Shown piece by piece: positions 1 through 64,000 of a stretch of 64,000 nt of DNA. Positions within the stretch are counted from its first letter, which is position 1. Each line of letters opens with the position of its first letter. Position numbers and translations under genes: made by a program. Origin of the DNA: a virus. The stretch is taken from positions 49,607-113,606 of the IMG/VR virus record IMGVR_UViG_3300018080_000123. One strand, written 5' to 3'. The notes under the pieces are model-generated. The model saw only the letters and a program-made list of their open reading frames with translations. It made no database searches and was not told where the DNA came from.

Positions 1-8
1 TTTCCTCA

Positions 9-152
9 CTAACGCCTACGGCGCCTATCTGGAATAAGCTGAATCAAGAATAAAAGACACGCTGCGATTCCTACGCCCATTTTGTCTCCAAAACAATACC
101 CGATAATCAAACCGAGAACGATAATTGCGACTCCAGTTGGATTCCAATTCAT
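9..152 (-). CDS. Small membrane protein, 47 aa
   Basis: Reading the minus strand gives a 47-codon frame from ATG at 152 to TAG at 9-11. A GAGGAGG ribosome binding site lies just upstream and the start overlaps the stop of the preceding gene as ATGA. The protein has a hydrophobic segment at about residues 8-22, a second at about 26-41, and ends in five consecutive arginines, so it is probably an inner-membrane protein with a cytoplasmic basic tail. Function is unknown. Confidence 0.7.
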   Translation of the reverse strand: MNWNPTGVAIIVLGLIIGYCFGDKMGVGIAACLLFLIQLIPDRRRRR

Positions 153-427
153 TTGTTTTCCTCCTCGTATTCAATTCTTGTACACCCAGCATTTGGCATA
201 CCGAAATCCTCCAACGGGCCAAACTCATTTTCCCCGAGCATATATCCTTCATAATACAGTTCTCCGTCATCGTCGAACATCTTGAACTTCCTACCGCGGG
301 CAGTTATATGATCGTCATCAAAAGGGCATCCATACGGTCCCGAAATTCCAACTGCGTTACAGTTAGTCTTCAGCGGAGCTTTTGAGTCCGCAATATGATC
401 CTTTGTAATAACCCAACCGTATTCCAT
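149..427 (-). CDS. Hypothetical protein, 92 aa, acidic
   Basis: The start at 427 is chosen because AGAGGAGATAAAG lies directly upstream; the longer frame to 526 would run deep into the preceding gene. The product is acidic with many Gly, Asp and Glu residues, and has a GPYGCPFDDDH segment near residue 30. No family is recognised. The stop overlaps the next small membrane-protein gene by four bases, so the two are probably co-translated. Confidence 0.75.
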   Translation of the reverse strand: MEYGWVITKDHIADSKAPLKTNCNAVGISGPYGCPFDDDHITARGRKFKMFDDDGELYYEGYMLGENEFGPLEDFGMPNAGCTRIEYEEENK

Positions 428-440
428 CTTTATCTCCTCT

Positions 441-629
441 TTACGCTGCAATTTGCTTTTCTGCAAACCGAGCTGCGTCCGCATAATTGGTAAATGTTTT
501 ATACTCGCTCTCGATATGTCGATCAACTCTCACATAAAATGTGTGCTCGTTGAGCTTAAGAATCTGGACAAAATGACCGCGGGTGTTCTCGCCTCTCCAA
601 ACCTCTGACTGGTGATAGTTGTTTTTCAT
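441..629 (-). CDS. Hypothetical protein, 62 aa
   Basis: Short soluble protein preceded by a GAGGAGG site nine bases before ATG. It starts with a polar segment and ends in an Ala-rich helix (about residues 48-62). The overall pattern suggests a small alpha/beta fold, but no family or motif is recognised. It lies in the leftward operon that starts at the promoter near 1023-1051. Confidence 0.75.
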   Translation of the reverse strand: MKNNYHQSEVWRGENTRGHFVQILKLNEHTFYVRVDRHIESEYKTFTNYADAARFAEKQIAA

Positions 630-641
630 AAATCCTCCTCA

Positions 642-998
642 CTAATCAAGCGTGATCTCATCACGCGTTTTAAGCTGAAAATCCCAACCGCTCAACACAT
701 ACGTGTCCTCTTTCTCAACATCTTCGTTCACCTTGCTCCCGACTCGGTTACCACAAAACAGCGAGGTGAAATCCGATCCAACAATCACACCAGGCATCTC
801 AACAAAAAAATCAGCCCCTGGTTTTTCCTGATAAACTGGATACCAGCCGGGCTGTACTTCAATGTTCGTGTACCACGCCGCTACCTCATAGTAGCGTGTA
901 AAGACTGTTTCCTCATTCACGTGAAACCAGCCGATGCGCTTAAACTCAACCTCGACCGAATGACCGTCCCGAATAAGCTTGCGAGTGATTTTTTCCAT
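642..998 (-). CDS. Hypothetical protein, 118 aa
   Basis: First gene after the promoter at 1023-1051, with GAGGGGAGGACATCAA before ATG. The protein is rich in aromatic residues and has several predicted beta strands. It has no cysteine pairs, signal peptide or membrane segment. I do not recognise a family. Confidence 0.8.
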   Translation of the reverse strand: MEKITRKLIRDGHSVEVEFKRIGWFHVNEETVFTRYYEVAAWYTNIEVQPGWYPVYQEKPGADFFVEMPGVIVGSDFTSLFCGNRVGSKVNEDVEKEDTYVLSGWDFQLKTRDEITLD

Positions 999-1022
999 TT
1001 GATGTCCTCCCCTCTTTCTTAT

Positions 1023-1051
1023 ATTATAGCTGATTTCGCAGAAAAAGGCAA
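1023..1051 (-). promoter_or_regulatory. Promoter TTGCCT-N17-TATAAT
   Basis: On the minus strand TTGCCT (1046-1051) is separated by exactly 17 bases from a perfect TATAAT (1023-1028), 25 bases upstream of the 998 start. The same TTGC-plus-17 arrangement recurs at 16487, 40754, 47662 and 55939, which raises confidence that it is real. Confidence 0.75.
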
Positions 1052-1062
1052 GGACTTTTTTG

Positions 1063-1266
1063 TCAAGAATGAATATTTTTTGTGCGATCCTCTAACACTG
1101 TGATTTCATTAGCTAATTCATCTCTACGTTCTTTGAGCTTAGCTTTGAATTGATCTGAGCTCTTATCTAGCTTAGCACAGCGTCTCGGTATATGATTGGG
1201 ATCATTGAAGAATTTACGAGCTCGCTCCAAAGCACTAACTCTACGTTTTTCTTGGTTTTTCTTCAT
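1063..1266 (-). CDS. Hypothetical basic protein, 67 aa
   Basis: Strongly basic, mostly helical small protein. The C-terminal half has heptad-like spacing of Leu and Ile that could form a coiled coil. Its ATG overlaps the stop of the 53-residue gene upstream as ATGA and a GAGGAGGGAGATG site precedes it. It is the last gene of its transcript, because the next promoter lies just beyond its stop. Function is unknown. Confidence 0.75.
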   Translation of the reverse strand: MKKNQEKRRVSALERARKFFNDPNHIPRRCAKLDKSSDQFKAKLKERRDELANEITVLEDRTKNIHS

Positions 1267-1424
1267 TTCTCATCTCCCTCCTCATAGGTAATAAGAACCT
1301 TAACTTTACCTTGAAACTCGCCAGGGATATCGGGATTATCATCCCACATCTCGCTAATATCTCTTTCCATATCATAGATATCTTCAAAACCGTAATATAT
1401 TTTCTCAAAGAGAATCTTCTTCAT
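1263..1424 (-). CDS. Hypothetical protein, 53 aa
   Basis: Minus-strand frame of 53 codons from ATG at 1424, linked by ATGA overlaps to both the upstream peptidase gene and the downstream gene. GGAG lies about ten bases before the start. The protein is acidic with aromatic residues at the N-terminus. The double overlap and the ribosome binding site are the main evidence that it is real; no family is recognised. Confidence 0.7.
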   Translation of the reverse strand: MKKILFEKIYYGFEDIYDMERDISEMWDDNPDIPGEFQGKVKVLITYEEGDEK

Positions 1425-1924
1425 GCTGCTTCTCTCCTCATTATCTTAAACCTGAGAAACCATGCTGACGGCGATTCCAATCGACGCTCTACTACATAAT
1501 GATGTTTGAGGATTTCCGCCATATCGCCCCAGCTTATCTTACTCTCAGCTCTTTTCTCTCCTCCATCTTTATTAACTACAGTATATTCCTTTTTAGCCGG
1601 ATCATAATCAACGATCAGAAGATAGTGACTATTATCAAGAGGATCGAGTCTATATGACAAAACAATAATCCCGCCTTCTCTAAGATGATTGTTAATATCG
1701 AGAATCCCAGGCCAATTTTTACGGGTAGTAGTCATGAGCTTAGACATGCTTCTAATGGCGCTAGTAAAATCATTCCAAGAACAACCGTTAGGATAGGTGC
1801 ATTTACAAAGTCTTTGAAAGCGTTTTAGATCTTTATAGGTATACTTAAATCCGGCCCACTTGAGCGCATTAATCAAAGCAACCGGCCCGCAACTGTAGGT
1901 GTCTTTTTGCTTAATATACCTCAT
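1421..1924 (-). CDS. C39-like cysteine peptidase
   Basis: Papain-fold peptidase of the C39 type (the family that includes bacteriocin-processing domains). Q6 and C12, in the context YSCGPVAL, match the oxyanion Gln and nucleophilic Cys. H100 in DNSHYLLIVD and N118/D120 match the rest of the triad. At 167 residues it is a single peptidase domain with no transporter. A GAGGAAAGATA site precedes ATG and the start overlaps the upstream zinc protein by 14 bases. The target could be a host or phage leader-type peptide; that is inference. Confidence 0.6.
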   Translation of the reverse strand: MRYIKQKDTYSCGPVALINALKWAGFKYTYKDLKRFQRLCKCTYPNGCSWNDFTSAIRSMSKLMTTTRKNWPGILDINNHLREGGIIVLSYRLDPLDNSHYLLIVDYDPAKKEYTVVNKDGGEKRAESKISWGDMAEILKHHYVVERRLESPSAWFLRFKIMRREAA

Positions 1925-2141
1925 TATCTTTCCTCAGTTTTTCTAGTATTTTTTGTTTGGCCTTTTCATCAAATTTGGGCTTTGTACATTGATCTCTCAT
2001 GAAGAGGCGATAGCACTCCGGACTGCAAAGGTGTAATATTCCCACCTGAGTTTTAAGATGCACAAATCCTTTAGGCAATGGCTTAAAAGATGTCACCATT
2101 TTTTTACACCAATCGCATTCATACCCCTCGCCTTTAATCAT
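1911..2141 (-). CDS. Zinc-finger microprotein, 76 aa
   Basis: The start at 2141 is chosen because it forms an ATGA overlap with the upstream stop and is followed at once by the conserved part. The pairs CDWC (N-terminal) and CSPEC, about 25-30 residues apart, form a treble-clef-like zinc site, followed by a basic helix. Similar small zinc proteins are common in this arm. Function unknown. Confidence 0.7.
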   Translation of the reverse strand: MIKGEGYECDWCKKMVTSFKPLPKGFVHLKTQVGILHLCSPECYRLFMRDQCTKPKFDEKAKQKILEKLRKDNEVY

Positions 2142-2392
2142 TTCTTTTCCCAATCTTCCCAGTTTTGGCCTAACATCTTCATTGCCTTCTTGCAAATATC
2201 TTGACCAGCCATTTGAGTATCTCTCCAGTTACCATTCCACATGGCATCGCACATTTCAGCTATCGCACGCCAAGAATAGTTATGCTCCATATACATCCTG
2301 CGAATCCAGTTAGCTTGCCGCCTTGTCATGTCTTCGAAGTTATCGTCCCACCTAGGCATTTTATTCAGGAACCTCGACCTTTTCATTCTCAT
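2138..2392 (-). CDS. Hypothetical protein with HTH-like segment, 84 aa
   Basis: The start at 2392 overlaps the upstream TAA by one base (TAATG), with GAGGGGTGGTA before it; a second in-frame Met follows two codons later. The middle segment, roughly residues 30-55, reads as two helices with SWRAIAEMC resembling the turn and recognition helix of a helix-turn-helix. DNA binding is only an inference. Confidence 0.65.
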   Translation of the reverse strand: MRMKRSRFLNKMPRWDDNFEDMTRRQANWIRRMYMEHNYSWRAIAEMCDAMWNGNWRDTQMAGQDICKKAMKMLGQNWEDWEKK

Positions 2393-2574
2393 TACCACCC
2401 CTCGGTCCTCCGTTCCTCGTCCTCTCTCTCCTCTGAATGCTCTTGACAGCATTTCATTGAACAATAGTGGTATTGGCGCTTCTTGCCTCGGATTACGATA
2501 GGCTTCATAATTTGTTCATAATCCAGAACTTTTCTACATTGATCGCAAATATTGCAGTATAGCTTTTCTACCAT
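2392..2574 (-). CDS. Zinc-finger microprotein, 60 aa
   Basis: ATG at 2574 is preceded by GTAGGGGAC. A TTG start at 2643 would add 23 residues but has no ribosome binding site. Cysteines in YCNICDQC and in YCSMKC, with a basic linker, suggest a zinc-binding fold, and the C-terminus is an acidic and basic helix. The 119 bases upstream contain no other gene that I can support. Confidence 0.6.
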   Translation of the reverse strand: MVEKLYCNICDQCRKVLDYEQIMKPIVIRGKKRQYHYCSMKCCQEHSEEREDEERRTEGW

Positions 2575-2693
2575 GTCCCCTACTTTCTTTATACAGCAAC
2601 TGTCTCGTCCACGCCGTCTGTTTTTATATTTTTTACGGCTCAAGGATGGTCCGCTAAATTATTTTATATGCGGAAGACCCTGACAGACGATTG

Positions 2694-2921
2694 CTATTTT
2701 TTAATTTGATTCCAATTGAGACCTTTCTTAATAACACTAACCCCGCCAGTCCTTAGACAAATCCAAGTCGTTCGTCCACATTTGTTACAGTGGTAGACTG
2801 TATTGAATTTGTCACAAACGTAATTCCAATCCGACTCCCCACAGCCGCAAACCGTCCTATAATTATCCTGTTGTTCGGCTCTCCAGCTTTTGATATGCTG
2901 TTTAATTGTTGTGTTCTTCAT
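2694..2921 (-). CDS. Zinc-ribbon protein, 75 aa
   Basis: Contains CGCGES, CDK and CNKCG clusters spaced as a four-cysteine zinc ribbon at about residues 25-50. The start overlaps the upstream antitoxin-domain gene by 20 bases. GGCGGG precedes ATG. The role is unknown; the fold would fit nucleic-acid or protein contacts. Confidence 0.7.
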   Translation of the reverse strand: MKNTTIKQHIKSWRAEQQDNYRTVCGCGESDWNYVCDKFNTVYHCNKCGRTTWICLRTGGVSVIKKGLNWNQIKK

Positions 2922-3129
2922 CCCATCCGCCTTCTGCTATTTGGTTGTCAATAAATTTGAACAGCTTTTCGTGCCTACCTATCTTGATCATATCGAGTGG
3001 GCTAATTCCTCCGAGAAGCGGGTTTGGCGTTTCGAACCAAAGTATGCCTTTTGCGTAACCGAGCACGCGCTCCACCTTCTTGTGGTATTTATTAACGCGC
3101 CTTTGTAGCTCGTATGGATCTTCTTTCAT
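2902..3129 (-). CDS. Solitary MbcA/ParS/Xre antitoxin C-terminal domain
   Basis: The central block W-x-E-TPNPLLGG-x-SPLDMIKIG matches the signature of the toxin-binding domain called DUF2384, found at the C-terminus of Xre-type antitoxins that neutralise RES-domain NAD-degrading toxins. The 75-residue protein holds only this domain and a short basic helix; the usual N-terminal DNA-binding helix-turn-helix is missing. No RES toxin gene is visible nearby. An anti-toxin role, letting the phage neutralise a host RES-Xre module, is an attractive inference. Confidence 0.65.
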   Translation of the reverse strand: MKEDPYELQRRVNKYHKKVERVLGYAKGILWFETPNPLLGGISPLDMIKIGRHEKLFKFIDNQIAEGGWDEEHNN

Positions 3130-3153
3130 GATATTATCTATAGGTGTAAACGC

Positions 3154-3735
3154 CTATTCCTCCTCATTCTCTTCTAGGTCTTCTCGAGCCTTAATATCCT
3201 CATCGCTATCCCCTTCTCTCGCATGTTCATTACAACTCACATAGAGCCATCCTTGGCCACGCAGGCTCCCATATTTACCGCATTCTTCGCACGTGTGATA
3301 TGATACTCTCTCAGCGAGACTGATAAGACTATGAATTCTACTATTACAAGCCTGAGTATAGAAGCGCAAACCCCCAAATTTCTCTTTTACCTGAGTAACT
3401 TCAAATACTCCCGAATCTGACCACATAATCCAGCGAGCAATAGGCCCAAAGTCCGTTTTCCGATAAAGCCACTTTGGCTGATGTCTAAACATCAACCTAT
3501 TCCACTTCCGAGCAAACCAACTTTTCAAAAGAGCCCGCCTGATTTTAAGCCAGGTGTGCCCACAATTTCTCTTGAGCTCGTCCTCGATAGCCAAACTGAG
3601 CATCCATAAGAGGTCAAACCAACCATCCCCACAACTGAAACCCCAACACATACAAGTCTGGCGCATGTCTTTGTAGTAGCCTCGATACAGGAGCGGAAAA
3701 CGTTTAAGTAATTTTTTCGTATTCTCCTTATTCAT
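3154..3735 (-). CDS. Conserved phage protein with C-terminal zinc finger
   Basis: 193-residue protein. The VKEKFGGLRFY block and the following helix leading into HTCEECGKYGSLR, then CNEH, resemble a conserved hypothetical family I associate with diverse phage genomes. The C-x2-C and C-x2-H pairs should bind one zinc. The N-terminal half is Trp- and Arg-rich and the C-terminus is very acidic. Biochemical function is unknown. It overlaps the small exported gene downstream of it on the coordinate axis by eight bases. Confidence 0.75.
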   Translation of the reverse strand: MNKENTKKLLKRFPLLYRGYYKDMRQTCMCWGFSCGDGWFDLLWMLSLAIEDELKRNCGHTWLKIRRALLKSWFARKWNRLMFRHQPKWLYRKTDFGPIARWIMWSDSGVFEVTQVKEKFGGLRFYTQACNSRIHSLISLAERVSYHTCEECGKYGSLRGQGWLYVSCNEHAREGDSDEDIKAREDLEENEEE

Positions 3736-3937
3736 ATTTAACCACCTCTCTACTATTGTTCCTTTTTAATAAATCATTTACATTAAGTTCAATTCTTATT
3801 TCAGGTTTAATCTCTTGACTGGGCTCTAAGTCGATATTTCTTATCGAATGATTGGTATTCTTCTTAGTGCTCAATATTCTGTCTTGTCCATAAACCGGGC
3901 CAAACACAATCATAAATATTATAATCATCCAAATCAA
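3728..3937 (-). CDS. Small exported or membrane-anchored protein (TTG start), 69 aa
   Basis: The start codon is TTG at 3937: GGAGG sits seven bases upstream and the codon overlaps the previous stop as TTGA, while the first in-frame ATG is too far away. Residues 1-17 form a hydrophobic segment ending in VYG before QDR, resembling a signal peptide or anchor. The remainder is polar. Function unknown; an envelope location is inferred. Confidence 0.65.
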   Translation of the reverse strand: MIWMIIIFMIVFGPVYGQDRILSTKKNTNHSIRNIDLEPSQEIKPEIRIELNVNDLLKRNNSREVVKYE

Positions 3938-4218
3938 TCTAAATCCTCCAGAAAACGATCTAAATTCTCCTGTTCTTGTTCAGATGTAAGATCTTTGAAT
4001 CCGTGCTTTTTCCTAATCTTCTTGGCAGAAATCTTCTTAACCTTTCCTCTCTTAGGCTGCCAAGGCTCGGAGACCCTTGTTCCAGTACTATCAACAAAAA
4101 CCGGACCACATCCTTCACATAAAGCAGCCACTTTCTCTCCATCTTTGCACAGGCCGGTCAGATCCCCAAAATCTTGACCAAAAAGCTTGATTGAGCACTG
4201 TTTACAAAAATCTGCCAT
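3934..4218 (-). CDS. Zinc-ribbon protein, 94 aa
   Basis: ATG at 4218 follows AAAGGTAAA and begins the conserved part (ADFCKQCS). The pairs CKQC, LCKDG and LCEGCG form a zinc-binding N-terminal domain of about 45 residues, followed by a basic linker and an acidic helical tail. This layout resembles short phage zinc-ribbon proteins of unknown role. Confidence 0.75.
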   Translation of the reverse strand: MADFCKQCSIKLFGQDFGDLTGLCKDGEKVAALCEGCGPVFVDSTGTRVSEPWQPKRGKVKKISAKKIRKKHGFKDLTSEQEQENLDRFLEDLD

Positions 4219-4219
4219 T

Positions 4220-4447
4220 TTACCTTTCAATTGGAACAATATCTTGTCTCTCTGCTATAACAATCTCTTCTAGTGCATCCATTGCCTCATTTGCCTCATC
4301 TATCTTCCCGCGCACTCTCAGCGACTGAATAGTTGTTAAATATCGCTTTCTGAGTCGATCGTGGTGTTGCATAGCCTCTGTTCTAGTGTTGAACTCCTTC
4401 TCGTCTACTCTTTCCTCGTTTGACTGCCTGACTAAAAAGTATTTCAT
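4220..4447 (-). CDS. Hypothetical charged protein, 75 aa
   Basis: Preceded by AGAGGGTTAA. N-terminal beta-like segment (KYFLVRQS), then a long charged helix. It overlaps the 40-residue gene upstream by four bases. No family recognised. Confidence 0.75.
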   Translation of the reverse strand: MKYFLVRQSNEERVDEKEFNTRTEAMQHHDRLRKRYLTTIQSLRVRGKIDEANEAMDALEEIVIAERQDIVPIER

Positions 4448-4566
4448 TTAACCCTCTTTGGCCATTTGCCTACCATACCTCCAAAAATGTATGGAGCAAA
4501 TCGCCCTAAACTAATTTCCCAATATTCACAAAAATCCCAAATTTGCTTAAATACCCAACGAATCAT
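4444..4566 (-). CDS. Hypothetical protein, 40 aa
   Basis: Minus-strand frame from ATG at 4566 to TGA, overlapping the next start as ATGA and the upstream HAD gene end by about 20 bases. AGGTAAGAAG lies upstream. The product is Trp- and Phe-rich with a hydrophobic stretch at about residues 18-32, possibly membrane-associated. Support comes mainly from the overlaps. Confidence 0.5.
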   Translation of the reverse strand: MIRWVFKQIWDFCEYWEISLGRFAPYIFGGMVGKWPKRVK

Positions 4567-5119
4567 AATACTTCTTACCTGTAAAATATTCTACAATTAT
4601 GTGCACATCTCCAAGCTGAAGACCATGCAAGGGATTTGTTTTATGCAAATGATCCATGTACGGCTCCATATCGGAGTAGTCGTCTAAAATTACAAACTTT
4701 GATGGATGCCCATTCTTCTTAATCCATTCATCAATCTCTGCCCCTCTCTCATGACGAGGTTCTGATATCCTAGATGGACACAACGTAGGAGTTACCCCTT
4801 TGATTCTCTTATAATAGTCTCCTTTGAGCCAATCTTTGAACATAGTTTGAAGCTCTTTTAAGTTCTTCCAATTGCGCCAGGCACTTGAAATAACAATCAC
4901 AACATCTGGACATTTTTTAAGAATTTGAATAAGGTTGCCGAGAGCAATTGGACAGGGACGTTGGTCCCAACTAGGAGGGATCGGATAATAAAGATTTCGA
5001 TACATTACCTCACTCTGATATGAGTTCAGCACCCCATCAATATCAAGAAAAAGAACCTGGCGGTACTTTGGAATACTTGAGGTAAATTTTGTAGACTTGT
5101 TTGTATTTCTTTTTACCAT
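4547..5119 (-). CDS. HAD-superfamily phosphatase
   Basis: Haloacid dehalogenase fold. Motif I is LFLDIDGVLNS with nucleophile D26 and general acid D28. Motif II is VISSAWR (S78/S79). Motif IV is FVILDDYSDM (D146/D147). A Lys in the stretch after motif II is plausible for motif III. With 190 residues and no cap domain it resembles single-domain phage HAD proteins that may act on nucleotides or polynucleotide ends. The substrate is not deducible. The start overlaps the upstream gene by 77 bases and its ribosome binding site is weak, so the N-terminus is uncertain. Confidence 0.7.
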   Translation of the reverse strand: MVKRNTNKSTKFTSSIPKYRQVLFLDIDGVLNSYQSEVMYRNLYYPIPPSWDQRPCPIALGNLIQILKKCPDVVIVISSAWRNWKNLKELQTMFKDWLKGDYYKRIKGVTPTLCPSRISEPRHERGAEIDEWIKKNGHPSKFVILDDYSDMEPYMDHLHKTNPLHGLQLGDVHIIVEYFTGKKYYDSLGI

Positions 5120-5312
5120 CGTAATCTAAATCCCAATAAAATGGGTCTCCATTTTTACTCATTTCAAACTCTAAACCCCAACATGTATACATACACTCTT
5201 TTGGACCAATCATTTGAGCCGCTTTCTCATGCTCCTCAAGGGAGTCATCTAAAATATAGCAACCTCTATAATTATACTTCTTGTATAGTTTTTCCCAAAA
5301 CTCCCTACTCAC
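5043..5312 (-). CDS. Hypothetical protein (GTG start), 89 aa
   Basis: The start is GTG at 5312, with GGAGATAAGGA directly upstream and overlapping the end of the previous gene. The protein is Tyr- and Lys-rich with a central CMYTCWGLEFEM segment. No family is recognised. Confidence 0.7.
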   Translation of the reverse strand: MSREFWEKLYKKYNYRGCYILDDSLEEHEKAAQMIGPKECMYTCWGLEFEMSKNGDPFYWDLDYDGKKKYKQVYKIYLKYSKVPPGSFS

Positions 5313-5613
5313 TCCTTATCTCCTCTGCCTCTGCAACTAGCTTTTGTCTTCTTTCTTCAAGTTTTTTGACGAGTTCATTGGCCTGTCTAACATAATCTTT
5401 TGCGTCTTTGATATCAATATCGCATTGCAAAATTTGACGCATTTTTATGGCATGCTCCTTATTAACTGCTCCTGGGGTATCTTTCACCAGACATTCCTCG
5501 CATACCCAACACCTATAAACTTCCTCGCCCGTCATAAACTTATATGTTCGAAACCCACTTCTTCCTATCGTTATCTCTTCGTTACATGAGCTACAAATAA
5601 AACCCACTTCCAT
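5305..5613 (-). CDS. Zinc-ribbon plus coiled-coil protein, 102 aa
   Basis: CSSC near residue 7 and CWVCEEC near residue 35 form a zinc ribbon; residues about 60-102 are a long charged helix likely to coil. GGAGGATAGAA precedes ATG. It is the first gene after the hairpin that follows the capsid gene, so a TATAAT-like box at 5631-5636 may drive it. Confidence 0.75.
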   Translation of the reverse strand: MEVGFICSSCNEEITIGRSGFRTYKFMTGEEVYRCWVCEECLVKDTPGAVNKEHAIKMRQILQCDIDIKDAKDYVRQANELVKKLEERRQKLVAEAEEIRSE

Positions 5614-5638
5614 TTCTATCCTCCGTACTTATTATACA

Positions 5639-5676
5639 GGGAAAGGGATTAGTCTTTTTACAACTAACCCCTTCCC
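5639..5676 (-). terminator. Stem-loop downstream of the capsid gene
   Basis: In the minus-strand transcript, GGGAAGGGGUUAGU pairs with ACUAAUCCCUUUCCC around a nine-base loop, 33 bases after the capsid stop. There is no U-run afterwards, so it may stabilise capsid mRNA or partially terminate rather than act as a classical intrinsic terminator. Confidence 0.5.
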
Positions 5677-5708
5677 GTCTATATGAATCTGTAATTAGAT
5701 TCTAGATC

Positions 5709-7175
5709 TTATGAACGCCCAATGTTCTTCACGATACAATTCTTGCGAGGTGTATACATATGAAGAGCACCGTACATCAGCTGCATCCATCGATAGTTCG
5801 TACCAAGCAATGCAAGGTCGATCTTCATCATGGTAAGAAGCTGTTTGAACGCAAAGTTGTCCTCGTTTACCTGCATGAGGTAAGCTTTGGACAAACCAGG
5901 CATACTAGCGTTGAAGTCAATATCCAAATCACGGAAGTCACCGTCACCAGCGTGGAAGTTTGCAGGCTTCACGCGGCCGATAAACTCATGATTGCTCGAC
6001 CCAGCCTTGGGTGAGCGGAAGATATTGAAATACTGAACACCACTCGGATTCGAACCCGGGAGAATATCCAGCACGACTTTGTCGCCAGCGGCCACGGTAA
6101 CTGCCTTAGCAGCGCTTGCCAACGTTTCACCGTCGGAATACACTGCTGAACACTTATACTCGTAAGCGCCAACGTCAACAGCCGCAAACTGAGAACTACC
6201 AGAAGCCGGGCTGTTGTCGCCTGAGTTCGCATCCTGAAGGGTAGGGGCCGATTCAGCTGAAACGGCCGCAGCCAACGGAATACGACGAGGACGCTGGAAC
6301 ACGCCAGACTTAAGGTTGAAAGTACCAGAACCGGAAACGAACTGCTTCACAACGTAACCAGCTTTTCCTTCCATACCGAGCGTATTGATGCGCTCCTTGG
6401 CATAGAAAGCACGACTGAAGTCACTGTGGGCTTTCGTATCCATATACATATCCGTGCACATACCGAAATTGTTGGCCTGAACGAGGGCTGCCTCTTCGAG
6501 GATTTCCTCATCCAAAACCTCTCCACTCTGGAGATCATTTCGTTTGTCGAGGATGATGGTATCTGCGCCACTCAGCACATTGTAACCATCAAAGGCCTGA
6601 GCTTTAAACTCAGCCTGGCTCTCTTTGTCGCCAATCTGCTTATCAATACCGTCGAATTCGAGGCCATTGATTGAACTGTCGGCTGAAAAGAGGGCTCGCT
6701 CAAGCTGGGCCAGAATCCAAAGAGCACCATTCTTGATCTCTCTCTGAACGATCGGACCATGAGCTTGCCTAACCAGCATAACGTCGTGGTTAATCTGTTT
6801 CTGAACGCCCATGTACTTGATCTGCACCACGTTTCGGTCATAACCGGAATCCGCAGTTGCTGGAGCCGAGGCCATTGTGAAAAATGGAGGAATCTGGGCG
6901 CCATAACTGTTGTTCGTATTCGCTTGTTCAACCGTGTTGTATGCAGGAGTCTTCGGAATATCATTCCAAAGAAGCAGGTGCTTTTGTTCGTGGGTCACCA
7001 CTCGGAGGGTCTTATCCAAAGATTCGACCTGGAGAGCGGGAGCACCTGTAAAATCACCCGGAAGAGTATCCGAATAATTTTGGCTTGCAAAGCTGAGGGC
7101 TTTGCTGATTTCTTCAAGAAGCTGGGGAGCATCAGCTCCAAAACCAGTCAATGAAGAAGGATTGCTATTTTGCAT
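5709..7175 (-). CDS. Major capsid protein (HK97-like) with Ig-like insertion
   Basis: 488 residues. Size, position after the protease and scaffold genes, and the alternation of helical and extended segments with a C-terminal block ending in an Arg- and Lys-rich strand fit an HK97-fold major capsid protein. Residues about 300-415 break the pattern: YEYKCSAVYSDGE and QYFNIFRSPK resemble a fibronectin- or Ig-like beta sandwich, probably displayed on the capsid surface. Residues 18-55 (QLL, KAL, TLPGD, ESL) are shared with the N-terminus of the gene ending at 7828 and may be a processing or targeting segment. GGGAG precedes ATG. Confidence 0.85.
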   Translation of the reverse strand: MQNSNPSSLTGFGADAPQLLEEISKALSFASQNYSDTLPGDFTGAPALQVESLDKTLRVVTHEQKHLLLWNDIPKTPAYNTVEQANTNNSYGAQIPPFFTMASAPATADSGYDRNVVQIKYMGVQKQINHDVMLVRQAHGPIVQREIKNGALWILAQLERALFSADSSINGLEFDGIDKQIGDKESQAEFKAQAFDGYNVLSGADTIILDKRNDLQSGEVLDEEILEEAALVQANNFGMCTDMYMDTKAHSDFSRAFYAKERINTLGMEGKAGYVVKQFVSGSGTFNLKSGVFQRPRRIPLAAAVSAESAPTLQDANSGDNSPASGSSQFAAVDVGAYEYKCSAVYSDGETLASAAKAVTVAAGDKVVLDILPGSNPSGVQYFNIFRSPKAGSSNHEFIGRVKPANFHAGDGDFRDLDIDFNASMPGLSKAYLMQVNEDNFAFKQLLTMMKIDLALLGTNYRWMQLMYGALHMYTPRKNCIVKNIGRS

Positions 7176-7190
7176 TGATTAATACTCCCT

Positions 7191-7811
7191 TTACTTTAAC
7201 TCTTTAATTGCCTGTTCAACAACTTCTCGATCCTTGGCATCAAGAATCTGAGACGTTGCCTCATAACCACTCAGTGAGGCGCCGGAAATCTTTCCAGCTT
7301 TCCAAAGCTCTTCCATTGTATCAAGAACCTGGGACTTAGAAATTTTCTTTGGTCCCTCATTCTCAGAAGCCGTATGAAATGACTTTTTAACTTCGTTCAC
7401 CTTGTCAACCGACTGACGACCGGTCTTAGGAGCGCGAAGGGCTTTAGTCAACTCATTAACAGCTTCTCGGAGATCTTTGATTTCCTCTTGGACGACGCTC
7501 TGAATCGACTTCTTGAATTCCTCTTCTTTCTTAGCCGACTCTTCTTTTGCCTTCTGCTCTTTTGCAGCTTTCAGCAACTGAAGATCTTCAGCTGTAATCT
7601 CGATGGATTCAGGAGTCTCTTCATCTTCTGAGCCTTCTTCTGACTTCTCAACCTGCTCATCGCCAGTCTCGTCATCAGTAGAATCGGCTTCAGCCACCTC
7701 TTCGTCCTTGAGGTACTCATCGATAAGATCATCGATGGACTTCTCAAGCTCTTCGTCAGTAACAGTTTCGCTGTCCTGCTCTTCAAGCTTGGTCTTCTCA
7801 AGATCAGACAT
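7191..7811 (-). CDS. Acidic coiled-coil protein, probable capsid scaffold
   Basis: About 206 residues. The first half is extremely acidic, and the middle (residues about 75-130) is a long charged coiled coil. The end is a small globular segment with KISGASLSGYEA. Low-complexity acidic helical proteins directly upstream of the capsid gene are typical scaffolding proteins. ATG at 7811 has GGAG ten bases away; an ATG three codons earlier sits too close to that site. Confidence 0.65.
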   Translation of the reverse strand: MSDLEKTKLEEQDSETVTDEELEKSIDDLIDEYLKDEEVAEADSTDDETGDEQVEKSEEGSEDEETPESIEITAEDLQLLKAAKEQKAKEESAKKEEEFKKSIQSVVQEEIKDLREAVNELTKALRAPKTGRQSVDKVNEVKKSFHTASENEGPKKISKSQVLDTMEELWKAGKISGASLSGYEATSQILDAKDREVVEQAIKELK

Positions 7812-7827
7812 TTTCACCATTCTCCTT

Positions 7828-8661
7828 TTATTGTTTGTTATCGGACTCAGATGTTGTATCTGAATCCCCCTGTAGAAGTTTCTTTTGCCACTTTTCCGTT
7901 GTAATCTCGATTATCGTTTGATAATCGGTTTCTGGAAACCTTTCTTTAACCTCCTTTAATATTGCTTTAAAGATTTGCTTACGTTTCTGTCTAGATATGT
8001 CATCATTTGCACTAAGTAAATCACAGCCTTTAATTTTGTTTTTGCCTTTACCGGGCCCCATCCCACGCCCACTAGAGCCCTGAACTGAACCTTTTCCATC
8101 TCTCTGGAATACTAACTTCTTCTTCCCTTCTTTAGTTGTCTCTACCTCGAACTGTCTATTCTTATCTTTCGGATCTTTGACAACAATAGCACCCTTCTTA
8201 ATCCCTTCCTTTTTAGCCTTATCTTCCATTGTCTTGAGACGAGTATAATAATCCGAAATTTCTGCTAAGTGATCTTTTGCAATTTCTTTAGCCTTGGTTT
8301 TATCCTTTGTATGCTCCATCTCAACTTTAATACCCATAGCTAACTGCTTTGGGTCAAAATCACTATCGGGCCTTCCAGCTGCCTTTCCTCCAGGGATTTT
8401 CTCAGCCTTGGCTAGATTTGATAAAAGCTTTTCGTCTTCTTTAATTACCTGCTCAACGTCCGACTTCTCTACATTTTCGCCCTTATGTTTCTGTTTGCGC
8501 TTTTTCTTCTTCTTTCTAGCAAGGCTCTCTGTTGTTGTTACCACAGCCCCACTCATGTCTCCTGGCAACGTATTGGCATAACTAGGACCGCCCGCACCAA
8601 TAGTGAGCGCTTTTTTAAATACTCTAAGGAGCTGTTCTAGTTTTGTCTTTTCAATTTTCAT
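7828..8661 (-). CDS. Basic internal virion protein sharing capsid N-terminal segment
   Basis: 277 residues. Residues 10-47 align with capsid residues 18-53 (QLL, KAL, TLPGD, GA and ESL at matching spacing). A stretch of lysines and arginines follows (about 49-60). Residues about 96-155 (DFDPKQLAMGI, EHTKDK, DHLAEISDYY) match a small phage/bacterial domain that I recall as DUF5661. A GSSGRGMGPGKG linker and a helical C-terminus complete it. It sits between scaffold and protease genes, so a packaged or core protein is likely. Biochemical role unknown. Confidence 0.65.
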   Translation of the reverse strand: MKIEKTKLEQLLRVFKKALTIGAGGPSYANTLPGDMSGAVVTTTESLARKKKKKRKQKHKGENVEKSDVEQVIKEDEKLLSNLAKAEKIPGGKAAGRPDSDFDPKQLAMGIKVEMEHTKDKTKAKEIAKDHLAEISDYYTRLKTMEDKAKKEGIKKGAIVVKDPKDKNRQFEVETTKEGKKKLVFQRDGKGSVQGSSGRGMGPGKGKNKIKGCDLLSANDDISRQKRKQIFKAILKEVKERFPETDYQTIIEITTEKWQKKLLQGDSDTTSESDNKQ

Positions 8662-9878
8662 TAGTATTTAGATTTCATTTGCTCTTTTTCTGTTTTTTTT
8701 CCAATCTTAGCTACAAAAGCCTGATTGCGTTTCTCTTTTCGCTCTTTCATACGTTCCCCGAACTTCTTATCGGCCTCTTCTCCTTCTTTCCTTTTCGCTG
8801 TGACCTTACCTACGGCTGCTTGATTGCGTTTTTCTTTACGGGCTTTCATACGTTCGGCGAACTTCTTATCCCAATCTTCGCTCTCTTTTCGCTTTGAAGT
8901 AATCTTACCTAAAGCAGCCTGATTGCGAGACTCTTTTCCCGACTCATAAATTGGCTTACCGCTCTTTGTGCGACCAACAATTCTGCCACCTTTTGAGCCC
9001 TCTCCGCCAGCCTTCTTCAGTTTTGACTGTTTACGGGCTCTAAGCTCAGTCAACACCGCCCGCTTCGTGGTATCATCGAGCCCTCGAAGCACTTCATTTA
9101 CTTTTGCTCCCGGGCTTATGATCTTATCAACAAGTTTACTAACGTCGCCATCTGTCTTCTTCATGCTCTTGCGATTTGTTGTTCCTCCAATCGATGCCCG
9201 ACATACTGCATAAGGATTAACGCCTGGGCTCTCCTTTTTAACCTCTTTTACACAACGCTTTTCTTTTGGCGTACAACCCTTATTGAGATACTTTCTTGCC
9301 ACATTAAGGATCTTCTCAAGCTTATCTTTATCAATCTCAACATATTCATCTTCGCCATCGTCAGTTGATTTACGCATACATTTCTTTGCGTCTTTTTGAC
9401 CTTCTTTCAAGAGTTTTTCTTTTCCATCTTTTCCTTCGCCCATAAAGCTCTTTTTATCTTTTGAAAGCTTTTTGTGCTCTTTCTCAATAGCCGAAACTCT
9501 ATCACTTAATGAACGCATTTCCTTATGCTCTTTTTTCTCCTCGCCCTTCGACTCTCCTCCGTCTTTTTTCAATGGCATAAGCTTTGTCTCGCTTTCTTTT
9601 GTCGATGGCTTCTTAGGCTTCTGTTTCTTCGGCTCTAGCTCATCTGATCCGGCTTCTTCGGCAGCTTTCTTATGCCCAACCTGATCAGTAGCTCGGGAGT
9701 CGTGGGGGTGGTGTTCATAGCGAGGCTTTGAATTAATCTCATCAATGTTCTTCGGACGATCTCCTGGAATCATCGCTTTCTTCTCGTCCTCGTGCCAATA
9801 AACATAATTACCGGGTGTACCGGTTCGCTTGGCATATTTCAACTTAGACTGTGATTTATCTTTTTCTTTATCTGTCAT
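8661..9878 (-). CDS. Highly charged capsid-block protein with tandem repeats
   Basis: 405 residues, very rich in Lys, Glu and Asp. Recognisable short modules in order are: KRTGTPGNYVYW (17-28), a coiled coil (about 110-165), a Lys/Leu-rich helix (180-202) like those in both neighbouring proteins, and a cysteine-containing segment with SPGVNPYAVCRAS (218-229). Then come GGEGSKGGRIVGRTKSGKPIY (291-311), shared with the protease-tail protein, and 33-residue repeats from 318 to about 400. The modular layout and position suggest an internal or scaffold-core protein of the head. No enzymatic motif is visible. ATG overlaps nothing upstream; the stop overlaps the next ATG by one base. Confidence 0.65.
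   Translation of the reverse strand: MTDKEKDKSQSKLKYAKRTGTPGNYVYWHEDEKKAMIPGDRPKNIDEINSKPRYEHHPHDSRATDQVGHKKAAEEAGSDELEPKKQKPKKPSTKESETKLMPLKKDGGESKGEEKKEHKEMRSLSDRVSAIEKEHKKLSKDKKSFMGEGKDGKEKLLKEGQKDAKKCMRKSTDDGEDEYVEIDKDKLEKILNVARKYLNKGCTPKEKRCVKEVKKESPGVNPYAVCRASIGGTTNRKSMKKTDGDVSKLVDKIISPGAKVNEVLRGLDDTTKRAVLTELRARKQSKLKKAGGEGSKGGRIVGRTKSGKPIYESGKESRNQAALGKITSKRKESEDWDKKFAERMKARKEKRNQAAVGKVTAKRKEGEEADKKFGERMKERKEKRNQAFVAKIGKKTEKEQMKSKY
8680..8927 (-). repeat. Tandem 99-bp coding repeats
   Basis: Two complete 33-codon units (8829-8927 and 8730-8828), each starting RNQAA and ending RKEK, are followed by a partial third unit. They share about 70 percent of residues by eye. They are in frame within the charged capsid-block gene and predict repeated amphipathic helices. 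Confidence 0.75.
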
Positions 9879-9895
9879 TGTTTAATCCTCTACGG

Positions 9896-11851
9896 CTATT
9901 TCTTTCTGGCTTTTTCAATTTCCGCCTTTTTTAAGCTATGCTTAGCGTCCCAACGCCTAAGAAATTCCTTCTCACTGATGTTATACTTTGTTGGGTTCTT
10001 TTTCTTTGCCTCTTGAAACATCTTAAGAGCAACGCCACGATTACTAGCTATTCTCCCAGGCCCGCGATCGGCAAATGCCTGTCTTTGGATAGCTCTTGCT
10101 GACGTCCCTGGACCGGGCTTACGGCCGCTTCCAGGGCCGCCCTTTTCAAAAAGCTTGGCTCGCTGTTTCTTTTTCTCCTGTTCTTTCTTCCAGCTTTCTC
10201 CGGCTCTATATTCAGAAATCTTTTGTTTAGATTCTATTGCTCTATCAACCTTCTTTCCTTGATCTCGCGCTTGATTAAAATGACTGGTAGCTTTAACATT
10301 TTTTCCTTCTGCGACTGCACTGTGGAAATCGGCTAGATGCTCGTGATATTTTGCTTTCTCTTTAGCAATCCCGCTACCAGAAACAGGAGCTCCTCCCTCA
10401 GTGCGACTTGGCTTAGATCTCTTCTCAGCTGCTTCTGCTTCCTTTCTGTGAGCGGCAGCAGCGTCTTTATGATCCTCTTTCGACCAATCATGATGATAGC
10501 CTACTGTATACCCGCTGTGACCTTTACCGTGTGAGGAATAAATAGGTTTGCCCGACTTCGTTCTTCCTATTACTTTTCCGCCTCTGGAGCCTTCTCCTGC
10601 TGCTTTATCGAGAGCTTCCGAAATCGCTTCAACGATTACGCTTTTAATGAAATGCTTCCTATCTTCTTTACGCGTAACAATTTTGGGCTTGAAATCTTCG
10701 CCAGGCTGGGCTTGATGATATTCAACGCGAGAAACATGTTCTTGATATGGAATGTGTAAGCTATTAACTGCTTCTTTAAAACGATTTAAGTGCCCGGGAG
10801 TATGAAATGAGTCTCCATGCTCACTAATTATCTTTCCATGCTCATCTAAAAGTTTTTGAATTTTCTTGTACGTCTCGTTAGCATGGCTTTCGACAGCATC
10901 TCTACCTGGAGCATTATGTTCGCCCGCTCCTCGCTTTTTTCTTGGAGCCTTATCTTTTGCTCCCATGCGACGGGCCTTTTCGAGGACACTTAAAAGGGTC
11001 ATTAAATTACTTTTTTTGACTCTTACTGCGCCCGGTGAAGGGGCGGAGGAGGCGACATCCCCTATCACCGGTTGACTAGCCACTGAAGGACTAGCCAGGG
11101 AAGAATCTTCATCTGTATATCCTAAAAGCTCGCCATCCTCCGACTTAGCAAGGGTTGGATTATCGTCGTAAGTAGAAAGCTCTACTGCTTCACTGTCCTT
11201 TTTCTTTTTCTTCTTTTCGCCATCCTGAATTTTATCTGCCTGACTTGCGCCTTCGGCCTGAATCTTTTCTACCTCACCCTCTCCCACACTTTCAAGAATA
11301 CAGGCCTTATCAATTTCTTCAATAGTATCTGAGCACTCATTAACTTCAAACCTCTCAACAGATAAAGATTTGGCAATCTCTGCATAAGTGCTTGTATTGA
11401 CTGGATCAAGTGTTAAGGCGACTTTCTCCACTCTCGCCCTTGCAATAACGCTCTTATCAATATCGTCTCGTTTAACAATCTTTCCCTCAATTGACATTTG
11501 CACTCTGTTCTTATCTGCTTTCTTCAACGAGCGCATAATGTTATAGAAGGCCTGAGCGCGGGGTTGGTGCTTAAAAAGATAGCCCTCAACATACAACCCG
11601 TTCATTGTGTTTTGGGCATAATCGATCTTACCGAGAACATTTTCTGGGCCCTTTTGATGGTCGTTATTAAAAAGTCCTTTTCCGTTTTTCAACGGACCAA
11701 TATCGAGCCCCGACTGCTGAACCACTTCACCTTGTAAATCCTTATCACCTGTGGAAGCAATTCCTTTAATGCGCCATTCGTCTTCGTTCTCGCCTTTGGC
11801 GAGCTCGACGGGCACAAAAAATTTGAAGGTGTCTTGGTCGCTTTTCCCCAT
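9896..11851 (-). CDS. Prohead protease with long C-terminal extension
   Basis: Residues about 10-165 match the HK97-type (S78) prohead protease: RIKGIASTGDKD opens the fold, H65 in FNNDHQ and S120 in VQMSIEG are the likely catalytic His and Ser, and VALTLDPVN closes it. The remaining 480 residues are low complexity: poly-Lys and acidic linkers, a Leu/Lys helix at 277-298, a GEGSRGGKVIGRTKSGKPIY motif (419-438), an Ala/His/Lys-rich region, and GGPGSGRKPGPG (571-582). A protease fused to a scaffold-like tail would be incorporated in the prohead and trimmed. GGAG precedes ATG. Confidence 0.8.
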   Translation of the reverse strand: MGKSDQDTFKFFVPVELAKGENEDEWRIKGIASTGDKDLQGEVVQQSGLDIGPLKNGKGLFNNDHQKGPENVLGKIDYAQNTMNGLYVEGYLFKHQPRAQAFYNIMRSLKKADKNRVQMSIEGKIVKRDDIDKSVIARARVEKVALTLDPVNTSTYAEIAKSLSVERFEVNECSDTIEEIDKACILESVGEGEVEKIQAEGASQADKIQDGEKKKKKKDSEAVELSTYDDNPTLAKSEDGELLGYTDEDSSLASPSVASQPVIGDVASSAPSPGAVRVKKSNLMTLLSVLEKARRMGAKDKAPRKKRGAGEHNAPGRDAVESHANETYKKIQKLLDEHGKIISEHGDSFHTPGHLNRFKEAVNSLHIPYQEHVSRVEYHQAQPGEDFKPKIVTRKEDRKHFIKSVIVEAISEALDKAAGEGSRGGKVIGRTKSGKPIYSSHGKGHSGYTVGYHHDWSKEDHKDAAAAHRKEAEAAEKRSKPSRTEGGAPVSGSGIAKEKAKYHEHLADFHSAVAEGKNVKATSHFNQARDQGKKVDRAIESKQKISEYRAGESWKKEQEKKKQRAKLFEKGGPGSGRKPGPGTSARAIQRQAFADRGPGRIASNRGVALKMFQEAKKKNPTKYNISEKEFLRRWDAKHSLKKAEIEKARKK

Positions 11852-11897
11852 CGTTTCTCCAGATTTATGAACGGATTTGTAGAGTGGTCAATATTTA

Positions 11898-11926
11898 ATT
11901 ATAGTATAACATGGGGTATTTTTTAA
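11898..11926 (-). promoter_or_regulatory. Possible promoter for the capsid operon
   Basis: A perfect TATAAT (11898-11903, minus strand) lies 47 bases before the protease start, in an AT-rich gap. The -35 position holds TTAAAA at 17 bases, a poor match. It could be a phage-specific late promoter; the portal gene has a similar TTTAAA-N17-TATAAT. Confidence 0.4.
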
Positions 11927-11941
11927 ATTAAATTGTGCAAA

Positions 11942-12274
11942 TTAGTTATCACCAAACTCGCCTAGCTCTTTCATAATCTTGACAATCTGTGTCCGGAAGT
12001 TCTTCTTTGCCTCTTCCTCACGCAAAGCAATATTGTTGATCGATGTTGCCGTCAACTTGGCCACCTCTTCCAATGTATGTTCTCTTCCATTGTCCAACAT
12101 ATATTTGAAGAAGCAATAGTTGGCCTTTCGATCATCCACATACCAAACACACTCATTCTTGGCACAAGGTAGGACATTAAACCGGCCTGATTTCATCTTC
12201 TCAGCCTTCCGCCTTCCCATGCTACAAACCCGAGTAGGATACTTATCCAGTTTTCGAGGACATCTCTGATCCAT
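11942..12274 (-). CDS. Sigma region 4-like HTH protein with cysteine cluster
   Basis: 110 residues. The C-terminal half (HTLEEVAKLTATSINNIALREEEAKKNF) closely follows the sigma-70 region 4 helix-turn-helix that reads the -35 element. The N-terminal half carries cysteines (CPRK, VCS, PCAKNEC, YCFF) that could bind a metal. There is no region 2, so it is not a complete sigma factor; it may recruit or redirect host RNA polymerase. Its position directly upstream of the capsid operon fits a late regulator. Repeats in the leader may be an autoregulatory operator. Confidence 0.65.
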   Translation of the reverse strand: MDQRCPRKLDKYPTRVCSMGRRKAEKMKSGRFNVLPCAKNECVWYVDDRKANYCFFKYMLDNGREHTLEEVAKLTATSINNIALREEEAKKNFRTQIVKIMKELGEFGDN

Positions 12275-12365
12275 TTGACAAAACCTATAATTTGTCGGGA
12301 ATTTATCTGGCCTATTTATGACACATTAATAGACCACTAATGGCCACTAATATCAAGTATTAATG
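12275..12365 (-). promoter_or_regulatory. Leader and operator-like repeats of the regulator gene
   Basis: CCACTAAT occurs at 12334-12341 and 12344-12351, exactly one helical turn apart, flanked by inverted CATTAAT (12324) and ATTAATG (12359). On the minus strand TTGATA-N17-TCTATT is a plausible promoter within the same stretch. Next to the ATG, GACAAA and TTTGTC can form a hairpin around the only AGG ribosome-binding sequence. Autoregulation is inferred. Confidence 0.45.
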
Positions 12366-12632
12366 ACGGAGCCACCAAAATCTTTGCCCAGCTTCTTCAT
12401 TTTGCATAACCCAGCGATCAAGAACATTTTCTCCATCACACTTCTCGCATACGAGAAAATTAATACAGCTTCTAGATACCGCATAAACCCAGCGCCAAAC
12501 ATCTCCTACCTCAAACCTATGACCACACATATAACATCGAAAACCATCTCCACTCTCTCTCGGTCCCCATTTTGCTTGAACATCTTTTTCTGTTGCAACT
12601 CTAGGCTTCTGATCTACAAAGCTAGTAGTCAT
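12360..12632 (-). CDS. Zinc-ribbon protein, 90 aa
   Basis: CYMCG and CEKCD, about 30 residues apart, form a two-knuckle zinc ribbon separated by a Trp-rich strand region. AGGAGATAAAA precedes ATG. The C-terminus is helical. No specific family is recognised; it resembles other small phage zinc ribbons. Confidence 0.75.
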   Translation of the reverse strand: MTTSFVDQKPRVATEKDVQAKWGPRESGDGFRCYMCGHRFEVGDVWRWVYAVSRSCINFLVCEKCDGENVLDRWVMQNEEAGQRFWWLRH

Positions 12633-12649
12633 TTTTATCTCCTGTATAG

Positions 12650-12916
12650 CTACTCTGCAGCTGACTCTTCTTTTTTCTTCTTCTGTATAACGGGGTTTTC
12701 TTCGTTATAAATAGGCAAACAAGTTCTACACATCCAATATCGTTTATCTCTCGTTTTCCTCGTCTTTCTAGGTTTCCCACATCCATCACATTTGATATTG
12801 GCTATTGCACGTCTGCGATAGAATCTAATAAGCTCAAATGCTCCTTCTGCAGCTATTCCTGCAAAGAAGATTATCATAAACCATATGGTGTACTCTATCA
12901 TAGATTCGGCCGGCAT
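12650..12916 (-). CDS. Membrane-anchored zinc-ribbon protein, 88 aa
   Basis: A single hydrophobic segment (about residues 8-27) is followed by an Arg-rich region, CDGCGKPRK and CRTC pairs forming a zinc ribbon, then a Lys/Glu tail. The positive-inside rule places the zinc domain in the cytoplasm. The ribosome binding site is weak and the start lies close behind the upstream stop, so translational coupling is likely. Confidence 0.7.
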   Translation of the reverse strand: MPAESMIEYTIWFMIIFFAGIAAEGAFELIRFYRRRAIANIKCDGCGKPRKTRKTRDKRYWMCRTCLPIYNEENPVIQKKKKEESAAE

Positions 12917-12918
12917 TT

Positions 12919-13191
12919 TTATTTCTTGTAATCCTCTAAGATATGGCCTTTCGTTGCCAGGTAATCTGCAAAACCTGGATCTATTTGTCCAAGCACGTAT
13001 ACACTCCCTGACTCAGTTCGGGCTGTCAACCGCTCGGGGTCAAACTCTGTCACATTCGATGTAATGATTCGCTTTCCATTCTCAAAATTTGGATTCCCAT
13101 GAACCTCCCCTGCAAGAGCCCTTCGCCACTGCTCGGGGGCCTTGTACGGATCACCAATTGACACTACAAATGACCAATTCTCTAACTTCAT
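12919..13191 (-). CDS. Conserved hypothetical protein, 90 aa
   Basis: The pattern GDPYKAPEQWRR, GNPNFENGKRI, TRTESGSVYVLG resembles a short beta-rich family seen in other phages and bacteria, without known function. AGGAGGGGAAAAGG precedes ATG. Confidence 0.7.
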   Translation of the reverse strand: MKLENWSFVVSIGDPYKAPEQWRRALAGEVHGNPNFENGKRIITSNVTEFDPERLTARTESGSVYVLGQIDPGFADYLATKGHILEDYKK

Positions 13192-13203
13192 CCTTTTCCC
13201 CTC

Positions 13204-13437
13204 CTAATACTTCTCCGGTAACGTGTCAAGCTCTGGGCTACAGCCACAGCACTGCGTATCCCCACTTAAGGCAAGATCTGTCTTTTCTGACAAATTCCTG
13301 AGAAATTCAATCAACCCTTTCTTATTAAATTCCAGATCAGCGAGCTCTCCATTATTATAATGAGCTTTAACTAGCCCCTGTTCAATGGCCCAGTCCCAAA
13401 TGTTCTGCCCTTCATCTTTTTTATACTTGTTTGTCAT
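13204..13437 (-). CDS. Hypothetical protein, 77 aa
   Basis: Start at 13437 has AAGGAGAAAGACG upstream; the longer frame to 13500 has none. The sequence has an N-terminal helical domain (IWDWAIEQGLVKAHY) and a C-terminal CCGCSP cluster. No family recognised. Confidence 0.7.
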   Translation of the reverse strand: MTNKYKKDEGQNIWDWAIEQGLVKAHYNNGELADLEFNKKGLIEFLRNLSEKTDLALSGDTQCCGCSPELDTLPEKY

Positions 13438-13633
13438 CGTCTTTCTCCTTATCATCAAAAGACTCTTGATACGAAATATGAGCAACATGAACGCCTTCAC
13501 TATAGAACGTTTTAACGCTTCCTATCACAGCTCCTTTTATCTCAAGAATTTCTACAATTGCCCGCTCCAGCCTATCTTCAAATCCAATATCGTGCTCATC
13601 TCTTACAACTTTAATTCTAAAAACGCGTGTCAT
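13421..13633 (-). CDS. Hypothetical protein, 70 aa
   Basis: Short alpha/beta protein ending in a highly acidic tail. ATGA overlap with the metallopeptidase upstream and a 17-base overlap downstream place it in a tightly coupled operon. GGAGAGTGGAAAA lies before ATG. Function unknown. Confidence 0.75.
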   Translation of the reverse strand: MTRVFRIKVVRDEHDIGFEDRLERAIVEILEIKGAVIGSVKTFYSEGVHVAHISYQESFDDKEKDDDKQV

Positions 13634-14301
13634 TTTTCCACTCTCCTCTTATCGATCTTCTCTAAAATCTTACTTTTATCCTCGCAATATTTGTCCCAGT
13701 GTTTGTCACATAGACCTATCTTTCCAAGCTCCGGTACCATTACCCAACATTCCAGCTGCATCTTACAATACTTAACACTACACCTCAGATCTTTATCTTC
13801 ATAATCTTGAAAAAAGCCTTTTTGAGCAGTGCCAGCAAATTCTGCTTCAATGTTTTGCCTATACAATTCTGCCGCTCCCTCCAGCGCATATCCTCTTTCA
13901 TATTTGTACTTTCCCTCGTATGCTCTCTCCATCAACTGTTCCCCAACCTTGTCAACATATCTCTCCGCTCTTAATCCAATTTGTTTTGCTACATCATATG
14001 TCAAAGATCTGTTATGATACCGAGCAAACTTTCTATCTAACTTACACTGCCAGTGTCCAAGCTCATGGAACAGGTGATTTAAAAATCGCTCTACATTCGT
14101 AAAACGACCCTTAGAGTCTCTCATGCTAATTTTGATTTCTTTTGTCTCCAGATTGATCATAGCACCGCCGCATGTCGTCCAATCAAAGATCAATCCCAGC
14201 CCGCTTCTCAAAGCGATATCGATTCCTTTAGCTACATCTGGATGTTTCAAAAATCTATTCACAATCCACCTTTGTGAATCCGCCCGTAAAACTAATCGCA
14301 T
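13630..14301 (-). CDS. HExxH metallopeptidase-like protein
   Basis: 223 residues. H79-E80-L-G-H83 in FHELGHWQ is a classic zincin motif. Glu residues about 60 residues later (ALEGAAELY) could be the third zinc ligand, as in gluzincins. The C-terminal 55 residues hold CSVKYC and CDKHW, a probable structural zinc finger. There is no signal peptide, so the protease would act in the cytoplasm or in virions. It overlaps the PilZ-like gene upstream by 47 bases. Confidence 0.6.
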   Translation of the reverse strand: MRLVLRADSQRWIVNRFLKHPDVAKGIDIALRSGLGLIFDWTTCGGAMINLETKEIKISMRDSKGRFTNVERFLNHLFHELGHWQCKLDRKFARYHNRSLTYDVAKQIGLRAERYVDKVGEQLMERAYEGKYKYERGYALEGAAELYRQNIEAEFAGTAQKGFFQDYEDKDLRCSVKYCKMQLECWVMVPELGKIGLCDKHWDKYCEDKSKILEKIDKRRVEK

Positions 14302-14617
14302 ATCCGAGGCGGCGATCTCTTTCTTTCCTTTTCCAGTTAACTCTCCTCACCTCTCCATATACTCTAAACGTGCTAGGTCCATACCAATTAGGATGCTTCA
14401 GTTTGACAAAAAGAACAACCTCCGCTCGAGGCCTAATCTTAATCTGATCCTCTTCTTTCACAATGATAAAGCAACCGCCAACGTTAAAATCATATACCGA
14501 CCCCTTAGCAACTATCGTTCTAGTTTCCATATCCATCATTGCTGCATTACTGCCAAGGAAGGTGAGAAGTCTGGGTTTCTTTCTTTTCTCTTCTTTATTT
14601 TCCATCCTCTGTTCCAC
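14255..14617 (-). CDS. PilZ-like c-di-GMP-binding protein
   Basis: 120 residues, starting at GTG (14617) with AAAGG six bases upstream; the ATG four codons later has no properly spaced site. R12-x3-R16 (RKKPR) and D43-x-N45-x2-G48 (DFNVGG) correspond to the two c-di-GMP-binding motifs of PilZ, RxxxR and [DN]xSxxG, with Asn in place of Ser. The following strands and the closing GYAISFTGG also fit the PilZ beta barrel. Family assignment is by pattern only. A diguanylate cyclase gene lies 1.2 kb upstream in the same direction. Confidence 0.55.
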   Translation of the reverse strand: MEQRMENKEEKRKKPRLLTFLGSNAAMMDMETRTIVAKGSVYDFNVGGCFIIVKEEDQIKIRPRAEVVLFVKLKHPNWYGPSTFRVYGEVRRVNWKRKERDRRLGYAISFTGGFTKVDCE

Positions 14618-14637
14618 TTTAAACCTTTACCTCTCTA

Positions 14638-14982
14638 TTATACATCATCATCATATCTTTGTCTGGTTATCCAACTAGCTACTTTTGAGATTATCTTTTC
14701 CATGGCGCCCGATTCGTGACAAACCAACTCTAAGTAATAATCATGGTGATATTCTTTCAAGTCACTAATGATCATAAAAAGACTAAAATAAGGATCAGGC
14801 TCTTCTGCTTCTAACTCATAATAGTACAAAATATCAAGAGCATCAATGATCGGAAGAGACATCAGATCGGCGATATAAGACTGTCTGTCTTTTTGCAAGA
14901 TCTCTTGAACCTCTCCAATCATCCGCTCAAGTTTCCTCTCTTTATAAGTCCTGAGATCAGTTACTGGTTTTTTCGGATCCAT
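14638..14982 (-). CDS. Hypothetical helical protein, 114 aa
   Basis: Largely helical, with acidic clusters and many Tyr and Leu residues. The start is uncertain: ATG at 14982 overlaps the upstream gene by 26 bases, and one six codons earlier is also possible; neither has a strong ribosome binding site. It lies between the cyclase and the PilZ-like gene in the same transcript. No family recognised. Confidence 0.65.
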   Translation of the reverse strand: MDPKKPVTDLRTYKERKLERMIGEVQEILQKDRQSYIADLMSLPIIDALDILYYYELEAEEPDPYFSLFMIISDLKEYHHDYYLELVCHESGAMEKIISKVASWITRQRYDDDV

Positions 14983-15652
14983 GCCTGTAATTCCATTCAC
15001 GCTTAACCGCAGCCAAAAACTCTTTCACCGTTTGCCAGCGGGTCATTTCTCTGCCGGATGTTTTCACAAAATAAACGGGATAATGAATATAAATCTGATA
15101 TAGATTATCAAAATAAGCATAAATTTTGTAGGGACCTTCATAAAACCAAGTATTATACCACTTCCACTCGGTTTTTCCTGGTGTTAGAATTCCACAATAA
15201 GCAAGGTAATCCAAAACTCTTTCTTCTCGAACTTTTTGCATCTCCTCTCTCACTTCCTCATACGGCCTATCACCAAACAATTCAGGAGTAGCTGTGCTCC
15301 AAACCGGTTTTCGATTTTTCATCTTCTCTTTGTGCTTTTTAGACATTTCTTTTTCATCCGCAACTTCAAAAGGAAAAACTCTTAAATCGTGCTCATAATA
15401 GATCTCGATGTCTGAGCCAACGAGCTCAGCAATTTTTCCTAACCAATTACGATCTTTATCCAGATCGACATCTCCATACCAAACGACCTCGCCATCGACT
15501 ACTACATTTGAATTATAAACTGCCATTGCCGGCCCTCGACTTTTCGATGCGCTCACAAGACGCCCCGGACGACCGAGAAGAATACTCAAAATTGCTCCAG
15601 GGTCTTTATCTGAACACAGAGCTTGAATCTTTTTTTTAATTTTTGTTCCCAT
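14957..15652 (-). CDS. Hypothetical protein, 231 aa
   Basis: Residues about 40-95 (SRGPAMAVYNSNVVVDGEVV region) look like a compact beta-rich domain; the C-terminal half is Tyr- and Trp-rich. No catalytic motif, membrane segment or cysteine pair is visible. GGAGAGAAAAA precedes ATG. It lies in the operon headed by the diguanylate cyclase. Confidence 0.75.
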   Translation of the reverse strand: MGTKIKKKIQALCSDKDPGAILSILLGRPGRLVSASKSRGPAMAVYNSNVVVDGEVVWYGDVDLDKDRNWLGKIAELVGSDIEIYYEHDLRVFPFEVADEKEMSKKHKEKMKNRKPVWSTATPELFGDRPYEEVREEMQKVREERVLDYLAYCGILTPGKTEWKWYNTWFYEGPYKIYAYFDNLYQIYIHYPVYFVKTSGREMTRWQTVKEFLAAVKREWNYRHGSEKTSN

Positions 15653-15845
15653 TTTTTCTCTCCTCTATTTCGTTAAGCCGACATAACCAAGTAAACAGCT
15701 TAGCAATTCGACATTCATAAAGAGCTATCCGCTCTAAATTTCCTGGTCTAGCTCTTTCAAGCGGATCCCAGAAAAGCTTATTTATTTTTTCTTGAAGCTG
15801 GTCTCGTTTTCTTATTACCATTGCTTTCATTGGATGAATGTACAT
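15636..15845 (-). CDS. Hypothetical protein, 69 aa
   Basis: Helical Arg/Leu-rich protein. Its N-terminus overlaps the end of the cyclase gene by 68 bases; internal Met codons at 15830 and 15821 are equally plausible starts because no strong ribosome binding site distinguishes them. Function unknown. Confidence 0.55.
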   Translation of the reverse strand: MYIHPMKAMVIRKRDQLQEKINKLFWDPLERARPGNLERIALYECRIAKLFTWLCRLNEIEERKNGNKN

Positions 15846-16473
15846 GTCTAATCACCCCATGGCCATAGCCTTCATGGCTAAAATCCATAATTGTAGTAAA
15901 TACTAATGAATCTTTTTTTTCTTTAGCGATATACATGCCCCGATCAGCCGCTGTAATTAGCTCTTCTGCTTTGTCTCCTTTACTATATGATACAACCCCC
16001 ATACTGGCCGTAACCTTAATTGAATCATACTTAAACCTCATTTTCCTGTGGAGACGTTCGTAAAAATCAGCTGCTTTGTTAGGAGATTTGTTTAAGCTAA
16101 TCACAACAAATTCTTCTCCTCCCCAGCGAAATGCCTTATCATAGGATCGAGTTTGCTGACGTAAAGTTTCTCCTACTTTTTTAAGAATTTTATCTCCTAC
16201 TGCATGCCCATGAGTGTCGTTGATCTGTTTAAAGTTGTCCAAATCAATAAAACCAAGAGATAAAACTCCACCAATCCGATCGCATTGGTTGGTCAACTCT
16301 TCAAAATACCTATAGAAAGACTTGCGATGATGCAAACCTGTAAGCTCATCGCAAAAACTAATGCCAAATTTTTCTAGAAAATCAATGAGTTTTGTAGCGA
16401 GAATGAGCGAACAATCGTTTTTGTGCTCATCGATAAATAGAGTCAGTTCGCCTGTGAAATTGTCCTTTTTCAT
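15778..16473 (-). CDS. Diguanylate cyclase (GGDEF domain)
   Basis: Synthesises cyclic di-GMP from two GTP. The GGDEF domain covers about residues 41-190. It has DELTGLHHRKSF at the start, FIDLDNFKQINDTHGHAVGD carrying the first metal-binding Asp and substrate contacts (76-94), RxxD at 109-112, exactly five residues before GGEEF (118-122), and AADRGMYIAKEK at the end. Catalytic signature and product-inhibition I-site are both intact. The 40-residue N-terminus is helical with no recognised sensor, and there is no membrane segment. It has its own promoter (16487-16515) and GGAG site. Phage-encoded cyclases are unusual; the PilZ-like gene downstream strengthens the signalling reading. Confidence 0.9.
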   Translation of the reverse strand: MKKDNFTGELTLFIDEHKNDCSLILATKLIDFLEKFGISFCDELTGLHHRKSFYRYFEELTNQCDRIGGVLSLGFIDLDNFKQINDTHGHAVGDKILKKVGETLRQQTRSYDKAFRWGGEEFVVISLNKSPNKAADFYERLHRKMRFKYDSIKVTASMGVVSYSKGDKAEELITAADRGMYIAKEKKDSLVFTTIMDFSHEGYGHGVIRHVHSSNESNGNKKTRPASRKNK

Positions 16474-16486
16474 AGCTCCTACTTAT

Positions 16487-16515
16487 ATTATAGTAGACCT
16501 CTATCAAAAAGGCAA
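16487..16515 (-). promoter_or_regulatory. Promoter TTGCCT-N17-TATAAT for the cyclase operon
   Basis: TTGCCT (16510-16515) and TATAAT (16487-16492) on the minus strand are separated by 17 bases, 13 bases before the cyclase start codon. The leader is therefore very short but still includes the TAGGAGCT ribosome binding site. Confidence 0.75.
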
Positions 16516-16544
16516 GCTAAATTTTTATGAGAGATTCCAACAGG

Positions 16545-16736
16545 TTACACTAAACTTAGAAAATCCCCCTCAGAAATCTTCTTTCCTGCTGCTAATCTCT
16601 CTAAATACTGGGCAGCTAACGTTCCGATTTTTACGTTATTTTCTACCCAATGATAATCATCAACCTTGCGAAAAACGCGTTTTCGAGTCCCATTGCTTGT
16701 AACTTGCTTAATGACTATCACCAAGCCTCCTTCCAT
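16545..16736 (-). CDS. Hypothetical protein, 63 aa
   Basis: Start at ATG 16736, overlapping the upstream stop (TGATG), with AAGGA seven bases before. An internal GTG at codon 6 also follows an AAGGAGG sequence and could be an alternative start. N-terminal beta strands, C-terminal helix. Function unknown. Confidence 0.65.
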   Translation of the reverse strand: MEGGLVIVIKQVTSNGTRKRVFRKVDDYHWVENNVKIGTLAAQYLERLAAGKKISEGDFLSLV

Positions 16737-17029
16737 CAACAGTCCTTCTTATTTCTTGTATCAAAATAGTTTAAAATTCTATCATAAACAATCTCTTTCT
16801 CTTTCTCTAGTAGGCTTTGTCGTCTTATAAATTCATCGCTTGTTCGTCTATAATATTCGATCAAACTCTTAGTCAATCTATCACTAAGATCTGCTAACTG
16901 AATCATCTTAATGGAAGGGCTTTGGCCTTCGGCTGTAAGAAGCCCGTTCCTCTGAGCGGACAGTTTCTCAATTCGTCTAATTATATCTGAGATCTCTCTT
17001 AAGTAATTCTCATACAGAGGAATCATCAT
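16736..17029 (-). CDS. Hypothetical coiled-coil protein, 97 aa
   Basis: Almost entirely helical with heptad-like Ile and Leu spacing (EISDIIRRIEKLS and SLIEYYRRTSDEF). GAGG six bases before ATGATG. No family recognised. Confidence 0.75.
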   Translation of the reverse strand: MMIPLYENYLREISDIIRRIEKLSAQRNGLLTAEGQSPSIKMIQLADLSDRLTKSLIEYYRRTSDEFIRRQSLLEKEKEIVYDRILNYFDTRNKKDC

Positions 17030-17210
17030 CCGGGTCCTCTAATCTCACAACAGGTTTCAACTCATGAAGGCCCTTCTCGCTAAACAACGTTACGAGATAA
17101 ATATCGTCGTATTTGACAACCGCTTCTTCAGCTTCTTCTTTAGTTGTAAACAATAAATAATGCGGATCTTTCTTAAAAATCACACAATAATGAAATTTTT
17201 CTTGCTTCAT
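17010..17210 (-). CDS. Hypothetical protein, 66 aa
   Basis: Compact alpha/beta pattern: strand (HYCVIFK), short helix (TKEEAEEAVVKY), strands, acidic C-terminus. ATGA overlap with the serine protease gene upstream. Function unknown. Confidence 0.75.
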   Translation of the reverse strand: MKQEKFHYCVIFKKDPHYLLFTTKEEAEEAVVKYDDIYLVTLFSEKGLHELKPVVRLEDPDDDSSV

Positions 17211-18037
17211 TTGTTTTCTTCCAAAAATTTAACAATCTCCTTGTGGACAATCATCCACCCAATACTCGTAGGAGATTGATAGTTTCCAAAAAGACCGGCA
17301 AAAACCAAACCGGACAGCTCTCCCTTATCATTAAAGACTCCCGACCCGCTATTGCCTGGATAAATGGGAGCCGAAATTAGTCGCGCTTCCGAACCAAGAA
17401 CTTCAGCATAGCTTCCGACCCTTCCTTCGGCGACAGAGCCAAAAATTCCAAGAGGATTTCCGACAACAAAGATCTGATCTCCAAACTTAACTGGCTCTTT
17501 AGCAATCTTAACAGGGGTAAGTTTTTTTCCCTGCGAAACCACTTTTAACAAACACAAATCTGCTAATGACGATTTTCTATGAACTTTTGCATATAGATAG
17601 CTTGTATGTTCGGGGCTCTTAAGAGCCAAACGAAAGAACGTGCCAGGGGCTCTTTTATTAGCCGCCATATCGCAGACATGATTATTTGTTAACACTAGAT
17701 CGGGACTAATTGCAACCCCCGTACCAAAACCAACATTTGTCATCTCTACTCTCACAAACCCTGCCGATGGTTTATCAAGATATCCTTTTGTCGTACTTTC
17801 GGGCCCTTTAGTAGGAAACTTAATAGTATTCCTTTGAGGAATCATATTTCTGCCAACAGGATGTTGTAATGTTATTCCTTTTACAGTATGATTAACAGGA
17901 GTAGAGAGGGTCGAACGATCAATAAATTCGTCCAATTTAACAATTGTAGCGACATTTAATAGAAACATCGCCACCCCCGCAGCCAAATAAAAAACCACCA
18001 GTCCGATATTAAGAATTCGCGCAATTTTACTCAACAT
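17207..18037 (-). CDS. Membrane-anchored trypsin-like (Deg-type) serine protease
   Basis: Start at 18037 is chosen for AAGGAGATACAA upstream. A membrane segment spans residues about 8-31. The chymotrypsin-fold domain has H120 in LVLTNNHVC, D160 in SSLADLCLL and S230 in YPGNSGSG, so the catalytic triad is complete. No PDZ domain follows, unlike DegP or DegS. The topology suggests a periplasm-facing protease with a cytoplasmic N-terminus. It overlaps the ClpP-like gene by 11 bases. A role in envelope remodelling, superinfection control or inactivation of host surface proteins is possible but not shown. Confidence 0.8.
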   Translation of the reverse strand: MLSKIARILNIGLVVFYLAAGVAMFLLNVATIVKLDEFIDRSTLSTPVNHTVKGITLQHPVGRNMIPQRNTIKFPTKGPESTTKGYLDKPSAGFVRVEMTNVGFGTGVAISPDLVLTNNHVCDMAANKRAPGTFFRLALKSPEHTSYLYAKVHRKSSLADLCLLKVVSQGKKLTPVKIAKEPVKFGDQIFVVGNPLGIFGSVAEGRVGSYAEVLGSEARLISAPIYPGNSGSGVFNDKGELSGLVFAGLFGNYQSPTSIGWMIVHKEIVKFLEENK

Positions 18038-18896
18038 TTGTATCTCCTTCTTGATTTTCTTTTTTCTCATTACTTTCTTCCCCAGCAATCTGACTCAATA
18101 CTTCTTCAGTGTTATCAAACTCTTTTTGTAAAGGCTCATACTCTTCTTTTTTAATCTCAACTGTGATCTCTCCTCCTGCAGGAATGCTAATCCTGTCACA
18201 TAGAGCCTTGTATAGCTTTTTCAGCTCGCTTGGTTTGGGAAGATTATCAAAGGTCCTTTTTCTCGGTCCTTTTCGGTAATTCCCTCTTTTTCGATATTCA
18301 ACAATCTCATCTATTAGCCCTAACTCGAGCGCTTCCTCTGCCGAAATAAAAATATCTTTTCCGGTACTAGTCAACCTATCATAAAATTTCTTATCGGGAT
18401 ATGAATTATCGGCATAAACTTGATTCAATTTTGACTGAATCCTTTGCTCTTCCTCTTGATATATTTTTTGATCCGCTAGCGTTCTGCAACCTGGGTCATT
18501 AGCTCCCTCATGTAACAGGACCCTTGTAAGCTTAGACAAATATCTTTCATCGCAACAGCACATAATCCATGTAGCAGAGCTTCCTACGTGGCCTTTCCCA
18601 TAAAATACAAACTTACAGCGAGTTTCTTGAATAGTGTCATGAAGAGCCATCATTGACTCTGCGCATCCGCCATAAGAATTCATATAAATAGTGATTGGTT
18701 TGCTACTCATCTCCTCCATGAGATGAATTCCCATAATAGCTACTTTAACTGAATCCTGATCAAAAGCGTTATAGCTGACTTCTTCGTCGTCAGGCTCTTT
18801 ATCCGTTGGTTTACCAAAATAGATTTTTCTATGAATAACATCCACACCCCATTTCATTAGATTGTCAAGCCAGTCAGCGTCTTTTCTTGTAGACAT
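18027..18896 (-). CDS. ClpP-like serine protease
   Basis: 289 residues; residues about 40-210 follow the ClpP/crotonase fold: YMNSYGG (71-77), GHVGSSATW with likely nucleophile S106, LLHEG with H129, and ELGLIDEIVEY holding the Asp. The C-terminal 80 residues are an added acidic tail. Some phages use ClpP-like enzymes as prohead proteases, but a separate S78-type prohead protease is present here, so this one may cut host or regulatory proteins. It could also need a host Clp ATPase; no hydrophobic docking motif can be judged by eye. Confidence 0.8.
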   Translation of the reverse strand: MSTRKDADWLDNLMKWGVDVIHRKIYFGKPTDKEPDDEEVSYNAFDQDSVKVAIMGIHLMEEMSSKPITIYMNSYGGCAESMMALHDTIQETRCKFVFYGKGHVGSSATWIMCCCDERYLSKLTRVLLHEGANDPGCRTLADQKIYQEEEQRIQSKLNQVYADNSYPDKKFYDRLTSTGKDIFISAEEALELGLIDEIVEYRKRGNYRKGPRKRTFDNLPKPSELKKLYKALCDRISIPAGGEITVEIKKEEYEPLQKEFDNTEEVLSQIAGEESNEKKENQEGDTNVE

Positions 18897-18904
18897 AACG
18901 CCTC

Positions 18905-20221
18905 CTATTTCTTGTGTTCTAGCTCTAAATCATAAATTGGAATGATTTTATCTAACTCCTTGTTATTATCTACTTCTTTACTAAACTGAACTCGCCTAAT
19001 ATCTCCGCATGGATGTTTTTTTGTAGACTCCACGATTGTCTGAGATGAAATAGCGTAGTTGATACTTAGTGAGCTTGCAAACGGATCTTTTCCGGATAAT
19101 GTCGAATTAACAACAACATCGATTCCATTTTGTGTTTTAGCTTTTAGCTCCTGGTGAACGTGCCCTGCAAGAACGCCAGCAATAGGAGGATTCCCCTTTT
19201 TAATTTCTCCAGTATTAAATGACTCTATTTGATGTGTAAGGGCTTTAAAATTAATTGACTTCCCGGGAGCAGAAATAGCTGAAAATACCGTATCTCCGTG
19301 AACACCTATCAGACGACCACCAATCGTATCAATCATCACATACTGTGTTTTAGGAATAACGAATTTAACCCGACCAGCAAAAATCAACGATAGGGCATAA
19401 TAAACGGGATTAATTACGCTATCATATTTTTGTTGGTTAACTCTATTTCCGCCCTCTCTACGAAATGGCCAGTCTTCATGATTGCCAGGAATACCATAGA
19501 ATACAATCTCATCAAAAAAATTCAAAAGATACGAAATCATATGAAACAAAACATGTAGGGCCCCGTTCATTTGATGAACAATAAGATCAGTATCAATTCC
19601 CGTCTTGTTATGAATCTTACCATGATTAATATCGCCTAAAGAGGCTAAGTGAAGTTTTTTGGTGGCTGCCCTATGGGCAAGTTTATAGTTAGCAATTTCC
19701 TGGGCAAAGAATGCGCATCTCCTGCAGCCCTCTGTCCATCCAAAACTATTTGAATTCCCGACTTCATTACTATCGACCTTGAGACCAAGATGCCAGTCTG
19801 AAAACGGAGCAACCAACTCTCTTTTTTCTACAGTAGGGGCTTGAATCTTTTTAAGAAATCCTTTTATTTCTTTCTTATTAAGAACAACCGGACTTAACTT
19901 AAGATTTTTGATTGACTTGGCAAACTCTTCGGTCAAATAGGCCATTTCATAATCTTCAAGAATATTTTTTCTTTGAATTGAGCGTGCAAGACTCCTATAT
20001 TTATTTGCAACAATTGTTTCTGATGTTTTAAGAGTCTCTCCCAAATCAACCGCTTCTTCAAAAGCGACGTTCCATCCTCCGAAGAATTTTCTGATTAAAT
20101 GGTCTGATAAACCGGCTGAAACAAACTCTGTCTTCGTTGGCCGAGATCCTTTCAACTTATGTAAAGCAACTATCTTCTCTAGAATTTCTTTTTTGAGCTC
20201 TTTATTGCTTTTTTTCTTCAT
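18905..20221 (-). CDS. Metallophosphoesterase with N-terminal HNH-associated repeat
   Basis: Start at the second Met (20221) because GGAG is six bases upstream of it. Residues about 10-60 (GSRPTKTEFVSAGL, FFGGWNVAFEEA) resemble the small DNA-binding repeat linked to homing endonucleases. From about residue 135 there is a calcineurin-like phosphoesterase: SDWHLGL, LGDINHG, GNHEDW, GVHGDT, AGHVHQ supply all metal-binding motifs. DNA end processing or nuclease activity is suggested by the fusion; the substrate is unknown. It ends 8 bases from the ClpP-like gene. Confidence 0.75.
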   Translation of the reverse strand: MKKKSNKELKKEILEKIVALHKLKGSRPTKTEFVSAGLSDHLIRKFFGGWNVAFEEAVDLGETLKTSETIVANKYRSLARSIQRKNILEDYEMAYLTEEFAKSIKNLKLSPVVLNKKEIKGFLKKIQAPTVEKRELVAPFSDWHLGLKVDSNEVGNSNSFGWTEGCRRCAFFAQEIANYKLAHRAATKKLHLASLGDINHGKIHNKTGIDTDLIVHQMNGALHVLFHMISYLLNFFDEIVFYGIPGNHEDWPFRREGGNRVNQQKYDSVINPVYYALSLIFAGRVKFVIPKTQYVMIDTIGGRLIGVHGDTVFSAISAPGKSINFKALTHQIESFNTGEIKKGNPPIAGVLAGHVHQELKAKTQNGIDVVVNSTLSGKDPFASSLSINYAISSQTIVESTKKHPCGDIRRVQFSKEVDNNKELDKIIPIYDLELEHKK

Positions 20222-20507
20222 CCTCATCTCCGCAATAATTAAAAATGATATTATCTGGCCTCATAGCCAGATAATCCTTGCCTTCTATATTAATTGTGTA
20301 AATTTTAAATTCATCGAGCTCAGCAAAGCAGACTCTTTTTCCCATAAGCTTAGAAATAGCTTCTTTAGGTTGTATGAATCCCGACACCTTTACAATCGTC
20401 CCTTCGTTGTTGTTTTGCTCTTTAGGCATAATAAGCCCTTTTTGCTCAGGGGCTTTATCTTTCTCAATAATAAGCCATCCATTCCAGACATCAATATTAT
20501 TTAGCAT
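20202..20507 (-). CDS. GroES-like co-chaperonin
   Basis: 101 residues, the usual Cpn10 size. The pattern WLIIEKDKAPEQKGLIMPKE, GTIVKVSG, GKRVCFAE and YLAMRPDNIIF follows the GroES order: first strand, mobile loop, strand with Gly turn, beta core, closing strand. GLIM in the mobile loop could replace the IVL tripeptide that docks on GroEL. A phage GroEL is encoded at 49975-51564. Overlaps the chaperone gene upstream by 11 bases. Sequence identity to GroES is low, so this is a structural guess supported by context. Confidence 0.6.
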   Translation of the reverse strand: MLNNIDVWNGWLIIEKDKAPEQKGLIMPKEQNNNEGTIVKVSGFIQPKEAISKLMGKRVCFAELDEFKIYTINIEGKDYLAMRPDNIIFNYCGDEDEEKKQ

Positions 20508-21321
20508 CTTCCTTCTCCTGCTTTACGCGAATATTAAGAACTTCAACATCAAAATCAACTTCTTTTCCCGCCAACTGTTCGTCTGCGTAATCTTCAGGAA
20601 AAACAACATGAATTACTCCAGGCTTATTCTTTTCTGCACCAATAAGGGCCTGTTCAAACCCTTCAAAAACCTGCCCGGCTCCGACCTGAATCAGCTCATT
20701 ATCGTTAGATCCTCCCTCAAACTCAACGCCGTCAAGTTTGCCCACATATTTTAGATTAACAATGTCCCCCTCTTCAACGGGACGATCGACTTCAACCAAA
20801 TTAAGCTTTTCATTGACCTGCTTTTCAATTTCTCTCATCTTATCTTTTTGAAGATCGTTGATTTTATCAACCAAAGCCTTCTTTTCTTTTTTCTCGCTTT
20901 CTTCAAGATCTTCAACAGACATACACTTTTCTGGATTAAGACTAAGCAAGATTTCTTTCACCCAAGCCATCTCTCGGACCAGATATTCTTGAGTCCCTGC
21001 AATTTGCAAAGTAAGATCCGCAACAGCTCTGTTCAGCTTAGTTGTGTTTTCCGATACATAGCTGGTAGTATTAGCAATAATCTTCCTAAAATTCATATCC
21101 ATTTGAAGAACATCATTACCTAAAGCCTGAACGATAGCTTGAAGTCGTGCAACGGGGATAACAACAGCTTTATCTCTATATCCTTTAGCAAGAGGCTCGT
21201 TTTTTGCTCCAGCTTTTTGAAACCCGCTCTGCTTCACATTCTGTTCGGCTTCATCGGCGGCCTTATCGTGACTCTCTTTCATTTGCTCAGCTTCCTTTTT
21301 GAGCGCTTCTTCATTTGTCAT
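20497..21321 (-). CDS. FKBP/trigger-factor-like peptidyl-prolyl isomerase
   Basis: 274 residues. Residues about 182-265 form an FKBP domain: EEGDIVNLKYVGKLDGVEFEGG, then AGQVFEGFEQALIGAEKN, then the closing strand VDFDVEVLNI, closely resembling the isomerase domain of trigger factor. The N-terminal 180 residues are mostly helical with a coiled coil (about 135-175) and do not look like the ribosome-binding domain. It overlaps the GroES-like gene, suggesting joint expression of folding factors, probably for capsid or fibre proteins. Confidence 0.8.
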   Translation of the reverse strand: MTNEEALKKEAEQMKESHDKAADEAEQNVKQSGFQKAGAKNEPLAKGYRDKAVVIPVARLQAIVQALGNDVLQMDMNFRKIIANTTSYVSENTTKLNRAVADLTLQIAGTQEYLVREMAWVKEILLSLNPEKCMSVEDLEESEKKEKKALVDKINDLQKDKMREIEKQVNEKLNLVEVDRPVEEGDIVNLKYVGKLDGVEFEGGSNDNELIQVGAGQVFEGFEQALIGAEKNKPGVIHVVFPEDYADEQLAGKEVDFDVEVLNIRVKQEKEDAK

Positions 21322-21332
21322 GGAGATTCCTC

Positions 21333-21749
21333 CTACTTAATATTTTTGTTATCTTCTTCTGTTTTATTTTCAACTGAATAATTGTTCTTTTGTCTGTCCA
21401 TATTAACGCGCCATTTCTGCATATAAAGATCGTAAAGCTTATCTGCATCAATTCCATTTGATGTGCAAATGTCGAGCATAAAAAATAGCAAATCTGCAAT
21501 TTCAACATTGATATTCTGTTTTTGAGATTCCAGCAGAGCAAAACGATTTTCTCTTCCTTCCTTACTCCACCACTTCCAAGCATAGCAATCTTGAAGCTCA
21601 GATAACTCTTGTCGAAGAGCTTGAATCAAATCAATAGTCCACTTACCGACTTCATTAGGAGATAGGTCTTTTAGCATGTCGGTTCCGCGACCAATTGCTA
21701 ATCTGAGCTGTTTCTGTTTATCAAAAATATCTTTCAATTTGTCACTCAT
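21333..21749 (-). CDS. MazG-like / dimeric dUTPase-like NTP pyrophosphatase
   Basis: All-alpha NTP pyrophosphatase fold: ELSELQDCYAWKWW (about 48-61) and VEIADLLFFMLDI (about 81-94) supply the paired Glu/Asp metal ligands. The closest pattern is dimeric dUTPase or dCTPase of phages. It would lower dUTP (or another noncanonical dNTP) during replication, matching the uracil-DNA glycosylase gene at 45904. The ATG overlaps nothing; the gene upstream ends by ATGA overlap. Confidence 0.7.
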   Translation of the reverse strand: MSDKLKDIFDKQKQLRLAIGRGTDMLKDLSPNEVGKWTIDLIQALRQELSELQDCYAWKWWSKEGRENRFALLESQKQNINVEIADLLFFMLDICTSNGIDADKLYDLYMQKWRVNMDRQKNNYSVENKTEEDNKNIK

Positions 21750-22234
21750 TTAACTTCGCTCTCCTCAACGACTGTTTTTTGACCGTTAGGAAATTTAACA
21801 ACTATCTTCCCATTTCGCCTGGCCATAATTTTGACTTTTTGATTATTGTAGATTCCCTCTCCAATTCCGTCTCTCAAAGTCTGTCCTAGAACACCAGCAA
21901 AACCATCCTTGGGAGACTCAGGGAGAGAGGTTTCTTTCTCGGAAGATCCAATATTACTCAACACTCTGCTGGCCAAATGTTTTAAAGCAGAAACCTCTTG
22001 CTCAGTAAACAAAATTTCAATTTGTTGAGCGCTAGAAGTGGTTCTATCAGTATCAATTTCTTCAATGCGCCTATTGGCATAATCTTGAATTTCATTTGAC
22101 ACTTGCTCTTTAATCTCTTTTGGAAATTGCTTACCATTAAACTTAATAGAAAGAGACTTAAAAGCTTGAATTAATTGAAGTTTTGTGCGTAACTTATTAA
22201 GAGTAATCTCTGACTTGAGTTGTTCTTGCGACAT
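21746..22234 (-). CDS. Hypothetical protein, 162 aa
   Basis: N-terminal helical region (about 1-95) and a C-terminal small beta domain with YNNQKVKIMARRNGKIVVKF. Position between head and chaperone genes suggests a virion or assembly role, but no motif supports it. CAGGAGGCAAAC precedes ATG. Confidence 0.75.
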   Translation of the reverse strand: MSQEQLKSEITLNKLRTKLQLIQAFKSLSIKFNGKQFPKEIKEQVSNEIQDYANRRIEEIDTDRTTSSAQQIEILFTEQEVSALKHLASRVLSNIGSSEKETSLPESPKDGFAGVLGQTLRDGIGEGIYNNQKVKIMARRNGKIVVKFPNGQKTVVEESEVK

Positions 22235-22259
22235 GTTTGCCTCCTGTCTTCATTATACA

Positions 22260-23159
22260 TTATCGCTTACGTTGATGATGATAATGTATATAATCGGGGC
22301 CAACATATTCCATTTTGTCTTTTTCGGTGAAGCCCCAACCTTTTGGTAGTTCAACCAATCTATCTCTACAATTTGGATGAGTTGATCCAACCACTGGCTT
22401 CCACTCCGAAGCCTTCCTCCCATAATTTGTCCCATTTCTCATGAGATCGGTGAGCCGATATATTTTCGGAGTCCCGTCGGGATTAACATAAAACTTTCTA
22501 CAATAAGCGCAAAGAGCGGCGTCTCTAACAACCAACTTATAGACGTATGTTTCTTCGAGTTCTTGTTTCCCTTTATTTCTTTTTACAATAGCGTCCGCTG
22601 CCCCATAAGATTGAGCGTTATTCATTTCAGTAACTGCTACTCTACTCCAATCTCGCGCGAAGTCCCCAGTAGCTTCCCTCAGGTCTTTAACAATCTCTTG
22701 AATCTTCTTATCTTCCTCTATCGCGGTAACAAAAGCCGGCCTAATCCCTTCAGTCTGAATTATATTTCTGTATTCAAAATTTCCATCTCGAATTAGCCCT
22801 TCAACTTTTTGCTGAAACTGAGAGGACAGCTTTTGAACTGTCTGAGCCACGTTCTCTTTCACATGATCAACGGCATGTTTTTCAATATCACTAAGAGAAG
22901 GCTTTGGTTCTCTAATCTTCCAATCCTCGTGATCTACTGGGCCATACTCATACCCTTGAACGTTTCCTCGGGTCATCCCAGTTTTATAAGAATCAGCGAT
23001 ATAATCTTCATTTTTAGCAGTATCAAATCCTAGATCCTTTAACTCCTTAATTTCTTCATCAGATAGTTGATCGGGCCCTAGAGTACTTAGAATAAAATAA
23101 TTATGTCTTATCCTAATTCTCTCTTTAATGGCTTCAATTTTTGATTTATCAACAATCAT
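22260..23159 (-). CDS. Minor head protein, Mu gpF / SPP1 gp7-like
   Basis: 299 residues. The C-terminal half has the gpF pattern: DWSRVAVTEMNNAQSYGAADA, CAYCRKFY, and VVGSTHPNCRDRL, in which Cys and His residues are conserved in this head-morphogenesis family. The N-terminal half is helical. It follows the portal and a small gene, which is the standard location. It probably links portal and capsid or is injected; exact role varies among phages. Confidence 0.8.
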   Translation of the reverse strand: MIVDKSKIEAIKERIRIRHNYFILSTLGPDQLSDEEIKELKDLGFDTAKNEDYIADSYKTGMTRGNVQGYEYGPVDHEDWKIREPKPSLSDIEKHAVDHVKENVAQTVQKLSSQFQQKVEGLIRDGNFEYRNIIQTEGIRPAFVTAIEEDKKIQEIVKDLREATGDFARDWSRVAVTEMNNAQSYGAADAIVKRNKGKQELEETYVYKLVVRDAALCAYCRKFYVNPDGTPKIYRLTDLMRNGTNYGRKASEWKPVVGSTHPNCRDRLVELPKGWGFTEKDKMEYVGPDYIHYHHQRKR

Positions 23160-23377
23160 TAATAATTTCTCAACTCATCAATAATATCTTGAATTGATCT
23201 TTCAATCACGTCTTTTGCATATTGAGCGGACCACTTAAGTTCAATATCTCTCAACACCGGATCGTCGAACCTACTCGGATGAGCGTTTTCTGCTTTTTCA
23301 GAAAGAGCTTTAACAAGCTCCTCTTCAACAGACTCAGGAGTCTCTCCGGGTTCCAAAATGATTTTAATCTTAGCCAT
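23159..23377 (-). CDS. Hypothetical head-cluster protein, 72 aa
   Basis: Small acidic alpha/beta protein between portal and gpF-like genes, sharing one-base overlaps with both. Pattern: N-terminal strand (IKIILEPG), then helices. No family recognised. Confidence 0.75.
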   Translation of the reverse strand: MAKIKIILEPGETPESVEEELVKALSEKAENAHPSRFDDPVLRDIELKWSAQYAKDVIERSIQDIIDELRNY

Positions 23378-25101
23378 TATTTTTTATACCACTCTACTTT
23401 GATCAATTTAGGACTTTTACTTTTCTTGAGAGATCTTTGCATCTCTCCTTCAGGCTCTCCGGATTCTTCTTCATTCAGAGCTCCGAACCCCTGATCTTCT
23501 TCAGGGCCAAACTCTCCACCCTCTGGGATTGCTTCTTGTTTCTTCTCTGCTTCGAATTCGCCAAATTGAGAAATCCACTGAACGTATTGAGGGTCTAAAA
23601 TCAAATGCCCGCCTCTCTCTGGCCCCAAAGGCTCCATTCCATCCTCAGCTCGAATTTCATCAATAGTTTTTGAATACCTGACTTCTTTATTTTCTCTTTC
23701 GACTTCTTGAACTCTAGATTCTGCATCTAACCCAACAAACTCTAAACAAAATTCATTATTGACCTTATCAATAATTTCCTCATTAATCAGATCCTCAAAA
23801 AACCGAAGAAGCGGCCTCAGTCCTTTGTCTTTTGAATGCTTCATCCGGGTTTCGTTTTGAGACTGGAAAACTCCTCCAGGAGATCCGGCATCTTTAGCAA
23901 TATCGAACCCAATTTCCTCAGGGCTGATACAATAAATAGCACAAGCAATCTTAATAAGATAGTTCATCCAATTTGAATACTCGATATCTCTGTTAGATTG
24001 AGTTAGCGGAATCCACGAAATCTTATCAGAGCCTGCAAAAATCGGAGTTCTCCAACTATTAACATTCCCGCTCGTTTGGGCATCCCACTGCTGTCTTAAA
24101 GCTTTCAGTTTCCTCTGTGGAACGTCAGCTTGAAAATGAAGAATTCCTTTGGTAACATGCCCTTGAGTAAAGAAAAGCTTGTTATAGGTTTCTGCCTGTA
24201 GATGAGAAGTGATTGTTGATACCAATAGTTCTAGTTCTCCAACGGAGTACCCGTTTGCATAAATATCGTTAACGGGGTTCCCCATACGAAAAATAAGATC
24301 ATCCGCTGTAAATCCCCTGACTACTCTGTTATCAATAACTTGAGCATAAAGATTGTTGTTTTCCTGGGCCTCTTTTCTTTCTTCCTCGTTATCGGGTCTT
24401 GTAATGTTATTGTAAGATTGAGCCCCAGTAGCGGAGGCGGTAGAAGTGTCTTGCCCTTTGTTAGATGCAAATCTTATTGTTCCAGCGTCGACAGGTAAAA
24501 AATGATGAAGTTTATCTGCATTATCATGAATTTTTTCTATTGCGACCTGGTCATATGTGAGCCTGTCCCTAGCGGCTTTTCTCAAAAATACGTCAAGAGA
24601 TAAAAGCTCGGTCTGTGGGCGATCGTTCATATGTCCACAATTTGAAATAAACTCGGTTAGCTCATCAATAATTGCTTTATCTTGCTGTTCGAGTTCTTTG
24701 ATTTTATTTTCATCATCATCGAGACTTTGATCACGATCCCTCTTGCGCCTAATAATAAATCCTTCACTATATTTATTTTTCTGAGGTCGACTAAACAAGC
24801 AAAGCTGGTTGGTCCGAGTTTGAATAATTGAAGCTATGATAGTATCTCGATAGGACATTAACTTTAGAACATTGAAATCAATTCGAGTTGGTTTTTCTTT
24901 ATACCCAGCAGACTCATAGTAGGCATCATGAAGAGGAGCATAAAAAGATCGACGATAGAATCCGTCGTTGAAATCCATAAGCTCGTTATCTCGAGATTTC
25001 CGGACCATATCGGCTCTTGAATCAGAAATGTATTTTTCAAGACGAACGTCAGTTGCTTCTAGTATCTTTCCAATAAGTCCTTTTTTCTTCTCATCTGACA
25101 T
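23377..25101 (-). CDS. Portal protein
   Basis: 574 residues, the usual size. Portal character is shown by the YRDTIIASIIQTRTNQ entry helix, NVNSWRTPIFAGSDKI with the following IPLTQSNRDIEYSNWMN segment (wing and stem region), and FDIAKDAGSPGGVFQSQNE. The C-terminal acidic and basic tail ends in PKLIKVEWYKK. The gene sits between terminase and minor head genes. It forms the dodecameric DNA entry channel of the capsid. A GGAGATTAGAT site precedes ATG. Confidence 0.9.
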   Translation of the reverse strand: MSDEKKKGLIGKILEATDVRLEKYISDSRADMVRKSRDNELMDFNDGFYRRSFYAPLHDAYYESAGYKEKPTRIDFNVLKLMSYRDTIIASIIQTRTNQLCLFSRPQKNKYSEGFIIRRKRDRDQSLDDDENKIKELEQQDKAIIDELTEFISNCGHMNDRPQTELLSLDVFLRKAARDRLTYDQVAIEKIHDNADKLHHFLPVDAGTIRFASNKGQDTSTASATGAQSYNNITRPDNEEERKEAQENNNLYAQVIDNRVVRGFTADDLIFRMGNPVNDIYANGYSVGELELLVSTITSHLQAETYNKLFFTQGHVTKGILHFQADVPQRKLKALRQQWDAQTSGNVNSWRTPIFAGSDKISWIPLTQSNRDIEYSNWMNYLIKIACAIYCISPEEIGFDIAKDAGSPGGVFQSQNETRMKHSKDKGLRPLLRFFEDLINEEIIDKVNNEFCLEFVGLDAESRVQEVERENKEVRYSKTIDEIRAEDGMEPLGPERGGHLILDPQYVQWISQFGEFEAEKKQEAIPEGGEFGPEEDQGFGALNEEESGEPEGEMQRSLKKSKSPKLIKVEWYKK

Positions 25102-25133
25102 ATCTAATCTCCAATCCTTGTGTATAATCTATC

Positions 25134-25162
25134 ATTATAGCGGAATTCCATACAACTTTAAA
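25134..25162 (-). promoter_or_regulatory. Possible promoter for the portal operon
   Basis: TATAAT (25134-25139) 33 bases before the portal start, with TTTAAA at 17 bases upstream. The -35 match is weak but is similar to the arrangement before the prohead protease, so the two could be one late class. Confidence 0.4.
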
Positions 25163-25175
25163 TTATTCAACCATG

Positions 25176-27071
25176 TCAAAACGCGAAATTAAAGCCTCCA
25201 TCGTCGTCGTCGTCGTTGTTGTCTTCAAAATCCGCTCTGTTATCATAAATTGGCTTTCCAGTTAGCTGTCCAATTTCTTCCGGAGTTGGCGCTTTGTCAA
25301 ATTTTCTGGTTTGGGCGTTCCCGTGGCTCTCAGCAAAATTAAATTCTGGCGTTCCAATTCCTAAAGTAGAATGTAATGGATATCTAATTGCGTCTGGCGC
25401 GTGAGAGTATTCATGGGCATATTCCCCATCAATTACATTTCCCGCGCTGTCCAGTTTATGATGGAACTTATGAATGCATAGCTTTAAATACTCACAAGAT
25501 TCGTGAACAAACAGTCGAGTATTCTCGGTTCCAGGAATTCTGATTAAATTTCTGACAGTAGAGATCCCAGGGCGAACATCTTTGACAACATTCTCTTTCA
25601 TTCCGTCCTTTGCGCCTCTTTGGATGTTTCCCCCGTACCTTTTTGGTCCTGCACAATGAAAGCCTGCTTTTCGGAGAGATTTTATTCCGCTAGGATTCTC
25701 TGTGTCGGCATAAATTGTCTCAATTTTGTATCTTCCCCACTGTTGTTTAAAGTATAGGGCAAATTCCTCGTCTGTCATTTCTGGACTCATCAAAGCGATT
25801 TCTTTAACAATATAGACTCTTTGTCTTCCATCGACATAGATCAAATATGCAACCATAGGGTCAGTAAAACCAAAATCAATTCCTACAATTGGGAAAACAC
25901 TATGATCTTCAAACGTTTTTACAAGCTCTTCTTCGGTAATCTCATGATCTGGAGATTCTCCAGTGAAAATCTCATACATTTGAGTGTATGTTTTGATATT
26001 TTTATAGTCTCTCCAATCACTATATACTAAACCTGTAGAAGGAGGTTGCTTGCATAAGAACTGAGCAATGGCCATTTGCTCGTCATTTGACTCAAAAAGC
26101 TTCATCTGGACATAATCACATGTCTTAAGCCACTTACTCTTCGATTTTTGCTTCTTTGAATGAGTTCTACATGCAGCAAAAATTTTACAATTTTTTAAAC
26201 ATCCTTCATACCCATCAAACCTCTCATATCTTTTTTGATCATCGGGAGGAAGACTTTTGAAATCCTCTTCCGACTGAGAGATAAGAGTATCCCTTTTTAC
26301 ATAAATAGGAATCTTTTTAGTCCCCGACCTGCTCTCAGGACACCTCTCCATAATATCAATAATATTCCAATGAAATACTTTGACACCTTTTTGAGGCGCT
26401 TCATCGATTTCTTTTTGAACCAATCCAAACGCCGACTTCCGAACAGAGATGCCAAAAGTAATAGGGGGGCGGCCATCGGGCATATTAATAGGAATGCTAT
26501 CAATATCACTGTACGCGGAAACGTCTTGCACGACATCAATTTCATCCTTACAAACTAACGATTGGTGAGGCCCTTGCACTCTTTTTTTAGTACAGGGCAT
26601 TGTTTCTAAAATAGCTCCTTTTTTTGTCACAGTCTTTTCTAATATAGAACTTTCAACCAACTCCCATATAAGAGAATTTCGCTTTATATATGGTTGAAAA
26701 TAATCATTGTAACAATGCTTTACATGAGACTCTCCTGCAGCAATATGACAAGATCCTCTACTGTCATGAGTAAGAGATAACAGCTCTACAATTGCAGCAT
26801 TCAAAGTTTTAAAGCCCGAACGGCAGGCATACCATAAAGATTTGGTGAAACGCTCTTCTGGAGAAATTGTGTTCCAATAAAGCATACTCCTATACAATTC
26901 CCATACCATATGCATTGGATTACTATTAGAGTCGGGATCAACGGTACAATCGGGGAGATCGGCCTTAAGAAAAAACTTAATCCAATTCCGCAATTCCCTT
27001 TTAGTCTTGCACGGGCGATCCCTTAGGGTCCTTAGGGTCGCTAGTGTTTTGTCGCTTTTCTGATCGCTCAT
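25176..27071 (-). CDS. terL: Terminase large subunit
   Basis: 631 residues. The ATPase has a variant Walker A (CRSGFKT, 83-89) and Walker B (LVCKDE, 172-177). The RNase H-like nuclease has D399 in VGIDFGFTDP, D456 in YADTENPSG and the Asp of HAPDAIRY. Between them is an insertion with four cysteines (C291, C295, C301, C319), a possible zinc site not typical of the family. The C-terminus is a run of Asp residues. It cuts and packages genome concatemers with the portal. It overlaps the small subunit by 71 bases. Confidence 0.92.
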   Translation of the reverse strand: MSDQKSDKTLATLRTLRDRPCKTKRELRNWIKFFLKADLPDCTVDPDSNSNPMHMVWELYRSMLYWNTISPEERFTKSLWYACRSGFKTLNAAIVELLSLTHDSRGSCHIAAGESHVKHCYNDYFQPYIKRNSLIWELVESSILEKTVTKKGAILETMPCTKKRVQGPHQSLVCKDEIDVVQDVSAYSDIDSIPINMPDGRPPITFGISVRKSAFGLVQKEIDEAPQKGVKVFHWNIIDIMERCPESRSGTKKIPIYVKRDTLISQSEEDFKSLPPDDQKRYERFDGYEGCLKNCKIFAACRTHSKKQKSKSKWLKTCDYVQMKLFESNDEQMAIAQFLCKQPPSTGLVYSDWRDYKNIKTYTQMYEIFTGESPDHEITEEELVKTFEDHSVFPIVGIDFGFTDPMVAYLIYVDGRQRVYIVKEIALMSPEMTDEEFALYFKQQWGRYKIETIYADTENPSGIKSLRKAGFHCAGPKRYGGNIQRGAKDGMKENVVKDVRPGISTVRNLIRIPGTENTRLFVHESCEYLKLCIHKFHHKLDSAGNVIDGEYAHEYSHAPDAIRYPLHSTLGIGTPEFNFAESHGNAQTRKFDKAPTPEEIGQLTGKPIYDNRADFEDNNDDDDDGGFNFAF

Positions 27072-27654
27072 TATTATCCAATAGTTTGGTTTCTTTTACT
27101 TCTTTAAATTCTGCATCTACGATGTCATCCGCCAGTACCTCGAGCAAACGATCTGCTTTTTCATCGCTAATCTCTATTTTTTCATATATATCAACATTAA
27201 CTTGTTTTCTTTCCACTCCATCGTTTTCAATCAAGTATAGGGTCTTAACGAGCTTTTCAAAATCGCCAATGTCAGAAACAAAATTAATAAGTTGAAGATA
27301 GCCAAAATCTTTGTCTTCTTTATTTTGACCTTCTCTAATACGTTTTTCAATATCAGAGATGCGCGAAGCCGTTAAATCGATCAGCTTTCCTGTTGCTTCG
27401 AAAACTTGTTGTTTGAGTTCAAGAATCTTTTTATCGTTCTGAGCTCGAACTTTCTCAAGAATTTTACCTTTGCGATCCATCCATTTTTCCTCGTCCCTCA
27501 TATTATAAATTGTCTGAACATCACAATCGTATTGAAGAGCCAATTGCGTATACGTTTTATTATTTTCCATCCAGTCCTTAAAAATAAGCTCACGCGTTTC
27601 AGGCGAATGCTTATGTTTAGGGCCGACAGCTTTCTTTTTTGATTTCCTGCCCAT
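27001..27654 (-). CDS. terS: Terminase small subunit
   Basis: 217 residues. N-terminal helix-turn-helix (about 18-60: PETRELIFKDWMEN, YTQLALQYDCDVQTIYNMRD) typical of DNA-recognition subunits, then a long helical oligomerisation region and an acidic and polar tail. It sits directly upstream of the large subunit. ATG at 27654 is preferred over an adjacent TTG. Confidence 0.8.
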   Translation of the reverse strand: MGRKSKKKAVGPKHKHSPETRELIFKDWMENNKTYTQLALQYDCDVQTIYNMRDEEKWMDRKGKILEKVRAQNDKKILELKQQVFEATGKLIDLTASRISDIEKRIREGQNKEDKDFGYLQLINFVSDIGDFEKLVKTLYLIENDGVERKQVNVDIYEKIEISDEKADRLLEVLADDIVDAEFKEVKETKLLDNNERSEKRQNTSDPKDPKGSPVQD

Positions 27655-28171
27655 CAATTTTCTTCTTAATCTCTTTTATATGATCAAAATACTCAGTTGC
27701 CTCTTTAATGATTTCAGGGTTTGAGACATTTGACCCCGTTTTATAAAACCCAAGCCAAGAATTTGGATGCCGAATCTTGTACGTAAGTTTAAGATGTCGT
27801 AAGATCTTGCAGGCAACATCCAAATTATAATCAAAATCACTCAATAGGCGATCCGGATTAAGTTTCATTCTCCAAATATTAGTAACGTTGATTTGATAAC
27901 AACCATAATCAATTATATGCCCGTTCTCGTTTTTTCCTTTTTTATATTTGCATAGGGTGCTTTCCTTGAATGCGATGGCAGTTAAGTTTTTCCAGTCTAA
28001 TCTATATTTTTTAGCATATAGATAAATTGACTTTGCCATATCGTAAGCCTCGTCACAAGAAATATTAGGCCTTAGTTTCATAATAGAAGAAGTAATCGGT
28101 AATTCGCACTTAGATCCTGCAAATCCCGGTGAGCTAAGCAAGGCAAATAATAGAATCAAAGAGTACTTCAT
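27617..28171 (-). CDS. Secreted lytic transglycosylase (SLT domain)
   Basis: 184 residues. Residues 1-18 form a classic Sec signal peptide ending in GFA before GS. The SLT fold follows, with catalytic Glu in AFKESTLC and the DYGCYQINVTN motif. The enzyme would cleave peptidoglycan in the periplasm, either as an endolysin exported by Sec or as a local wall-opening enzyme. Its location beside the terminase and away from the holin-like genes at 35.4-35.9 kb is unusual. It overlaps the terminase small subunit by 38 bases. Confidence 0.85.
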   Translation of the reverse strand: MKYSLILLFALLSSPGFAGSKCELPITSSIMKLRPNISCDEAYDMAKSIYLYAKKYRLDWKNLTAIAFKESTLCKYKKGKNENGHIIDYGCYQINVTNIWRMKLNPDRLLSDFDYNLDVACKILRHLKLTYKIRHPNSWLGFYKTGSNVSNPEIIKEATEYFDHIKEIKKKIDGQEIKKESCRP

Positions 28172-28470
28172 TACTTTTTATACACCTTAAATTCGCATTT
28201 CAGATCATATGCAGCCGTAAGTGGAGCTAAAGCAGTAAACAATCTATCTCGAATCCGGCTTTTACTCCGAAAAATCATGCTCCATCGAGACAAAAAAAGC
28301 CTAACAACAATACTTCTCTCTTTTTTATCCAGCGAGAAATGAGCCGATTTTACAGCTCCATCGCACATCAAAGCTAATCCTAGAATACAGTCTACAACGG
28401 GACCGGAATCAATCTGATCGTGATCAATAAGCCACTTAATACTCTCATTTATAAATCGTTCATCTTGCAT
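28171..28470 (-). CDS. Hypothetical protein, 99 aa
   Basis: Alpha/beta-looking protein with an Arg-rich C-terminal half; starts inside the end of the RuvC-like gene, with AGGAG six bases upstream, and its stop overlaps the transglycosylase start. No motif recognised. Confidence 0.75.
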   Translation of the reverse strand: MQDERFINESIKWLIDHDQIDSGPVVDCILGLALMCDGAVKSAHFSLDKKERSIVVRLFLSRWSMIFRSKSRIRDRLFTALAPLTAAYDLKCEFKVYKK

Positions 28471-29057
28471 CTTTGGCTCCTAAGATATGCTAATCCAACA
28501 AGAATAGCGTCACACACGTCGTTATCTTTCATTTTCATATTAAGATTATACAATTTATTGACCATTCTCACGGACAGGTGTTTTTTTGTAATTTTGCCCC
28601 TGGCCTTCTTGCCTTCCTTTTTAGCTTTTCTAATATCAGCATTATTCTGCTTATCTTCTTTTGACATATACAAGCCCATAGTTTGGCGCCACTTTGATGT
28701 ATCTAAATAAATAACTCGGATTTCTTCATCCCTACAAACATCAACAACCAAACAATGTATGAATTCAAGCATTTTTTGAGCAAATCTATTTTTCCCTTTG
28801 TTAGTTTCTTCTATCACAACCACATCGGGAATAAACTTATGATATACGTCAAAAATATTGAGCATCATCCTTTTAGCAGCATCAACATAATTAAACGGAT
28901 ACCCTTCTTCTTCGGTATTATAAGGAGCATTTTTTCCCCATACCTTCTGAACAATGGTTCCGTGGTCAACAAGTTTCTCTTCCTCGTCTATGATAGCCCA
29001 CCCCGTTTGAGTAGAGATATCCAGAGCTAAAATTCTATGCAATTTTTGATATTCCAT
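28449..29057 (-). CDS. RuvC-like Holliday junction resolvase
   Basis: RNase H-fold nuclease. The four acidic residues are D13 in ILALDISTQTG, E83/E84 in VVIEETNKG, and D180/D183 in DNDVCDAI. Start at 29057 has TGGAAAAACGAG upstream; the longer frame to 29117 is unlikely. It would resolve recombination or branched replication structures before packaging, fitting the adjacent gp46/gp47 and UvsX genes. Confidence 0.8.
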   Translation of the reverse strand: MEYQKLHRILALDISTQTGWAIIDEEEKLVDHGTIVQKVWGKNAPYNTEEEGYPFNYVDAAKRMMLNIFDVYHKFIPDVVVIEETNKGKNRFAQKMLEFIHCLVVDVCRDEEIRVIYLDTSKWRQTMGLYMSKEDKQNNADIRKAKKEGKKARGKITKKHLSVRMVNKLYNLNMKMKDNDVCDAILVGLAYLRSQRCKMNDL

Positions 29058-30882
29058 CTCGTTTTTCCACGGATAGCGTGTTATCGACCAAATCCTTTGT
29101 GGCGTTAAAATGATCAATAATGAAAATATTTTCTCTTTCTTGTTTCAGGCGATTCAATAAATCAACGATTAGCTCTCGTCCGTTCTCATCGAGCCCCTCA
29201 AACACCTCATCCAGAAACATGAAATTAAATGTCTTATGGCTTCGGTTGGCCACAATATTTGATAATGCAAAACTTACTGCTAGTTCGATCCTCTTTTTCT
29301 CGCCGCCAGATAGGGATTCAAAATCTCTCTGAACATTATCCATCACAATAGATGTACTAAACTTTTGCTTAATTTCTCCCTTTGAATCGGTCGTTTCGGT
29401 CTCAAACGATACGCGAACATCTGCATTAAACAAAGTCTGAACATAATCATTAACGTTATCATTTAGCTCGTTGACAACAGTATCAAATACATGATACTTA
29501 ATATTTTTGTAAAGATCTTTTAAGGTAATGTAATACTGTTGGCTTTCGTTTTTCTCTTTCACTTCATCATTTAACTTTTGCAACTCGCTTTCGACTTTTT
29601 TAATACTTTCTTGACAGCTTTTCAACAAATCCCAAAAACGATTGGTTTCGTGACCGATTTTTTCTAAATCGCCGATAAGCCTGCTCCAAATTCCGCGAGC
29701 GGATTCGAGATTGGACAAATACATTTCTTTATGGCGAATCTTTTCTTGAACATCTCTTTTTGCCCGTTCGGCTTTCTCAATTTTTTCTTTAACGAGAGGT
29801 TCAAATGTTAACAACTCTTTACACTCTGTCATTTTTTCAAGAATTTGCTGTAGCTCTTGATCAAGAACTCTAAGCTCTCCCCGAGCCTTTTCAATTTCTT
29901 TTCGTTGATGCTCTTCATTGATCGGCTGTTTACAGCGAGGACAATCTCCTTCTAAAGAAGAAAGCTGTTCTATCTCTCGCTTTTTATTGTTTGACAACTC
30001 CAGTAGCACACTTTTTCTGTTAGCGTAGCTACTATTTAGATTATGAACCTCCGCGAGAATGTTAATTTTATTTTTGTATTTTTGTATTTTTTGATCAAAG
30101 TCAACACTTTGCTCCTTAATAGAATTTTCAAGAATTGCAACATCTTCTTCTATCTTCTTAATAGCTTGGGACTGTTTTTCAATTTCTACTTCTTTTTCAT
30201 CCAGTTTGCGCTTTTTATCGGTCTCAAATCCCTCATATGCAATTTCAAAGCTTTTATACTCTCTCTCCAGCTTTTGTTTACTTTCCGTCATAAAGGAAAT
30301 CTTCTGACTCAACATCTCTAATCCCACAGAAGAAGTTCCCAGAGCCTCATGTGCTATTTTATAAGCTTTATCAAAATCATCTAAGCTAATCAACTCGGTT
30401 AAAATCTTAACTTTTTCCCCGTCGCTGGCAGAAACAAAACGAGACTTAGCATTTTGACAGAAATAAACCGAATTAACAAAAATATCATATGACAATCCTA
30501 GAGTATTCTCAATGACCTTTTGAAGTTCGTCTTTATCTTTTCCTAGCTCTTGCTGCCCATTAATTGTAAGATTTAATATGGTAGGCTTCCTTCCTCTTTC
30601 AATTTTATATATATTGCCGTGATCTTCGACTTCCATACTCACAAAAAGATCTTTCTTTTTCTTTTTGTTAATTAGTTCATCTACCTTAACAGATCGAGGA
30701 ATTTTTCCTGTAAATGCATAGCATATTGCGTCGGGGATAGCTGTCTTTCCGGCTCCGTTAGCGGAGTCCTCGTCATAGTTCCATCCTTTAATCAAATGAA
30801 GGCCTTGATCAAAAATTGCATGATCTAAATTAAGCTCTTCAAAGCTCCAAAAATTTTTAGCGCTGAGACTTAAAACTCTCAT
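29035..30882 (-). CDS. SbcC / T4 gp46-like recombination ATPase
   Basis: 615 residues. Walker A ANGAGKTA is near the N-terminus. Two long coiled coils flank a zinc hook CPRC. The ABC signature SLSGGEKKRIELA and Walker B FMFLDEVFEGLDE are near the C-terminus. It partners with the SbcD/gp47-like nuclease to process double-strand ends. GGAGG seven bases before ATG at 30882 and an ATGA overlap fix the start; a 15-residue longer frame is rejected. Confidence 0.93.
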   Translation of the reverse strand: MRVLSLSAKNFWSFEELNLDHAIFDQGLHLIKGWNYDEDSANGAGKTAIPDAICYAFTGKIPRSVKVDELINKKKKKDLFVSMEVEDHGNIYKIERGRKPTILNLTINGQQELGKDKDELQKVIENTLGLSYDIFVNSVYFCQNAKSRFVSASDGEKVKILTELISLDDFDKAYKIAHEALGTSSVGLEMLSQKISFMTESKQKLEREYKSFEIAYEGFETDKKRKLDEKEVEIEKQSQAIKKIEEDVAILENSIKEQSVDFDQKIQKYKNKINILAEVHNLNSSYANRKSVLLELSNNKKREIEQLSSLEGDCPRCKQPINEEHQRKEIEKARGELRVLDQELQQILEKMTECKELLTFEPLVKEKIEKAERAKRDVQEKIRHKEMYLSNLESARGIWSRLIGDLEKIGHETNRFWDLLKSCQESIKKVESELQKLNDEVKEKNESQQYYITLKDLYKNIKYHVFDTVVNELNDNVNDYVQTLFNADVRVSFETETTDSKGEIKQKFSTSIVMDNVQRDFESLSGGEKKRIELAVSFALSNIVANRSHKTFNFMFLDEVFEGLDENGRELIVDLLNRLKQERENIFIIDHFNATKDLVDNTLSVEKRDGISKIA

Positions 30883-31229
30883 TCGTAGTCCTCCATCTTT
30901 TTTGGAGTTCCGTCTTCCCTCAACCAACCCTGCTCTTTTGCATATTTGGTCCCATATTTGGCAACCAGATCGGGCAGCTCATATTTAACGTGATGTTCTT
31001 TGGTTCGTCTTTTCATAATCGAATTCAGGTCTTTTTTAATCTGTTTATTTCTATAGGAATCGGCCTGCTCTTTAACGATAGCATTAGAAACAATAGCAGC
31101 TTTTTTCTTCATCGAAGTTCCACACTTACTACATACAGGACAAACATAGCTGTTTTCTTCTTCACGGGTCTTGAAGAGTTTTCTTTTTTCTTCTGCGCAC
31201 TTATCGCATACATATATTCTAATTGGCAT
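30879..31229 (-). CDS. Zinc-ribbon protein between the gp46- and gp47-like genes, 116 aa
   Basis: N-terminal CDKC and CPVCSKCG form a regulatory-type zinc ribbon like FmdB; the C-terminal 60 residues are basic and helical (KYELPDLVAKYGTKYA). Overlaps the upstream nuclease gene by 11 bases. Conserved placement between recombination subunits hints at a recombination accessory function, but that is inference. Confidence 0.7.
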   Translation of the reverse strand: MPIRIYVCDKCAEEKRKLFKTREEENSYVCPVCSKCGTSMKKKAAIVSNAIVKEQADSYRNKQIKKDLNSIMKRRTKEHHVKYELPDLVAKYGTKYAKEQGWLREDGTPKKMEDYE

Positions 31230-32214
31230 CTCTTACCTGCTTAAGTATTTTTTGACTAAGTTGATTTAATTTTTCTTTGTCAAGTTTCGTTTGAAGAGTA
31301 CTGATGTAGACTTCAACCATTTTATTCTTATCTAGATTTTCCTCGATCTTGATAAGTTTGGCGCTTTTAATTTCTATTTTTTGAAGAGAGAGGTTAGGAA
31401 AATTGAACATTGATTTGGTAATTTTGTTGAGGACATCTTTTGGTCCTTTTAGCTTAAGCCTAATATAATCGCCAGGAGAAGCTTCAATTTTGATGCTCTT
31501 AATATCTTTTTTCTTCATTACCGTGCAGCTTAATTGAATATGACGCGGTAAATCTAATCTAATTTTGTTTATACTATCATCTCTGGTGTCATAAATAATA
31601 ACACTCTTTTCTTGATTAGCTTCTGAAAATGAATGAGAGAAGGGTGTCCCTACACAAATAATATTCTTTTGCTCTTGAGGAGTATGAATATGTCCTAAAA
31701 AAACTCTCTTATAGGGGTCAAAACGAGAAACTTTAATTCCGCTAGTTATTTCTTTCCCGCTCTCATACTTAAAACCACTGACGTCTTGATGAGCATATAT
31801 AACATCCACATTCCCAACCTTTTGCAACGCGGAGACAAAGGATTCCTCGTTCTTACAATAAGGAATCACCCCAGCCCGAACCGATTCAGAAGAAAACCCG
31901 AAGGCAATAGGCTCAGAATGAATATCTACGTTCTCTAATTGATTGAATGGAGTTAGAGCGTGATTTTGACACTCAAGATTCTCATAATCGTGATTTCCAA
32001 CAAGCATAGAAACACGCGTTGGCCAATCGCGAAGCTGATGAAGAAGAAATCTCTGACATTCAGATCTGATATCAGCTTTTCCGTGATATTGATCTCCCAA
32101 GAATATAGTATGATCGACAGTTTTTGCAATCTCGCGCAGCTGTTCAAAACATTTTTCAGCTGTCTTCAGTCGGCTCTTCTTCAGATGAAGATCCCCAACT
32201 ATCAGTTTCCTCAT
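31219..32214 (-). CDS. SbcD / T4 gp47-like recombination nuclease
   Basis: 331 residues. Calcineurin-like nuclease with all motifs: VGDLHL, LGDQYH, GNHDYE, AHQDVSG and GHIHTPQ. It forms the Mre11-Rad50-type complex with the gp46-like ATPase to resect DNA ends for UvsX-mediated, recombination-dependent replication. GGGGGAGAAG precedes ATG; it overlaps the UvsX gene by 59 bases. Confidence 0.92.
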   Translation of the reverse strand: MRKLIVGDLHLKKSRLKTAEKCFEQLREIAKTVDHTIFLGDQYHGKADIRSECQRFLLHQLRDWPTRVSMLVGNHDYENLECQNHALTPFNQLENVDIHSEPIAFGFSSESVRAGVIPYCKNEESFVSALQKVGNVDVIYAHQDVSGFKYESGKEITSGIKVSRFDPYKRVFLGHIHTPQEQKNIICVGTPFSHSFSEANQEKSVIIYDTRDDSINKIRLDLPRHIQLSCTVMKKKDIKSIKIEASPGDYIRLKLKGPKDVLNKITKSMFNFPNLSLQKIEIKSAKLIKIEENLDKNKMVEVYISTLQTKLDKEKLNQLSQKILKQVRDAN

Positions 32215-33085
32215 CTTCTCCCCCTCTCTTTGATCCTTTAGTTAGATCTTCAATAAAATAAGATCTCACTCTGAATTGGACCGATTCAGGCTCAAGTCCC
32301 GAACGAAGATGATTTTTAGTCATTCTTGCTTTAACAACAATTCCGTCTTTAATTCTCTCTCCTTTGACCATTCTAATATAATCACTTACTCGCGCCAATT
32401 GAATAATTACTGAGCTAAAATATTCGGCTGCGTCTCCGCCCTTATTTCCATACCCATGGCCACCAATCTTAGCATACGTTTGGTTAATAAACAATAGAGT
32501 AATATTACTATTATATAGTTTCTGGACAAATACTCTGAGCCAACGTGCGATAACCTTCGCTGCAGAAGCTAACTGAGTTTTTTCATCCATATCGGCTTCG
32601 GTTTCTACTTGAGATGGGGTCCCCCCTAAACTATCAAAAGCAATAAAAATCTTTGCATTGGGATCATGAGCAAAAATTATATTGATGTACTCGTCAATCC
32701 CCACAAAAGCTTGCTCTAGATTTGGTGGAAAAATTGCGTTAATATCCCCCGGCTTTCCGCCCATTTTTTCATAACGCTCCATACTAAATTTCTTTTCTGT
32801 ATCCACCAAAACAACATAAAGCCCATCTTTTTGAGCTTGAATCATAGCAAGCATTGCAAGAGTTGTTTTCCCGGAATTTGGACGGCCTGCTATTTGATAA
32901 ATTCTTGATGCTCCGTATCCTGGGCGAGTTAAAAGACGATCAATTGGAGCGGCGGCATTAATCCAATAAGCAGGGAGAGGGACATCTTCTCCTGTCCCAA
33001 CGATAACATCGTTACGTTTCTTTGCTTTATAGCTTTCTTTCAACTTCTTGGCTAAAATATCAGCGCTAAGCTTTTGATCAGTCAT
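32156..33085 (-). CDS. RecA/UvsX-like recombinase
   Basis: 309 residues. RecA core with Walker A GRPNSGKTT (67-75), a Walker B-like strand IFIAFDSLGG, and a loop-2 region around INQTYAKIGGHGYGNKGG. C-terminal acidic tail (Ser/Glu-rich) resembles UvsX and RecA tails. Performs strand exchange and would work with the ssDNA-binding protein upstream and the gp46/47 complex downstream. Confidence 0.92.
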   Translation of the reverse strand: MTDQKLSADILAKKLKESYKAKKRNDVIVGTGEDVPLPAYWINAAAPIDRLLTRPGYGASRIYQIAGRPNSGKTTLAMLAMIQAQKDGLYVVLVDTEKKFSMERYEKMGGKPGDINAIFPPNLEQAFVGIDEYINIIFAHDPNAKIFIAFDSLGGTPSQVETEADMDEKTQLASAAKVIARWLRVFVQKLYNSNITLLFINQTYAKIGGHGYGNKGGDAAEYFSSVIIQLARVSDYIRMVKGERIKDGIVVKARMTKNHLRSGLEPESVQFRVRSYFIEDLTKGSKRGGEDEETDSWGSSSEEEPTEDS

Positions 33086-33462
33086 TATTTATCCCTTGCC
33101 TTTCCACGATAATATATGTGAGCATTCATAAACAGCTCTTGCATGCTTTTAAAATACTCTACTTCATTTTTCTTTTGTTGATATTCTCTTTCCGCTTTAG
33201 CATACTCTTGATTTAAAGGAATATCAATTTTTTTCGATGTCGCCGAAGATTCCGGAGATTTCTTAAAAGCATTCGACTCGGCAATATTTCTTAGGCTTCT
33301 AAAGCCAACTAATTCATTTTGAACAGTCTTAACTATTCTACAAAGAGTATAATATGCTTTGATAAACTGAGTAGCGTAATATTCTGCATCAGAGAATGAA
33401 CAGTCTCTGTCCGGTAAATTTTCAATTAGTTTTCCAAATTCCTTTAATTGCTCTTCAAACAT
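33085..33462 (-). CDS. Hypothetical helical protein, 125 aa
   Basis: Mostly helical with a charged coiled coil at the C-terminus (EYAKAEREYQQKKNEVEYF). Between the ssDNA-binding protein and UvsX genes, which suggests a recombination mediator such as UvsY, but no sequence motif confirms it. Start has a GGAGG that could be hidden by a CCTCC in the leader. Confidence 0.75.
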   Translation of the reverse strand: MFEEQLKEFGKLIENLPDRDCSFSDAEYYATQFIKAYYTLCRIVKTVQNELVGFRSLRNIAESNAFKKSPESSATSKKIDIPLNQEYAKAEREYQQKKNEVEYFKSMQELFMNAHIYYRGKARDK

Positions 33463-33479
33463 TTAACCTCCAAAAGAGG

Positions 33480-33516
33480 AGGCCGAAAGGGCCGCTCTCG
33501 CGGCCCTATCCGGCCT
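33480..33516 (-). promoter_or_regulatory. GC-rich RNA stem-loop in the UvsX operon leader
   Basis: On the minus strand an inner stem GGGCCGC-GAGA-GCGGCCC (33489-33506) sits inside an outer AGGCCG/CGGCCT stem. A separate CCTCC directly after it can pair with the GGAGG of the next gene. There is no U-run, so it may be an attenuator, RNase-processing site or translational switch rather than a terminator. Confidence 0.5.
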
Positions 33517-33537
33517 ATTTTACGAGGAGGGGACATC

Positions 33538-34359
33538 TTAATCTTCCTGCAACATTGCTTTCAGCTTATTCAAATTGGTATCGCCAACAGCTGACGTCTC
33601 TGCTGTTTTTACAGGCTCAGGTTGAGAAGCTGAAGCTGAGTTCGTGATCTGCATTCCAGCTAACAAGGGAGATGAATTTGTTGGCTGGGTCGCATTTTGA
33701 TTGGAAAGTTTTGCCGCATTAACATCCTCTCCATTCAAAACTTTTTCCAATTCTTCAGGGGTATTCTCAATATAAACTGAAGTCAGATCTTCAAGCTCAA
33801 GTCCATTCACAATTGAATCGGGGAGGGCCCCTTTAGCTTTAACCCAAACCCGACAGTAAGGGTCAGTCTTTACCCTCTCAACTTCAAGAATGGCTCCGGT
33901 TTTGAGATCTGTAATATCGCCATCTTCGCGAAGCATGGTAGCGCGAATTTCTCTGTGCTGCGACTTTTTAGCACGCAAAACTTTGACTTTCCCTTCTCCG
34001 TCAACTATGTTGTAAAGAAAGAAAGTCTGAGGGCCAATATTCTGAGCCTCTTTCTGCTTTTGATTAGCTGTAAGCCAATCAGCTCGATCACAAATTGGAC
34101 AAGCTCCGTGCTTTTCTTTTGAACAAACATAAACTCGATTCTTACCATCTCCTCCAATAAATCCATAATGAAGTGTAATTTCATGAAAAGGAATTCCGTC
34201 GGTCTCTGGGCGAGCCGGAAGAACACGGAGAAGAGTATTGTTCCCATTCGTTGAATAGGGAATAGTAACAATTCTTCCGCCGCCGCCAGAAAGAGCTGCC
34301 TGTTTGCGCTCTTCGTCATGCTTAGCTTGTTCTCTTAAAAAATTCTTATTAAGTGCCAT
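33538..34359 (-). CDS. Single-stranded DNA-binding protein, T4 gp32-like
   Basis: Start at 34359 follows AGGAGGGTCGAAA. The pattern LLRVLPARPETDGIPFHEI, CSKEKHGACPICDRADW (zinc site with Cys, His, Cys, Cys), RAKKSQHREI and a low-complexity acidic C-terminus ending LQED follows gp32-type proteins: N-terminal cooperativity region, zinc-containing OB fold, acidic interaction tail. Coats replication-fork DNA and cooperates with UvsX. Confidence 0.85.
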   Translation of the reverse strand: MALNKNFLREQAKHDEERKQAALSGGGGRIVTIPYSTNGNNTLLRVLPARPETDGIPFHEITLHYGFIGGDGKNRVYVCSKEKHGACPICDRADWLTANQKQKEAQNIGPQTFFLYNIVDGEGKVKVLRAKKSQHREIRATMLREDGDITDLKTGAILEVERVKTDPYCRVWVKAKGALPDSIVNGLELEDLTSVYIENTPEELEKVLNGEDVNAAKLSNQNATQPTNSSPLLAGMQITNSASASQPEPVKTAETSAVGDTNLNKLKAMLQED

Positions 34360-34388
34360 TTTCGACCCTCCTTTATTTTTATTATACA

Positions 34389-35378
34389 TTAAAAATTTAC
34401 TTCTAAACTCAGAAACAAACTTTTATTGTCGTTGATATCATATCCAATTCCTGGACCCAGATAGGTATTTGGAAAGATATCCAAAGGCCTATACATTATC
34501 GGTTTAAAATTAACTCCAAGATTTTTGATAGATTTGTCAAAGTCTACTCCGATATTGACAAATTTAAACTTCAAATCGTTTTTACTTTTTCCATATCCCG
34601 AAGTCGAGAAAGTTAGGTTTGGCTTTGCTATGAATCCATTTAGATTAGCACCAATATTAGCTCCTAAACCAAAACGAGGAGCCCACCAAATAAATGTATT
34701 CTTTTTAGAATCGTCCTGCTCTGTCGGATCAGTAATTATGATTCCGCCTTTAATGGGTAGCGGATAGGGAATGTCTTTCCAATCTTTAATTTCTCTCTTC
34801 TCTGCAAGCCCGCTTTCCTTGACAACATAAAATGCTTTGGTAAAAACTTTTATCTTTCCAGTCTGCTCGTCTTTAACTTCAAAACTCTTGACCACTATTT
34901 CAAACAAATAATTTCCACTTTCAACACTATGATCTTTTTTAATTAAAACCCAGCCAATTGGCGGGCTATCTTCACCTTGAATTCTAACTTCATTCAAGAA
35001 ATAGCCTCCATCAAGATTAAAAAAACTCCAATCGTCACTTTGCTCGGCTTGCCGAATTTTCTTTTTTAGCTCAAAGGTGGTTTCAGTAATTGACTTAATT
35101 CGACCATTTGCTTCATCAAGAGCTTCTTCAAACTCCTTCTTGACTTCCTCAAAAAGCTCTTTTTGAGTGCGATATCGGCTTTCCAACTTTCCAGTATAGT
35201 CATTAAGCTTTTTGAACTTCTCATCTTTACCGATCAGCTCTTTGTATAGTCTATCTTTCTCTTGTCTGTCTTGAATATAGTTATACGTAAAAATAGCAAC
35301 TAAAATTAACAAAACTCCAATTACTAGGCCTTTAAAATTTCTAACAAGGAGTCTTAACAAAAATTTTAAAAAGTTCAT
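34389..35378 (-). CDS. Envelope-spanning membrane protein, spanin-like
   Basis: 329 residues, start at 35378 (ATGA overlap with upstream gene). Residues about 14-32 form a transmembrane helix, then a coiled coil to about residue 110. After that come beta-rich repeats, with LGANIGANLNGFIAKPNLTFS, KFVNIGVDFD, LGPGIGYDIN and a final LFLSLEVNF ending in Phe, the outer-membrane strand signature. Such a cytoplasmic-to-outer-membrane layout resembles a unimolecular spanin that joins both membranes during lysis. It lies directly after two small membrane proteins. Spanin function is inferred from topology only. Confidence 0.6.
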   Translation of the reverse strand: MNFLKFLLRLLVRNFKGLVIGVLLILVAIFTYNYIQDRQEKDRLYKELIGKDEKFKKLNDYTGKLESRYRTQKELFEEVKKEFEEALDEANGRIKSITETTFELKKKIRQAEQSDDWSFFNLDGGYFLNEVRIQGEDSPPIGWVLIKKDHSVESGNYLFEIVVKSFEVKDEQTGKIKVFTKAFYVVKESGLAEKREIKDWKDIPYPLPIKGGIIITDPTEQDDSKKNTFIWWAPRFGLGANIGANLNGFIAKPNLTFSTSGYGKSKNDLKFKFVNIGVDFDKSIKNLGVNFKPIMYRPLDIFPNTYLGPGIGYDINDNKSLFLSLEVNF

Positions 35379-35695
35379 AAAATGAAACCCCATAGAAGAC
35401 GTCCAATATTTAGACCAACAATCCAAAAAAGAACATCGAATATTGTTTTAGTTATTGATTGCCCATTCCGAACATCTTCACACTCTTTAAATCCAAGAAA
35501 AAATGTAAACACATTACCAAACAAAACCCATATAATCCAATTCCATCCTAAACTAAATCCAAGCGACACCCCACCTATCAAATGAAAACACTGTTTATAC
35601 CAAAATTGCCAATGCAAAGGGTTATGCTGAAGAACTCGGCCGACTCCAAAAGAGTAAGGCAATCGACAAAGAAACAAATAAACCTTATCAAACAC
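35375..35695 (-). CDS. Membrane protein (GTG start), 106 aa
   Basis: GTG start at 35695 with GAAGAGGAAA upstream, overlapping the previous stop. Three or four hydrophobic segments with aromatic residues (HLIGGVSLGFSLGW, WVLFGNVFTFFLGF, VLFWIVGLNIGRLL). Part of the putative lysis cassette; could be a holin or antiholin partner. No family recognised. Confidence 0.7.
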   Translation of the reverse strand: MFDKVYLFLCRLPYSFGVGRVLQHNPLHWQFWYKQCFHLIGGVSLGFSLGWNWIIWVLFGNVFTFFLGFKECEDVRNGQSITKTIFDVLFWIVGLNIGRLLWGFIL

Positions 35696-35924
35696 TTTCC
35701 TCTTCCTCTCCGCTCAAATCGGTATGTTTTCTAAAACCATAGAGGGCCCCGATTGATCCTACAACCGTTGCAAAATCGGTTCCAGAAAACTCGCCAAGAG
35801 AAATTCCCTGAATTGTCATTCCCGATAGTAAAAGTTTGATAATTGACACAAAAAAAGCAATAACAAGTAAAGTAAGAGTGACGGACGATTTACTCGTTTT
35901 GGGGTCTCGGATCCACACTTTCAT
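35688..35924 (-). CDS. Small membrane protein, holin-like, 78 aa
   Basis: Start at 35924 follows GGAGGGAGACT. Hydrophobic segments at about 16-36 (VTLTLLVIAFFVSIIKLLL) and 48-62 (TDFATVVGSIGALYGF), with a basic N-terminus and an acidic C-terminal tail, fit a class II holin-like topology. Similar proteins occur in other phages. Lysis function is inferred. Confidence 0.65.
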   Translation of the reverse strand: MKVWIRDPKTSKSSVTLTLLVIAFFVSIIKLLLSGMTIQGISLGEFSGTDFATVVGSIGALYGFRKHTDLSGEEEESV

Positions 35925-36522
35925 AGTCTCCCTCCTGATCCCATTCGTTGACAAAATAATCCATTATCGTTTTAGCCATCGGATATTTCTCAAGCAATGG
36001 GCCATAATATTTGTCATTTAATTGACTAATAGTATTCTTATATACCTTGTTAAATTTAGTATTTCCACTACGGCGTTCTTCTGTTAAATAAATTAGCCGC
36101 TCAAGTAAATCTGCAAGATCAATAATTTCTCCCTCTATTCCATCTTTGCAGTTGAGAGTGGCTCGGCGAATATTCTTTTTAGCTTCTCTAGGTAAATGTA
36201 AGAGAGCCTCATCAAATAATTTTGTCTCAATTTGTTTAGTTTTGGCTCGCATTTCATCATCAAAATTTTTTGTAGGAGCAGGGATATCCCCCAGCATAGA
36301 TTCGGGGACATCGTGCCATGCAGCTTTAGAATAGATCGCTAACATATCTAATTTTTCTTCATTCTCTCCTCTTCGCGCATTTTCGCACTCGGCAATAATA
36401 GCAGCCAAACAAATGACAACATGACTATGAGCCGCAACAGACTGAGAACAATTGACTCTATGAGTTGAGTACCTTTTGATATACTGAAGATTAAGCAAAA
36501 TATTAAGTAGTTGATTCTTCAT
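35890..36522 (-). CDS. HD-domain 5'-nucleotidase, YfbR-like
   Basis: 210 residues. Motifs: RVNCSQSVAAHSHVV (first His), AAWHDVPES (HD dyad), and IIDLADLLERL (distal Asp). This is the YfbR-type deoxynucleoside 5'-monophosphatase pattern, which could dephosphorylate a dNMP such as dGMP or dUMP and steer nucleotide pools. Adjacent to a dNMP kinase gene. Overlaps the holin-like gene by 35 bases. Confidence 0.75.
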   Translation of the reverse strand: MKNQLLNILLNLQYIKRYSTHRVNCSQSVAAHSHVVICLAAIIAECENARRGENEEKLDMLAIYSKAAWHDVPESMLGDIPAPTKNFDDEMRAKTKQIETKLFDEALLHLPREAKKNIRRATLNCKDGIEGEIIDLADLLERLIYLTEERRSGNTKFNKVYKNTISQLNDKYYGPLLEKYPMAKTIMDYFVNEWDQEGDYESVDPRPQNE

Positions 36523-37231
36523 CGCCCTTTTTTAAAACCTTTCTTTGAATCTTTTTAAATACTTTTGCCGAATCCTTTTCCAACTGTTCTAATTCTCCAT
36601 ACACACTATCAACAACCGCATCGGCCTTATCCCGAAGAACTAGATATCCCTGCTCCGACGGATGGTTATCTTTTCCCTTTTCCTCGGCAACCTCATTTTT
36701 GACATATACCAAATAGAATTCATCTCCAAATGTTTTCTTACAGTGTTCATATTCATTTTCAAATCTCATATCAGTAACAAGATATACCCCCTGAGGTTGA
36801 ACATTTTTGAATGCCATCTCGATATGCCACGTAGGACAAATATGCCTAATAATTTCAGTAGCAACAAATTTAATCACATCTCTATAGGTATTTTTTCCTC
36901 CAACAAAAACGTGCCTATCCCACGAACTCACTGAAATTGAGTATGGATTAATCACATTTTTATTTTTCAAGCGATTGTAAAGGTCTGCTACTTTATGAAT
37001 AATCTGTCTTACGGTTTTAGTGCTTAAAGGAACATTTTTGCTTAAAAAACTATCTTTCTCGTCTCCGTCTATTTGTTCTGCGGTAAACTTAAAAATCTCT
37101 TTCATAATTTCATCTTTAAAGCACCTTGCAAAACAAATTGTTCCAGATGCTCCAAATCGCTCGAGAGCAATCTGTCCTACTGTGTCTTTTCCTGCTCTTT
37201 TCGCCCCTATAAGTCCAATAATTAGTCTCAT
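36503..37231 (-). CDS. Deoxynucleoside monophosphate kinase, T4 gp1-like
   Basis: 242 residues, start at 37231 after GTAGGAGACAAT. P-loop GAKRAGKDT near the N-terminus, VTDMRFENEYE in the centre and HPSEQGYLV near the end match the phage dNMP kinase family. Supplies dNDPs for replication. It overlaps the HD nucleotidase by 20 bases. Confidence 0.8.
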   Translation of the reverse strand: MRLIIGLIGAKRAGKDTVGQIALERFGASGTICFARCFKDEIMKEIFKFTAEQIDGDEKDSFLSKNVPLSTKTVRQIIHKVADLYNRLKNKNVINPYSISVSSWDRHVFVGGKNTYRDVIKFVATEIIRHICPTWHIEMAFKNVQPQGVYLVTDMRFENEYEHCKKTFGDEFYLVYVKNEVAEEKGKDNHPSEQGYLVLRDKADAVVDSVYGELEQLEKDSAKVFKKIQRKVLKKGDEESTT

Positions 37232-37248
37232 ATTGTCTCCTACCTCCA

Positions 37249-40200
37249 TTATACAACAATACACTTAATTGAATTGAGAGCTAGTCCAAATTTGCTAGTT
37301 GATCCTACTATTTCAACCATTATACCGGGAACTAACTTATCTTTCACCGCCGGTAGAATATCGCTCCAAACGTAAACTGTTATGACATTATCTCCGTTTT
37401 TGACCTTCACTCGATAAAAATCTTTATCGGTTTTTGTCTTTGCTTTCTGAACAAGGTCGATTAAACCTCCTATGCGAACAGTCTGGTTATCAATAGGAGG
37501 AATTTTAGTATAATCCCCAATTGTTCCCTTTGTAAAAAGAGTATCAAATCTTCTTACCCAATCGGTCCTATAAATTGAAAGAGCATTTTTCTTAAGTTCT
37601 TCAAAAGCGAAGGTATTATCAATATTGTCAAACTTCTTTGGAACGTCTTCTTTTCTCAAAAAATAGAAATGCATGATGAGATCTCTAATGCTTTTCTCTG
37701 GCTCTATATTTCTAAATGTATTCGATAAAATTAAATTTTCAATCACATTCTTCTTTACGGTTCTTTTTTCTATTCGAGTCCAAAAATCCTTGAAACTATT
37801 AAAAGGTCTTTTAGAAATAATCTCTTCAATTGCTTCATCGGCAACTTGGGTAACATAAGCGAGGGGCATAACCAGTTTCTCATTTTCGTTAAGTCTGAAC
37901 TCTTTTTCGCTTTCGTTGATTTCTGGTTCAATTAGAATATCGCGTAAAAAACTGTTCTTATCGTCTTCAACAAACCCCTTAAAGTCATCCGTCGAGCAAT
38001 TCTGGAATACGGATGCCCACCACTCTAACGGATAATAGGTTTTTAGATATTGACATATATATCCTATATACGAATAACAAACAGAATGAGATCTATTGAA
38101 GCAATAGCTCGCGTAGTTTTCCATTTCTTTAAGCAAAGTATGAGCTCCATCCTCGCTCATTGGAGGATTAAGCTGTGTCGTTGCGTAATTAATGAATTGA
38201 TCTTTTGCCTCTTGTTTTAGTCCCCCAGGCTTTGAAATAGCTTTTCTAATATGATTCGATTCTACGGCGGTAAAACCCCCTAAAGACTGAAAAATTCTCA
38301 TGATTTGCTCTTGATAGACCATCAGCCCATATGTATCTTTCAAAATTGGCTCTAAAGCAGGATGAACATAAGTTATTGCCTTTTCTCCTAATTTTCGATC
38401 AACATACTTCTCGTCCATTTTTCCAAGCCTGTATGGTCCCGGTCGACCTATTGCTGTAATAATTGCTAGGTCATTAAACGTATCTGCTTTTGATCTTTCT
38501 AAAAGAGGAGTCGACAAAGCCGTATTAAACTGAAATACTGACTCAGTATCTCCTTTTCTAAACTTGTCTAGAACCTTTTTATCGGTCGGCTCTAAACTAT
38601 AAATATCTAGATCTATATTTCTTCTCAATTTGAGTAATCTAAGACACCCTTGAATATCTCTCAGAGTATTCAGAGATAGAATATCAAACTTGACTAATCC
38701 CGCTTTTTCTAGATATCTTCCATCATATCCAGTCATTGGGGTTGCATCAAGTGCGTTTGGCTTATTTATTACAACCGGAATATAGTCTGTTGGATTTCCA
38801 GGAACAATTACAATCGCGCAAGGATGAACTTTATTAGTCTTGATTTTGCCTGCCATCTTTAACGCTGCTTTGAACACATCTTGATTGGCAACAAAAAATC
38901 CCTGAAGCTCTTCATTCCCCTCGCTAAACAAAAACTCTTCAAACCATTCACGCTCATTAACTCCAGGGCCAGAGGACGGAATGTCTTTAGTAATTGTATT
39001 TATGTATGCATAGTCATAAGCTTCTTTTCGAAGAACCCTGTAAGCATCTTTAATAGCTGTTTTTGTTTTGATGCCCTGCAGAATCCCAACTCTAATTACT
39101 TTATCATGTCCATATTTTTGTCTCAAATAACCAAACACTGATTCCTGATCAGAAAAGTCTAGATCAATATCGGGATAATCAGTTCTACTAATATCAAGAA
39201 ACCTTTCAAACGGCATATCATATTTGATAGGATCTAGTTTAGTAATATCTAATGCATAAGAAAGCAAAGATCCTCCAACAGATCCACGACCTGGCCCAAC
39301 AAGGATATCATTAGCCCTACACCATCGAACAATATCTTCAATAATAAGGAAGTAGTCAGCAAAACCTTTCTCTTTTATTACCGTCAGCTCGAAGTTCAAT
39401 CTTTGAATATATTCATCTCGGATAGGAATTTTCTTATTCTTTTTAACAATAGTAAGTAAGAGGTCCTCAGAGGTCATTTTTTCTTTTGATAAAGGATGGT
39501 CTTCAATAGGAAATCTAACAACCTCAGGCCTTCTTCCTAACTCATATATCTCTACCTTATCTGCTATTTCATTGGAATTCTGAACCGATTGGTTGAATTC
39601 TTCTTTAGTAAAAATCTTATCGTGCCCGTGCTTCTTGAACTCTTCCCAAGATTCTTCAGCGGTCATCAAATAATGATTATCAGTAGCAAAATGCCATCCA
39701 TCTTTTCCTGCAAACGAATTAAGAATAAAGATATCTTGAATCTGCTTATCTTGTTTACTCGGATAATGAACATCCAAAGTATGAATTAGTTTCACATTGT
39801 GTTTGCGGGCCCATTCAATCATCTGTCTATTGTGATCGATTTGAGAATTCTTTTCAGTCTTTTCAAAATTTTTATACTCCCTATTCCACTGCGTACTAAG
39901 ATCAAGCGGCTGAATCTCAGCATAAAAATCATCGCCAAGCTCTTTTTTAAACTCAATGAAGAGCTCTTCGCTTGTGACAGAAGATGCAATGCATGCAGTA
40001 GTAACGATTAGGCCTTCTTTATGATCAAACAGATCTTGAATACTAATCAAAGGCCGGTAGTTGAACGTCTTAAATCCTAACGAAGCAAGCTTCAATAAAT
40101 TAAGATACCCGGCATGGTTCTTAGCAAGAGCAACAATATGTCGTCTTTCAATTTTTTTCTTTGTCTTTTTTTCAGGAAGAAAAAACTTTTCGCACGTATA

Positions 40201-40401
40201 AAACTCAACGCCTAAAACAAGCTTAATATCTTCTGTTTTGCAAGCTTCATGAAAATGGAAAAGGCCACAGGCAGTACCGTGATCGGTAATACCTATGGCC
40301 TTCATCCCGAGTTTCTTAGCTCTTTTTACGTACTCTTCAGGTGTCCCAACTCCGTCGAGGAAAGAATACATAGTGTGAAGGTGTAGCTCAACTCTTTCCA
40401 T
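37249..40401 (-). CDS. dnaE: DNA polymerase III alpha subunit (DnaE-like)
   Basis: 1050 residues. An N-terminal PHP domain starts ERVELHLHTMYSFLDG, with ITDHGTACG carrying further metal ligands, so the metal-dependent site looks intact. The palm has GPGRGSVGGSLLSYALDI (the phosphate-binding loop) and PDIDLDFSD with catalytic Asp residues; fingers and a helix-hairpin-helix follow, and an OB-like domain closes the protein. It is the only replicative polymerase seen. No clamp, clamp loader or exonuclease subunit gene is in the window. GGTTAGCTTTA precedes ATG, a weak ribosome binding site. Confidence 0.93.
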   Translation of the reverse strand: MERVELHLHTMYSFLDGVGTPEEYVKRAKKLGMKAIGITDHGTACGLFHFHEACKTEDIKLVLGVEFYTCEKFFLPEKKTKKKIERRHIVALAKNHAGYLNLLKLASLGFKTFNYRPLISIQDLFDHKEGLIVTTACIASSVTSEELFIEFKKELGDDFYAEIQPLDLSTQWNREYKNFEKTEKNSQIDHNRQMIEWARKHNVKLIHTLDVHYPSKQDKQIQDIFILNSFAGKDGWHFATDNHYLMTAEESWEEFKKHGHDKIFTKEEFNQSVQNSNEIADKVEIYELGRRPEVVRFPIEDHPLSKEKMTSEDLLLTIVKKNKKIPIRDEYIQRLNFELTVIKEKGFADYFLIIEDIVRWCRANDILVGPGRGSVGGSLLSYALDITKLDPIKYDMPFERFLDISRTDYPDIDLDFSDQESVFGYLRQKYGHDKVIRVGILQGIKTKTAIKDAYRVLRKEAYDYAYINTITKDIPSSGPGVNEREWFEEFLFSEGNEELQGFFVANQDVFKAALKMAGKIKTNKVHPCAIVIVPGNPTDYIPVVINKPNALDATPMTGYDGRYLEKAGLVKFDILSLNTLRDIQGCLRLLKLRRNIDLDIYSLEPTDKKVLDKFRKGDTESVFQFNTALSTPLLERSKADTFNDLAIITAIGRPGPYRLGKMDEKYVDRKLGEKAITYVHPALEPILKDTYGLMVYQEQIMRIFQSLGGFTAVESNHIRKAISKPGGLKQEAKDQFINYATTQLNPPMSEDGAHTLLKEMENYASYCFNRSHSVCYSYIGYICQYLKTYYPLEWWASVFQNCSTDDFKGFVEDDKNSFLRDILIEPEINESEKEFRLNENEKLVMPLAYVTQVADEAIEEIISKRPFNSFKDFWTRIEKRTVKKNVIENLILSNTFRNIEPEKSIRDLIMHFYFLRKEDVPKKFDNIDNTFAFEELKKNALSIYRTDWVRRFDTLFTKGTIGDYTKIPPIDNQTVRIGGLIDLVQKAKTKTDKDFYRVKVKNGDNVITVYVWSDILPAVKDKLVPGIMVEIVGSTSKFGLALNSIKCIVV

Positions 40402-40412
40402 TAAAGCTAACC

Positions 40413-40691
40413 TTATTTGTTCAACAATCCAAGTTTCCTCGCCTGGTAGTTGACGATAGTAACGGTGGATTTGTTGAAACCCTGTCCGATGATATCTGCA
40501 GCAGCTTCACCGGCCAAAAGGCGACGGAGAATGTCAGCTCGCTTTTTCGTAAAACGAACTTTGGTAACATTCCCATTCTTTCGCTCCAACTCGAAAGTCT
40601 TACCAAACCACTCCTCGGCACTCGCCGTGGCGTCGGTATTGGGAGTTTCGACAGTTGCAGCATTCTCAGTCATGTCTAAGGTAGTAGTCAT
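40413..40691 (-). CDS. Small HTH-like protein, 92 aa
   Basis: Acidic, Thr-rich N-terminus and a compact C-terminal half (ILRRLLAGEAAADIIGQG, STVTIVNYQARKLGLL) that reads as a helix-turn-helix or wing domain. First gene after a strong promoter, directly ahead of the polymerase gene, with GAGGAGGTCAAATT before ATG. A DNA-binding or regulatory role is possible. Confidence 0.7.
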   Translation of the reverse strand: MTTTLDMTENAATVETPNTDATASAEEWFGKTFELERKNGNVTKVRFTKKRADILRRLLAGEAAADIIGQGFNKSTVTIVNYQARKLGLLNK

Positions 40692-40753
40692 AATTTGACC
40701 TCCTCTAGGTGTTTATGTTAGAACCACTTGTATTATACATCCTATCTAATTAT

Positions 40754-40782
40754 ATTATAACATATTTTGCAAAAAAGTGCAA
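40754..40782 (-). promoter_or_regulatory. Promoter TTGCAC-N17-TATAAT
   Basis: TTGCAC (40777-40782) and TATAAT (40754-40759) on the minus strand, 17 bases apart, upstream of the polymerase operon. A second TGTATAAT lies about 20 bases further downstream and may be an additional start. Confidence 0.75.
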
Positions 40783-40803
40783 GAACTTTGTTTCTCAATA
40801 ATT

Positions 40804-41352
40804 TCAACGAGTTAGCCCTAAGATAAACTCATACCAAGATCTTTTGGCTAGCTGTCCTAAGGTGTGATAGAGCTGAGAAACTCCTTTCTGATAGTTGATT
40901 TTGCACTCGCGTCGATACATAATTTCCCCACAATCTACGTCTTTTGTAGCTTTATGGATTACAACCCCAGTCGATGGAAGCTCTAAACGATATGCCTTCT
41001 CTTGAGGATCTTTTCCTTTAAGCTCGGGGAATTTTACTATGTCTCCAGGATGAAGATTATAGATTTTGTACTCGGCACAAATTTCTTCAGGAATAACCCT
41101 CATATATCCCATAAGAAAAATATAGTCGATAGGCATAAACTCTTCAATTCGAACTAAGACTTCTTTATAGTCCTCAAGAGTTGGATTTTTTGGAAGAACA
41201 TAGATTAGATTTGAATTCCAACCGCCTTTCAACAGAGGAGATTTTGCGTTATTTGTAACAAAAACAACTGCGCTAATCCCCAATTCCCATTGGCGATCGG
41301 CTATGTGTTGAGCATCCGAACCTGTGCGCGAGCTAAAAATAACAACATTCAT
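40804..41352 (-). CDS. Formyltransferase, candidate dPreQ1 formyltransferase (DpdN-like)
   Basis: 182 residues, start at 41352 with AGAGGATTGAG. PurN-type fold that uses 10-formyltetrahydrofolate: N99 and H101 in YNLHPGD and D140 in KDVDCGEI correspond to the catalytic Asn-His-Asp of glycinamide ribonucleotide formyltransferase. No purine-synthesis genes surround it. Instead it ends the 7-deazaguanine cluster next to QueF and a DpdA-like gene. Published work on phage DNA described a formylated preQ1 base and named its predicted enzyme DpdN; this gene fits that role by context. Direct homology to DpdN cannot be checked here. Confidence 0.7.
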   Translation of the reverse strand: MNVVIFSSRTGSDAQHIADRQWELGISAVVFVTNNAKSPLLKGGWNSNLIYVLPKNPTLEDYKEVLVRIEEFMPIDYIFLMGYMRVIPEEICAEYKIYNLHPGDIVKFPELKGKDPQEKAYRLELPSTGVVIHKATKDVDCGEIMYRRECKINYQKGVSQLYHTLGQLAKRSWYEFILGLTR

Positions 41353-41353
41353 C

Positions 41354-41890
41354 TCAATCCTCTTTTGATGAAGCAAGCCTCATTAATGAAACCTTACTTA
41401 AAATAAAATCAATTCTCTCATCAATTGTTCCAGCCACTACAAAATGTGGAACATCATATTCATAAAGTAACTTTCGAATTTCATCATCCACCCTTTGTTG
41501 ATACAGCGGGTTCCCCGATCTCTCGGAATCTCCCTCTAATTCAAACGTAATTGGAAAATAGAAGAAAATTGAATCGTCTTTGATTTTGTGATAAAAGTCA
41601 ATCATTTTTTTTTCGTTGCTAAAGTCCCGAATATTTACCTTTGCATAAGCAATACAGTCAAAAACATTGCGCGTAAAATATACCAGCTTATCGTAGTCAA
41701 TAAAATGTTTTTGAATATGAATAGTTAAGTCGTCAATTAAGCTTTGATATTCGGGTTTTCCAATAGGTAGATTTGCTCTAATAACAGGCCGGCTAATCCC
41801 ATCTAAGTATAAATCTCCGGTTCGGTTTGAGATTTCTCTCAACACCGTGGTTTTTCCTGTTCCATGACTTCCTACTGCAAAAATAAACAT
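41354..41890 (-). CDS. P-loop NTPase, NadR/AAA_28-like kinase
   Basis: 178 residues. Walker A VGSHGTGKTT (residues 6-15) then a nucleotide-kinase-like fold with FFYFPITFELEGDSERSGN before an Arg-rich segment. Small AAA_28-type kinases phosphorylate nucleosides or nicotinamide riboside. It is embedded between the formyltransferase and QueF genes, so a role on a modified nucleoside or cofactor is possible. One-base overlap with QueF. Confidence 0.65.
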   Translation of the reverse strand: MFIFAVGSHGTGKTTVLREISNRTGDLYLDGISRPVIRANLPIGKPEYQSLIDDLTIHIQKHFIDYDKLVYFTRNVFDCIAYAKVNIRDFSNEKKMIDFYHKIKDDSIFFYFPITFELEGDSERSGNPLYQQRVDDEIRKLLYEYDVPHFVVAGTIDERIDFILSKVSLMRLASSKED

Positions 41891-42384
41891 TATCGGTTGT
41901 CTACCTTTTTACAATTGATATTTCTCTGTATTAGTCGATGCTGTCTAAAATTTTCCCACTCGGGACTCCCATTGCAAGAGCTCGAGAAAGGATCAATGCT
42001 AATTCCGCCCCGAGGGAGAAACTCTCCCACCACTTCGATATATCTAGGGTTCATCAGCTTCTTCAAATCTTTCATAATGATATTTACGCAATCCTCATGA
42101 AAATCTCCCTGATTGCGAAACGAAAACAAATACAGCTTTAATGACTTTGATTCGACCATCAATTCATCCGGGACATAGCTGATATAAATCGTAGCAAAAT
42201 CCGGCTGCCCAGTTTTTGGACAAAGAGACGTAAACTCGGGACAATTAAAAGTTACCATATACTCGGTATCTAAATGCTTATTCCGAAACGTCTCTAGAAC
42301 TTCAGGATTATACTTATCAGAATATTTTACATTCTGATTCCCTAGTAAGTTCACACCCTCCAATTCTTTGTCATTCCTCGACAT
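41890..42384 (-). CDS. queF: NADPH-dependent 7-cyano-7-deazaguanine reductase QueF
   Basis: 164 residues, T-fold, unimodular type. C55 in [13 protein letters not shown] is the nucleophile that forms the thioimide with preQ0; D62 follows in the same motif. E79-SKSLK binds substrate and FHED (H96) is conserved. Reduces the nitrile of preQ0 to the aminomethyl of preQ1. Start at 42384 after CAGGAGAAAAGAA; overlaps the DpdA-like gene by 14 bases. Its presence predicts preQ1, not preQ0, as the base used. Confidence 0.93.
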
Positions 42385-43228
42385 TTCTTTTCTCCTGTGC
42401 AACGAGGTACTTAAATACCTCTATATTATACAAGATGCATTGCATTTGCCTAATCGTAAGCTTAACGTCAAGGTTATTGGCTAAAAGATCTTTTTTCTTC
42501 TTTCCCCTCAATCCAAAAAGATAGCTAATTTTCATGTCAAAATATCCATGAATGATAGGACAGCTTGTATCCACAGATACAATAAAGTCGTATCTATTTC
42601 CATCCCTATATTTGATAAACTCGATAGGATCGCTACATCCAAGAAGATGATGGTGTTTCTCTCTGTTAATAAGCCCTTTTTCAATAAGTCGATTGATTAG
42701 TTTATGCCGCGCTTCAACAAAGCGAAGAACTTCTTTGCCATATTTTGGAATAAGTTCATCATCATAAAACAAAACATCATATGGAATAGCAATAACGCTA
42801 ACACCGGGATTATTAACTAATGTAGAATAACAATCAAAGTATTCTTGTTCGGTTTTTCCCTGAGCAACTGCGATGATTTTATACTCTAATCTCTCTTCCT
42901 TCATTCGAGCAATAAAATTTTCAACGCTTGCAACTGTAGCAGGTCCATTATGTAAAACATCTGGAGGAACGATATGAGTAGGATTAATCATTCTTGCGTA
43001 CTTTAAAAGAAAATCAGCAGTAACAGACTCTCCCAACTCAAAAACACTATTATCAAGGAAAATTATTCGTCCTTTTTTTGCTCTGTCAATATAAAACTGC
43101 AAATACTCCGGATCCCGCTCGCACATATGAACTAAGCAATAATCAAAATCATTGAATGTCAAAGAAGGTCCAAAGAGCATTTTCGGGCACTCATGAGAAA
43201 CTAGCAACCTGTCATTTGTCTTTTTCAC
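42371..43228 (-). CDS. dpdA: DpdA-like DNA guanine transglycosylase
   Basis: 285 residues. Related to tRNA-guanine transglycosylase: D59 in [11 protein letters not shown] aligns with the DSGGFQ acid, D90 in VPPDVLHN with the second substrate Asp, and D220 in SVDTSCP with the nucleophile. [14 protein letters not shown] and HHLLGCSDP match the QGG and GxG loops. No tRNA-binding or C-terminal zinc domain is visible, so DNA rather than tRNA is the likely target, as in phage DpdA proteins. It would exchange guanine for a deazaguanine base in genomic DNA. It overlaps FolE2 by 17 bases. Confidence 0.8.
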
Positions 43229-44048
43229 GAAAATTCCTTTCTAATGTTGCAATAGCATTACACTGATGAATGCTCTCATCGTGGTCGGCTGTTACTTGGT
43301 AGTAGTCGATCTTATCCCCCATCTCATCTAAAACAACAGCAATCTTACGAACCATATCCTCGACAAATCCAGGATTATCATAGGCCCTCTCTGTGACATA
43401 TTTTTCGTCAGGCCTTTTGAGAGTATTCCAAATTGGACAGCTTCCAGCTTGTTCAATTATCTGAGCAAGATCTTCAATCCAAATAAAATTTTTCATATCT
43501 TTAAAGCGAATCTTAATGGTTCCGGTCGACCTTTGATTATGAGCCCCGTGCCCCGCTCCGTTTCCATTAGAACTCATTTCTTTGCTACAAGGACAAAGAG
43601 ACGTGTACATAACACTGACGCTCAAAAAAAGATCCTTTTCTCCGTTTTCTAATACGCCTTCGAAATGACAATCGTAGTAAAAATGAGACTCTTCTCCGCT
43701 AACTGGAGCTTTCTTTTTAACAAAATATGGAAAATCAATTCGAATCTTTGAATCAGTCTGCTGAAGCTGATCTCGACATGCGTCAACCATATCATTAACA
43801 AGATCGCTATCAAGCAACTTCTTCTCAAGCGCTCTTTCAATGACTTGAGAAAACCGACTCATATTGACCCCGCGACTTTCTGTACTAAGATCAACAGCAA
43901 GAGAAACAGTTCCCACAGTCGTCGTAACTCCCTCCCCTTTTGTTTTTACGCTAAACGGAATTTTATAATTACGAATTCCCACCCAGTTAATCTTTTTGTC
44001 ATATTTGTCTTTTGAATTTTGAATATCTGGTAAATTTTGACTATTCAT
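43212..44048 (-). CDS. folE2: GTP cyclohydrolase IB (FolE2)
   Basis: 278 residues. SLCPCSKEMSSNGNGAGHGAHNQRS carries the metal-binding Cys and His residues; EQAGSCPIWNTLKRPDEKYVTE follows as in MptA/FolE2. Converts GTP to dihydroneopterin triphosphate, the first step of the 7-deazaguanine pathway. The metal-flexible type IB enzyme would avoid reliance on host zinc-dependent FolE. It overlaps the phosphoribosyltransferase gene by eight bases. Confidence 0.93.
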   Translation of the reverse strand: MNSQNLPDIQNSKDKYDKKINWVGIRNYKIPFSVKTKGEGVTTTVGTVSLAVDLSTESRGVNMSRFSQVIERALEKKLLDSDLVNDMVDACRDQLQQTDSKIRIDFPYFVKKKAPVSGEESHFYYDCHFEGVLENGEKDLFLSVSVMYTSLCPCSKEMSSNGNGAGHGAHNQRSTGTIKIRFKDMKNFIWIEDLAQIIEQAGSCPIWNTLKRPDEKYVTERAYDNPGFVEDMVRKIAVVLDEMGDKIDYYQVTADHDESIHQCNAIATLERNFREKDK

Positions 44049-44469
44049 CTTTTTCCCTCGGGATTAAAATAGTTTCGGTTGGGAAAACAATCCAGTCGCT
44101 CGTCTCTCGAACGAAAAGATACTTGCTTGTTTTAGCGCAATCATCTTGTTTATATAGTGCAGCAAAAAAACAGAAATTTATACAATTAATTTTTTTTTCA
44201 ATTGTCCGAAAAGTCTCTCCGGTACAGAAGACATCATCTACTATCAAAGCATTACTTAGCTTAGAAGGCCAACAACTCTTATCAACCATTGATAGCCCAA
44301 CAACATTCTCTATTTCAAAAAGCTTTGATAAATATCCAGCGATAGGAAGTCCGCCGCGCGAAACTCCAACAATCTTATCAAACTCAAGATCTTTGACTTT
44401 CCACGCTAACTGAACGCATAAACTGTCAAACTCTCCCCAATCTAATCTATATTCTCTTCTACTCCTCAT
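44041..44469 (-). CDS. Phosphoribosyltransferase-like protein
   Basis: 142 residues, start at 44469 with GGGAGTGTAAAA. Type I PRTase motif ALIVDDVFCTGETF binds PRPP, preceded by VGVSRGGLPIAGYLS. The ETSDWIVFPTE segment resembles purine or xanthine phosphoribosyltransferases. In this cluster it could salvage guanine released by base exchange or activate a deazapurine base; neither is shown. Confidence 0.75.
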   Translation of the reverse strand: MRSRREYRLDWGEFDSLCVQLAWKVKDLEFDKIVGVSRGGLPIAGYLSKLFEIENVVGLSMVDKSCWPSKLSNALIVDDVFCTGETFRTIEKKINCINFCFFAALYKQDDCAKTSKYLFVRETSDWIVFPTETILIPREKDE

Positions 44470-45178
44470 TTTTACACTCCCAGTAAAACTTTTGAGCCGC
44501 CATCCATTCATCAAGCGTTAACAGAGGGTCTTGAACTCTATTGTCAATAAAAACTTCAGTTCGCTCCGTACACGTTCCACATTTCAAACAAGGTCTGTTT
44601 TCGCCCCTATAACACGACCACGTTGTCGAATAGTCAACCCCAAGATCAAGCCCAACCTCGCCCACTTGACTTTTTGTCATATTCTGAAACGGCCTAAGAA
44701 ACTCTACTCCTCTAAAGGTTCCAGCCTTGGCGGCTTGTTCAAAAGCAATATTGAAATCTGGACGACAATCTGGATAAATAGCATGATCTCCGGCGTGAGA
44801 TCCAAGAGCGACATAATCGGCTTCCACGCTGTCAGCAATTCCAACAAGATTTGACAACATAATCCCATTCCTGAACGGAATGACGGTCTGTTTCATGCTT
44901 TCTTGATCATACAATCCTTCAGGAATCTCTCCCCCGCTCTTTAAAAGATCTGACTTAAACAAACCATTGATATAGCTAATATCGATGGTCTGATGAGGGA
45001 TATTTAGTTTATCGCAATGCCATTTTGCAAGTGGTAACTCCTTCTCATTATGCTTTGAATTCATGAAGAATGAATAAGCCTTAAGATCATACTCTTGATC
45101 ATGAAGATAATAAAGCAAAGTTACGGAATCCATTCCTCCTGAAATGCTAATGATAGCACTTTTCTTCTTGTTTGACAT
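44459..45178 (-). CDS. queC: 7-cyano-7-deazaguanine synthase QueC
   Basis: 239 residues, start at 45178 after AAAAGGAGTATAGA. ATP-pyrophosphatase loop SGGMDS (13-18), FRNGIMLS, and a C-terminal zinc motif (CYRGENRPCLKCGTC). Converts carboxy-deazaguanine plus ammonia and ATP into preQ0. It follows QueE with a one-base gap. Confidence 0.95.
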   Translation of the reverse strand: MSNKKKSAIISISGGMDSVTLLYYLHDQEYDLKAYSFFMNSKHNEKELPLAKWHCDKLNIPHQTIDISYINGLFKSDLLKSGGEIPEGLYDQESMKQTVIPFRNGIMLSNLVGIADSVEADYVALGSHAGDHAIYPDCRPDFNIAFEQAAKAGTFRGVEFLRPFQNMTKSQVGEVGLDLGVDYSTTWSCYRGENRPCLKCGTCTERTEVFIDNRVQDPLLTLDEWMAAQKFYWECKNEE

Positions 45179-45179
45179 T

Positions 45180-45914
45180 CTATACTCCTTTTTTTGATCC
45201 GTAGAGCCAAATATGGGCTCTCGTAGCGAAATTCCACCCAGCTCTTTTGCAAAGCTCAATAACCCAACTGGCTCTCTCCTTGAGCTGTTCATCGGTAATT
45301 CCTTGAGGCATCAGCCATATCTTGTCATCAGGAATACCGAAATCTCCCTGAAAGTCAACAATTTCTGATAAATCAGAAAAGTTATGCATGACAAATTTTA
45401 CCTGGTAGTCGACCCCATCGGCTAAAAAACTATTAATTACTTGATCAATCAATCTCCTTGCTTTCCAACAAGCCGAATTGCTTGACTCTAATTTTGGTGA
45501 AAGTGAAATAAATTGAGCCTTAGAAGGCCAATAAATTGTTCCATTAGTCTCAACCGTTATATAGTGCCCGTCTTCAACTAAAACATTAATTAAGTCAGCA
45601 ACAGACTTTTGCACGTATGGTTCGCCGCCCGTAACTACAACATGTTTACATTTGAACCTTTTAACTTTTTCAACAATCTCTTCTATTGTAACAAGATTTT
45701 TTTCTGGATTCCAACTACTGTGAGGAGTGTCGCACACAGTAAATGATCCGTCACTATTTTTCCACTTACATCTAAGATTACAGCCGCTTGTACGAATAAA
45801 TACAGAAGGGACACCGGTATATTTTCCTTCGCCTTGAATTGAATAGAAAATTCCCCCATCCCCCTCTTTGGTCAAATTAATTTTTTTGTCAAGGCGACTA
45901 TCTCTATTTTTCAT
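45180..45914 (-). CDS. queE: 7-carboxy-7-deazaguanine synthase QueE (radical SAM)
   Basis: 244 residues. SIQGEGKYTGVPSVFIRTSGCNLRC is the usual entry, but the cluster loop reads C45-x3-C49-x11-C61 instead of CxxxCxxC, an 11-residue insertion before CDTPHS. VVVTGGEP (the SAM-binding GGEP) and ETNGT follow. Catalyses ring contraction of CPH4 to carboxy-deazaguanine. The insertion is unusual but E. coli QueE also has an expanded loop, so activity is plausible. It overlaps the UDG gene. Confidence 0.9.
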   Translation of the reverse strand: MKNRDSRLDKKINLTKEGDGGIFYSIQGEGKYTGVPSVFIRTSGCNLRCKWKNSDGSFTVCDTPHSSWNPEKNLVTIEEIVEKVKRFKCKHVVVTGGEPYVQKSVADLINVLVEDGHYITVETNGTIYWPSKAQFISLSPKLESSNSACWKARRLIDQVINSFLADGVDYQVKFVMHNFSDLSEIVDFQGDFGIPDDKIWLMPQGITDEQLKERASWVIELCKRAGWNFATRAHIWLYGSKKGV

Positions 45915-46464
45915 TGAATGCTATCTCTCTTACTAAAATGAAGTCATTAACAGTTTGATTCCAAGCCCTCTCATTCTGATTATACAGGAGATATGCTGGA
46001 TGAAAGACTGGAACAATTTTGCATTGGATCCCGCTATAATAAGCGTTAAAAACCTTACCTCTTGATTTTGTAATACGTTGAAAATAGCCCCCCAGCAAAC
46101 ATTGGCTCGCAATTCTCCCAACTGTTACAATGACTTTTGGAGCGACTGCTTTAATTTGTTGCTCTAACCAATCAGCGCACGCTCTCACCTCATCGAGTTC
46201 AGGATCCCTGTTGTTAGGAGGCCTACACTTCACAATATTAGTAACATAAATGTTGTCATTTAAATTAAGTTGTGCTTGTTCCAATATCTTTTCTAAAACC
46301 TGCCCCGCTTTTCCCACAAACGGGAGTCCGGTTCTGTCCTCATCTGCTCCGGGGGCTTCTCCGATCAACATAATTCGAGACTCCAGTTTTCCTCGCGAAA
46401 CTACTACCTGAGTCCGCCCTAAACAAAGCTTACATCTTCGGCAATTTTTTAGATGATCAAACAC
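45904..46464 (-). CDS. Family 4 uracil-DNA glycosylase
   Basis: 186 residues. CRRCKLC at the N-terminus contributes to the iron-sulfur cluster. GEAPGADEDRTGLPFVGKAGQ is the catalytic and uracil-pocket loop, KCRPPNNRDP follows, and VPVFHPAYLL is the DNA-intercalation motif. Removes uracil from DNA. Lies inside the deazaguanine operon with overlaps on both sides, which suggests co-expression with genome modification. Confidence 0.92.
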   Translation of the reverse strand: MFDHLKNCRRCKLCLGRTQVVVSRGKLESRIMLIGEAPGADEDRTGLPFVGKAGQVLEKILEQAQLNLNDNIYVTNIVKCRPPNNRDPELDEVRACADWLEQQIKAVAPKVIVTVGRIASQCLLGGYFQRITKSRGKVFNAYYSGIQCKIVPVFHPAYLLYNQNERAWNQTVNDFILVREIAFNEK

Positions 46465-46873
46465 TCAAATCCTCTATTGTAGCATAACTATTCGCCGTTT
46501 CCCATAATCGAACTTTTTTAAGATTAACCGCGTCTGGTAGGCGGACCCATATTCTCTTCCAAAAGTCTTGAACCATATTTTCGCAAGTGGTTATATAAGG
46601 AAGTTCTTGGTTGAGAAACCTGTGATCGCACTCGCTAACAATCTCTTCTTGAATAATGCTCTTTAAATCTTTAAAATTAATAACAAAACCGTTTTCATCC
46701 ACCGGACCGATAACAGTAACCTCTAAAGTATAAGTATGTCCGTGTCCAACACAATCCTTATCCCTATAGCAAGCTCCATATATCTCTTGATTCTGCTTTT
46801 CGGTCAGATGATCATTCCAAAGCTTATGTCCGGCCTCGAACTGAACAATTTTAGTAACCGAAACTCTTTTCAC
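46457..46873 (-). CDS. queD: 6-carboxytetrahydropterin synthase QueD
   Basis: 138 residues. Zinc ligands H16 in FEAGHKL and H44/H46 in CVGHGHTY, with a nearby Cys as nucleophile, and CDHRFLN near the middle. Converts dihydroneopterin triphosphate to CPH4. Start overlaps the small downstream-coordinate gene by four bases. Confidence 0.93.
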   Translation of the reverse strand: MKRVSVTKIVQFEAGHKLWNDHLTEKQNQEIYGACYRDKDCVGHGHTYTLEVTVIGPVDENGFVINFKDLKSIIQEEIVSECDHRFLNQELPYITTCENMVQDFWKRIWVRLPDAVNLKKVRLWETANSYATIEDLSV

Positions 46874-47088
46874 GCTTCCCCCTTTCTAGCCCAACGTCTC
46901 CTATTAAACAAAACATGTCGAGCTGCTTCGACATCTTCATCCGTAAACCAAGTGTTGGAATTCGTCTCTGCTTGCCAAATCATCCACTTTAAATAGCCGC
47001 TAGAAACAAATTTAAAAGGGGTTCCTCTGTGCCTACCAAACTCTAAAAAATGATCTACGTAGCGATTCCCCTTTTTACGTTTATTCAT
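46870..47088 (-). CDS. DUF3820/ExoX-C-like small protein, 72 aa
   Basis: FLEFGRHRGTPFKFVSSGYLKWMIWQ is the signature of a short domain also seen at the C-terminus of exodeoxyribonuclease X-like proteins. Rest is a basic helix. Possibly nucleic-acid related. No RBS doubt: GGAGAAATT precedes ATG. Confidence 0.75.
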   Translation of the reverse strand: MNKRKKGNRYVDHFLEFGRHRGTPFKFVSSGYLKWMIWQAETNSNTWFTDEDVEAARHVLFNRRRWARKGEA

Positions 47089-47096
47089 AATTTCTC

Positions 47097-47642
47097 CTAA
47101 TAATTACTCCAATCAATATCACTAAGATTATAGTAAATCAGCGACTTTGAATTTCCTTCCTCATCCTTATAATGATCTTTATACACGCCTGGAAGGCGTT
47201 TTTGAGTCATAATTCTCTTTCCGATATTAATCAAAAGGCATTTGACGTACATATAGATGTAAGTAGATTTTTTTCCAATCTTCAAAAGTTCTTCATCGAC
47301 AAATTTCTTCAGCTCTTTGATATCATCAACCGAGTCAATATATCGGTTAAGCTCTTCTTTCTTTTCAAGAGCCCGACGCGACCTCCTAATATATCCTTTT
47401 GCACTTTCTCTCAAAGAATCGATACAACACTCCTCTCGACACCTTTCTTTGTTCTTGAGTCTTTCGGCAGTGTGTCTCTCGCAATCTAATAGAGCGCGGA
47501 CAAGAAATAAATTACACTCTTGGATTAAATCCCTTTTTTCCATTGCAAGCAAATGGAGATTATGAATTTTTTGTTTGTTGACCAGGTCATAAACAAAATC
47601 CCTGTACTTCATAAACTCTTCGGTTAGCTGTTTATTATCCAT
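47097..47642 (-). CDS. Helical protein, possible sigma region 2-like
   Basis: 181 residues, start at 47642 with GGGAGGACATT and its own promoter. The segment EKRDLIQECNLFLVRALLDC followed later by SAKGYIRRSRRALEKKE resembles sigma-70 region 2 (core-binding helix then DNA-reading helix). The C-terminal half is basic and helical without a clear region 4. Could be a divergent sigma or anti-sigma protein; assignment is tentative. Confidence 0.5.
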   Translation of the reverse strand: MDNKQLTEEFMKYRDFVYDLVNKQKIHNLHLLAMEKRDLIQECNLFLVRALLDCERHTAERLKNKERCREECCIDSLRESAKGYIRRSRRALEKKEELNRYIDSVDDIKELKKFVDEELLKIGKKSTYIYMYVKCLLINIGKRIMTQKRLPGVYKDHYKDEEGNSKSLIYYNLSDIDWSNY

Positions 47643-47661
47643 AATGTCCTCCCTCACTCTA

Positions 47662-47690
47662 ATTATAGCTTATAATAATTATAAGTGCAA
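47662..47690 (-). promoter_or_regulatory. Promoter TTGCAC-N17-TATAAT
   Basis: TTGCAC (47685-47690) and TATAAT (47662-47667) on the minus strand, 17 bases apart, inside the last codons of the primase gene and 20 bases before the next ATG. Confidence 0.75.
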
Positions 47691-48664
47691 GCACTTTTTG
47701 CAAAATTAACTATTTCTTCCGGAGAGAAGTCCCCAGGATCTCTGCCGTCTGGGAATCTAATAACAAAAATGTCGTAAAAAGGGGCAAGTATTTTTGCCGT
47801 TTCATCTATCGCTTCAATAGCATCAGAATCTAAAGCTACAATAACAGTTTCAAGATTGGGAATCTCTCTAATCAATCGAAGCTGATATTCAGATAAAATA
47901 CTTCCAAACTGAGCGACTGCATTGATCCGATGAGCTTTAATTGCATCTACAGGGCCTTCAACAATAGTAACCAGCTTTTTATCTCTTACATTATCATAAT
48001 TGAAAAGAGCCTTAGACTTTTGAAACCCTTTTGATGTTAGAGCTTTTGGATATTTAGAATCGGCTTTCCACCTATTAGTAATATCTCTTCCTTGATATCC
48101 GACAATCTTGTCATACATTTTTACAGGAAAAATAACTCTTTTCATTTCTGGACAATATCTCAGATCAAATTTTCTTGCTAGATCTTTATTAATTCCTCGC
48201 GATTCTAAATAGAGAAACCCTTCTCTATTTGCCCTGTGCGATCTCTCAAAATCGTAGAAATTATATGGCAAAATAATTTCCGGTAAAGTCTCAAGCTTAA
48301 TTTTTTTGTCTTTGCTACTATAGGGGTCTTTCAACTCACCACTTAGGACAACTGGAAGCTTTTTTCGTTTTCCAACAATTTTATAGAAAGCTTGCCAATA
48401 TGTAGTGTTGTCTATATAGGCTACAAGATGAGCTAAATTTTGTCCAATTCCGAATCTACAGCTCTTCCTAAAACACTGAAATTGTTTTGTATCTTGATTA
48501 ACGTAAAACTTTTTTGATCTTCCGCACTTGGGGCATTTTTCAAATATGAGTTGAGATCCATTTTCTTCAAATTCAATTCCATTGTCAACAAGAAAGCCTT
48601 TTAAATCAAAGCTAGAGCATCTTTTCAAAAAGTATTGATATTTATGATCACTCATACTTTGCAT
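47663..48664 (-). CDS. DNA primase (DnaG-type)
   Basis: 333 residues. N-terminal zinc finger C44-x2-C47, C64-x4-C69, then a TOPRIM core: VEGPVDAIKAH (acidic residue), VALDSDAIEA (DxD-like) and GRDPGDF. GGAGG six bases before ATG decides the first of two nearby Met codons. Short C-terminus lacks a helicase domain; a DnaB-like helicase is encoded immediately upstream with a 17-base overlap, so the two form the primosome. Confidence 0.9.
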   Translation of the reverse strand: MQSMSDHKYQYFLKRCSSFDLKGFLVDNGIEFEENGSQLIFEKCPKCGRSKKFYVNQDTKQFQCFRKSCRFGIGQNLAHLVAYIDNTTYWQAFYKIVGKRKKLPVVLSGELKDPYSSKDKKIKLETLPEIILPYNFYDFERSHRANREGFLYLESRGINKDLARKFDLRYCPEMKRVIFPVKMYDKIVGYQGRDITNRWKADSKYPKALTSKGFQKSKALFNYDNVRDKKLVTIVEGPVDAIKAHRINAVAQFGSILSEYQLRLIREIPNLETVIVALDSDAIEAIDETAKILAPFYDIFVIRFPDGRDPGDFSPEEIVNFAKSACTYNYYKL

Positions 48665-49973
48665 CTATTTCCTCCAAAGTCACTTCTGTTTGCATCAATT
48701 CTGGATCATGAGTGATGATTCTCGACATATTCATTTCGCATAAAACTAGCTTTCCAGTCCTTCCGTCTCTTTGCTTATCAAGGCATAAAACAAATTGACC
48801 CTCTTTGTATGGGTTAATTGTAAAAATAGTCTCCGATACTTGAGCTATCCCAATACACTCGCTCACACTAACAGAGCGAACAATCTTAAAACTATGGGAT
48901 TGTTTATGTCCTTCTCTATTAAATTGAGCTGCAGTAAGAATAGCAATATCCAATTCGGCCGACATTAGATCAAACGTATCCCACACCTCTTGTTGATTGT
49001 GTCTTTTTTCTGAATATCTTTTTCGAGGATTAAGCTTCTGACCATAATCACACACCAACATATCACAGGGGAATTCTTTCATCTTAAACTTTACATAATC
49101 GTACACGTCTTCTACGCTTACACCTACTTTTCTCATTGGTTTAATAATGATATGATCACTTAAAAATTTTCTGGCCTTATCAATAAGCACCTTTTCTTCA
49201 GAAGAAGGCGGGCTTGAAATAATTTTGTTATATGGAATAAGAGTAACTCGGCTAAGGAAACGAGAAAGAATTTGCTCCCTCCGCCCCTCATGAAATATGA
49301 ATATCACCTTTTTTCCTACTCTAGCAGCATGATAGGCACAATTAATCAGCATCGAGGTTTTGTAAGAATTATAGCCGCCAATGATAGTCGTCACCGACTG
49401 TTTCGGAATTCCTCCTTCTAGATATTGATCGAAGATAGGAATTCCAATCGGAATCTTATTTACATTAATATGTCTAACCTTATCAAGAATAGAATAGATT
49501 TCGCTCACCTCAATTATATCATCTTTAACAAAATCAACCTGTCTAATCTCATTAATTTGATTTTGAGTATAGCTGTAGGCTTTTTCAAACTGAGCATTAT
49601 TAAACAAATTAGCAGAAGCCGAATGCGCAATTTTGAATCTATTTAACCGAATAAAATCTGTCAGCTTTGTCTTAATGTACTCTTTATTTTTAACATCTGC
49701 ATCGGCAACCGCTATAACAAGAGCCCGATAGTTTTCTCTTTCTTCTGGAACTACTTTGTTAAGCTCTTCTTTGAGAAACACGTTTGAAGGGAGCGCGTTC
49801 CATTGTTCATAGTATCTTTTGATAGTATTGAACACCCAAGAAAGATAGACATTCTCGAAGTAAGAATCCTGTAAATAGGTGATTGCTTTGCTACAAAAAT
49901 ACTCCTCTGTTAACATCAACCTAAGGATTGATCGTTGAAAATCTTTAGTAAATGGAAACTTCGCTTCGGACAT
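48648..49973 (-). CDS. Replicative helicase, DnaB-like
   Basis: 441 residues. N-terminal helical domain (about 1-140) and RecA-like core. The Walker A region reads GGYNSYKTS (199-207), with Tyr in place of the usual Gly before Lys. CDMLVCDYGQKLNP is the Walker B strand, LTAAQFNREG and ECIGIAQVSE match later DnaB motifs, and LDKQRDGRTG provides the arginine finger region. Loads at the fork with the primase. Confidence 0.85.
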   Translation of the reverse strand: MSEAKFPFTKDFQRSILRLMLTEEYFCSKAITYLQDSYFENVYLSWVFNTIKRYYEQWNALPSNVFLKEELNKVVPEERENYRALVIAVADADVKNKEYIKTKLTDFIRLNRFKIAHSASANLFNNAQFEKAYSYTQNQINEIRQVDFVKDDIIEVSEIYSILDKVRHINVNKIPIGIPIFDQYLEGGIPKQSVTTIIGGYNSYKTSMLINCAYHAARVGKKVIFIFHEGRREQILSRFLSRVTLIPYNKIISSPPSSEEKVLIDKARKFLSDHIIIKPMRKVGVSVEDVYDYVKFKMKEFPCDMLVCDYGQKLNPRKRYSEKRHNQQEVWDTFDLMSAELDIAILTAAQFNREGHKQSHSFKIVRSVSVSECIGIAQVSETIFTINPYKEGQFVLCLDKQRDGRTGKLVLCEMNMSRIITHDPELMQTEVTLEEIDAKYE

Positions 49974-49974
49974 A

Positions 49975-51564
49975 TTAATCGACCTCTGCTACGCTTCCGC
50001 CACATGTGGCCAGCAGTCCTGCAATACTAAGAGCATTGATAAGAGCTGACCTCACGACTTTAACCGGATCAATAATTCCATCTTTCATCATGTCAACTAT
50101 TTCATGAGATTTTGCATTATACCCGCTCTCATATTCTTCTTTGATCTGCGGAACGATTAAATCAGGGGCCCTTCCGGTATTTAAAATGATTGTTCGGATA
50201 GGAGCCTGTAAGGCGATATTCAGAATCTTTCCTCCGTAACTATCATAATCAAGCGTTTCTCGCGCACGATACAGGGCCATTCCACCCCCAGGAACAACCC
50301 CCTCACTAATTGCCGCTCTCGTAGCGTTTAAGGCATCCTCAACTCGATCCTTCTTTTCTTTCACTTCAATCTTTGTCGCCCCTCCAACACTAATAACTGC
50401 CATTCCATTGCTAAGTCCAGCAATACGTCCGCTAATTCTATCTTTGTCAAACTCAGAGAAAGCGTTTTTTCTAAGCTCTTTAAGAGAGTCAACCCTCTTT
50501 AAAATAGTTTCTTCGTCTCCACTTCCACCGTAGATGGTTGTAAAAAATCTTCCAGCAACTACTTTATCCGCGCACCCAATATCTTCAAGTGTGGCTGCTT
50601 CAAGAGATTTTCCCGCCTCCCCCAGAACATTGGCACCAACCATAATAGCAATATCTTCTAACATCAAAGCTCTCTGATCGGTAGCGTCAGGAGATTTAAT
50701 ACAGGCAACCTGAAGCCCTTGCATTCTTTTATTCAAAACCAACCAATTCAAAGCATCTCCAACAATATCGTTAGCAATAATAAACATCTTCATGCTCATA
50801 TCGGGAGGATCCCCCACGATCTTCTGAACAATGGGAACAATCTGGCTGAAACTACTTATTACACCATTGTAAACAATAATTGCTGGTTTTGTCAAAATAG
50901 CTTCTGCAGTTTCAGGGTTTGTTTGAAAATAATGATACCCAATTAATCCTCTAGCAATCTGAAAACCGTCAACCGTCCGTAAATTTGTCTCCCGAGAAAC
51001 GCCTTCCTCGACAACAATAACTCCGTCCTCTCCAACGGTTTCGATTGCTTCGTTGATAATTTGTCCAATCTCTATATTATTGTTAGCAGAGATTTTTCCT
51101 ACATTGATAATCTCTTCTCTGGTTTCAACTTTTTTTGCATGATCAATCAAATTATCCAAAACGGCTTTTGCCTGTAGTTGAATCTGATCAAACAAATTTT
51201 GAGGCTCTTCTCCAATTTCAATGTACTTGAGGGCTTCGTTAAAGATAGCTTCTGCAAGGACAATGGCAGTTGTTGTCCCATCTCCTGCCTCGTGATTGGT
51301 TTTTCGTGCTACATCTTTAATAGCCTGAAGAGCATTATTCTCATGAACTTCCTCAAACCTCTTGATATATTCAGCGACCGTTACTCCGTCTTTCGTCACT
51401 AAGGGGTTTAAAGGGCGACCCGAAGGATCTTGGCCCTCGCGCTGGAGAATAATTGGGAGTCCGCCAGGTCCAAGGGTTCTCTTAACCATTCGAGCAAGCT
51501 TATTAATCCCATCTCTAAGGCTTGTTCGAAGTTCTTTTCCATCTAAAACATCTGTATGTCTCAT
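49975..51564 (-). CDS. groL: Chaperonin GroEL
   Basis: 529 residues against 548 in E. coli. KRTLGPGG near the N-terminus, VTKDGVTVA, AGDGTTTAIVLA with the ATP-binding Asp, a complete apical domain, and ISVGGATKIEVKEKKDRVEDALNATRAAI are all present. The C-terminus ends CGGSVAEVD and lacks the GGM repeats. Some large phages encode their own GroEL to fold capsid or tail proteins. It starts 60 bases after the helicase operon junction and its upstream gene overlaps by four bases. Confidence 0.95.
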   Translation of the reverse strand: MRHTDVLDGKELRTSLRDGINKLARMVKRTLGPGGLPIILQREGQDPSGRPLNPLVTKDGVTVAEYIKRFEEVHENNALQAIKDVARKTNHEAGDGTTTAIVLAEAIFNEALKYIEIGEEPQNLFDQIQLQAKAVLDNLIDHAKKVETREEIINVGKISANNNIEIGQIINEAIETVGEDGVIVVEEGVSRETNLRTVDGFQIARGLIGYHYFQTNPETAEAILTKPAIIVYNGVISSFSQIVPIVQKIVGDPPDMSMKMFIIANDIVGDALNWLVLNKRMQGLQVACIKSPDATDQRALMLEDIAIMVGANVLGEAGKSLEAATLEDIGCADKVVAGRFFTTIYGGSGDEETILKRVDSLKELRKNAFSEFDKDRISGRIAGLSNGMAVISVGGATKIEVKEKKDRVEDALNATRAAISEGVVPGGGMALYRARETLDYDSYGGKILNIALQAPIRTIILNTGRAPDLIVPQIKEEYESGYNAKSHEIVDMMKDGIIDPVKVVRSALINALSIAGLLATCGGSVAEVD

Positions 51565-52073
51565 ATGTTGTCAATCCTCCTAAAATTCTCATCTCTCAGA
51601 TCCCACACTATAGTGGGCTCGCTGAAATATTGATCCCTAAACCTTTTGAATGTACTTGCATCTGTCTTAACTAAATAAAAATTATTAAAACAACACACAA
51701 AACCCCCATATCTAAACACGCAAATTGTATGCGATTTTTGCCACTGCTTTGGAATATAAGTATACATATAGCCTCGAATCTGAAGCTGTTTGAGAAGCTC
51801 AATTGCTAGAATTGCGAATCCATCACAGTCGTCTTTCTTTGTCTCGTAGACTTTGCCAGGATAACTAATTGAATCAAATAGCTTATTCCAGCTATCTTGA
51901 GTCCAAATAACCTGCCGAAGAATCCCTGCAACGTCAGCTAAATTCTTTACCTGAGGCATGGCGACATACTTGTATTTTCTCTCAAACAAAACCCGGTACC
52001 CTCTCGACCACCAATAACGCGGCCCGCTCAGCCAAAGTCCGGCAATAATTTTTATCAATAATCTCTTAATCAT
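51561..52073 (-). CDS. Transglutaminase-like cysteine protease
   Basis: 170 residues with a basic hydrophobic N-terminus (possible membrane association). DDCDGFAILA, KSHTICVFRYGG and CCFNNFYLV follow the Cys-His-Asp/Asn order of the transglutaminase-like peptidase fold. Target unknown; could process a phage or cell-envelope protein. Overlaps GroEL by four bases. Confidence 0.6.
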   Translation of the reverse strand: MIKRLLIKIIAGLWLSGPRYWWSRGYRVLFERKYKYVAMPQVKNLADVAGILRQVIWTQDSWNKLFDSISYPGKVYETKKDDCDGFAILAIELLKQLQIRGYMYTYIPKQWQKSHTICVFRYGGFVCCFNNFYLVKTDASTFKRFRDQYFSEPTIVWDLRDENFRRIDNI

Positions 52074-52293
52074 CTTTAATGAACTCCCAATGATCCATGC
52101 ACATTAATTCCGGAGTGTCGGCTTTCCAACTGGGAAGTAATCTATTCGCTTGGTATATAGCATCAAAAGGATCTCCTGTACTAAAATTATATTCGAAACT
52201 CAAATAAAAATCAAGATCTTTTTTTGTTCTCGAACCAAGTTTATGCAACTTCTCTTGCCACTCTCTTCCTTTTTTAGATAGCCTAAGTTTCAC
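52066..52293 (-). CDS. Hypothetical protein, 75 aa
   Basis: Basic N-terminal helix, then aromatic-rich region and an acidic end (WEFIKDD). Its stop overlaps the next start. No family recognised. Confidence 0.7.
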   Translation of the reverse strand: MKLRLSKKGREWQEKLHKLGSRTKKDLDFYLSFEYNFSTGDPFDAIYQANRLLPSWKADTPELMCMDHWEFIKDD

Positions 52294-52296
52294 TGT

Positions 52297-52629
52297 TCAC
52301 TTACACCTATTACAAACAGGATTTTCAAATTGATGCCACCCGCACTTCTCACACTCATAATATTGAACTTTCCTATTTTGATATCTAATAAGACATATTG
52401 GACATAAAATATGCTGATACTTGGGCAAATTATTCAAATCAACAAACTCAGCAATAGGTAATCTCCCGGTAAATAGCATTTTCAATCCTAGTCCAATACT
52501 TCTTATCCGATACCAAAAGATACAACAATATGAGTACCCCGAAGCTCTTCCTTTCTTAACAAAGTTTTTATCAACGAGTCCCAATATTCCCCTCAATGCT
52601 TTAATGCGAATTTGTCGCTTTGTTCTCAT
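52297..52629 (-). CDS. Basic protein with C-terminal zinc ribbon, 110 aa
   Basis: The N-terminal 70 residues are strongly basic with a hydrophobic patch (LGLKMLF). CPICL, CEKCGW and CNRC form two zinc knuckles at the end. Possibly nucleic-acid binding or membrane-associated. One-base overlap with the upstream gene. Confidence 0.7.
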   Translation of the reverse strand: MRTKRQIRIKALRGILGLVDKNFVKKGRASGYSYCCIFWYRIRSIGLGLKMLFTGRLPIAEFVDLNNLPKYQHILCPICLIRYQNRKVQYYECEKCGWHQFENPVCNRCK

Positions 52630-53057
52630 TAGTCAAGATCTCTCCCGCAAATCTTACAAATTCTTTTTCCGTTAATCATTGTCATTCCAGGCCGGCAAAA
52701 GTGATCTTGCTTACGTGTGGGGTCTTGGGCATTAGGAATAGTCGGAGCATTAAAAGGGTCATCAAAAAGATTATCAAGATCGAGATCTAGACGGCCATCA
52801 AAGGGCGAATCGGTAGATGACTCATAAGGGTTAAGCTGAGGGAGAGGATCGTCGGCTGAATTCCCATCATGATCTTGAACAGCGTCATAATTAATTATAT
52901 GATTCCCAATATTCACTACATCAATCAAAGTGGGAACCTCAATCCATCCCTCATCAACTCTAATAAGAATCTCCCCGTTGACCATCTTTCCGAGACTATG
53001 ATCCCAATAACTAGTTGCATGGATGGTCCCAACGGGAATATTAATTTTTATGTTCAT
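52629..53057 (-). CDS. Hypothetical protein with C-terminal zinc motif, 142 aa
   Basis: The N-terminal half is a small beta domain (INIPVGTIHATSYW, GEILIRVDEGWIEVP). The middle is an acidic linker, and the end carries CRPGMTM, CKICGRDL and a His that could bind zinc. Function unknown. Confidence 0.7.
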   Translation of the reverse strand: MNIKINIPVGTIHATSYWDHSLGKMVNGEILIRVDEGWIEVPTLIDVVNIGNHIINYDAVQDHDGNSADDPLPQLNPYESSTDSPFDGRLDLDLDNLFDDPFNAPTIPNAQDPTRKQDHFCRPGMTMINGKRICKICGRDLD

Positions 53058-53289
53058 CCTTCTCTCCTTTTGCTAACTGTATTAATGCTCCTCTAATCTT
53101 AATAGCCATATGAAGCATAAAAACGCTATACAAAACAAAAAATCCCATAGCTAGACCCTTACCCAATAGAGCTGCTCCCATGCCAATCATGAATCCACAT
53201 CCAGACATCCAAGCAGATCCAATCATAGATATTCCACATTTTGCAAACAGCTTAGCTAAAGCCTCTCTTCCAACCTCTTCGTTATTCAT
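53041..53289 (-). CDS. Membrane protein, 82 aa
   Basis: Start at 53289 (AAGG nine bases upstream). Two hydrophobic segments, about 20-45 (GSAWMSGCGFMIGMGAALLGKG) and 46-65, rich in Gly and Met, then a charged tail. Membrane location is clear; role unknown. Confidence 0.7.
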   Translation of the reverse strand: MNNEEVGREALAKLFAKCGISMIGSAWMSGCGFMIGMGAALLGKGLAMGFFVLYSVFMLHMAIKIRGALIQLAKGEKDEHKN

Positions 53290-53503
53290 GAATTTCATCC
53301 TTACTTGTTGCTAAAGTTTTCCAGTAAATTTTCGACGGACCGGGTCCTCTCCAATAATATCCAAACCTCCACTCTCCCGCGTTGTACTCTCGTTTAAGAA
53401 TATAATTACTTTGCCCGCCTCGAAAAAGAGAGCGGCGCTTTCTCTGTTGTTGCTTACTAAGAATATACTTAATAGCATTCCAATTACGCTCTCTCAATAA
53501 CAT
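53282..53503 (-). CDS. Hypothetical basic protein, 73 aa
   Basis: Start at 53503 with GAGGTGCGTG upstream. Strongly basic N-terminal half (QQQRKRRSLFRGG), Trp- and Tyr-rich middle. The next gene overlaps its stop. No family. Confidence 0.65.
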   Translation of the reverse strand: MLLRERNWNAIKYILSKQQQRKRRSLFRGGQSNYILKREYNAGEWRFGYYWRGPGPSKIYWKTLATSKDEIHE

Positions 53504-53511
53504 CACGCACC

Positions 53512-53730
53512 TCAAAAAGGAATGGCAGAAGGAATGATTGGACATTCGATCTGCCTAATTTGTCGTTCAACCGCTGCTTTATGAAAACACAAAGCCTCCA
53601 GCCTAATACGATCTACGCTACTGGCGCTTGTTTGCTGTGCAATGAGCTTGTCAAGATCGACAAGCTGCTTTCTAAGATTTGTTAGCCTTCTATGCATAGC
53701 GAAATCAACGTAAATAATATTGCTTTGCAT
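53512..53730 (-). CDS. Hypothetical helical protein, 72 aa
   Basis: Start at 53730 after GAAGGAGGGACTT. Long helix with heptad-like Leu residues (RLTNLRKQLVDLDKLIAQQ), then a Cys/His containing segment. Function unknown. Confidence 0.7.
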   Translation of the reverse strand: MQSNIIYVDFAMHRRLTNLRKQLVDLDKLIAQQTSASSVDRIRLEALCFHKAAVERQIRQIECPIIPSAIPF

Positions 53731-53758
53731 AAGTCCCTCCTTCATTCATTATACAATT

Positions 53759-54097
53759 TTAATCATACTTATCATACTCTTCTGGGTGCCCTCCGAGAAT
53801 TGTCAGCGACTTATAAAGTCGATCCGAATAAACGTCAATATTTTTAAGCAAATCTTCATTAGTCATGCCATAATATTTAACATCTACCCAGCTATGTTTG
53901 CCAATCCTAGTTGAACTGCGAATGCTTATTTCACAACTATTTACTCTTCCTAATTCCCAGTGATAATGTTCAATAACAACCTGGTGTGTAGTCCCAGAGA
54001 TTTTTTTGTAATACTGATCCGCGGTATTAAAAACATTTCGACCGCACTTCTTAAATCCTATTTCTTCTAATGCATTACAAAATTCTTTTTCATTCAT
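53759..54097 (-). CDS. Hypothetical protein, 112 aa
   Basis: Alpha/beta pattern; IEHYHWELGRVNSCEISIRS looks like a beta hairpin core. ATGA overlap with the gene upstream. No motif. Confidence 0.75.
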   Translation of the reverse strand: MNEKEFCNALEEIGFKKCGRNVFNTADQYYKKISGTTHQVVIEHYHWELGRVNSCEISIRSSTRIGKHSWVDVKYYGMTNEDLLKNIDVYSDRLYKSLTILGGHPEEYDKYD

Positions 54098-54312
54098 TCT
54101 TGCACCTCCGCATCAAATACTCTAAGCCAATCACAACCATTTGACCACCAACAAGTCAGCCCTGCGTCCTCGTCTTCAAGCTTCCAGCCTCCTTCAAAAA
54201 GAGCTTTGACTTTTAAGGCTGCTCTTTTGGCTTGTTCATACGTTCGATGGACACTTACAACGGACCCTCCCTCATAATTTTCTCCATTCATAACAATATA
54301 AACTACCATCAT
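54094..54312 (-). CDS. Hypothetical protein, 72 aa
   Basis: Beta strand (VVYIVMNGENYEGG), helix with Ala and Lys (YEQAKRAALKVKALF), acidic C-terminus with Trp pair. Similar short phage proteins of the same strand-helix pattern occur elsewhere in this arm (54542 and 54309). GGGGAGATCAA precedes ATGATG. Confidence 0.75.
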   Translation of the reverse strand: MMVVYIVMNGENYEGGSVVSVHRTYEQAKRAALKVKALFEGGWKLEDEDAGLTCWWSNGCDWLRVFDAEVQE

Positions 54313-54542
54313 TTGATCTCCCCTTTTGAATATTTTTCATTGTATGCATCAACGATTCTACTAAGATTGTCTTTTAGCCTTTCCCATGCCTCATCCGACC
54401 ATGGATTTGGAGGGTCAACCTTAAACAGTCGATTAACAACTACATCAATGGTACAAGCAATATCGCCAAAGTCCGGGCATACTGAAAGCCCAAACCCAGT
54501 ATCATAAACAACGAGTTTTTTATACACTTGTTTTCCTTTCAT
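54309..54542 (-). CDS. Hypothetical protein, 77 aa
   Basis: Small alpha/beta protein with VKK-type N-terminus and a long C-terminal helix. ATGA-type overlaps on both sides. Function unknown. Confidence 0.75.
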   Translation of the reverse strand: MKGKQVYKKLVVYDTGFGLSVCPDFGDIACTIDVVVNRLFKVDPPNPWSDEAWERLKDNLSRIVDAYNEKYSKGEIK

Positions 54543-54733
54543 TAGTTAAAGCTCCTTTCTACTTTCTCAACCTTCCACATACTACGATCTCTATCAGAAA
54601 AAGTAGTTGCTTTAAGCTTACGAAAGGCTTTTTCAACAGCTTGCTCATCATTTTCGGCGTAGACTTCAACCTTGCCACTATACTGCTCGTAAAATCCAGA
54701 CACACTTCTCATATAGACATAGTATTTATTCAT
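54542..54733 (-). CDS. Hypothetical protein, 63 aa
   Basis: Start at 54733 after AAAGGAAAGATT; a longer frame has no supporting site. Strand (YYVYMRSVS), then EVYAENDEQAVEKAFRKLKA helix, then basic end. Resembles the short strand-helix protein encoded at 54094. Confidence 0.7.
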   Translation of the reverse strand: MNKYYVYMRSVSGFYEQYSGKVEVYAENDEQAVEKAFRKLKATTFSDRDRSMWKVEKVERSFN

Positions 54734-54959
54734 AATCTTTCCTTTCTGGAAAAGGTGCTTTCGGAGTCTTCCAAGGCTCACCACTGAAATAGTGCTTAGC
54801 AAAAGCATCAAAGAGGATCTGGTGTTGTTTGCTTTCCCTAGCCGCTACCTCTAGGCGATCAAGATAGGCTCTCCCAGCGCGCCATATGCGATGATCATCT
54901 GAGAACTCAAAATACCAATCGTGACTGTTGAGTGCGTCATAGAACTCTAATAGTGTCAT
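54726..54959 (-). CDS. Hypothetical protein, 77 aa
   Basis: Compact aromatic-rich helical protein (DALNSHDWYFEFSDDHRIWRAG), a common pattern for short phage early proteins. Strong GAGGAGGGGTTTGAA site. Function unknown. Confidence 0.75.
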   Translation of the reverse strand: MTLLEFYDALNSHDWYFEFSDDHRIWRAGRAYLDRLEVAARESKQHQILFDAFAKHYFSGEPWKTPKAPFPERKDYE

Positions 54960-54973
54960 TTCAAACCCCTCCT

Positions 54974-55066
54974 CTAAAAAATCATTGCCATTGACAAGGC
55001 TATCATAATCACAAAAAAGATAATCGCATTGAGATCTTCCCAGTTCATTTTACTTCTCCTCTTCAT
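54974..55066 (-). CDS. Tiny membrane protein, 30 aa
   Basis: ATG at 55066 overlaps the upstream TGA as ATGA with GAGAGGTGAA before it; a second in-frame ATG at 55048 also follows GAGGAG. After a basic start, residues about 13-29 (NAIIFFVIMIALSMAMI) are one hydrophobic helix. Small single-span proteins like this can modulate host membrane enzymes; function unknown. Confidence 0.55.
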   Translation of the reverse strand: MKRRSKMNWEDLNAIIFFVIMIALSMAMIF

Positions 55067-55443
55067 TTCACCTCTCCTCTGCAAATAGGACACAATTTAC
55101 AAGCATTCTTCTTGTTTTTGAGTTGGCGCTCTAACCTTCTATCCCCTTTCCAGAGGCGGGCCACTTGAAAAGTAATCCCAGCTTCAACAATCACATTGAT
55201 AAGCCGAGCGCCATGACCCTGGAGATGCCGCTCTATTCTCTTTTCAAAACTCTCGGTATAGCCCAGATAATGTTTGGCATGCTTGTAAGGCGTGTCAAAG
55301 TGTAGTAGATAAATCGTGCCACAATTAGAAGCGGGCGGGTAGGGCTGTACCACAGCGTCCTGTGGCCTTCTTAGTTCCCCACCCCTTTCGGCTTGATCTT
55401 CAGCCTTGTTTGTATTCCCGCTCTCCATGGTAACTGCTTTCAT
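55063..55443 (-). CDS. GIY-YIG-like nuclease
   Basis: 126 residues. GTIYLLHFDTPYKHAKHYLGYTE gives the divergent GIY and YIG strands (TIYLL and YLGYTE), then FEKRIERHLQGHGA with the Arg and helix, matching the GIY-YIG catalytic order except that the first motif is degenerate. A C-terminal CKLCPIC could bind zinc. Could be a small endonuclease or a non-catalytic domain. ATGA overlap with the gene upstream. Confidence 0.6.
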   Translation of the reverse strand: MKAVTMESGNTNKAEDQAERGGELRRPQDAVVQPYPPASNCGTIYLLHFDTPYKHAKHYLGYTESFEKRIERHLQGHGARLINVIVEAGITFQVARLWKGDRRLERQLKNKKNACKLCPICRGEVK

Positions 55444-55592
55444 TTTACATTTTCCTTTTGCTTTTTAAGATGCTGCCAACATAAACTATCTTTTTTACCT
55501 TTTCTTCCGCACTGGGCTTTGCTTCTATCCTTAAGCACAATTACTGCCTTACATCTGATCCTCGCCGGGGCATCTCTCCAGACTCTTTTCAT
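55440..55592 (-). CDS. Zinc-binding microprotein, 50 aa
   Basis: Frame of 50 codons on the minus strand from ATG at 55590-55592, with AGGAGACAAGA upstream and ATGA overlap with the downstream GIY-YIG-like gene. Strongly basic with cysteines at 14, 28 and 38 and a His at 41, spaced as a zinc finger. Function unknown; overlaps and RBS make it convincing. Confidence 0.7.
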   Translation of the reverse strand: MKRVWRDAPARIRCKAVIVLKDRSKAQCGRKGKKDSLCWQHLKKQKENVK

Positions 55593-55601
55593 TCTTGTCT
55601 C

Positions 55602-55913
55602 CTACTTGCAAAAACGCTCTTCGTAACGATTGAGCCAATAACTGACAAACTCGCCAACCTCGCCCTTTGCCTTTTTCGAAAGCTTGTGCACGCCCTCAGT
55701 CCTCCGAATTCGGGCTTCGGCCAACTGACGCATCATTTTCTCTTGCGGCGTCTCAAAGCCTTCAACCTCAAGCGTTTTAACCTCGGCTTTTCCTTGCGCT
55801 AGCGGATCGACTGCTACGCTGGCGATAAACCAATTATCCATTCCAGCTCTCCGCGAGCGACGATTATTGGCTCTAATTAACCCTGAATCTTGTCTTTTGT
55901 TTGTATCTTGCAT
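55602..55913 (-). CDS. Hypothetical protein, 103 aa
   Basis: First gene behind the leftward promoter at 55939-55967, with GGGAGGGAACAAAG before ATG. Basic N-terminus (NNRRSRRAG), then a strand region and a C-terminal helical part (VGEFVSYWLNRYEERF). Being the first leftward early gene it may act against the host, but no motif supports a function. Confidence 0.75.
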   Translation of the reverse strand: MQDTNKRQDSGLIRANNRRSRRAGMDNWFIASVAVDPLAQGKAEVKTLEVEGFETPQEKMMRQLAEARIRRTEGVHKLSKKAKGEVGEFVSYWLNRYEERFCK

Positions 55914-56323
55914 CTTTGTTCCCTCCCTCTCTAATTATATTGTATACTATTTTGACAAAAAAAGCAAGAAAAAAGTGTCAAATAGTGTATTTTTTTTAGC
56001 CAATGATTTCATATAGTTAGGCATCTATGATTTCATCTCTTCTGTCTCTGTATAATCATTCATATTTTTCAGCCACAAAAAAAGAGCTATGATCTCATCT
56101 CTATTAGAATCTAGCTCCACGAAATCATTGAGTTTTTTTATTCCTACTTTTTATTAAATATATCGTTGTATTCCTATATAATCACAGAATTATTCATTTT
56201 TCTTACCCTGAGCTCTAATATATGATAGGCTCCTTCCCACCTCCCGACAGTAGTATTATACAATGTAGTTAAGCTGGGCTATCAACTTTTTTCGATTTTT
56301 TTTGTTTTATGTATAATCTCTAT
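55914..56323 (+). promoter_or_regulatory. Divergent control region
   Basis: Contains no gene. Repeats seen directly: CTATGATTTCATCTCT (56025-56040) and CTATGATCTCATCTCT (56087-56102), 15 of 16 identical; CAATGATTTC (56001-56010) and its exact inverse GAAATCATTG (56121-56130); GAGCTA (56084-56089) and TAGCTC (56112-56117). Rightward TATAATC boxes occur at 56051, 56177 and 56312, the last just before the helicase start. The leftward promoter lies at 55939-55967. The layout fits an early-promoter and operator region; an origin role is possible but has no specific support. Confidence 0.6.
55939..55967 (-). promoter_or_regulatory. Promoter TTGCTT-N17-TACAAT
   Basis: TTGCTT (55962-55967) and TACAAT (55939-55944) on the minus strand, 17 bases apart, 25 bases before the first leftward gene. 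One mismatch in each box compared with the other members of the TTGC class. Confidence 0.65.
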
Positions 56324-57793
56324 ATGGTCAAGATCACTGTTAATAATAGCTACTCTAATATCGCGGGTCTGAGCGATAAGGATAAAACAGAGCTCAGCTT
56401 AAAGCTCTCCTATAAGAATACGTCTATTGAGTATAGCCTTAAACAGGTAGAAAAACAGATAAAGTATTTGTATGTAAAGCGTACAAGATGTGAGATAGAC
56501 GCTCAAGTAAATGAGTATGATAGAAAGATTAAGGAAAAGCTAAAGGCCGAGCGTTTCCTCAAGCATAAGCTTATTGTTAAGCTCCTCGATGTCAAAGATG
56601 GTTCTTTTCCAACAGGCCTATTAACTATGGTCAAGAAGTACTTGGACATTAGTAAAATTCCATATTCTATTTCTGACAAACGTAAGAAGCCAAAAAAAAC
56701 GCTCTATTTGCGCGATTTGATCGAAGAGCCTCCTCTGCGCTATTATCAAACCGAGGCCATCGATTTATGCATAGCTAAAAGTAGAGAAACGATAGAATCC
56801 GCCACCGGTACGGGAAAGACGCGAATGATTAACGAGGTAATTAAGCGTCTCGGGGTGCCAACTCTAATCATATGTCCTACTAACAACATTGTTGTGCAAA
56901 CCGCGGAGACCTTGGCTCTCAAGTTCGGTGGAAAGCATGTTGGAACTATAGGAGATAATAAGAAAGACCTTAACAAAAATATCACCGTCGCATGTGTCAT
57001 GAGTCTGCCTAATTTAGACGATGATTGGTTTAAGAGAATCCATTGTCTCATAATTGACGAGGTCCACCATAGCGCGGCCGAAACATACCAAGAGCTCAAC
57101 AAAAATAGCTTTAGTTCTATTTATCATCGTTTTTGTTTTTCTGGAACTGTGTTTCGCAACGACGGGGCTGATTTAGCTCTACTTGGAGTAACAAATGATA
57201 TTGGCTATCGATATTCCGCTCTTCAAGGCATTAGGGACGGGTATCTTGCTAGGCCTGTTTTTTATATCATCAACAATAAAGTCCAACCTCATTTTAGTAA
57301 AATGCCGTATAAGACAGCCTATCGCACACGCATTGTCGAAAACCAAAGACGCAACGACCTAATTGCCAGTCGTGCGATTAAAATGGCTAGCGCAGGTAAA
57401 TCAGTTCTAATCCTAGTGGATGAGATCAAACATGGAAAGCTCATTGGAAAGCTCTTAGAGGGAGCAAACTATAAATTCATTAGTTCTATGACTAAGTCCA
57501 ATATAAAAGTAATTCATAAATTTAACAATAAAGAAATTGATATTTTAATTGGAACGTCTGTAATTGGAGAAGGAGTAGACACAAAAATAACCGATATTTT
57601 ATTTATTGCTGGCGCCGGAAAAGCTAAAAGTAACATTATCCAAAAAATCGGACGCGCCTTAAGAATCGCTCCTAGCAAAAAGCATGCTATTATTATTGAT
57701 TTTAGCGATAACGGAAATTTCATATTTGAGAATCAAGCTAAACAACGTCAAAATATCTATCGAGAATACCATACTTTGATTGAGCACATATGA
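56309..57793 (+). CDS. SF2 helicase, UvsW-like
   Basis: 494 residues. Helicase order: RYYQTEAID (Q-like), ESATGTGKTR (Walker A), LIICPTNN, DEVHH (Walker B), FSGTVFR, ILVDEIKHG, GTSVIGEGVDTK and IGRALRIAPS (arginine finger). A 130-residue N-terminal helical extension precedes the core. T4 UvsW-like helicases control recombination and replication-origin use. The 5' end is odd: ATG at 56309 overlaps a TATAATC box and no ribosome binding site is present; a downstream ATG at 56324 would be nearly leaderless. Confidence 0.88.
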   Translation: MYNLYMVKITVNNSYSNIAGLSDKDKTELSLKLSYKNTSIEYSLKQVEKQIKYLYVKRTRCEIDAQVNEYDRKIKEKLKAERFLKHKLIVKLLDVKDGSFPTGLLTMVKKYLDISKIPYSISDKRKKPKKTLYLRDLIEEPPLRYYQTEAIDLCIAKSRETIESATGTGKTRMINEVIKRLGVPTLIICPTNNIVVQTAETLALKFGGKHVGTIGDNKKDLNKNITVACVMSLPNLDDDWFKRIHCLIIDEVHHSAAETYQELNKNSFSSIYHRFCFSGTVFRNDGADLALLGVTNDIGYRYSALQGIRDGYLARPVFYIINNKVQPHFSKMPYKTAYRTRIVENQRRNDLIASRAIKMASAGKSVLILVDEIKHGKLIGKLLEGANYKFISSMTKSNIKVIHKFNNKEIDILIGTSVIGEGVDTKITDILFIAGAGKAKSNIIQKIGRALRIAPSKKHAIIIDFSDNGNFIFENQAKQRQNIYREYHTLIEHI

Positions 57794-58383
57794 CTAAGAA
57801 ATATGGAATAGTGTATATTATTACTAACTTAATTAACAACAAAAAATATATCGGGCAAACTACTCAATCTCTTCAACACAGATGGTGGACACATTACTAT
57901 TATAGACTTTGTCCGTGTCTCGGAAAAGCTATCAAAAAATACGGAAAAAAGCATTTTCAAATTAGAGAATTCTGTACTTGTTTTAATAAACACGAACTTG
58001 ATAGGCAAGAAATTAGATTAATTCAAAAATTTAACACTTCATCCCCCAATGGATATAACTTATCTTCTGGAGGAGCGTACGGAAAGCATGCCGAAGAATC
58101 AAAAAAGAAAATAAGCAGAGCTAAAAAAGGAAAACCAGGAAGAAAACATTCAGAAGAATTTAAAGAATACTTAAGACAAATTAACACAGGTAAAATAATG
58201 TCTAAAGAAGCTAGACACAAAGTCAGCCAAGCTCAACGAGGCAGAAAACGCTCAGAAGCAGCTAAAAGACATTTAAGTAGAATCAACAAAGGTAAAAAAC
58301 ATTCCGAACAAACAAAACAAAAAATGCACGAATCTCAAATCAAGCGCTGGCAAATAAGAAAACAGCAATTAACTTTAAAATAA
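57790..58383 (+). CDS. GIY-YIG homing endonuclease with NUMOD3 repeats
   Basis: 197 residues. N-terminal GIY-YIG nuclease (GIVYIITN at about 6-13, KKYIGQT at about 18-24, Arg in HRWWTH) and then four KxSxxxKG-type NUMOD3 repeats that bind DNA. Overlaps the helicase stop by four bases (ATGA). Codon use is more A-rich than in its neighbours and it sits alone with the helicase on the plus strand, both suggesting an acquired mobile endonuclease. The neighbouring genes are intact, so no intron is evident. Confidence 0.9.
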   Translation: MTKKYGIVYIITNLINNKKYIGQTTQSLQHRWWTHYYYRLCPCLGKAIKKYGKKHFQIREFCTCFNKHELDRQEIRLIQKFNTSSPNGYNLSSGGAYGKHAEESKKKISRAKKGKPGRKHSEEFKEYLRQINTGKIMSKEARHKVSQAQRGRKRSEAAKRHLSRINKGKKHSEQTKQKMHESQIKRWQIRKQQLTLK

Positions 58384-58408
58384 ATAAAAAGCCGCCCGAA
58401 GGCGGCTT
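58384..58408 (-). terminator. Intrinsic terminator after the tail-fibre operon
   Basis: AAGCCGCC and GGCGGCTT form an eight-pair stem (58389-58408) with a UUCG loop in the minus-strand transcript, followed by a TTTTTATTTA tail. This ends leftward transcription of the tail genes; on the plus strand the same stem could weakly stop the helicase and nuclease transcript. Confidence 0.88.
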
Positions 58409-58441
58409 ACATGCTCTAATGTCGAAACACAAGAGGGTGTC

Positions 58442-59095
58442 TTAAAAAATTCTCATTATCTTAATAAGACCTATATAAGCTGGTCTATTTTCCGATGTAT
58501 GGGAAAGAGCATCGTCGGTCCCGGGAGCAGAAGAATCTGTTACTCCAGTTGCAGGACCTGTATAATAATATTGATTAGAAGTCCACTCAGACCAAGTAAG
58601 AGGGCTAAATCCAGTTCCAGACTGACAAATTAATTCAGTTGCACAAAACTGAGTGCTTCCTCCTCCACTATTATAGCTATAATATCTATTTATTGCATTA
58701 TCATAATAAAAGATTCTAAAATTCAAAGTTCCAGGCCCATGAGTATGACTATTAACTGTATGACTATGATATAAGTCGACAGTGTCTACTCCTCCACTAT
58801 CACTTCCCATTACAGACATATCTTCTTTACCGCGACTAAATTTTCCTCTCAAATCGGGAGTATTGTCTCCGACCATAGAAGAACGGCTATCTGAAATAAC
58901 AGCTCCGTCGCATACTTGCCAATTATCAGGTAAATCGATTGTGGCATCTGTTCGATAATAATCTATAATAGCTCCAATCGGAGGAATCATAGCCAATACC
59001 GAAGCATTTACATCAAAATCGCTCGGCTCTTTTGCCGAAGGACTTTTTCGTGCTGATGCTCGACCTGCTCGCTTTTTAAAAGCTCCGCCTGCCAT
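58442..59095 (-). CDS. Tail-collar domain protein (second copy)
   Basis: 217 residues. AIIDYYRTDA, PDNWQVCDG, DLRGKFSRGK and HSHTVNSHTHG followed by a Gly/Ser/Tyr-rich region and the closing PAYIGLIKIMRIF match the phage tail-collar fold, in which His residues in HxH motifs bind metal within trimers. It is a paralogue of the next gene. Receptor-binding or short tail-fibre tip role is likely. Confidence 0.75.
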   Translation of the reverse strand: MAGGAFKKRAGRASARKSPSAKEPSDFDVNASVLAMIPPIGAIIDYYRTDATIDLPDNWQVCDGAVISDSRSSMVGDNTPDLRGKFSRGKEDMSVMGSDSGGVDTVDLYHSHTVNSHTHGPGTLNFRIFYYDNAINRYYSYNSGGGSTQFCATELICQSGTGFSPLTWSEWTSNQYYYTGPATGVTDSSAPGTDDALSHTSENRPAYIGLIKIMRIF

Positions 59096-59104
59096 TTTAT
59101 CTCC

Positions 59105-59659
59105 TTAGAATATTTTTATTAGTTTAATAAGACCAACATAAGCCGGAACAACATCTTGAGAGCCAGATCCTGCACTGTCTGTTGAACCTGATGCTTGCCC
59201 ATTTTCTGTCCAGAATCTTGTGTTTCCAGTATCATAATACCAAATAACAGTATTGGTTGCATCGGATCCTGCTGCTCTTCCTGATCCATCAAATACACGA
59301 CACGCTGTTCCGTCTTGTTTATAGAATGTCATTTCTCTCCCAATACCGGTCCCCGGGAAATATGCAAATCTAAATTGCAAACTTCCACCTCCATGAGTGT
59401 GACTCAAGTTCTTAGTATCTGATCCTCCAGATGTTGCTCCTGCAGAAGTGTCAGCCTTCCCTCTGGTCATCTTATCTCTACAATCAGGGGTATTGACCCC
59501 ATTAAGAGAAGACCGAGCATCACTGATAAGACCGCCATCACACCACTGCCAGCCTTCAGGAATAGGGGTCCCGGCATCCTTACGATACCAGTCAATCACT
59601 GTTCCGACAGGCAAGGCATCTGAATGAAGACCTGGCACTTTACTTCTTGTAGGAGGCAT
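59105..59659 (-). CDS. Tail-collar domain protein (first copy)
   Basis: 184 residues. VIDWYRKDA, PEGWQWCDGG, RDKMTRGKAD, LSHTHGGGSLQF and the closing PAYVGLIKLIKIF align with the gene at 58442 at the same positions. Shorter by about 30 residues, mostly in the His-rich loop. AAGGAATAAAAA precedes ATG. Confidence 0.75.
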   Translation of the reverse strand: MPPTRSKVPGLHSDALPVGTVIDWYRKDAGTPIPEGWQWCDGGLISDARSSLNGVNTPDCRDKMTRGKADTSAGATSGGSDTKNLSHTHGGGSLQFRFAYFPGTGIGREMTFYKQDGTACRVFDGSGRAAGSDATNTVIWYYDTGNTRFWTENGQASGSTDSAGSGSQDVVPAYVGLIKLIKIF

Positions 59660-59678
59660 TTTTTATTCCTTTTTATTT

Positions 59679-59987
59679 TTATGCATCTGGATCAATATCG
59701 GTAACATCTTCTTCTGAAGCCACGATTCCTTGACTCACAAGTTCTGCTTTAAGATCGTCGTATAAATCTTCCCTTGATTTCTCGCTGGCAGAAGAAACCG
59801 ACATGAGGACTTCAGATAGTCTAGCTTTAGAAGCATCTCGAGCCGACTTGTCTTTAAAAATACCTGCCATAACTTCATACTGAAGATTTCCGCTCATTGA
59901 ACAAAACATCTCAATGCGAAGAATTTTGATGTACGCTGTGGAACAGGTGTTCCCGAATTTGTCATTAAAAGAAATTTGTTGGCCCAT
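59679..59987 (-). CDS. Hypothetical virion-region protein, 102 aa
   Basis: Central helix-rich acidic region (SARDASKARLSEVLMSVS, SREDLYDDLKAELVSQ) with a cysteine-containing beta-like N-terminus. Located between fibre genes; could be an adaptor or chaperone. No motif recognised. Confidence 0.7.
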   Translation of the reverse strand: MGQQISFNDKFGNTCSTAYIKILRIEMFCSMSGNLQYEVMAGIFKDKSARDASKARLSEVLMSVSSASEKSREDLYDDLKAELVSQGIVASEEDVTDIDPDA

Positions 59988-60013
59988 TTGTCGTCTCCTT
60001 TATTTAAAGTTAA

Positions 60014-60559
60014 TTATCGTCTTTCTACTGCTACTAGTCGAGCTCTATAAACTTTTGCATAGTAATCTGTAGCACTTGAAGAGCTTCTTGCCTGAATTTT
60101 ATACGTATATGTCCCTGCACTAATAATATCGGTAGTCTTGACAGATGTAACGCTATCTCTTATCAACAATTTATCAAACGGATCTTTTGTTGCACTTACA
60201 CCGGGCTCATAATAAGAAATAATTGTAGAATCTCGAACGATTACAAATTCGCCTCTAGTAGGGTAAGAAGAAGGAGTCTCATCAACTGCTTCAATAAACG
60301 TCTCTCGATCAGTCCCGTCAGATATTAAATAAATATCTACTGGCTTCCCAGATGTTGTAATTGTAACAAACAAATTTGTTACATCTTGAAAAGAAAACGA
60401 GTTGGTTGACCACGTTCCACAACTAGCGCTAATTGCAATTTCACCAAGCCCAGCAACAGGGGCTCCGCTTCCCATTGATGCCATTTTATTAACAGTAATA
60501 ATTCCATCTTCCTGGGTATAAATACTGCCGCGAAGCCCGGTTTTTACAATATTAGACAT
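60014..60559 (-). CDS. Tail-fibre accessory beta-rich protein, 181 aa
   Basis: Gly/Ser/Thr-rich strands with a YTYKIQARSSSSATDYYAKVYRARL C-terminus typical of jelly-roll or Ig-like virion domains. Its start is next to the fibre stop (one-base overlap). Probable fibre-associated structural protein. Confidence 0.65.
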   Translation of the reverse strand: MSNIVKTGLRGSIYTQEDGIITVNKMASMGSGAPVAGLGEIAISASCGTWSTNSFSFQDVTNLFVTITTSGKPVDIYLISDGTDRETFIEAVDETPSSYPTRGEFVIVRDSTIISYYEPGVSATKDPFDKLLIRDSVTSVKTTDIISAGTYTYKIQARSSSSATDYYAKVYRARLVAVERR

Positions 60560-63500
60560 TACGGATTCCTTATCACTAGCGCAGCAATAATGTTATCGTT
60601 CCCATTATCAACAACGCCGTTTGTATCATTGTCGTGAATAAAACCATTAATTATATTTTCATCAGCGCCTGCATCAATTACAATTCCTTCATCGTTAGCC
60701 ATAACCCTACAATCAATCTGACACCTGTCTGCTCCGCTACTGAGTTGAATTCCGTCTTGAAAATTTCGAATACGCATTTTGCTCAACCCAATTTCCGCCG
60801 CCGACAAAGTAAATGCATCGATACCGCTTGCTTTTCCCGGTCCAATAATTTCGGTGTTCCAACCTGAACCTTCAATTTCAATTCCAGCGATATTCAAATT
60901 AACAGTTGCAGCGAAATTAAATACCCCCGCGCCAACAAAGATTTTTCTCTCAACTGCTCCGCCGGCAAGGATGGCAGCATTAATTGCATCAATGAAAACT
61001 TGCTCGGTATCTCCAATAAAATCACCAATCGAGTTTACCCCATCCCCAATTGAAAGAACCGTTCTACCATCTAACCCAACCTCGCGCGCAATCTGGCCAG
61101 CTGGCTTTTTATAAATATGATATGTCGCGCCGACAACACCTGAAAGAATCTGAATTGTGTTAGGGCTATTTTCATCATAGTCAATATCTGGATGAATGCG
61201 AGCAGCTCCGGCATATACTTCAAGCTCAATACTATTTACAGCTGCATTTAGATTGTGATTAAGAGTTAGGCTTCCATCAGCATTCAAATCTCCGCCAATA
61301 ACAGGGCCAAAAGTATATCTTCCGCCAGTCGGTTCTTCGTCAGCATTATCTACTTTGTTATAAAGAACGGCAAATTTATCTAGTGAGCTAGTTGTCTGAA
61401 ACTGGTTTGCATGTCGATAGCGAACAATTAACTTCCCGCCTGAGAGATCGCTATCGCCAAGCCCCTGGAGTTCGCTTCCATATTGATCTGAGTTAACCAG
61501 AACAGGAACTGTCCAATGTCGGCCGCCATCTGTCGAAAGAATATAGCTTGCTTCATCGTCGTTATTAACGGCAAATAAAACAGCTTCATCAATTGGAGAG
61601 CGTGCCATAAAAGGAGTATCGTTGGGGTTTGTTACCCTGATGTATTGCGCGTCTAAAGTCGCTGTAACGCTTCCCCCATGACCCCACAACACATAAGATG
61701 TATCTGATCCAGAGTCGTTAAAAATATCATATTCTTGTTCGTCTTGAAGCACTCCATTCAGATACCATTTGAATGAATCATAATTAATTCGTTCAAGTCT
61801 AACTGTATGCCACTCATTAAGATTAATCGGCACAATTGGGGAGCCAGAGATTGTACTTCCGTTGTTTGTCATTCTAAGTGAAAGATTTCCGCCATTATTC
61901 CACAACGAAACATAAGCACACTTACGCGCAGCTCCAATTCGAATAATACTCATATCGGTTCCAACATTAACCGACATCGGGCGGAATCTCACTTCTATCG
62001 CTATATCGCCTTGGGCTAGCCTTCCAGAATTAATAGCATAATTTATCATTACTCCGGCGGCTGTAAAGCGACCAAAAGCTTCAGGCGTAGTCGTTCCATT
62101 TGGGAATGTTACTACATCAGTCCCGCTCTTATTCCACTGTAAAAAGAGATCTTCTAAATAATAATCACTTGGATCATCCTGAATTGATTCATTAGCTGCA
62201 TTAGGTTCAACAGTTCCTTCCCAACACCAGCTTCCGCGACTATTAAGAACTTTCGTTTCAATAATAGACATGTAAGCCCGATAGCTAACAAAATCCCATT
62301 CCGAAGTTGAGGTTGTTCCAGTTGAAGAATGGCCAAAAACTAAGCCCGGAGCGCTGCCGGTTGTTGGAAGATTGGCGTAGGGAATTGTAAACTGTAGTAC
62401 ATTATCGATAAAAACTTGAACACGATCTTGTCCAATTTTCTGCATTCGATAAGTGTGCCACTGGTCCCAATTTACATTTACTTCGGCCGGAGCTCCATCA
62501 ACGTCATTAACTGGACTTCCAGCATAATCATCAATTCTAATTTGCTTTGTTCCAACCACATCTCGGAACAACATTCTAAAAGGCTTATTTCCATTAATGC
62601 GAACGCTAAAATCATCGCCCGTTCCAAGAGTATTAGCTGTAATCCTCATTCGAAATTCAAGATCAACGTCTGCAGTATTATCAATCTCCGCTCTAAGAGC
62701 CTTAGTATAATAGCATGTGTCAGCCGCGCCAGGGACAGTAATAGTCAAAATTCCACTTGCAACCGCTCCCCCTCCGCCGCCGCCTGTACTTTCAACCCAA
62801 TCAATTCCGCTATATGAATAGGAATTCTGAGGTAAGGTTCGGGCTTCGTAAGTATGAATTTCTCCCTTCTCCGTAAAATCTCTTTGACTGGTAGCTACAT
62901 TATTGCTAGAATTTTGTGACTTGGACTCATTAACAAGACTCGGATGATTAACAGGATCAAATGGGACAAATGATGTGAAAGCAATTTCTTCCATATCATT
63001 TTCATTCAACAATTGCTCAAGCCCCGCCTCGCCTTCGCCGCCTCCCGAGCCAATCGGAAGCCAATTCGTCGTGCTTCCGTCGTCTTGTTTAACATAAACG
63101 CTAGCCGTATCGGCTTTGAAATATAAAGATGTCTTCGGAGCGTCAACGGGGATAGCTAACACATCTGTGACGCCAACGATAAAATATACATTTTGAGATG
63201 CGGCAGTATTTTCTAAAATATGAGTAGGTTCATTGGCTACGGGCTGAGCAGTAAGTAGATGTCCGTTTAAAATCCCGACATCATTACTGTCGTACAAGGT
63301 CATAATGTTCGTTGTTGCAATTCCATTCCCATTATTAAACAATAGATTACCGCTAGCGTTTAACCCAACAGTAAAATAATGAGAGCCAGTTCTTAAAATA
63401 TAACCAGAGTACGCTGTACCAGAGGTTGAATGAGTATAGAAAAGGGCGCGAGCCGCACTATTGGCCCCAGTTGAAGTGTTTTCCACAGAAAGAGCGACAA

Positions 63501-63690
63501 CCCCACCAGACTCTGCTCTTAGAATATTTAGATCGCCTTTTGATAGTTCCATTCGCTTATCGGAGTTATATAAGCGGGCCGTTTCAATTCCATTAACAAA
63601 GATAGCCGTATCAAGGCTTCCTTGCATCTGGGAGATGACATTGTTCTCAACTAATTGTGAGCTTTCACCTGGCTGTAATCTGATGGCCAT
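60559..63690 (-). CDS. Large tail-fibre protein with lectin-like and beta-helix domains
   Basis: 1043 residues. Two concanavalin-type segments show up as WHTYRMQKIGQDRVQVFIDNV (near residue 420) and WHTVRLERINYDSFKWYLNGV (near residue 630), each in a jelly-roll of about 180 residues. The C-terminal part (about 870-1040) is an imperfect parallel beta-helix rich in Ile, Asn and Asp (NIAGIEIEGSGWNTEIIG and further turns). The N-terminus (SQLVENNVISQMQGSLDTAIFVNG) is a likely attachment region. A capsule- or glycan-binding or -cleaving fibre is expected; no catalytic motif is assured. AGGAGTAACTA precedes ATG. Confidence 0.75.
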   Translation of the reverse strand: MAIRLQPGESSQLVENNVISQMQGSLDTAIFVNGIETARLYNSDKRMELSKGDLNILRAESGGVVALSVENTSTGANSAARALFYTHSTSGTAYSGYILRTGSHYFTVGLNASGNLLFNNGNGIATTNIMTLYDSNDVGILNGHLLTAQPVANEPTHILENTAASQNVYFIVGVTDVLAIPVDAPKTSLYFKADTASVYVKQDDGSTTNWLPIGSGGGEGEAGLEQLLNENDMEEIAFTSFVPFDPVNHPSLVNESKSQNSSNNVATSQRDFTEKGEIHTYEARTLPQNSYSYSGIDWVESTGGGGGGAVASGILTITVPGAADTCYYTKALRAEIDNTADVDLEFRMRITANTLGTGDDFSVRINGNKPFRMLFRDVVGTKQIRIDDYAGSPVNDVDGAPAEVNVNWDQWHTYRMQKIGQDRVQVFIDNVLQFTIPYANLPTTGSAPGLVFGHSSTGTTSTSEWDFVSYRAYMSIIETKVLNSRGSWCWEGTVEPNAANESIQDDPSDYYLEDLFLQWNKSGTDVVTFPNGTTTPEAFGRFTAAGVMINYAINSGRLAQGDIAIEVRFRPMSVNVGTDMSIIRIGAARKCAYVSLWNNGGNLSLRMTNNGSTISGSPIVPINLNEWHTVRLERINYDSFKWYLNGVLQDEQEYDIFNDSGSDTSYVLWGHGGSVTATLDAQYIRVTNPNDTPFMARSPIDEAVLFAVNNDDEASYILSTDGGRHWTVPVLVNSDQYGSELQGLGDSDLSGGKLIVRYRHANQFQTTSSLDKFAVLYNKVDNADEEPTGGRYTFGPVIGGDLNADGSLTLNHNLNAAVNSIELEVYAGAARIHPDIDYDENSPNTIQILSGVVGATYHIYKKPAGQIAREVGLDGRTVLSIGDGVNSIGDFIGDTEQVFIDAINAAILAGGAVERKIFVGAGVFNFAATVNLNIAGIEIEGSGWNTEIIGPGKASGIDAFTLSAAEIGLSKMRIRNFQDGIQLSSGADRCQIDCRVMANDEGIVIDAGADENIINGFIHDNDTNGVVDNGNDNIIAALVIRNP

Positions 63691-63738
63691 TAGTTACTCC
63701 TGTTTATATTTTTTATCATTGATTTATTATCCAATTCT

Positions 63739-64000
63739 CTATACGCCCATTTTAATAGTATCATCAGTCGTATCGTGCCACAATTCCCCAGCATTTGCTC
63801 CGGCTGCGCCTTGATTTATACCCGATTTTAGATTTGGTATAGAAACTGTAGGATCTCCAAAAGAAATCATACCGCTGCCCGTAGCTATAGCATAATTATT
63901 TGTAGCTCCTGTTATACCTCCGACATATAAGCCATATTTATTAATACCAGTATCTGCGCTACAAGAATCAACTCTCATAGCCGCATAATATGTAACTTCC
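63739..64000 (-). CDS. Tail-fibre C-terminal part (partial)
   Basis: The frame is open to the right edge of the window (EVTYYAA before the first Met), so the gene continues upstream. The visible end (YGLYVGGITGATNNYAIATG and FGDPTVSIPNLKSG) is a repetitive beta-rich tail-fibre C-terminus. An apparent ATG at 63978 is therefore not its start. Confidence 0.75.
   Translation of the reverse strand, partial: EVTYYAAMRVDSCSADTGINKYGLYVGGITGATNNYAIATGSGMISFGDPTVSIPNLKSGINQGAAGANAGELWHDTTDDTIKMGV

What the first reader, a model, noticed from the sequence alone, without database searches (positions are those of the whole stretch)
14255..16473. Phage-encoded cyclic di-GMP module: intact diguanylate cyclase plus PilZ-like protein
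The protein at 15778-16473 has the complete GGDEF signature GGEEF and an RxxD inhibitory site exactly five residues before it, so it should make c-di-GMP and be self-limited. 1.2 kb downstream in the same direction, 14255-14617 keeps RxxxR (R12, R16) and DxNxxG (D43-G48), the two PilZ binding motifs. The cyclase has its own TTGCCT/TATAAT promoter. Inference: the phage raises and reads c-di-GMP, perhaps to hold cells sessile, block flagellar or pilus changes, or shape lysis timing. I know of few phage genomes with both parts together.
Basis: partly seen in the sequence, partly recalled or inferred. Interest (0 to 1): 0.85.

Follow-up and report, generated by a model that had tools for sequence, protein, structure and literature searches.

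The report
Phage diguanylate cyclase with PilZ-like partner
An uncultivated tailed phage carries, among its head genes, what looks like a working enzyme for the bacterial signal c-di-GMP plus a distant relative of the PilZ proteins that read that signal, and most of its relatives carry a different GGDEF cyclase domain in the same head-gene interval, sometimes fused to the head-maturation protease.

Summary
15778-16473(-) is a sensorless diguanylate cyclase (PF00990 E 1.6e-38) with a complete active site and I-site; one departure is G445-[K/R]446 -> K-D. 14255-14617(-) is a real, conserved gene and a remote PilZ homologue (0 of ~4,650 shuffles match its score; best of 7,853 phage ORFs), but below Pfam's cutoff, with Asn for Ser in the second motif, so c-di-GMP binding is open. 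Both genes have TATAAT promoters of the class used by the portal and head-protease genes. The window lies in a 113.6-kb contractile-tail phage contig distantly related to Myxococcus phage Mx1. The pair is not unprecedented: Bacillus phage SP-15 carries an annotated cyclase and an annotated PilZ protein. New here: in this lineage a GGDEF domain in the head-gene interval is nearly universal (22 of about 26 records that cover it, Mx1 included), keeps most catalytic residues, lacks the I-site, and in several phages is the C-terminal domain of the prohead-protease polyprotein. The window's cyclase looks bacterial rather than like that family (98/99 split), though common ancestry is not rejected (AU p = 0.38). 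Best reading: a late-expressed c-di-GMP module; what it does to the host is inference.

The parts
15778..16473 (-). Diguanylate cyclase: GGDEF domain (residues ~40-187 of 231), no sensor domain, short N-terminal helix region, charged C-terminal tail; GGEEF, I-site RSYD, metal Asp, base-binding Asn/Asp and Lys442 kept; positions 445/446 are K-D instead of G-[K/R]
16487..16515 (-). Promoter of the cyclase gene: TTGCCT-17-TATAAT, 13 nt from the start codon; the same TTGCCT / TATAATATAAG pair recurs at 1051-1023
14255..14617 (-). PilZ-like protein (120 aa, GTG start; ATG at 14605 possible): RxxxR complete, D-x-N-x-x-G in place of D/NxSxxG
   Evidence: E 0.05, below cutoff; C-terminus conserved in sibling L177; fold inconclusive
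14637..14665 (-). Promoter-like CAGACA-17-TATAAT in front of the PilZ-like gene
15636..15845 (-). 69-aa ORF overlapping the end of the cyclase gene, no known family
14957..15652 (-). 231-aa ORF between cyclase and PilZ-like gene, no known family
14638..15000 (-). 120-aa ORF immediately before the PilZ-like gene, no known family
13630..14301 (-). Zincin-like protein with HELGH, overlapping the end of the PilZ-like gene; conserved in L177
   Evidence: (WLM/MPTase-PolyVal, weak)
9896..11851 (-). Head maturation (prohead) protease, phrog_1028; in relatives the homologous N-terminus is fused to a C-terminal GGDEF domain, here it is not
18027..18896 (-). ClpP-type head protease, upstream boundary of the interval
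23377..25101 (-). Portal protein, synteny anchor (28-29% identical to that of Mx1)
5709..7175 (-). Major capsid protein, synteny anchor (24% identical to that of Mx1)

Best explanation
A phage-borne c-di-GMP module expressed with the head genes. The 231-aa cyclase, which has no sensor domain, joins two GTP into c-di-GMP in the infected cell and stops itself through its I-site at moderate product level. The PilZ-like protein, made from the same gene block with its own promoter of the same class, is the phage's own output: it binds c-di-GMP directly, or works as a PilZ-type adaptor, and alters a host target, most likely motility, pili or surface polysaccharide during the last part of infection. 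Shown: intact catalytic and inhibitory residues, PilZ homology, shared promoter class, head-gene location. Inferred: cyclase activity, c-di-GMP binding, late timing, and the host effect.
For: All canonical catalytic positions match 80 bacterial DGCs (D327, D329, F331, K332, N335, D336, D344, R366, GGEEF, K442) and the I-site is complete. PilZ homology beats all shuffles and all other phage ORFs and the gene is conserved in a sibling phage. Promoter enrichment includes both genes and also portal and prohead protease. A GGDEF domain recurs in the same interval in 22 of about 26 relatives that cover it, so cyclase activity seems to be favoured there. SP-15 independently carries both parts.
Against: Residues 445/446 (K, D) depart from G-[K/R] of nearly all bacterial DGCs. 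No dimerisation domain is recognisable. PilZ motif 2 has Asn for Ser (30/32 Ser); Pfam score is below cutoff; the AF2 model is poor (pLDDT 47) with no significant fold match. No PilZ in any of 49 related records (the same Pfam search also misses the window's own remote copy, but the more sensitive HMM on the stretches held agrees). Three unrelated ORFs lie between the two genes. Host unknown; no expression data.
Confidence: 0.45

Rival explanations
1. The cyclase belongs functionally to the head: it fills the slot of the lineage's head-linked GGDEF protein, which in relatives is fused to or encoded next to the prohead protease and so is probably carried into the prohead and perhaps the virion and the next cell. 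The PilZ-like gene is then an unrelated passenger.
For: GGDEF in the portal-to-capsid interval in 22 of about 26 covering records including Mx1; C-terminal to the prohead protease N-terminus in several (homology to the window's protease hhalign prob 95.5, E 1.5e-8); AU test does not reject window plus phage family as one clade (p 0.377).
Against: The window's cyclase groups with bacterial DGCs, 98/99, has an I-site that the family lacks, is not fused, and lacks the family's C-terminal tail (503 of 1989 shuffles score as high). The head interval is about 16 of 113.6 kb, so a random insertion lands there about 14% of the time.
Confidence: 0.3
2. The GGDEF protein no longer makes c-di-GMP but binds GTP or c-di-GMP (I-site receptor) and acts as a sponge or regulator.
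For: K445-D446 replaces G-[K/R], near the phosphate-contacting Lys/Arg; no partner or dimerisation domain.
Against: Every other catalytic residue is kept; receptor-type GGDEFs usually lose GG[DE]EF (general knowledge); 446 varies in 8 of 80 bacterial DGCs.
Confidence: 0.12
3. The PilZ-like protein keeps the PilZ barrel but does not bind c-di-GMP; it works as a protein-binding adaptor, like type IV pilus PilZ proteins.
For: Ser->Asn in motif 2; solved non-binding PilZ proteins exist (PMC3131395) and appear among the weak fold matches (XC1028, PilB-PilZ).
Against: RxxxR and the D and G of motif 2 are kept, in register.
Confidence: 0.35
4. The cyclase serves defence conflict: it floods or mimics cyclic-nucleotide signals to upset host immunity.
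For: Proposed in general for GGDEF domains of phage polyvalent proteins (PMC5512222).
Against: No defence-linked gene was identified beside it; base-binding residues are those of c-di-GMP makers, not a known CBASS signal.
Confidence: 0.07

Closest known systems
Bacillus phage SP-15 cyclase (SP15_150) and PilZ protein (SP15_170)
   Same: One phage genome with a stand-alone GGDEF protein with GGEEF and a small PilZ protein, both annotated by the depositors
   Different: The two genes lie about 15 kb apart; the cyclase is in a glycosyltransferase cluster, not a head cluster; its PilZ passes Pfam's cutoff (31.3 bits) and shows no direct similarity to the window's
Myxococcus phage Mx1 'nucleotide cyclase' WNM70324
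   Same: GGDEF-family gene between prohead protease and major capsid genes of a homologous head module
   Different: Diverged family without I-site, GGDEF not GGEEF, no PilZ found; separated from the window's cyclase in the tree
Stand-alone bacterial diguanylate cyclases (PleD/WspR/DosC-type GGDEF domain)
   Same: Complete active site and I-site
   Different: No sensor domain; K-D at 445/446; encoded in a phage head module
GGDEF domains of phage polyvalent proteins (Iyer et al. 2017, PMC5512222)
   Same: Cyclase domain linked to phage structural or delivered proteins, as in this phage's relatives
   Different: The window's cyclase is not part of a multidomain protein
Mu-like virus with a diguanylate cyclase, Cariaco Basin (PMC7785012)
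   Same: Phage-carried cyclase with a predicted promoter
   Different: Different phage type; no PilZ mentioned in the passages read

Membership tests
Diguanylate cyclase (GGDEF, PF00990) | Domain score above curated cutoff | tested here: met
   132.5 bits against 23.8; TIGR00254 141.2 against 37.4
Diguanylate cyclase (GGDEF, PF00990) | GG[DE]EF, metal Asp, guanine-binding Asn and Asp, Lys442 | tested here: met
   All present; same residues as 80 bacterial DGCs
Diguanylate cyclase (GGDEF, PF00990) | Basic residue at 446 after Gly445 | tested here: inconclusive
   Window K-D; K or R at 446 in 72 of 80 bacterial DGCs; a Lys sits one position earlier
Diguanylate cyclase (GGDEF, PF00990) | I-site RxxD five residues before GG[DE]EF | tested here: met
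   RSYDKAFRWGGEEF
Diguanylate cyclase (GGDEF, PF00990) | Dimerisation and c-di-GMP synthesis | not testable with these tools
   Needs protein
PilZ domain (PF07238) | Score above Pfam cutoff | tested here: not met
   14.4 bits against 22.5
PilZ domain (PF07238) | Homology to PilZ proteins by a profile built here | tested here: met
   18.8 bits over residues 10-111, 0 of ~4,650 shuffles, best of 7,853 ORFs
PilZ domain (PF07238) | RxxxR | tested here: met
   R12, R16, aligned in register
PilZ domain (PF07238) | D/NxSxxG | tested here: not met
   D43-x-N45-x-x-G48: Ser replaced by Asn; Ser in 30/32 PilZ. It is therefore called PilZ-like, not filed as a canonical c-di-GMP-binding PilZ
PilZ domain (PF07238) | Six-stranded barrel fold | tested here: inconclusive
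   Single-sequence AF2 pLDDT 47; no significant Foldseek match, though PilZ structures recur among the weak ones
Head-linked GGDEF family of Mx1-like phages | Position between portal and major capsid genes, same strand | tested here: met
Head-linked GGDEF family of Mx1-like phages | Same clade | tested here: inconclusive
   Split 98/99 from the family, but AU test does not reject union (p 0.377)
Head-linked GGDEF family of Mx1-like phages | No I-site, D-x-M-x-P-G-x-G-N-K motif, HSLVPGHEG-type tail | tested here: not met
   Window has an I-site and DELTGLHHRK; tail no better than shuffles. Not filed as a member

The most novel reading that the evidence does not exclude
In Mx1-like contractile phages a nucleotide cyclase is a standing part of the head programme: a GGDEF domain attached to or encoded beside the prohead protease is built into the prohead and reaches the next host, so the phage sets c-di-GMP from the first moment of infection. 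The window phage has replaced this domain by a host-derived, feedback-limited cyclase and added its own PilZ reader.
Probability: 0.22. Interest if true: 0.85.

Novelty: new variant of a known kind. Interest (0 to 1): 0.6.

Why it matters
c-di-GMP sets whether bacteria swim, stick or make capsule, all of which decide whether phage progeny find new hosts. Phage cyclases have been reported one by one as curiosities. Here GGDEF domains are a lineage trait located with head genes and in some phages fused to the head protease, and one relative, Mx1, grows on the laboratory strain Myxococcus xanthus DK1050. That makes the question of why phages carry c-di-GMP enzymes directly testable. If the PilZ-like protein binds c-di-GMP, the window phage both writes and reads the signal.

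Tried and rejected
Shared C-terminal tail between the window's cyclase and the phage family looked convincing by eye but 503 of 1989 shuffles scored as high: rejected. Fusion of a family GGDEF to the window's own prohead protease: only one PF00990 match in the whole 113.6-kb record. EAL phosphodiesterase in the phage: none. HD-GYP was not searched. PilZ in relatives or Mx1: none by Pfam nor by the sensitive HMM on the stretches held. Single-sequence structure of the PilZ-like protein: too poor to use. PilZ relatives in the phage and plasmid collections: none or chance matches to protelomerases. Many INPHARED GGDEF matches lie in records that look bacterial, such as Escherichia phage vB_EcoS-683R6 (dgcM among host genes) and Microcystis phage MaAM05 (aspS, hemW, pgi): not counted as phage cyclases. 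Host assignment was not achieved.

Full report
WHAT THE WINDOW IS. The window is bases 49607-113606 of a 113,606-base linear virus record. It carries terminase, portal, a MuF-like head protein, two head proteases, scaffold, major capsid protein, and a contractile tail set in the rest of the record. A second IMG/VR contig (90.7 kb, sample 3300017991) is 99.97% identical. Its nearest named relative is Myxococcus phage Mx1: terminase 29%, portal 29%, capsid 24% identical. The host is unknown.

THE CYCLASE. ORF 15778-16473(-), 231 aa, is a GGDEF protein beyond doubt (Pfam 132.5 bits, E 1.6e-38; TIGR00254 141 bits). Aligned with 80 bacterial cyclases, it has the same residue as the bacterial majority or an accepted alternative at metal Asp327, Asp329, Phe331, Lys332, Asn335, Asp336, Asp344, Arg366, GGEEF and Lys442 (PleD numbering from memory), and a complete RxxD I-site. 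The one departure is Lys-Asp at 445/446, where bacteria have Gly then Lys or Arg. There is no sensor domain. Asp344 is the residue changed in cGAMP-making Hypr GGDEFs (general knowledge); here it is Asp, so c-di-GMP is the expected product. Activity itself is untested.

THE PILZ-LIKE PROTEIN. ORF 14255-14617(-) scores 14.4 bits against Pfam PilZ, below the 22.5 cutoff, and has no relative in PHROGs, NCBIfam, PDB sequences or INPHARED. I built a PilZ HMM from 32 domains of 16 bacterial genomes. The window protein scores 18.8 bits over residues 10-111; none of about 4,650 scored shuffles reaches this (max 11.4), and it is the best of 7,853 ORFs from the phage contigs, the next unrelated ORF scoring 8 bits. 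A sibling phage contig (L177, capsid 93% identical) begins inside the gene: GQVKRVNWKRRKKDRRLGYAIHFTSRFTKVECE against GEVRRVNWKRKERDRRLGYAISFTGGFTKVDCE, same stop. So it is a real, conserved PilZ homologue. But the second motif reads DxNxxG; the defining motif is D/NxSxxG (PMC3131395), with Ser in 30 of 32 bacterial PilZ. The AF2 model from one sequence is not usable (pLDDT 47); PilZ structures (MotI/DgrA, MrkH, XC1028, PilZ of PilB-PilZ) recur among non-significant fold matches.

EXPRESSION. TATAAT on the coding strand is found within 60 nt upstream of gene starts 17 times against 3.8 expected; no anagram exceeds 8. Both genes have such a site, as do the portal and prohead protease genes. The TTGCCT-17-TATAATATAAG of the cyclase recurs at 1051-1023. 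The short distance to the cyclase's start codon (13 nt) implies a very short leader. Late expression is an inference from the shared promoter class and location.

THE LINEAGE. Scans of IMG/VR with terminase and portal alignments gave about 55 related contigs. Pfam GGDEF matches 19 of 49 records, Mx1 included; an iterative HMM adds three. In those placed by synteny the domain lies on the same strand downstream of portal and, where the contig reaches it, upstream of the capsid gene. By my count of records that hold the interval it is present in 22 of about 26 (two pairs are near-duplicates), a degenerate remnant in one, and not found in three, one of which (G040) is covered for only about 12 kb. 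Metal Asp327 and Asp370 are kept in 18 of 18 domains, Asn335 in 16, Asp344 in 15, Glu371 in 15, Lys442 in 17; the I-site is gone. An AF2 model of the L053 protein (pLDDT 79.5) matches diguanylate cyclase structures with probability 1.00. In several phages the domain is at the C-terminus of an open frame of 1,200-1,650 residues. The N-terminus of these polyproteins is homologous to the window's own head-maturation protease (hhalign prob 95.5, E 1.5e-8; phrog_1028 for two members). In Mx1 protease and cyclase are separate genes. Packaging into the prohead is inferred from the fusion, not shown.

IS THE WINDOW'S CYCLASE PART OF THAT FAMILY? Not shown. A 56-row tree puts the phage family on one side and the window among bacterial cyclases (98/99). 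The bacterial rows were chosen by similarity to the window, and phage branches are long. An AU test does not reject window plus phage family (p 0.377). The apparent similarity of tails fails a shuffle test. Replacement of a head-linked domain by a host-derived cyclase, or chance insertion (about 14% by interval length), both remain possible.

PRECEDENT. Bacillus phage SP-15 has an annotated diguanylate cyclase (SP15_150) and an annotated PilZ protein (SP15_170), so both parts in one phage genome is not new. Phage G and Bordetella phage FP1 have GGDEF genes without a PilZ match. A Mu-like virus cyclase (PMC7785012), a sargassum viral cyclase (PMC11295528), a PilZ-domain protein in a Maribacter phage (PMC11590407) and GGDEF domains in polyvalent phage proteins (PMC5512222) have been reported. 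I found no paper on a GGDEF domain fused to a prohead protease or conserved in a phage head module; the library holds open-licence papers only.

VERDICT. The finding is real and its biochemical reading is plausible: cyclase activity likely (my estimate 0.8), PilZ fold likely (0.85), c-di-GMP binding by the PilZ-like protein about even. The biological role is open.

Noticed in passing
window 42371-46873 (-): Deazaguanine gene set: FolE2 (43212-44048), QueC (44459-45292), radical-SAM QueE-like (45180-45914), QueD/PTPS (46457-46873), next to an ORF at 42371-43228 that looks DpdA-like by eye but has no Pfam hit; suggests 7-deazaguanine modification of phage DNA.
   Followed up: partly
window 49975-51564 and 20202-20507 (-): Phage-encoded GroEL (Cpn60) and a GroES-like small protein 30 kb apart; an FKBP-like protein at 20497-21321.
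   Followed up: partly
window 18027-18896 and 9896-11851 (-): Two different head-maturation protease types in one head module: ClpP-type and phrog_1028-type, plus a trypsin-like protein with an N-terminal hydrophobic segment at 17207-18088.
   Followed up: partly
L003:2-2215; terminase genes of L022, L051, L053, L056, L057, L063-L066, L071: Terminase genes 800-1100 aa long with an extra segment; in L003 it starts CVTENTYVLSDG and ends LANNILTANS, looking like an intein.
   Followed up: no
L084:1264-2538 (+): A GGDEF domain followed in one open frame by a DUF3293 / S-adenosylmethionine lyase-type domain.
   Followed up: no
L046 / L095:5912-6448 (+): Degenerate head-interval GGDEF remnant (GNDF in place of GGDEF, metal Asp region missing), just upstream of an intact capsid gene.
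   Followed up: partly
window 14638-15000, 14957-15652, 15636-15845 (-): Three ORFs between cyclase and PilZ-like gene with no relative in Pfam or PHROGs (two of them also checked in NCBIfam); possible partners of the module.
   Followed up: partly
Phage collection records MW495066, ON470595, CAKLQ* (Acinetobacter phage MD-2021a): Records labelled phage that appear to be bacterial DNA (aspS, hemW, pgi, dgcM, zntB), which inflates counts of phage cyclases and PilZ proteins.
   Followed up: partly
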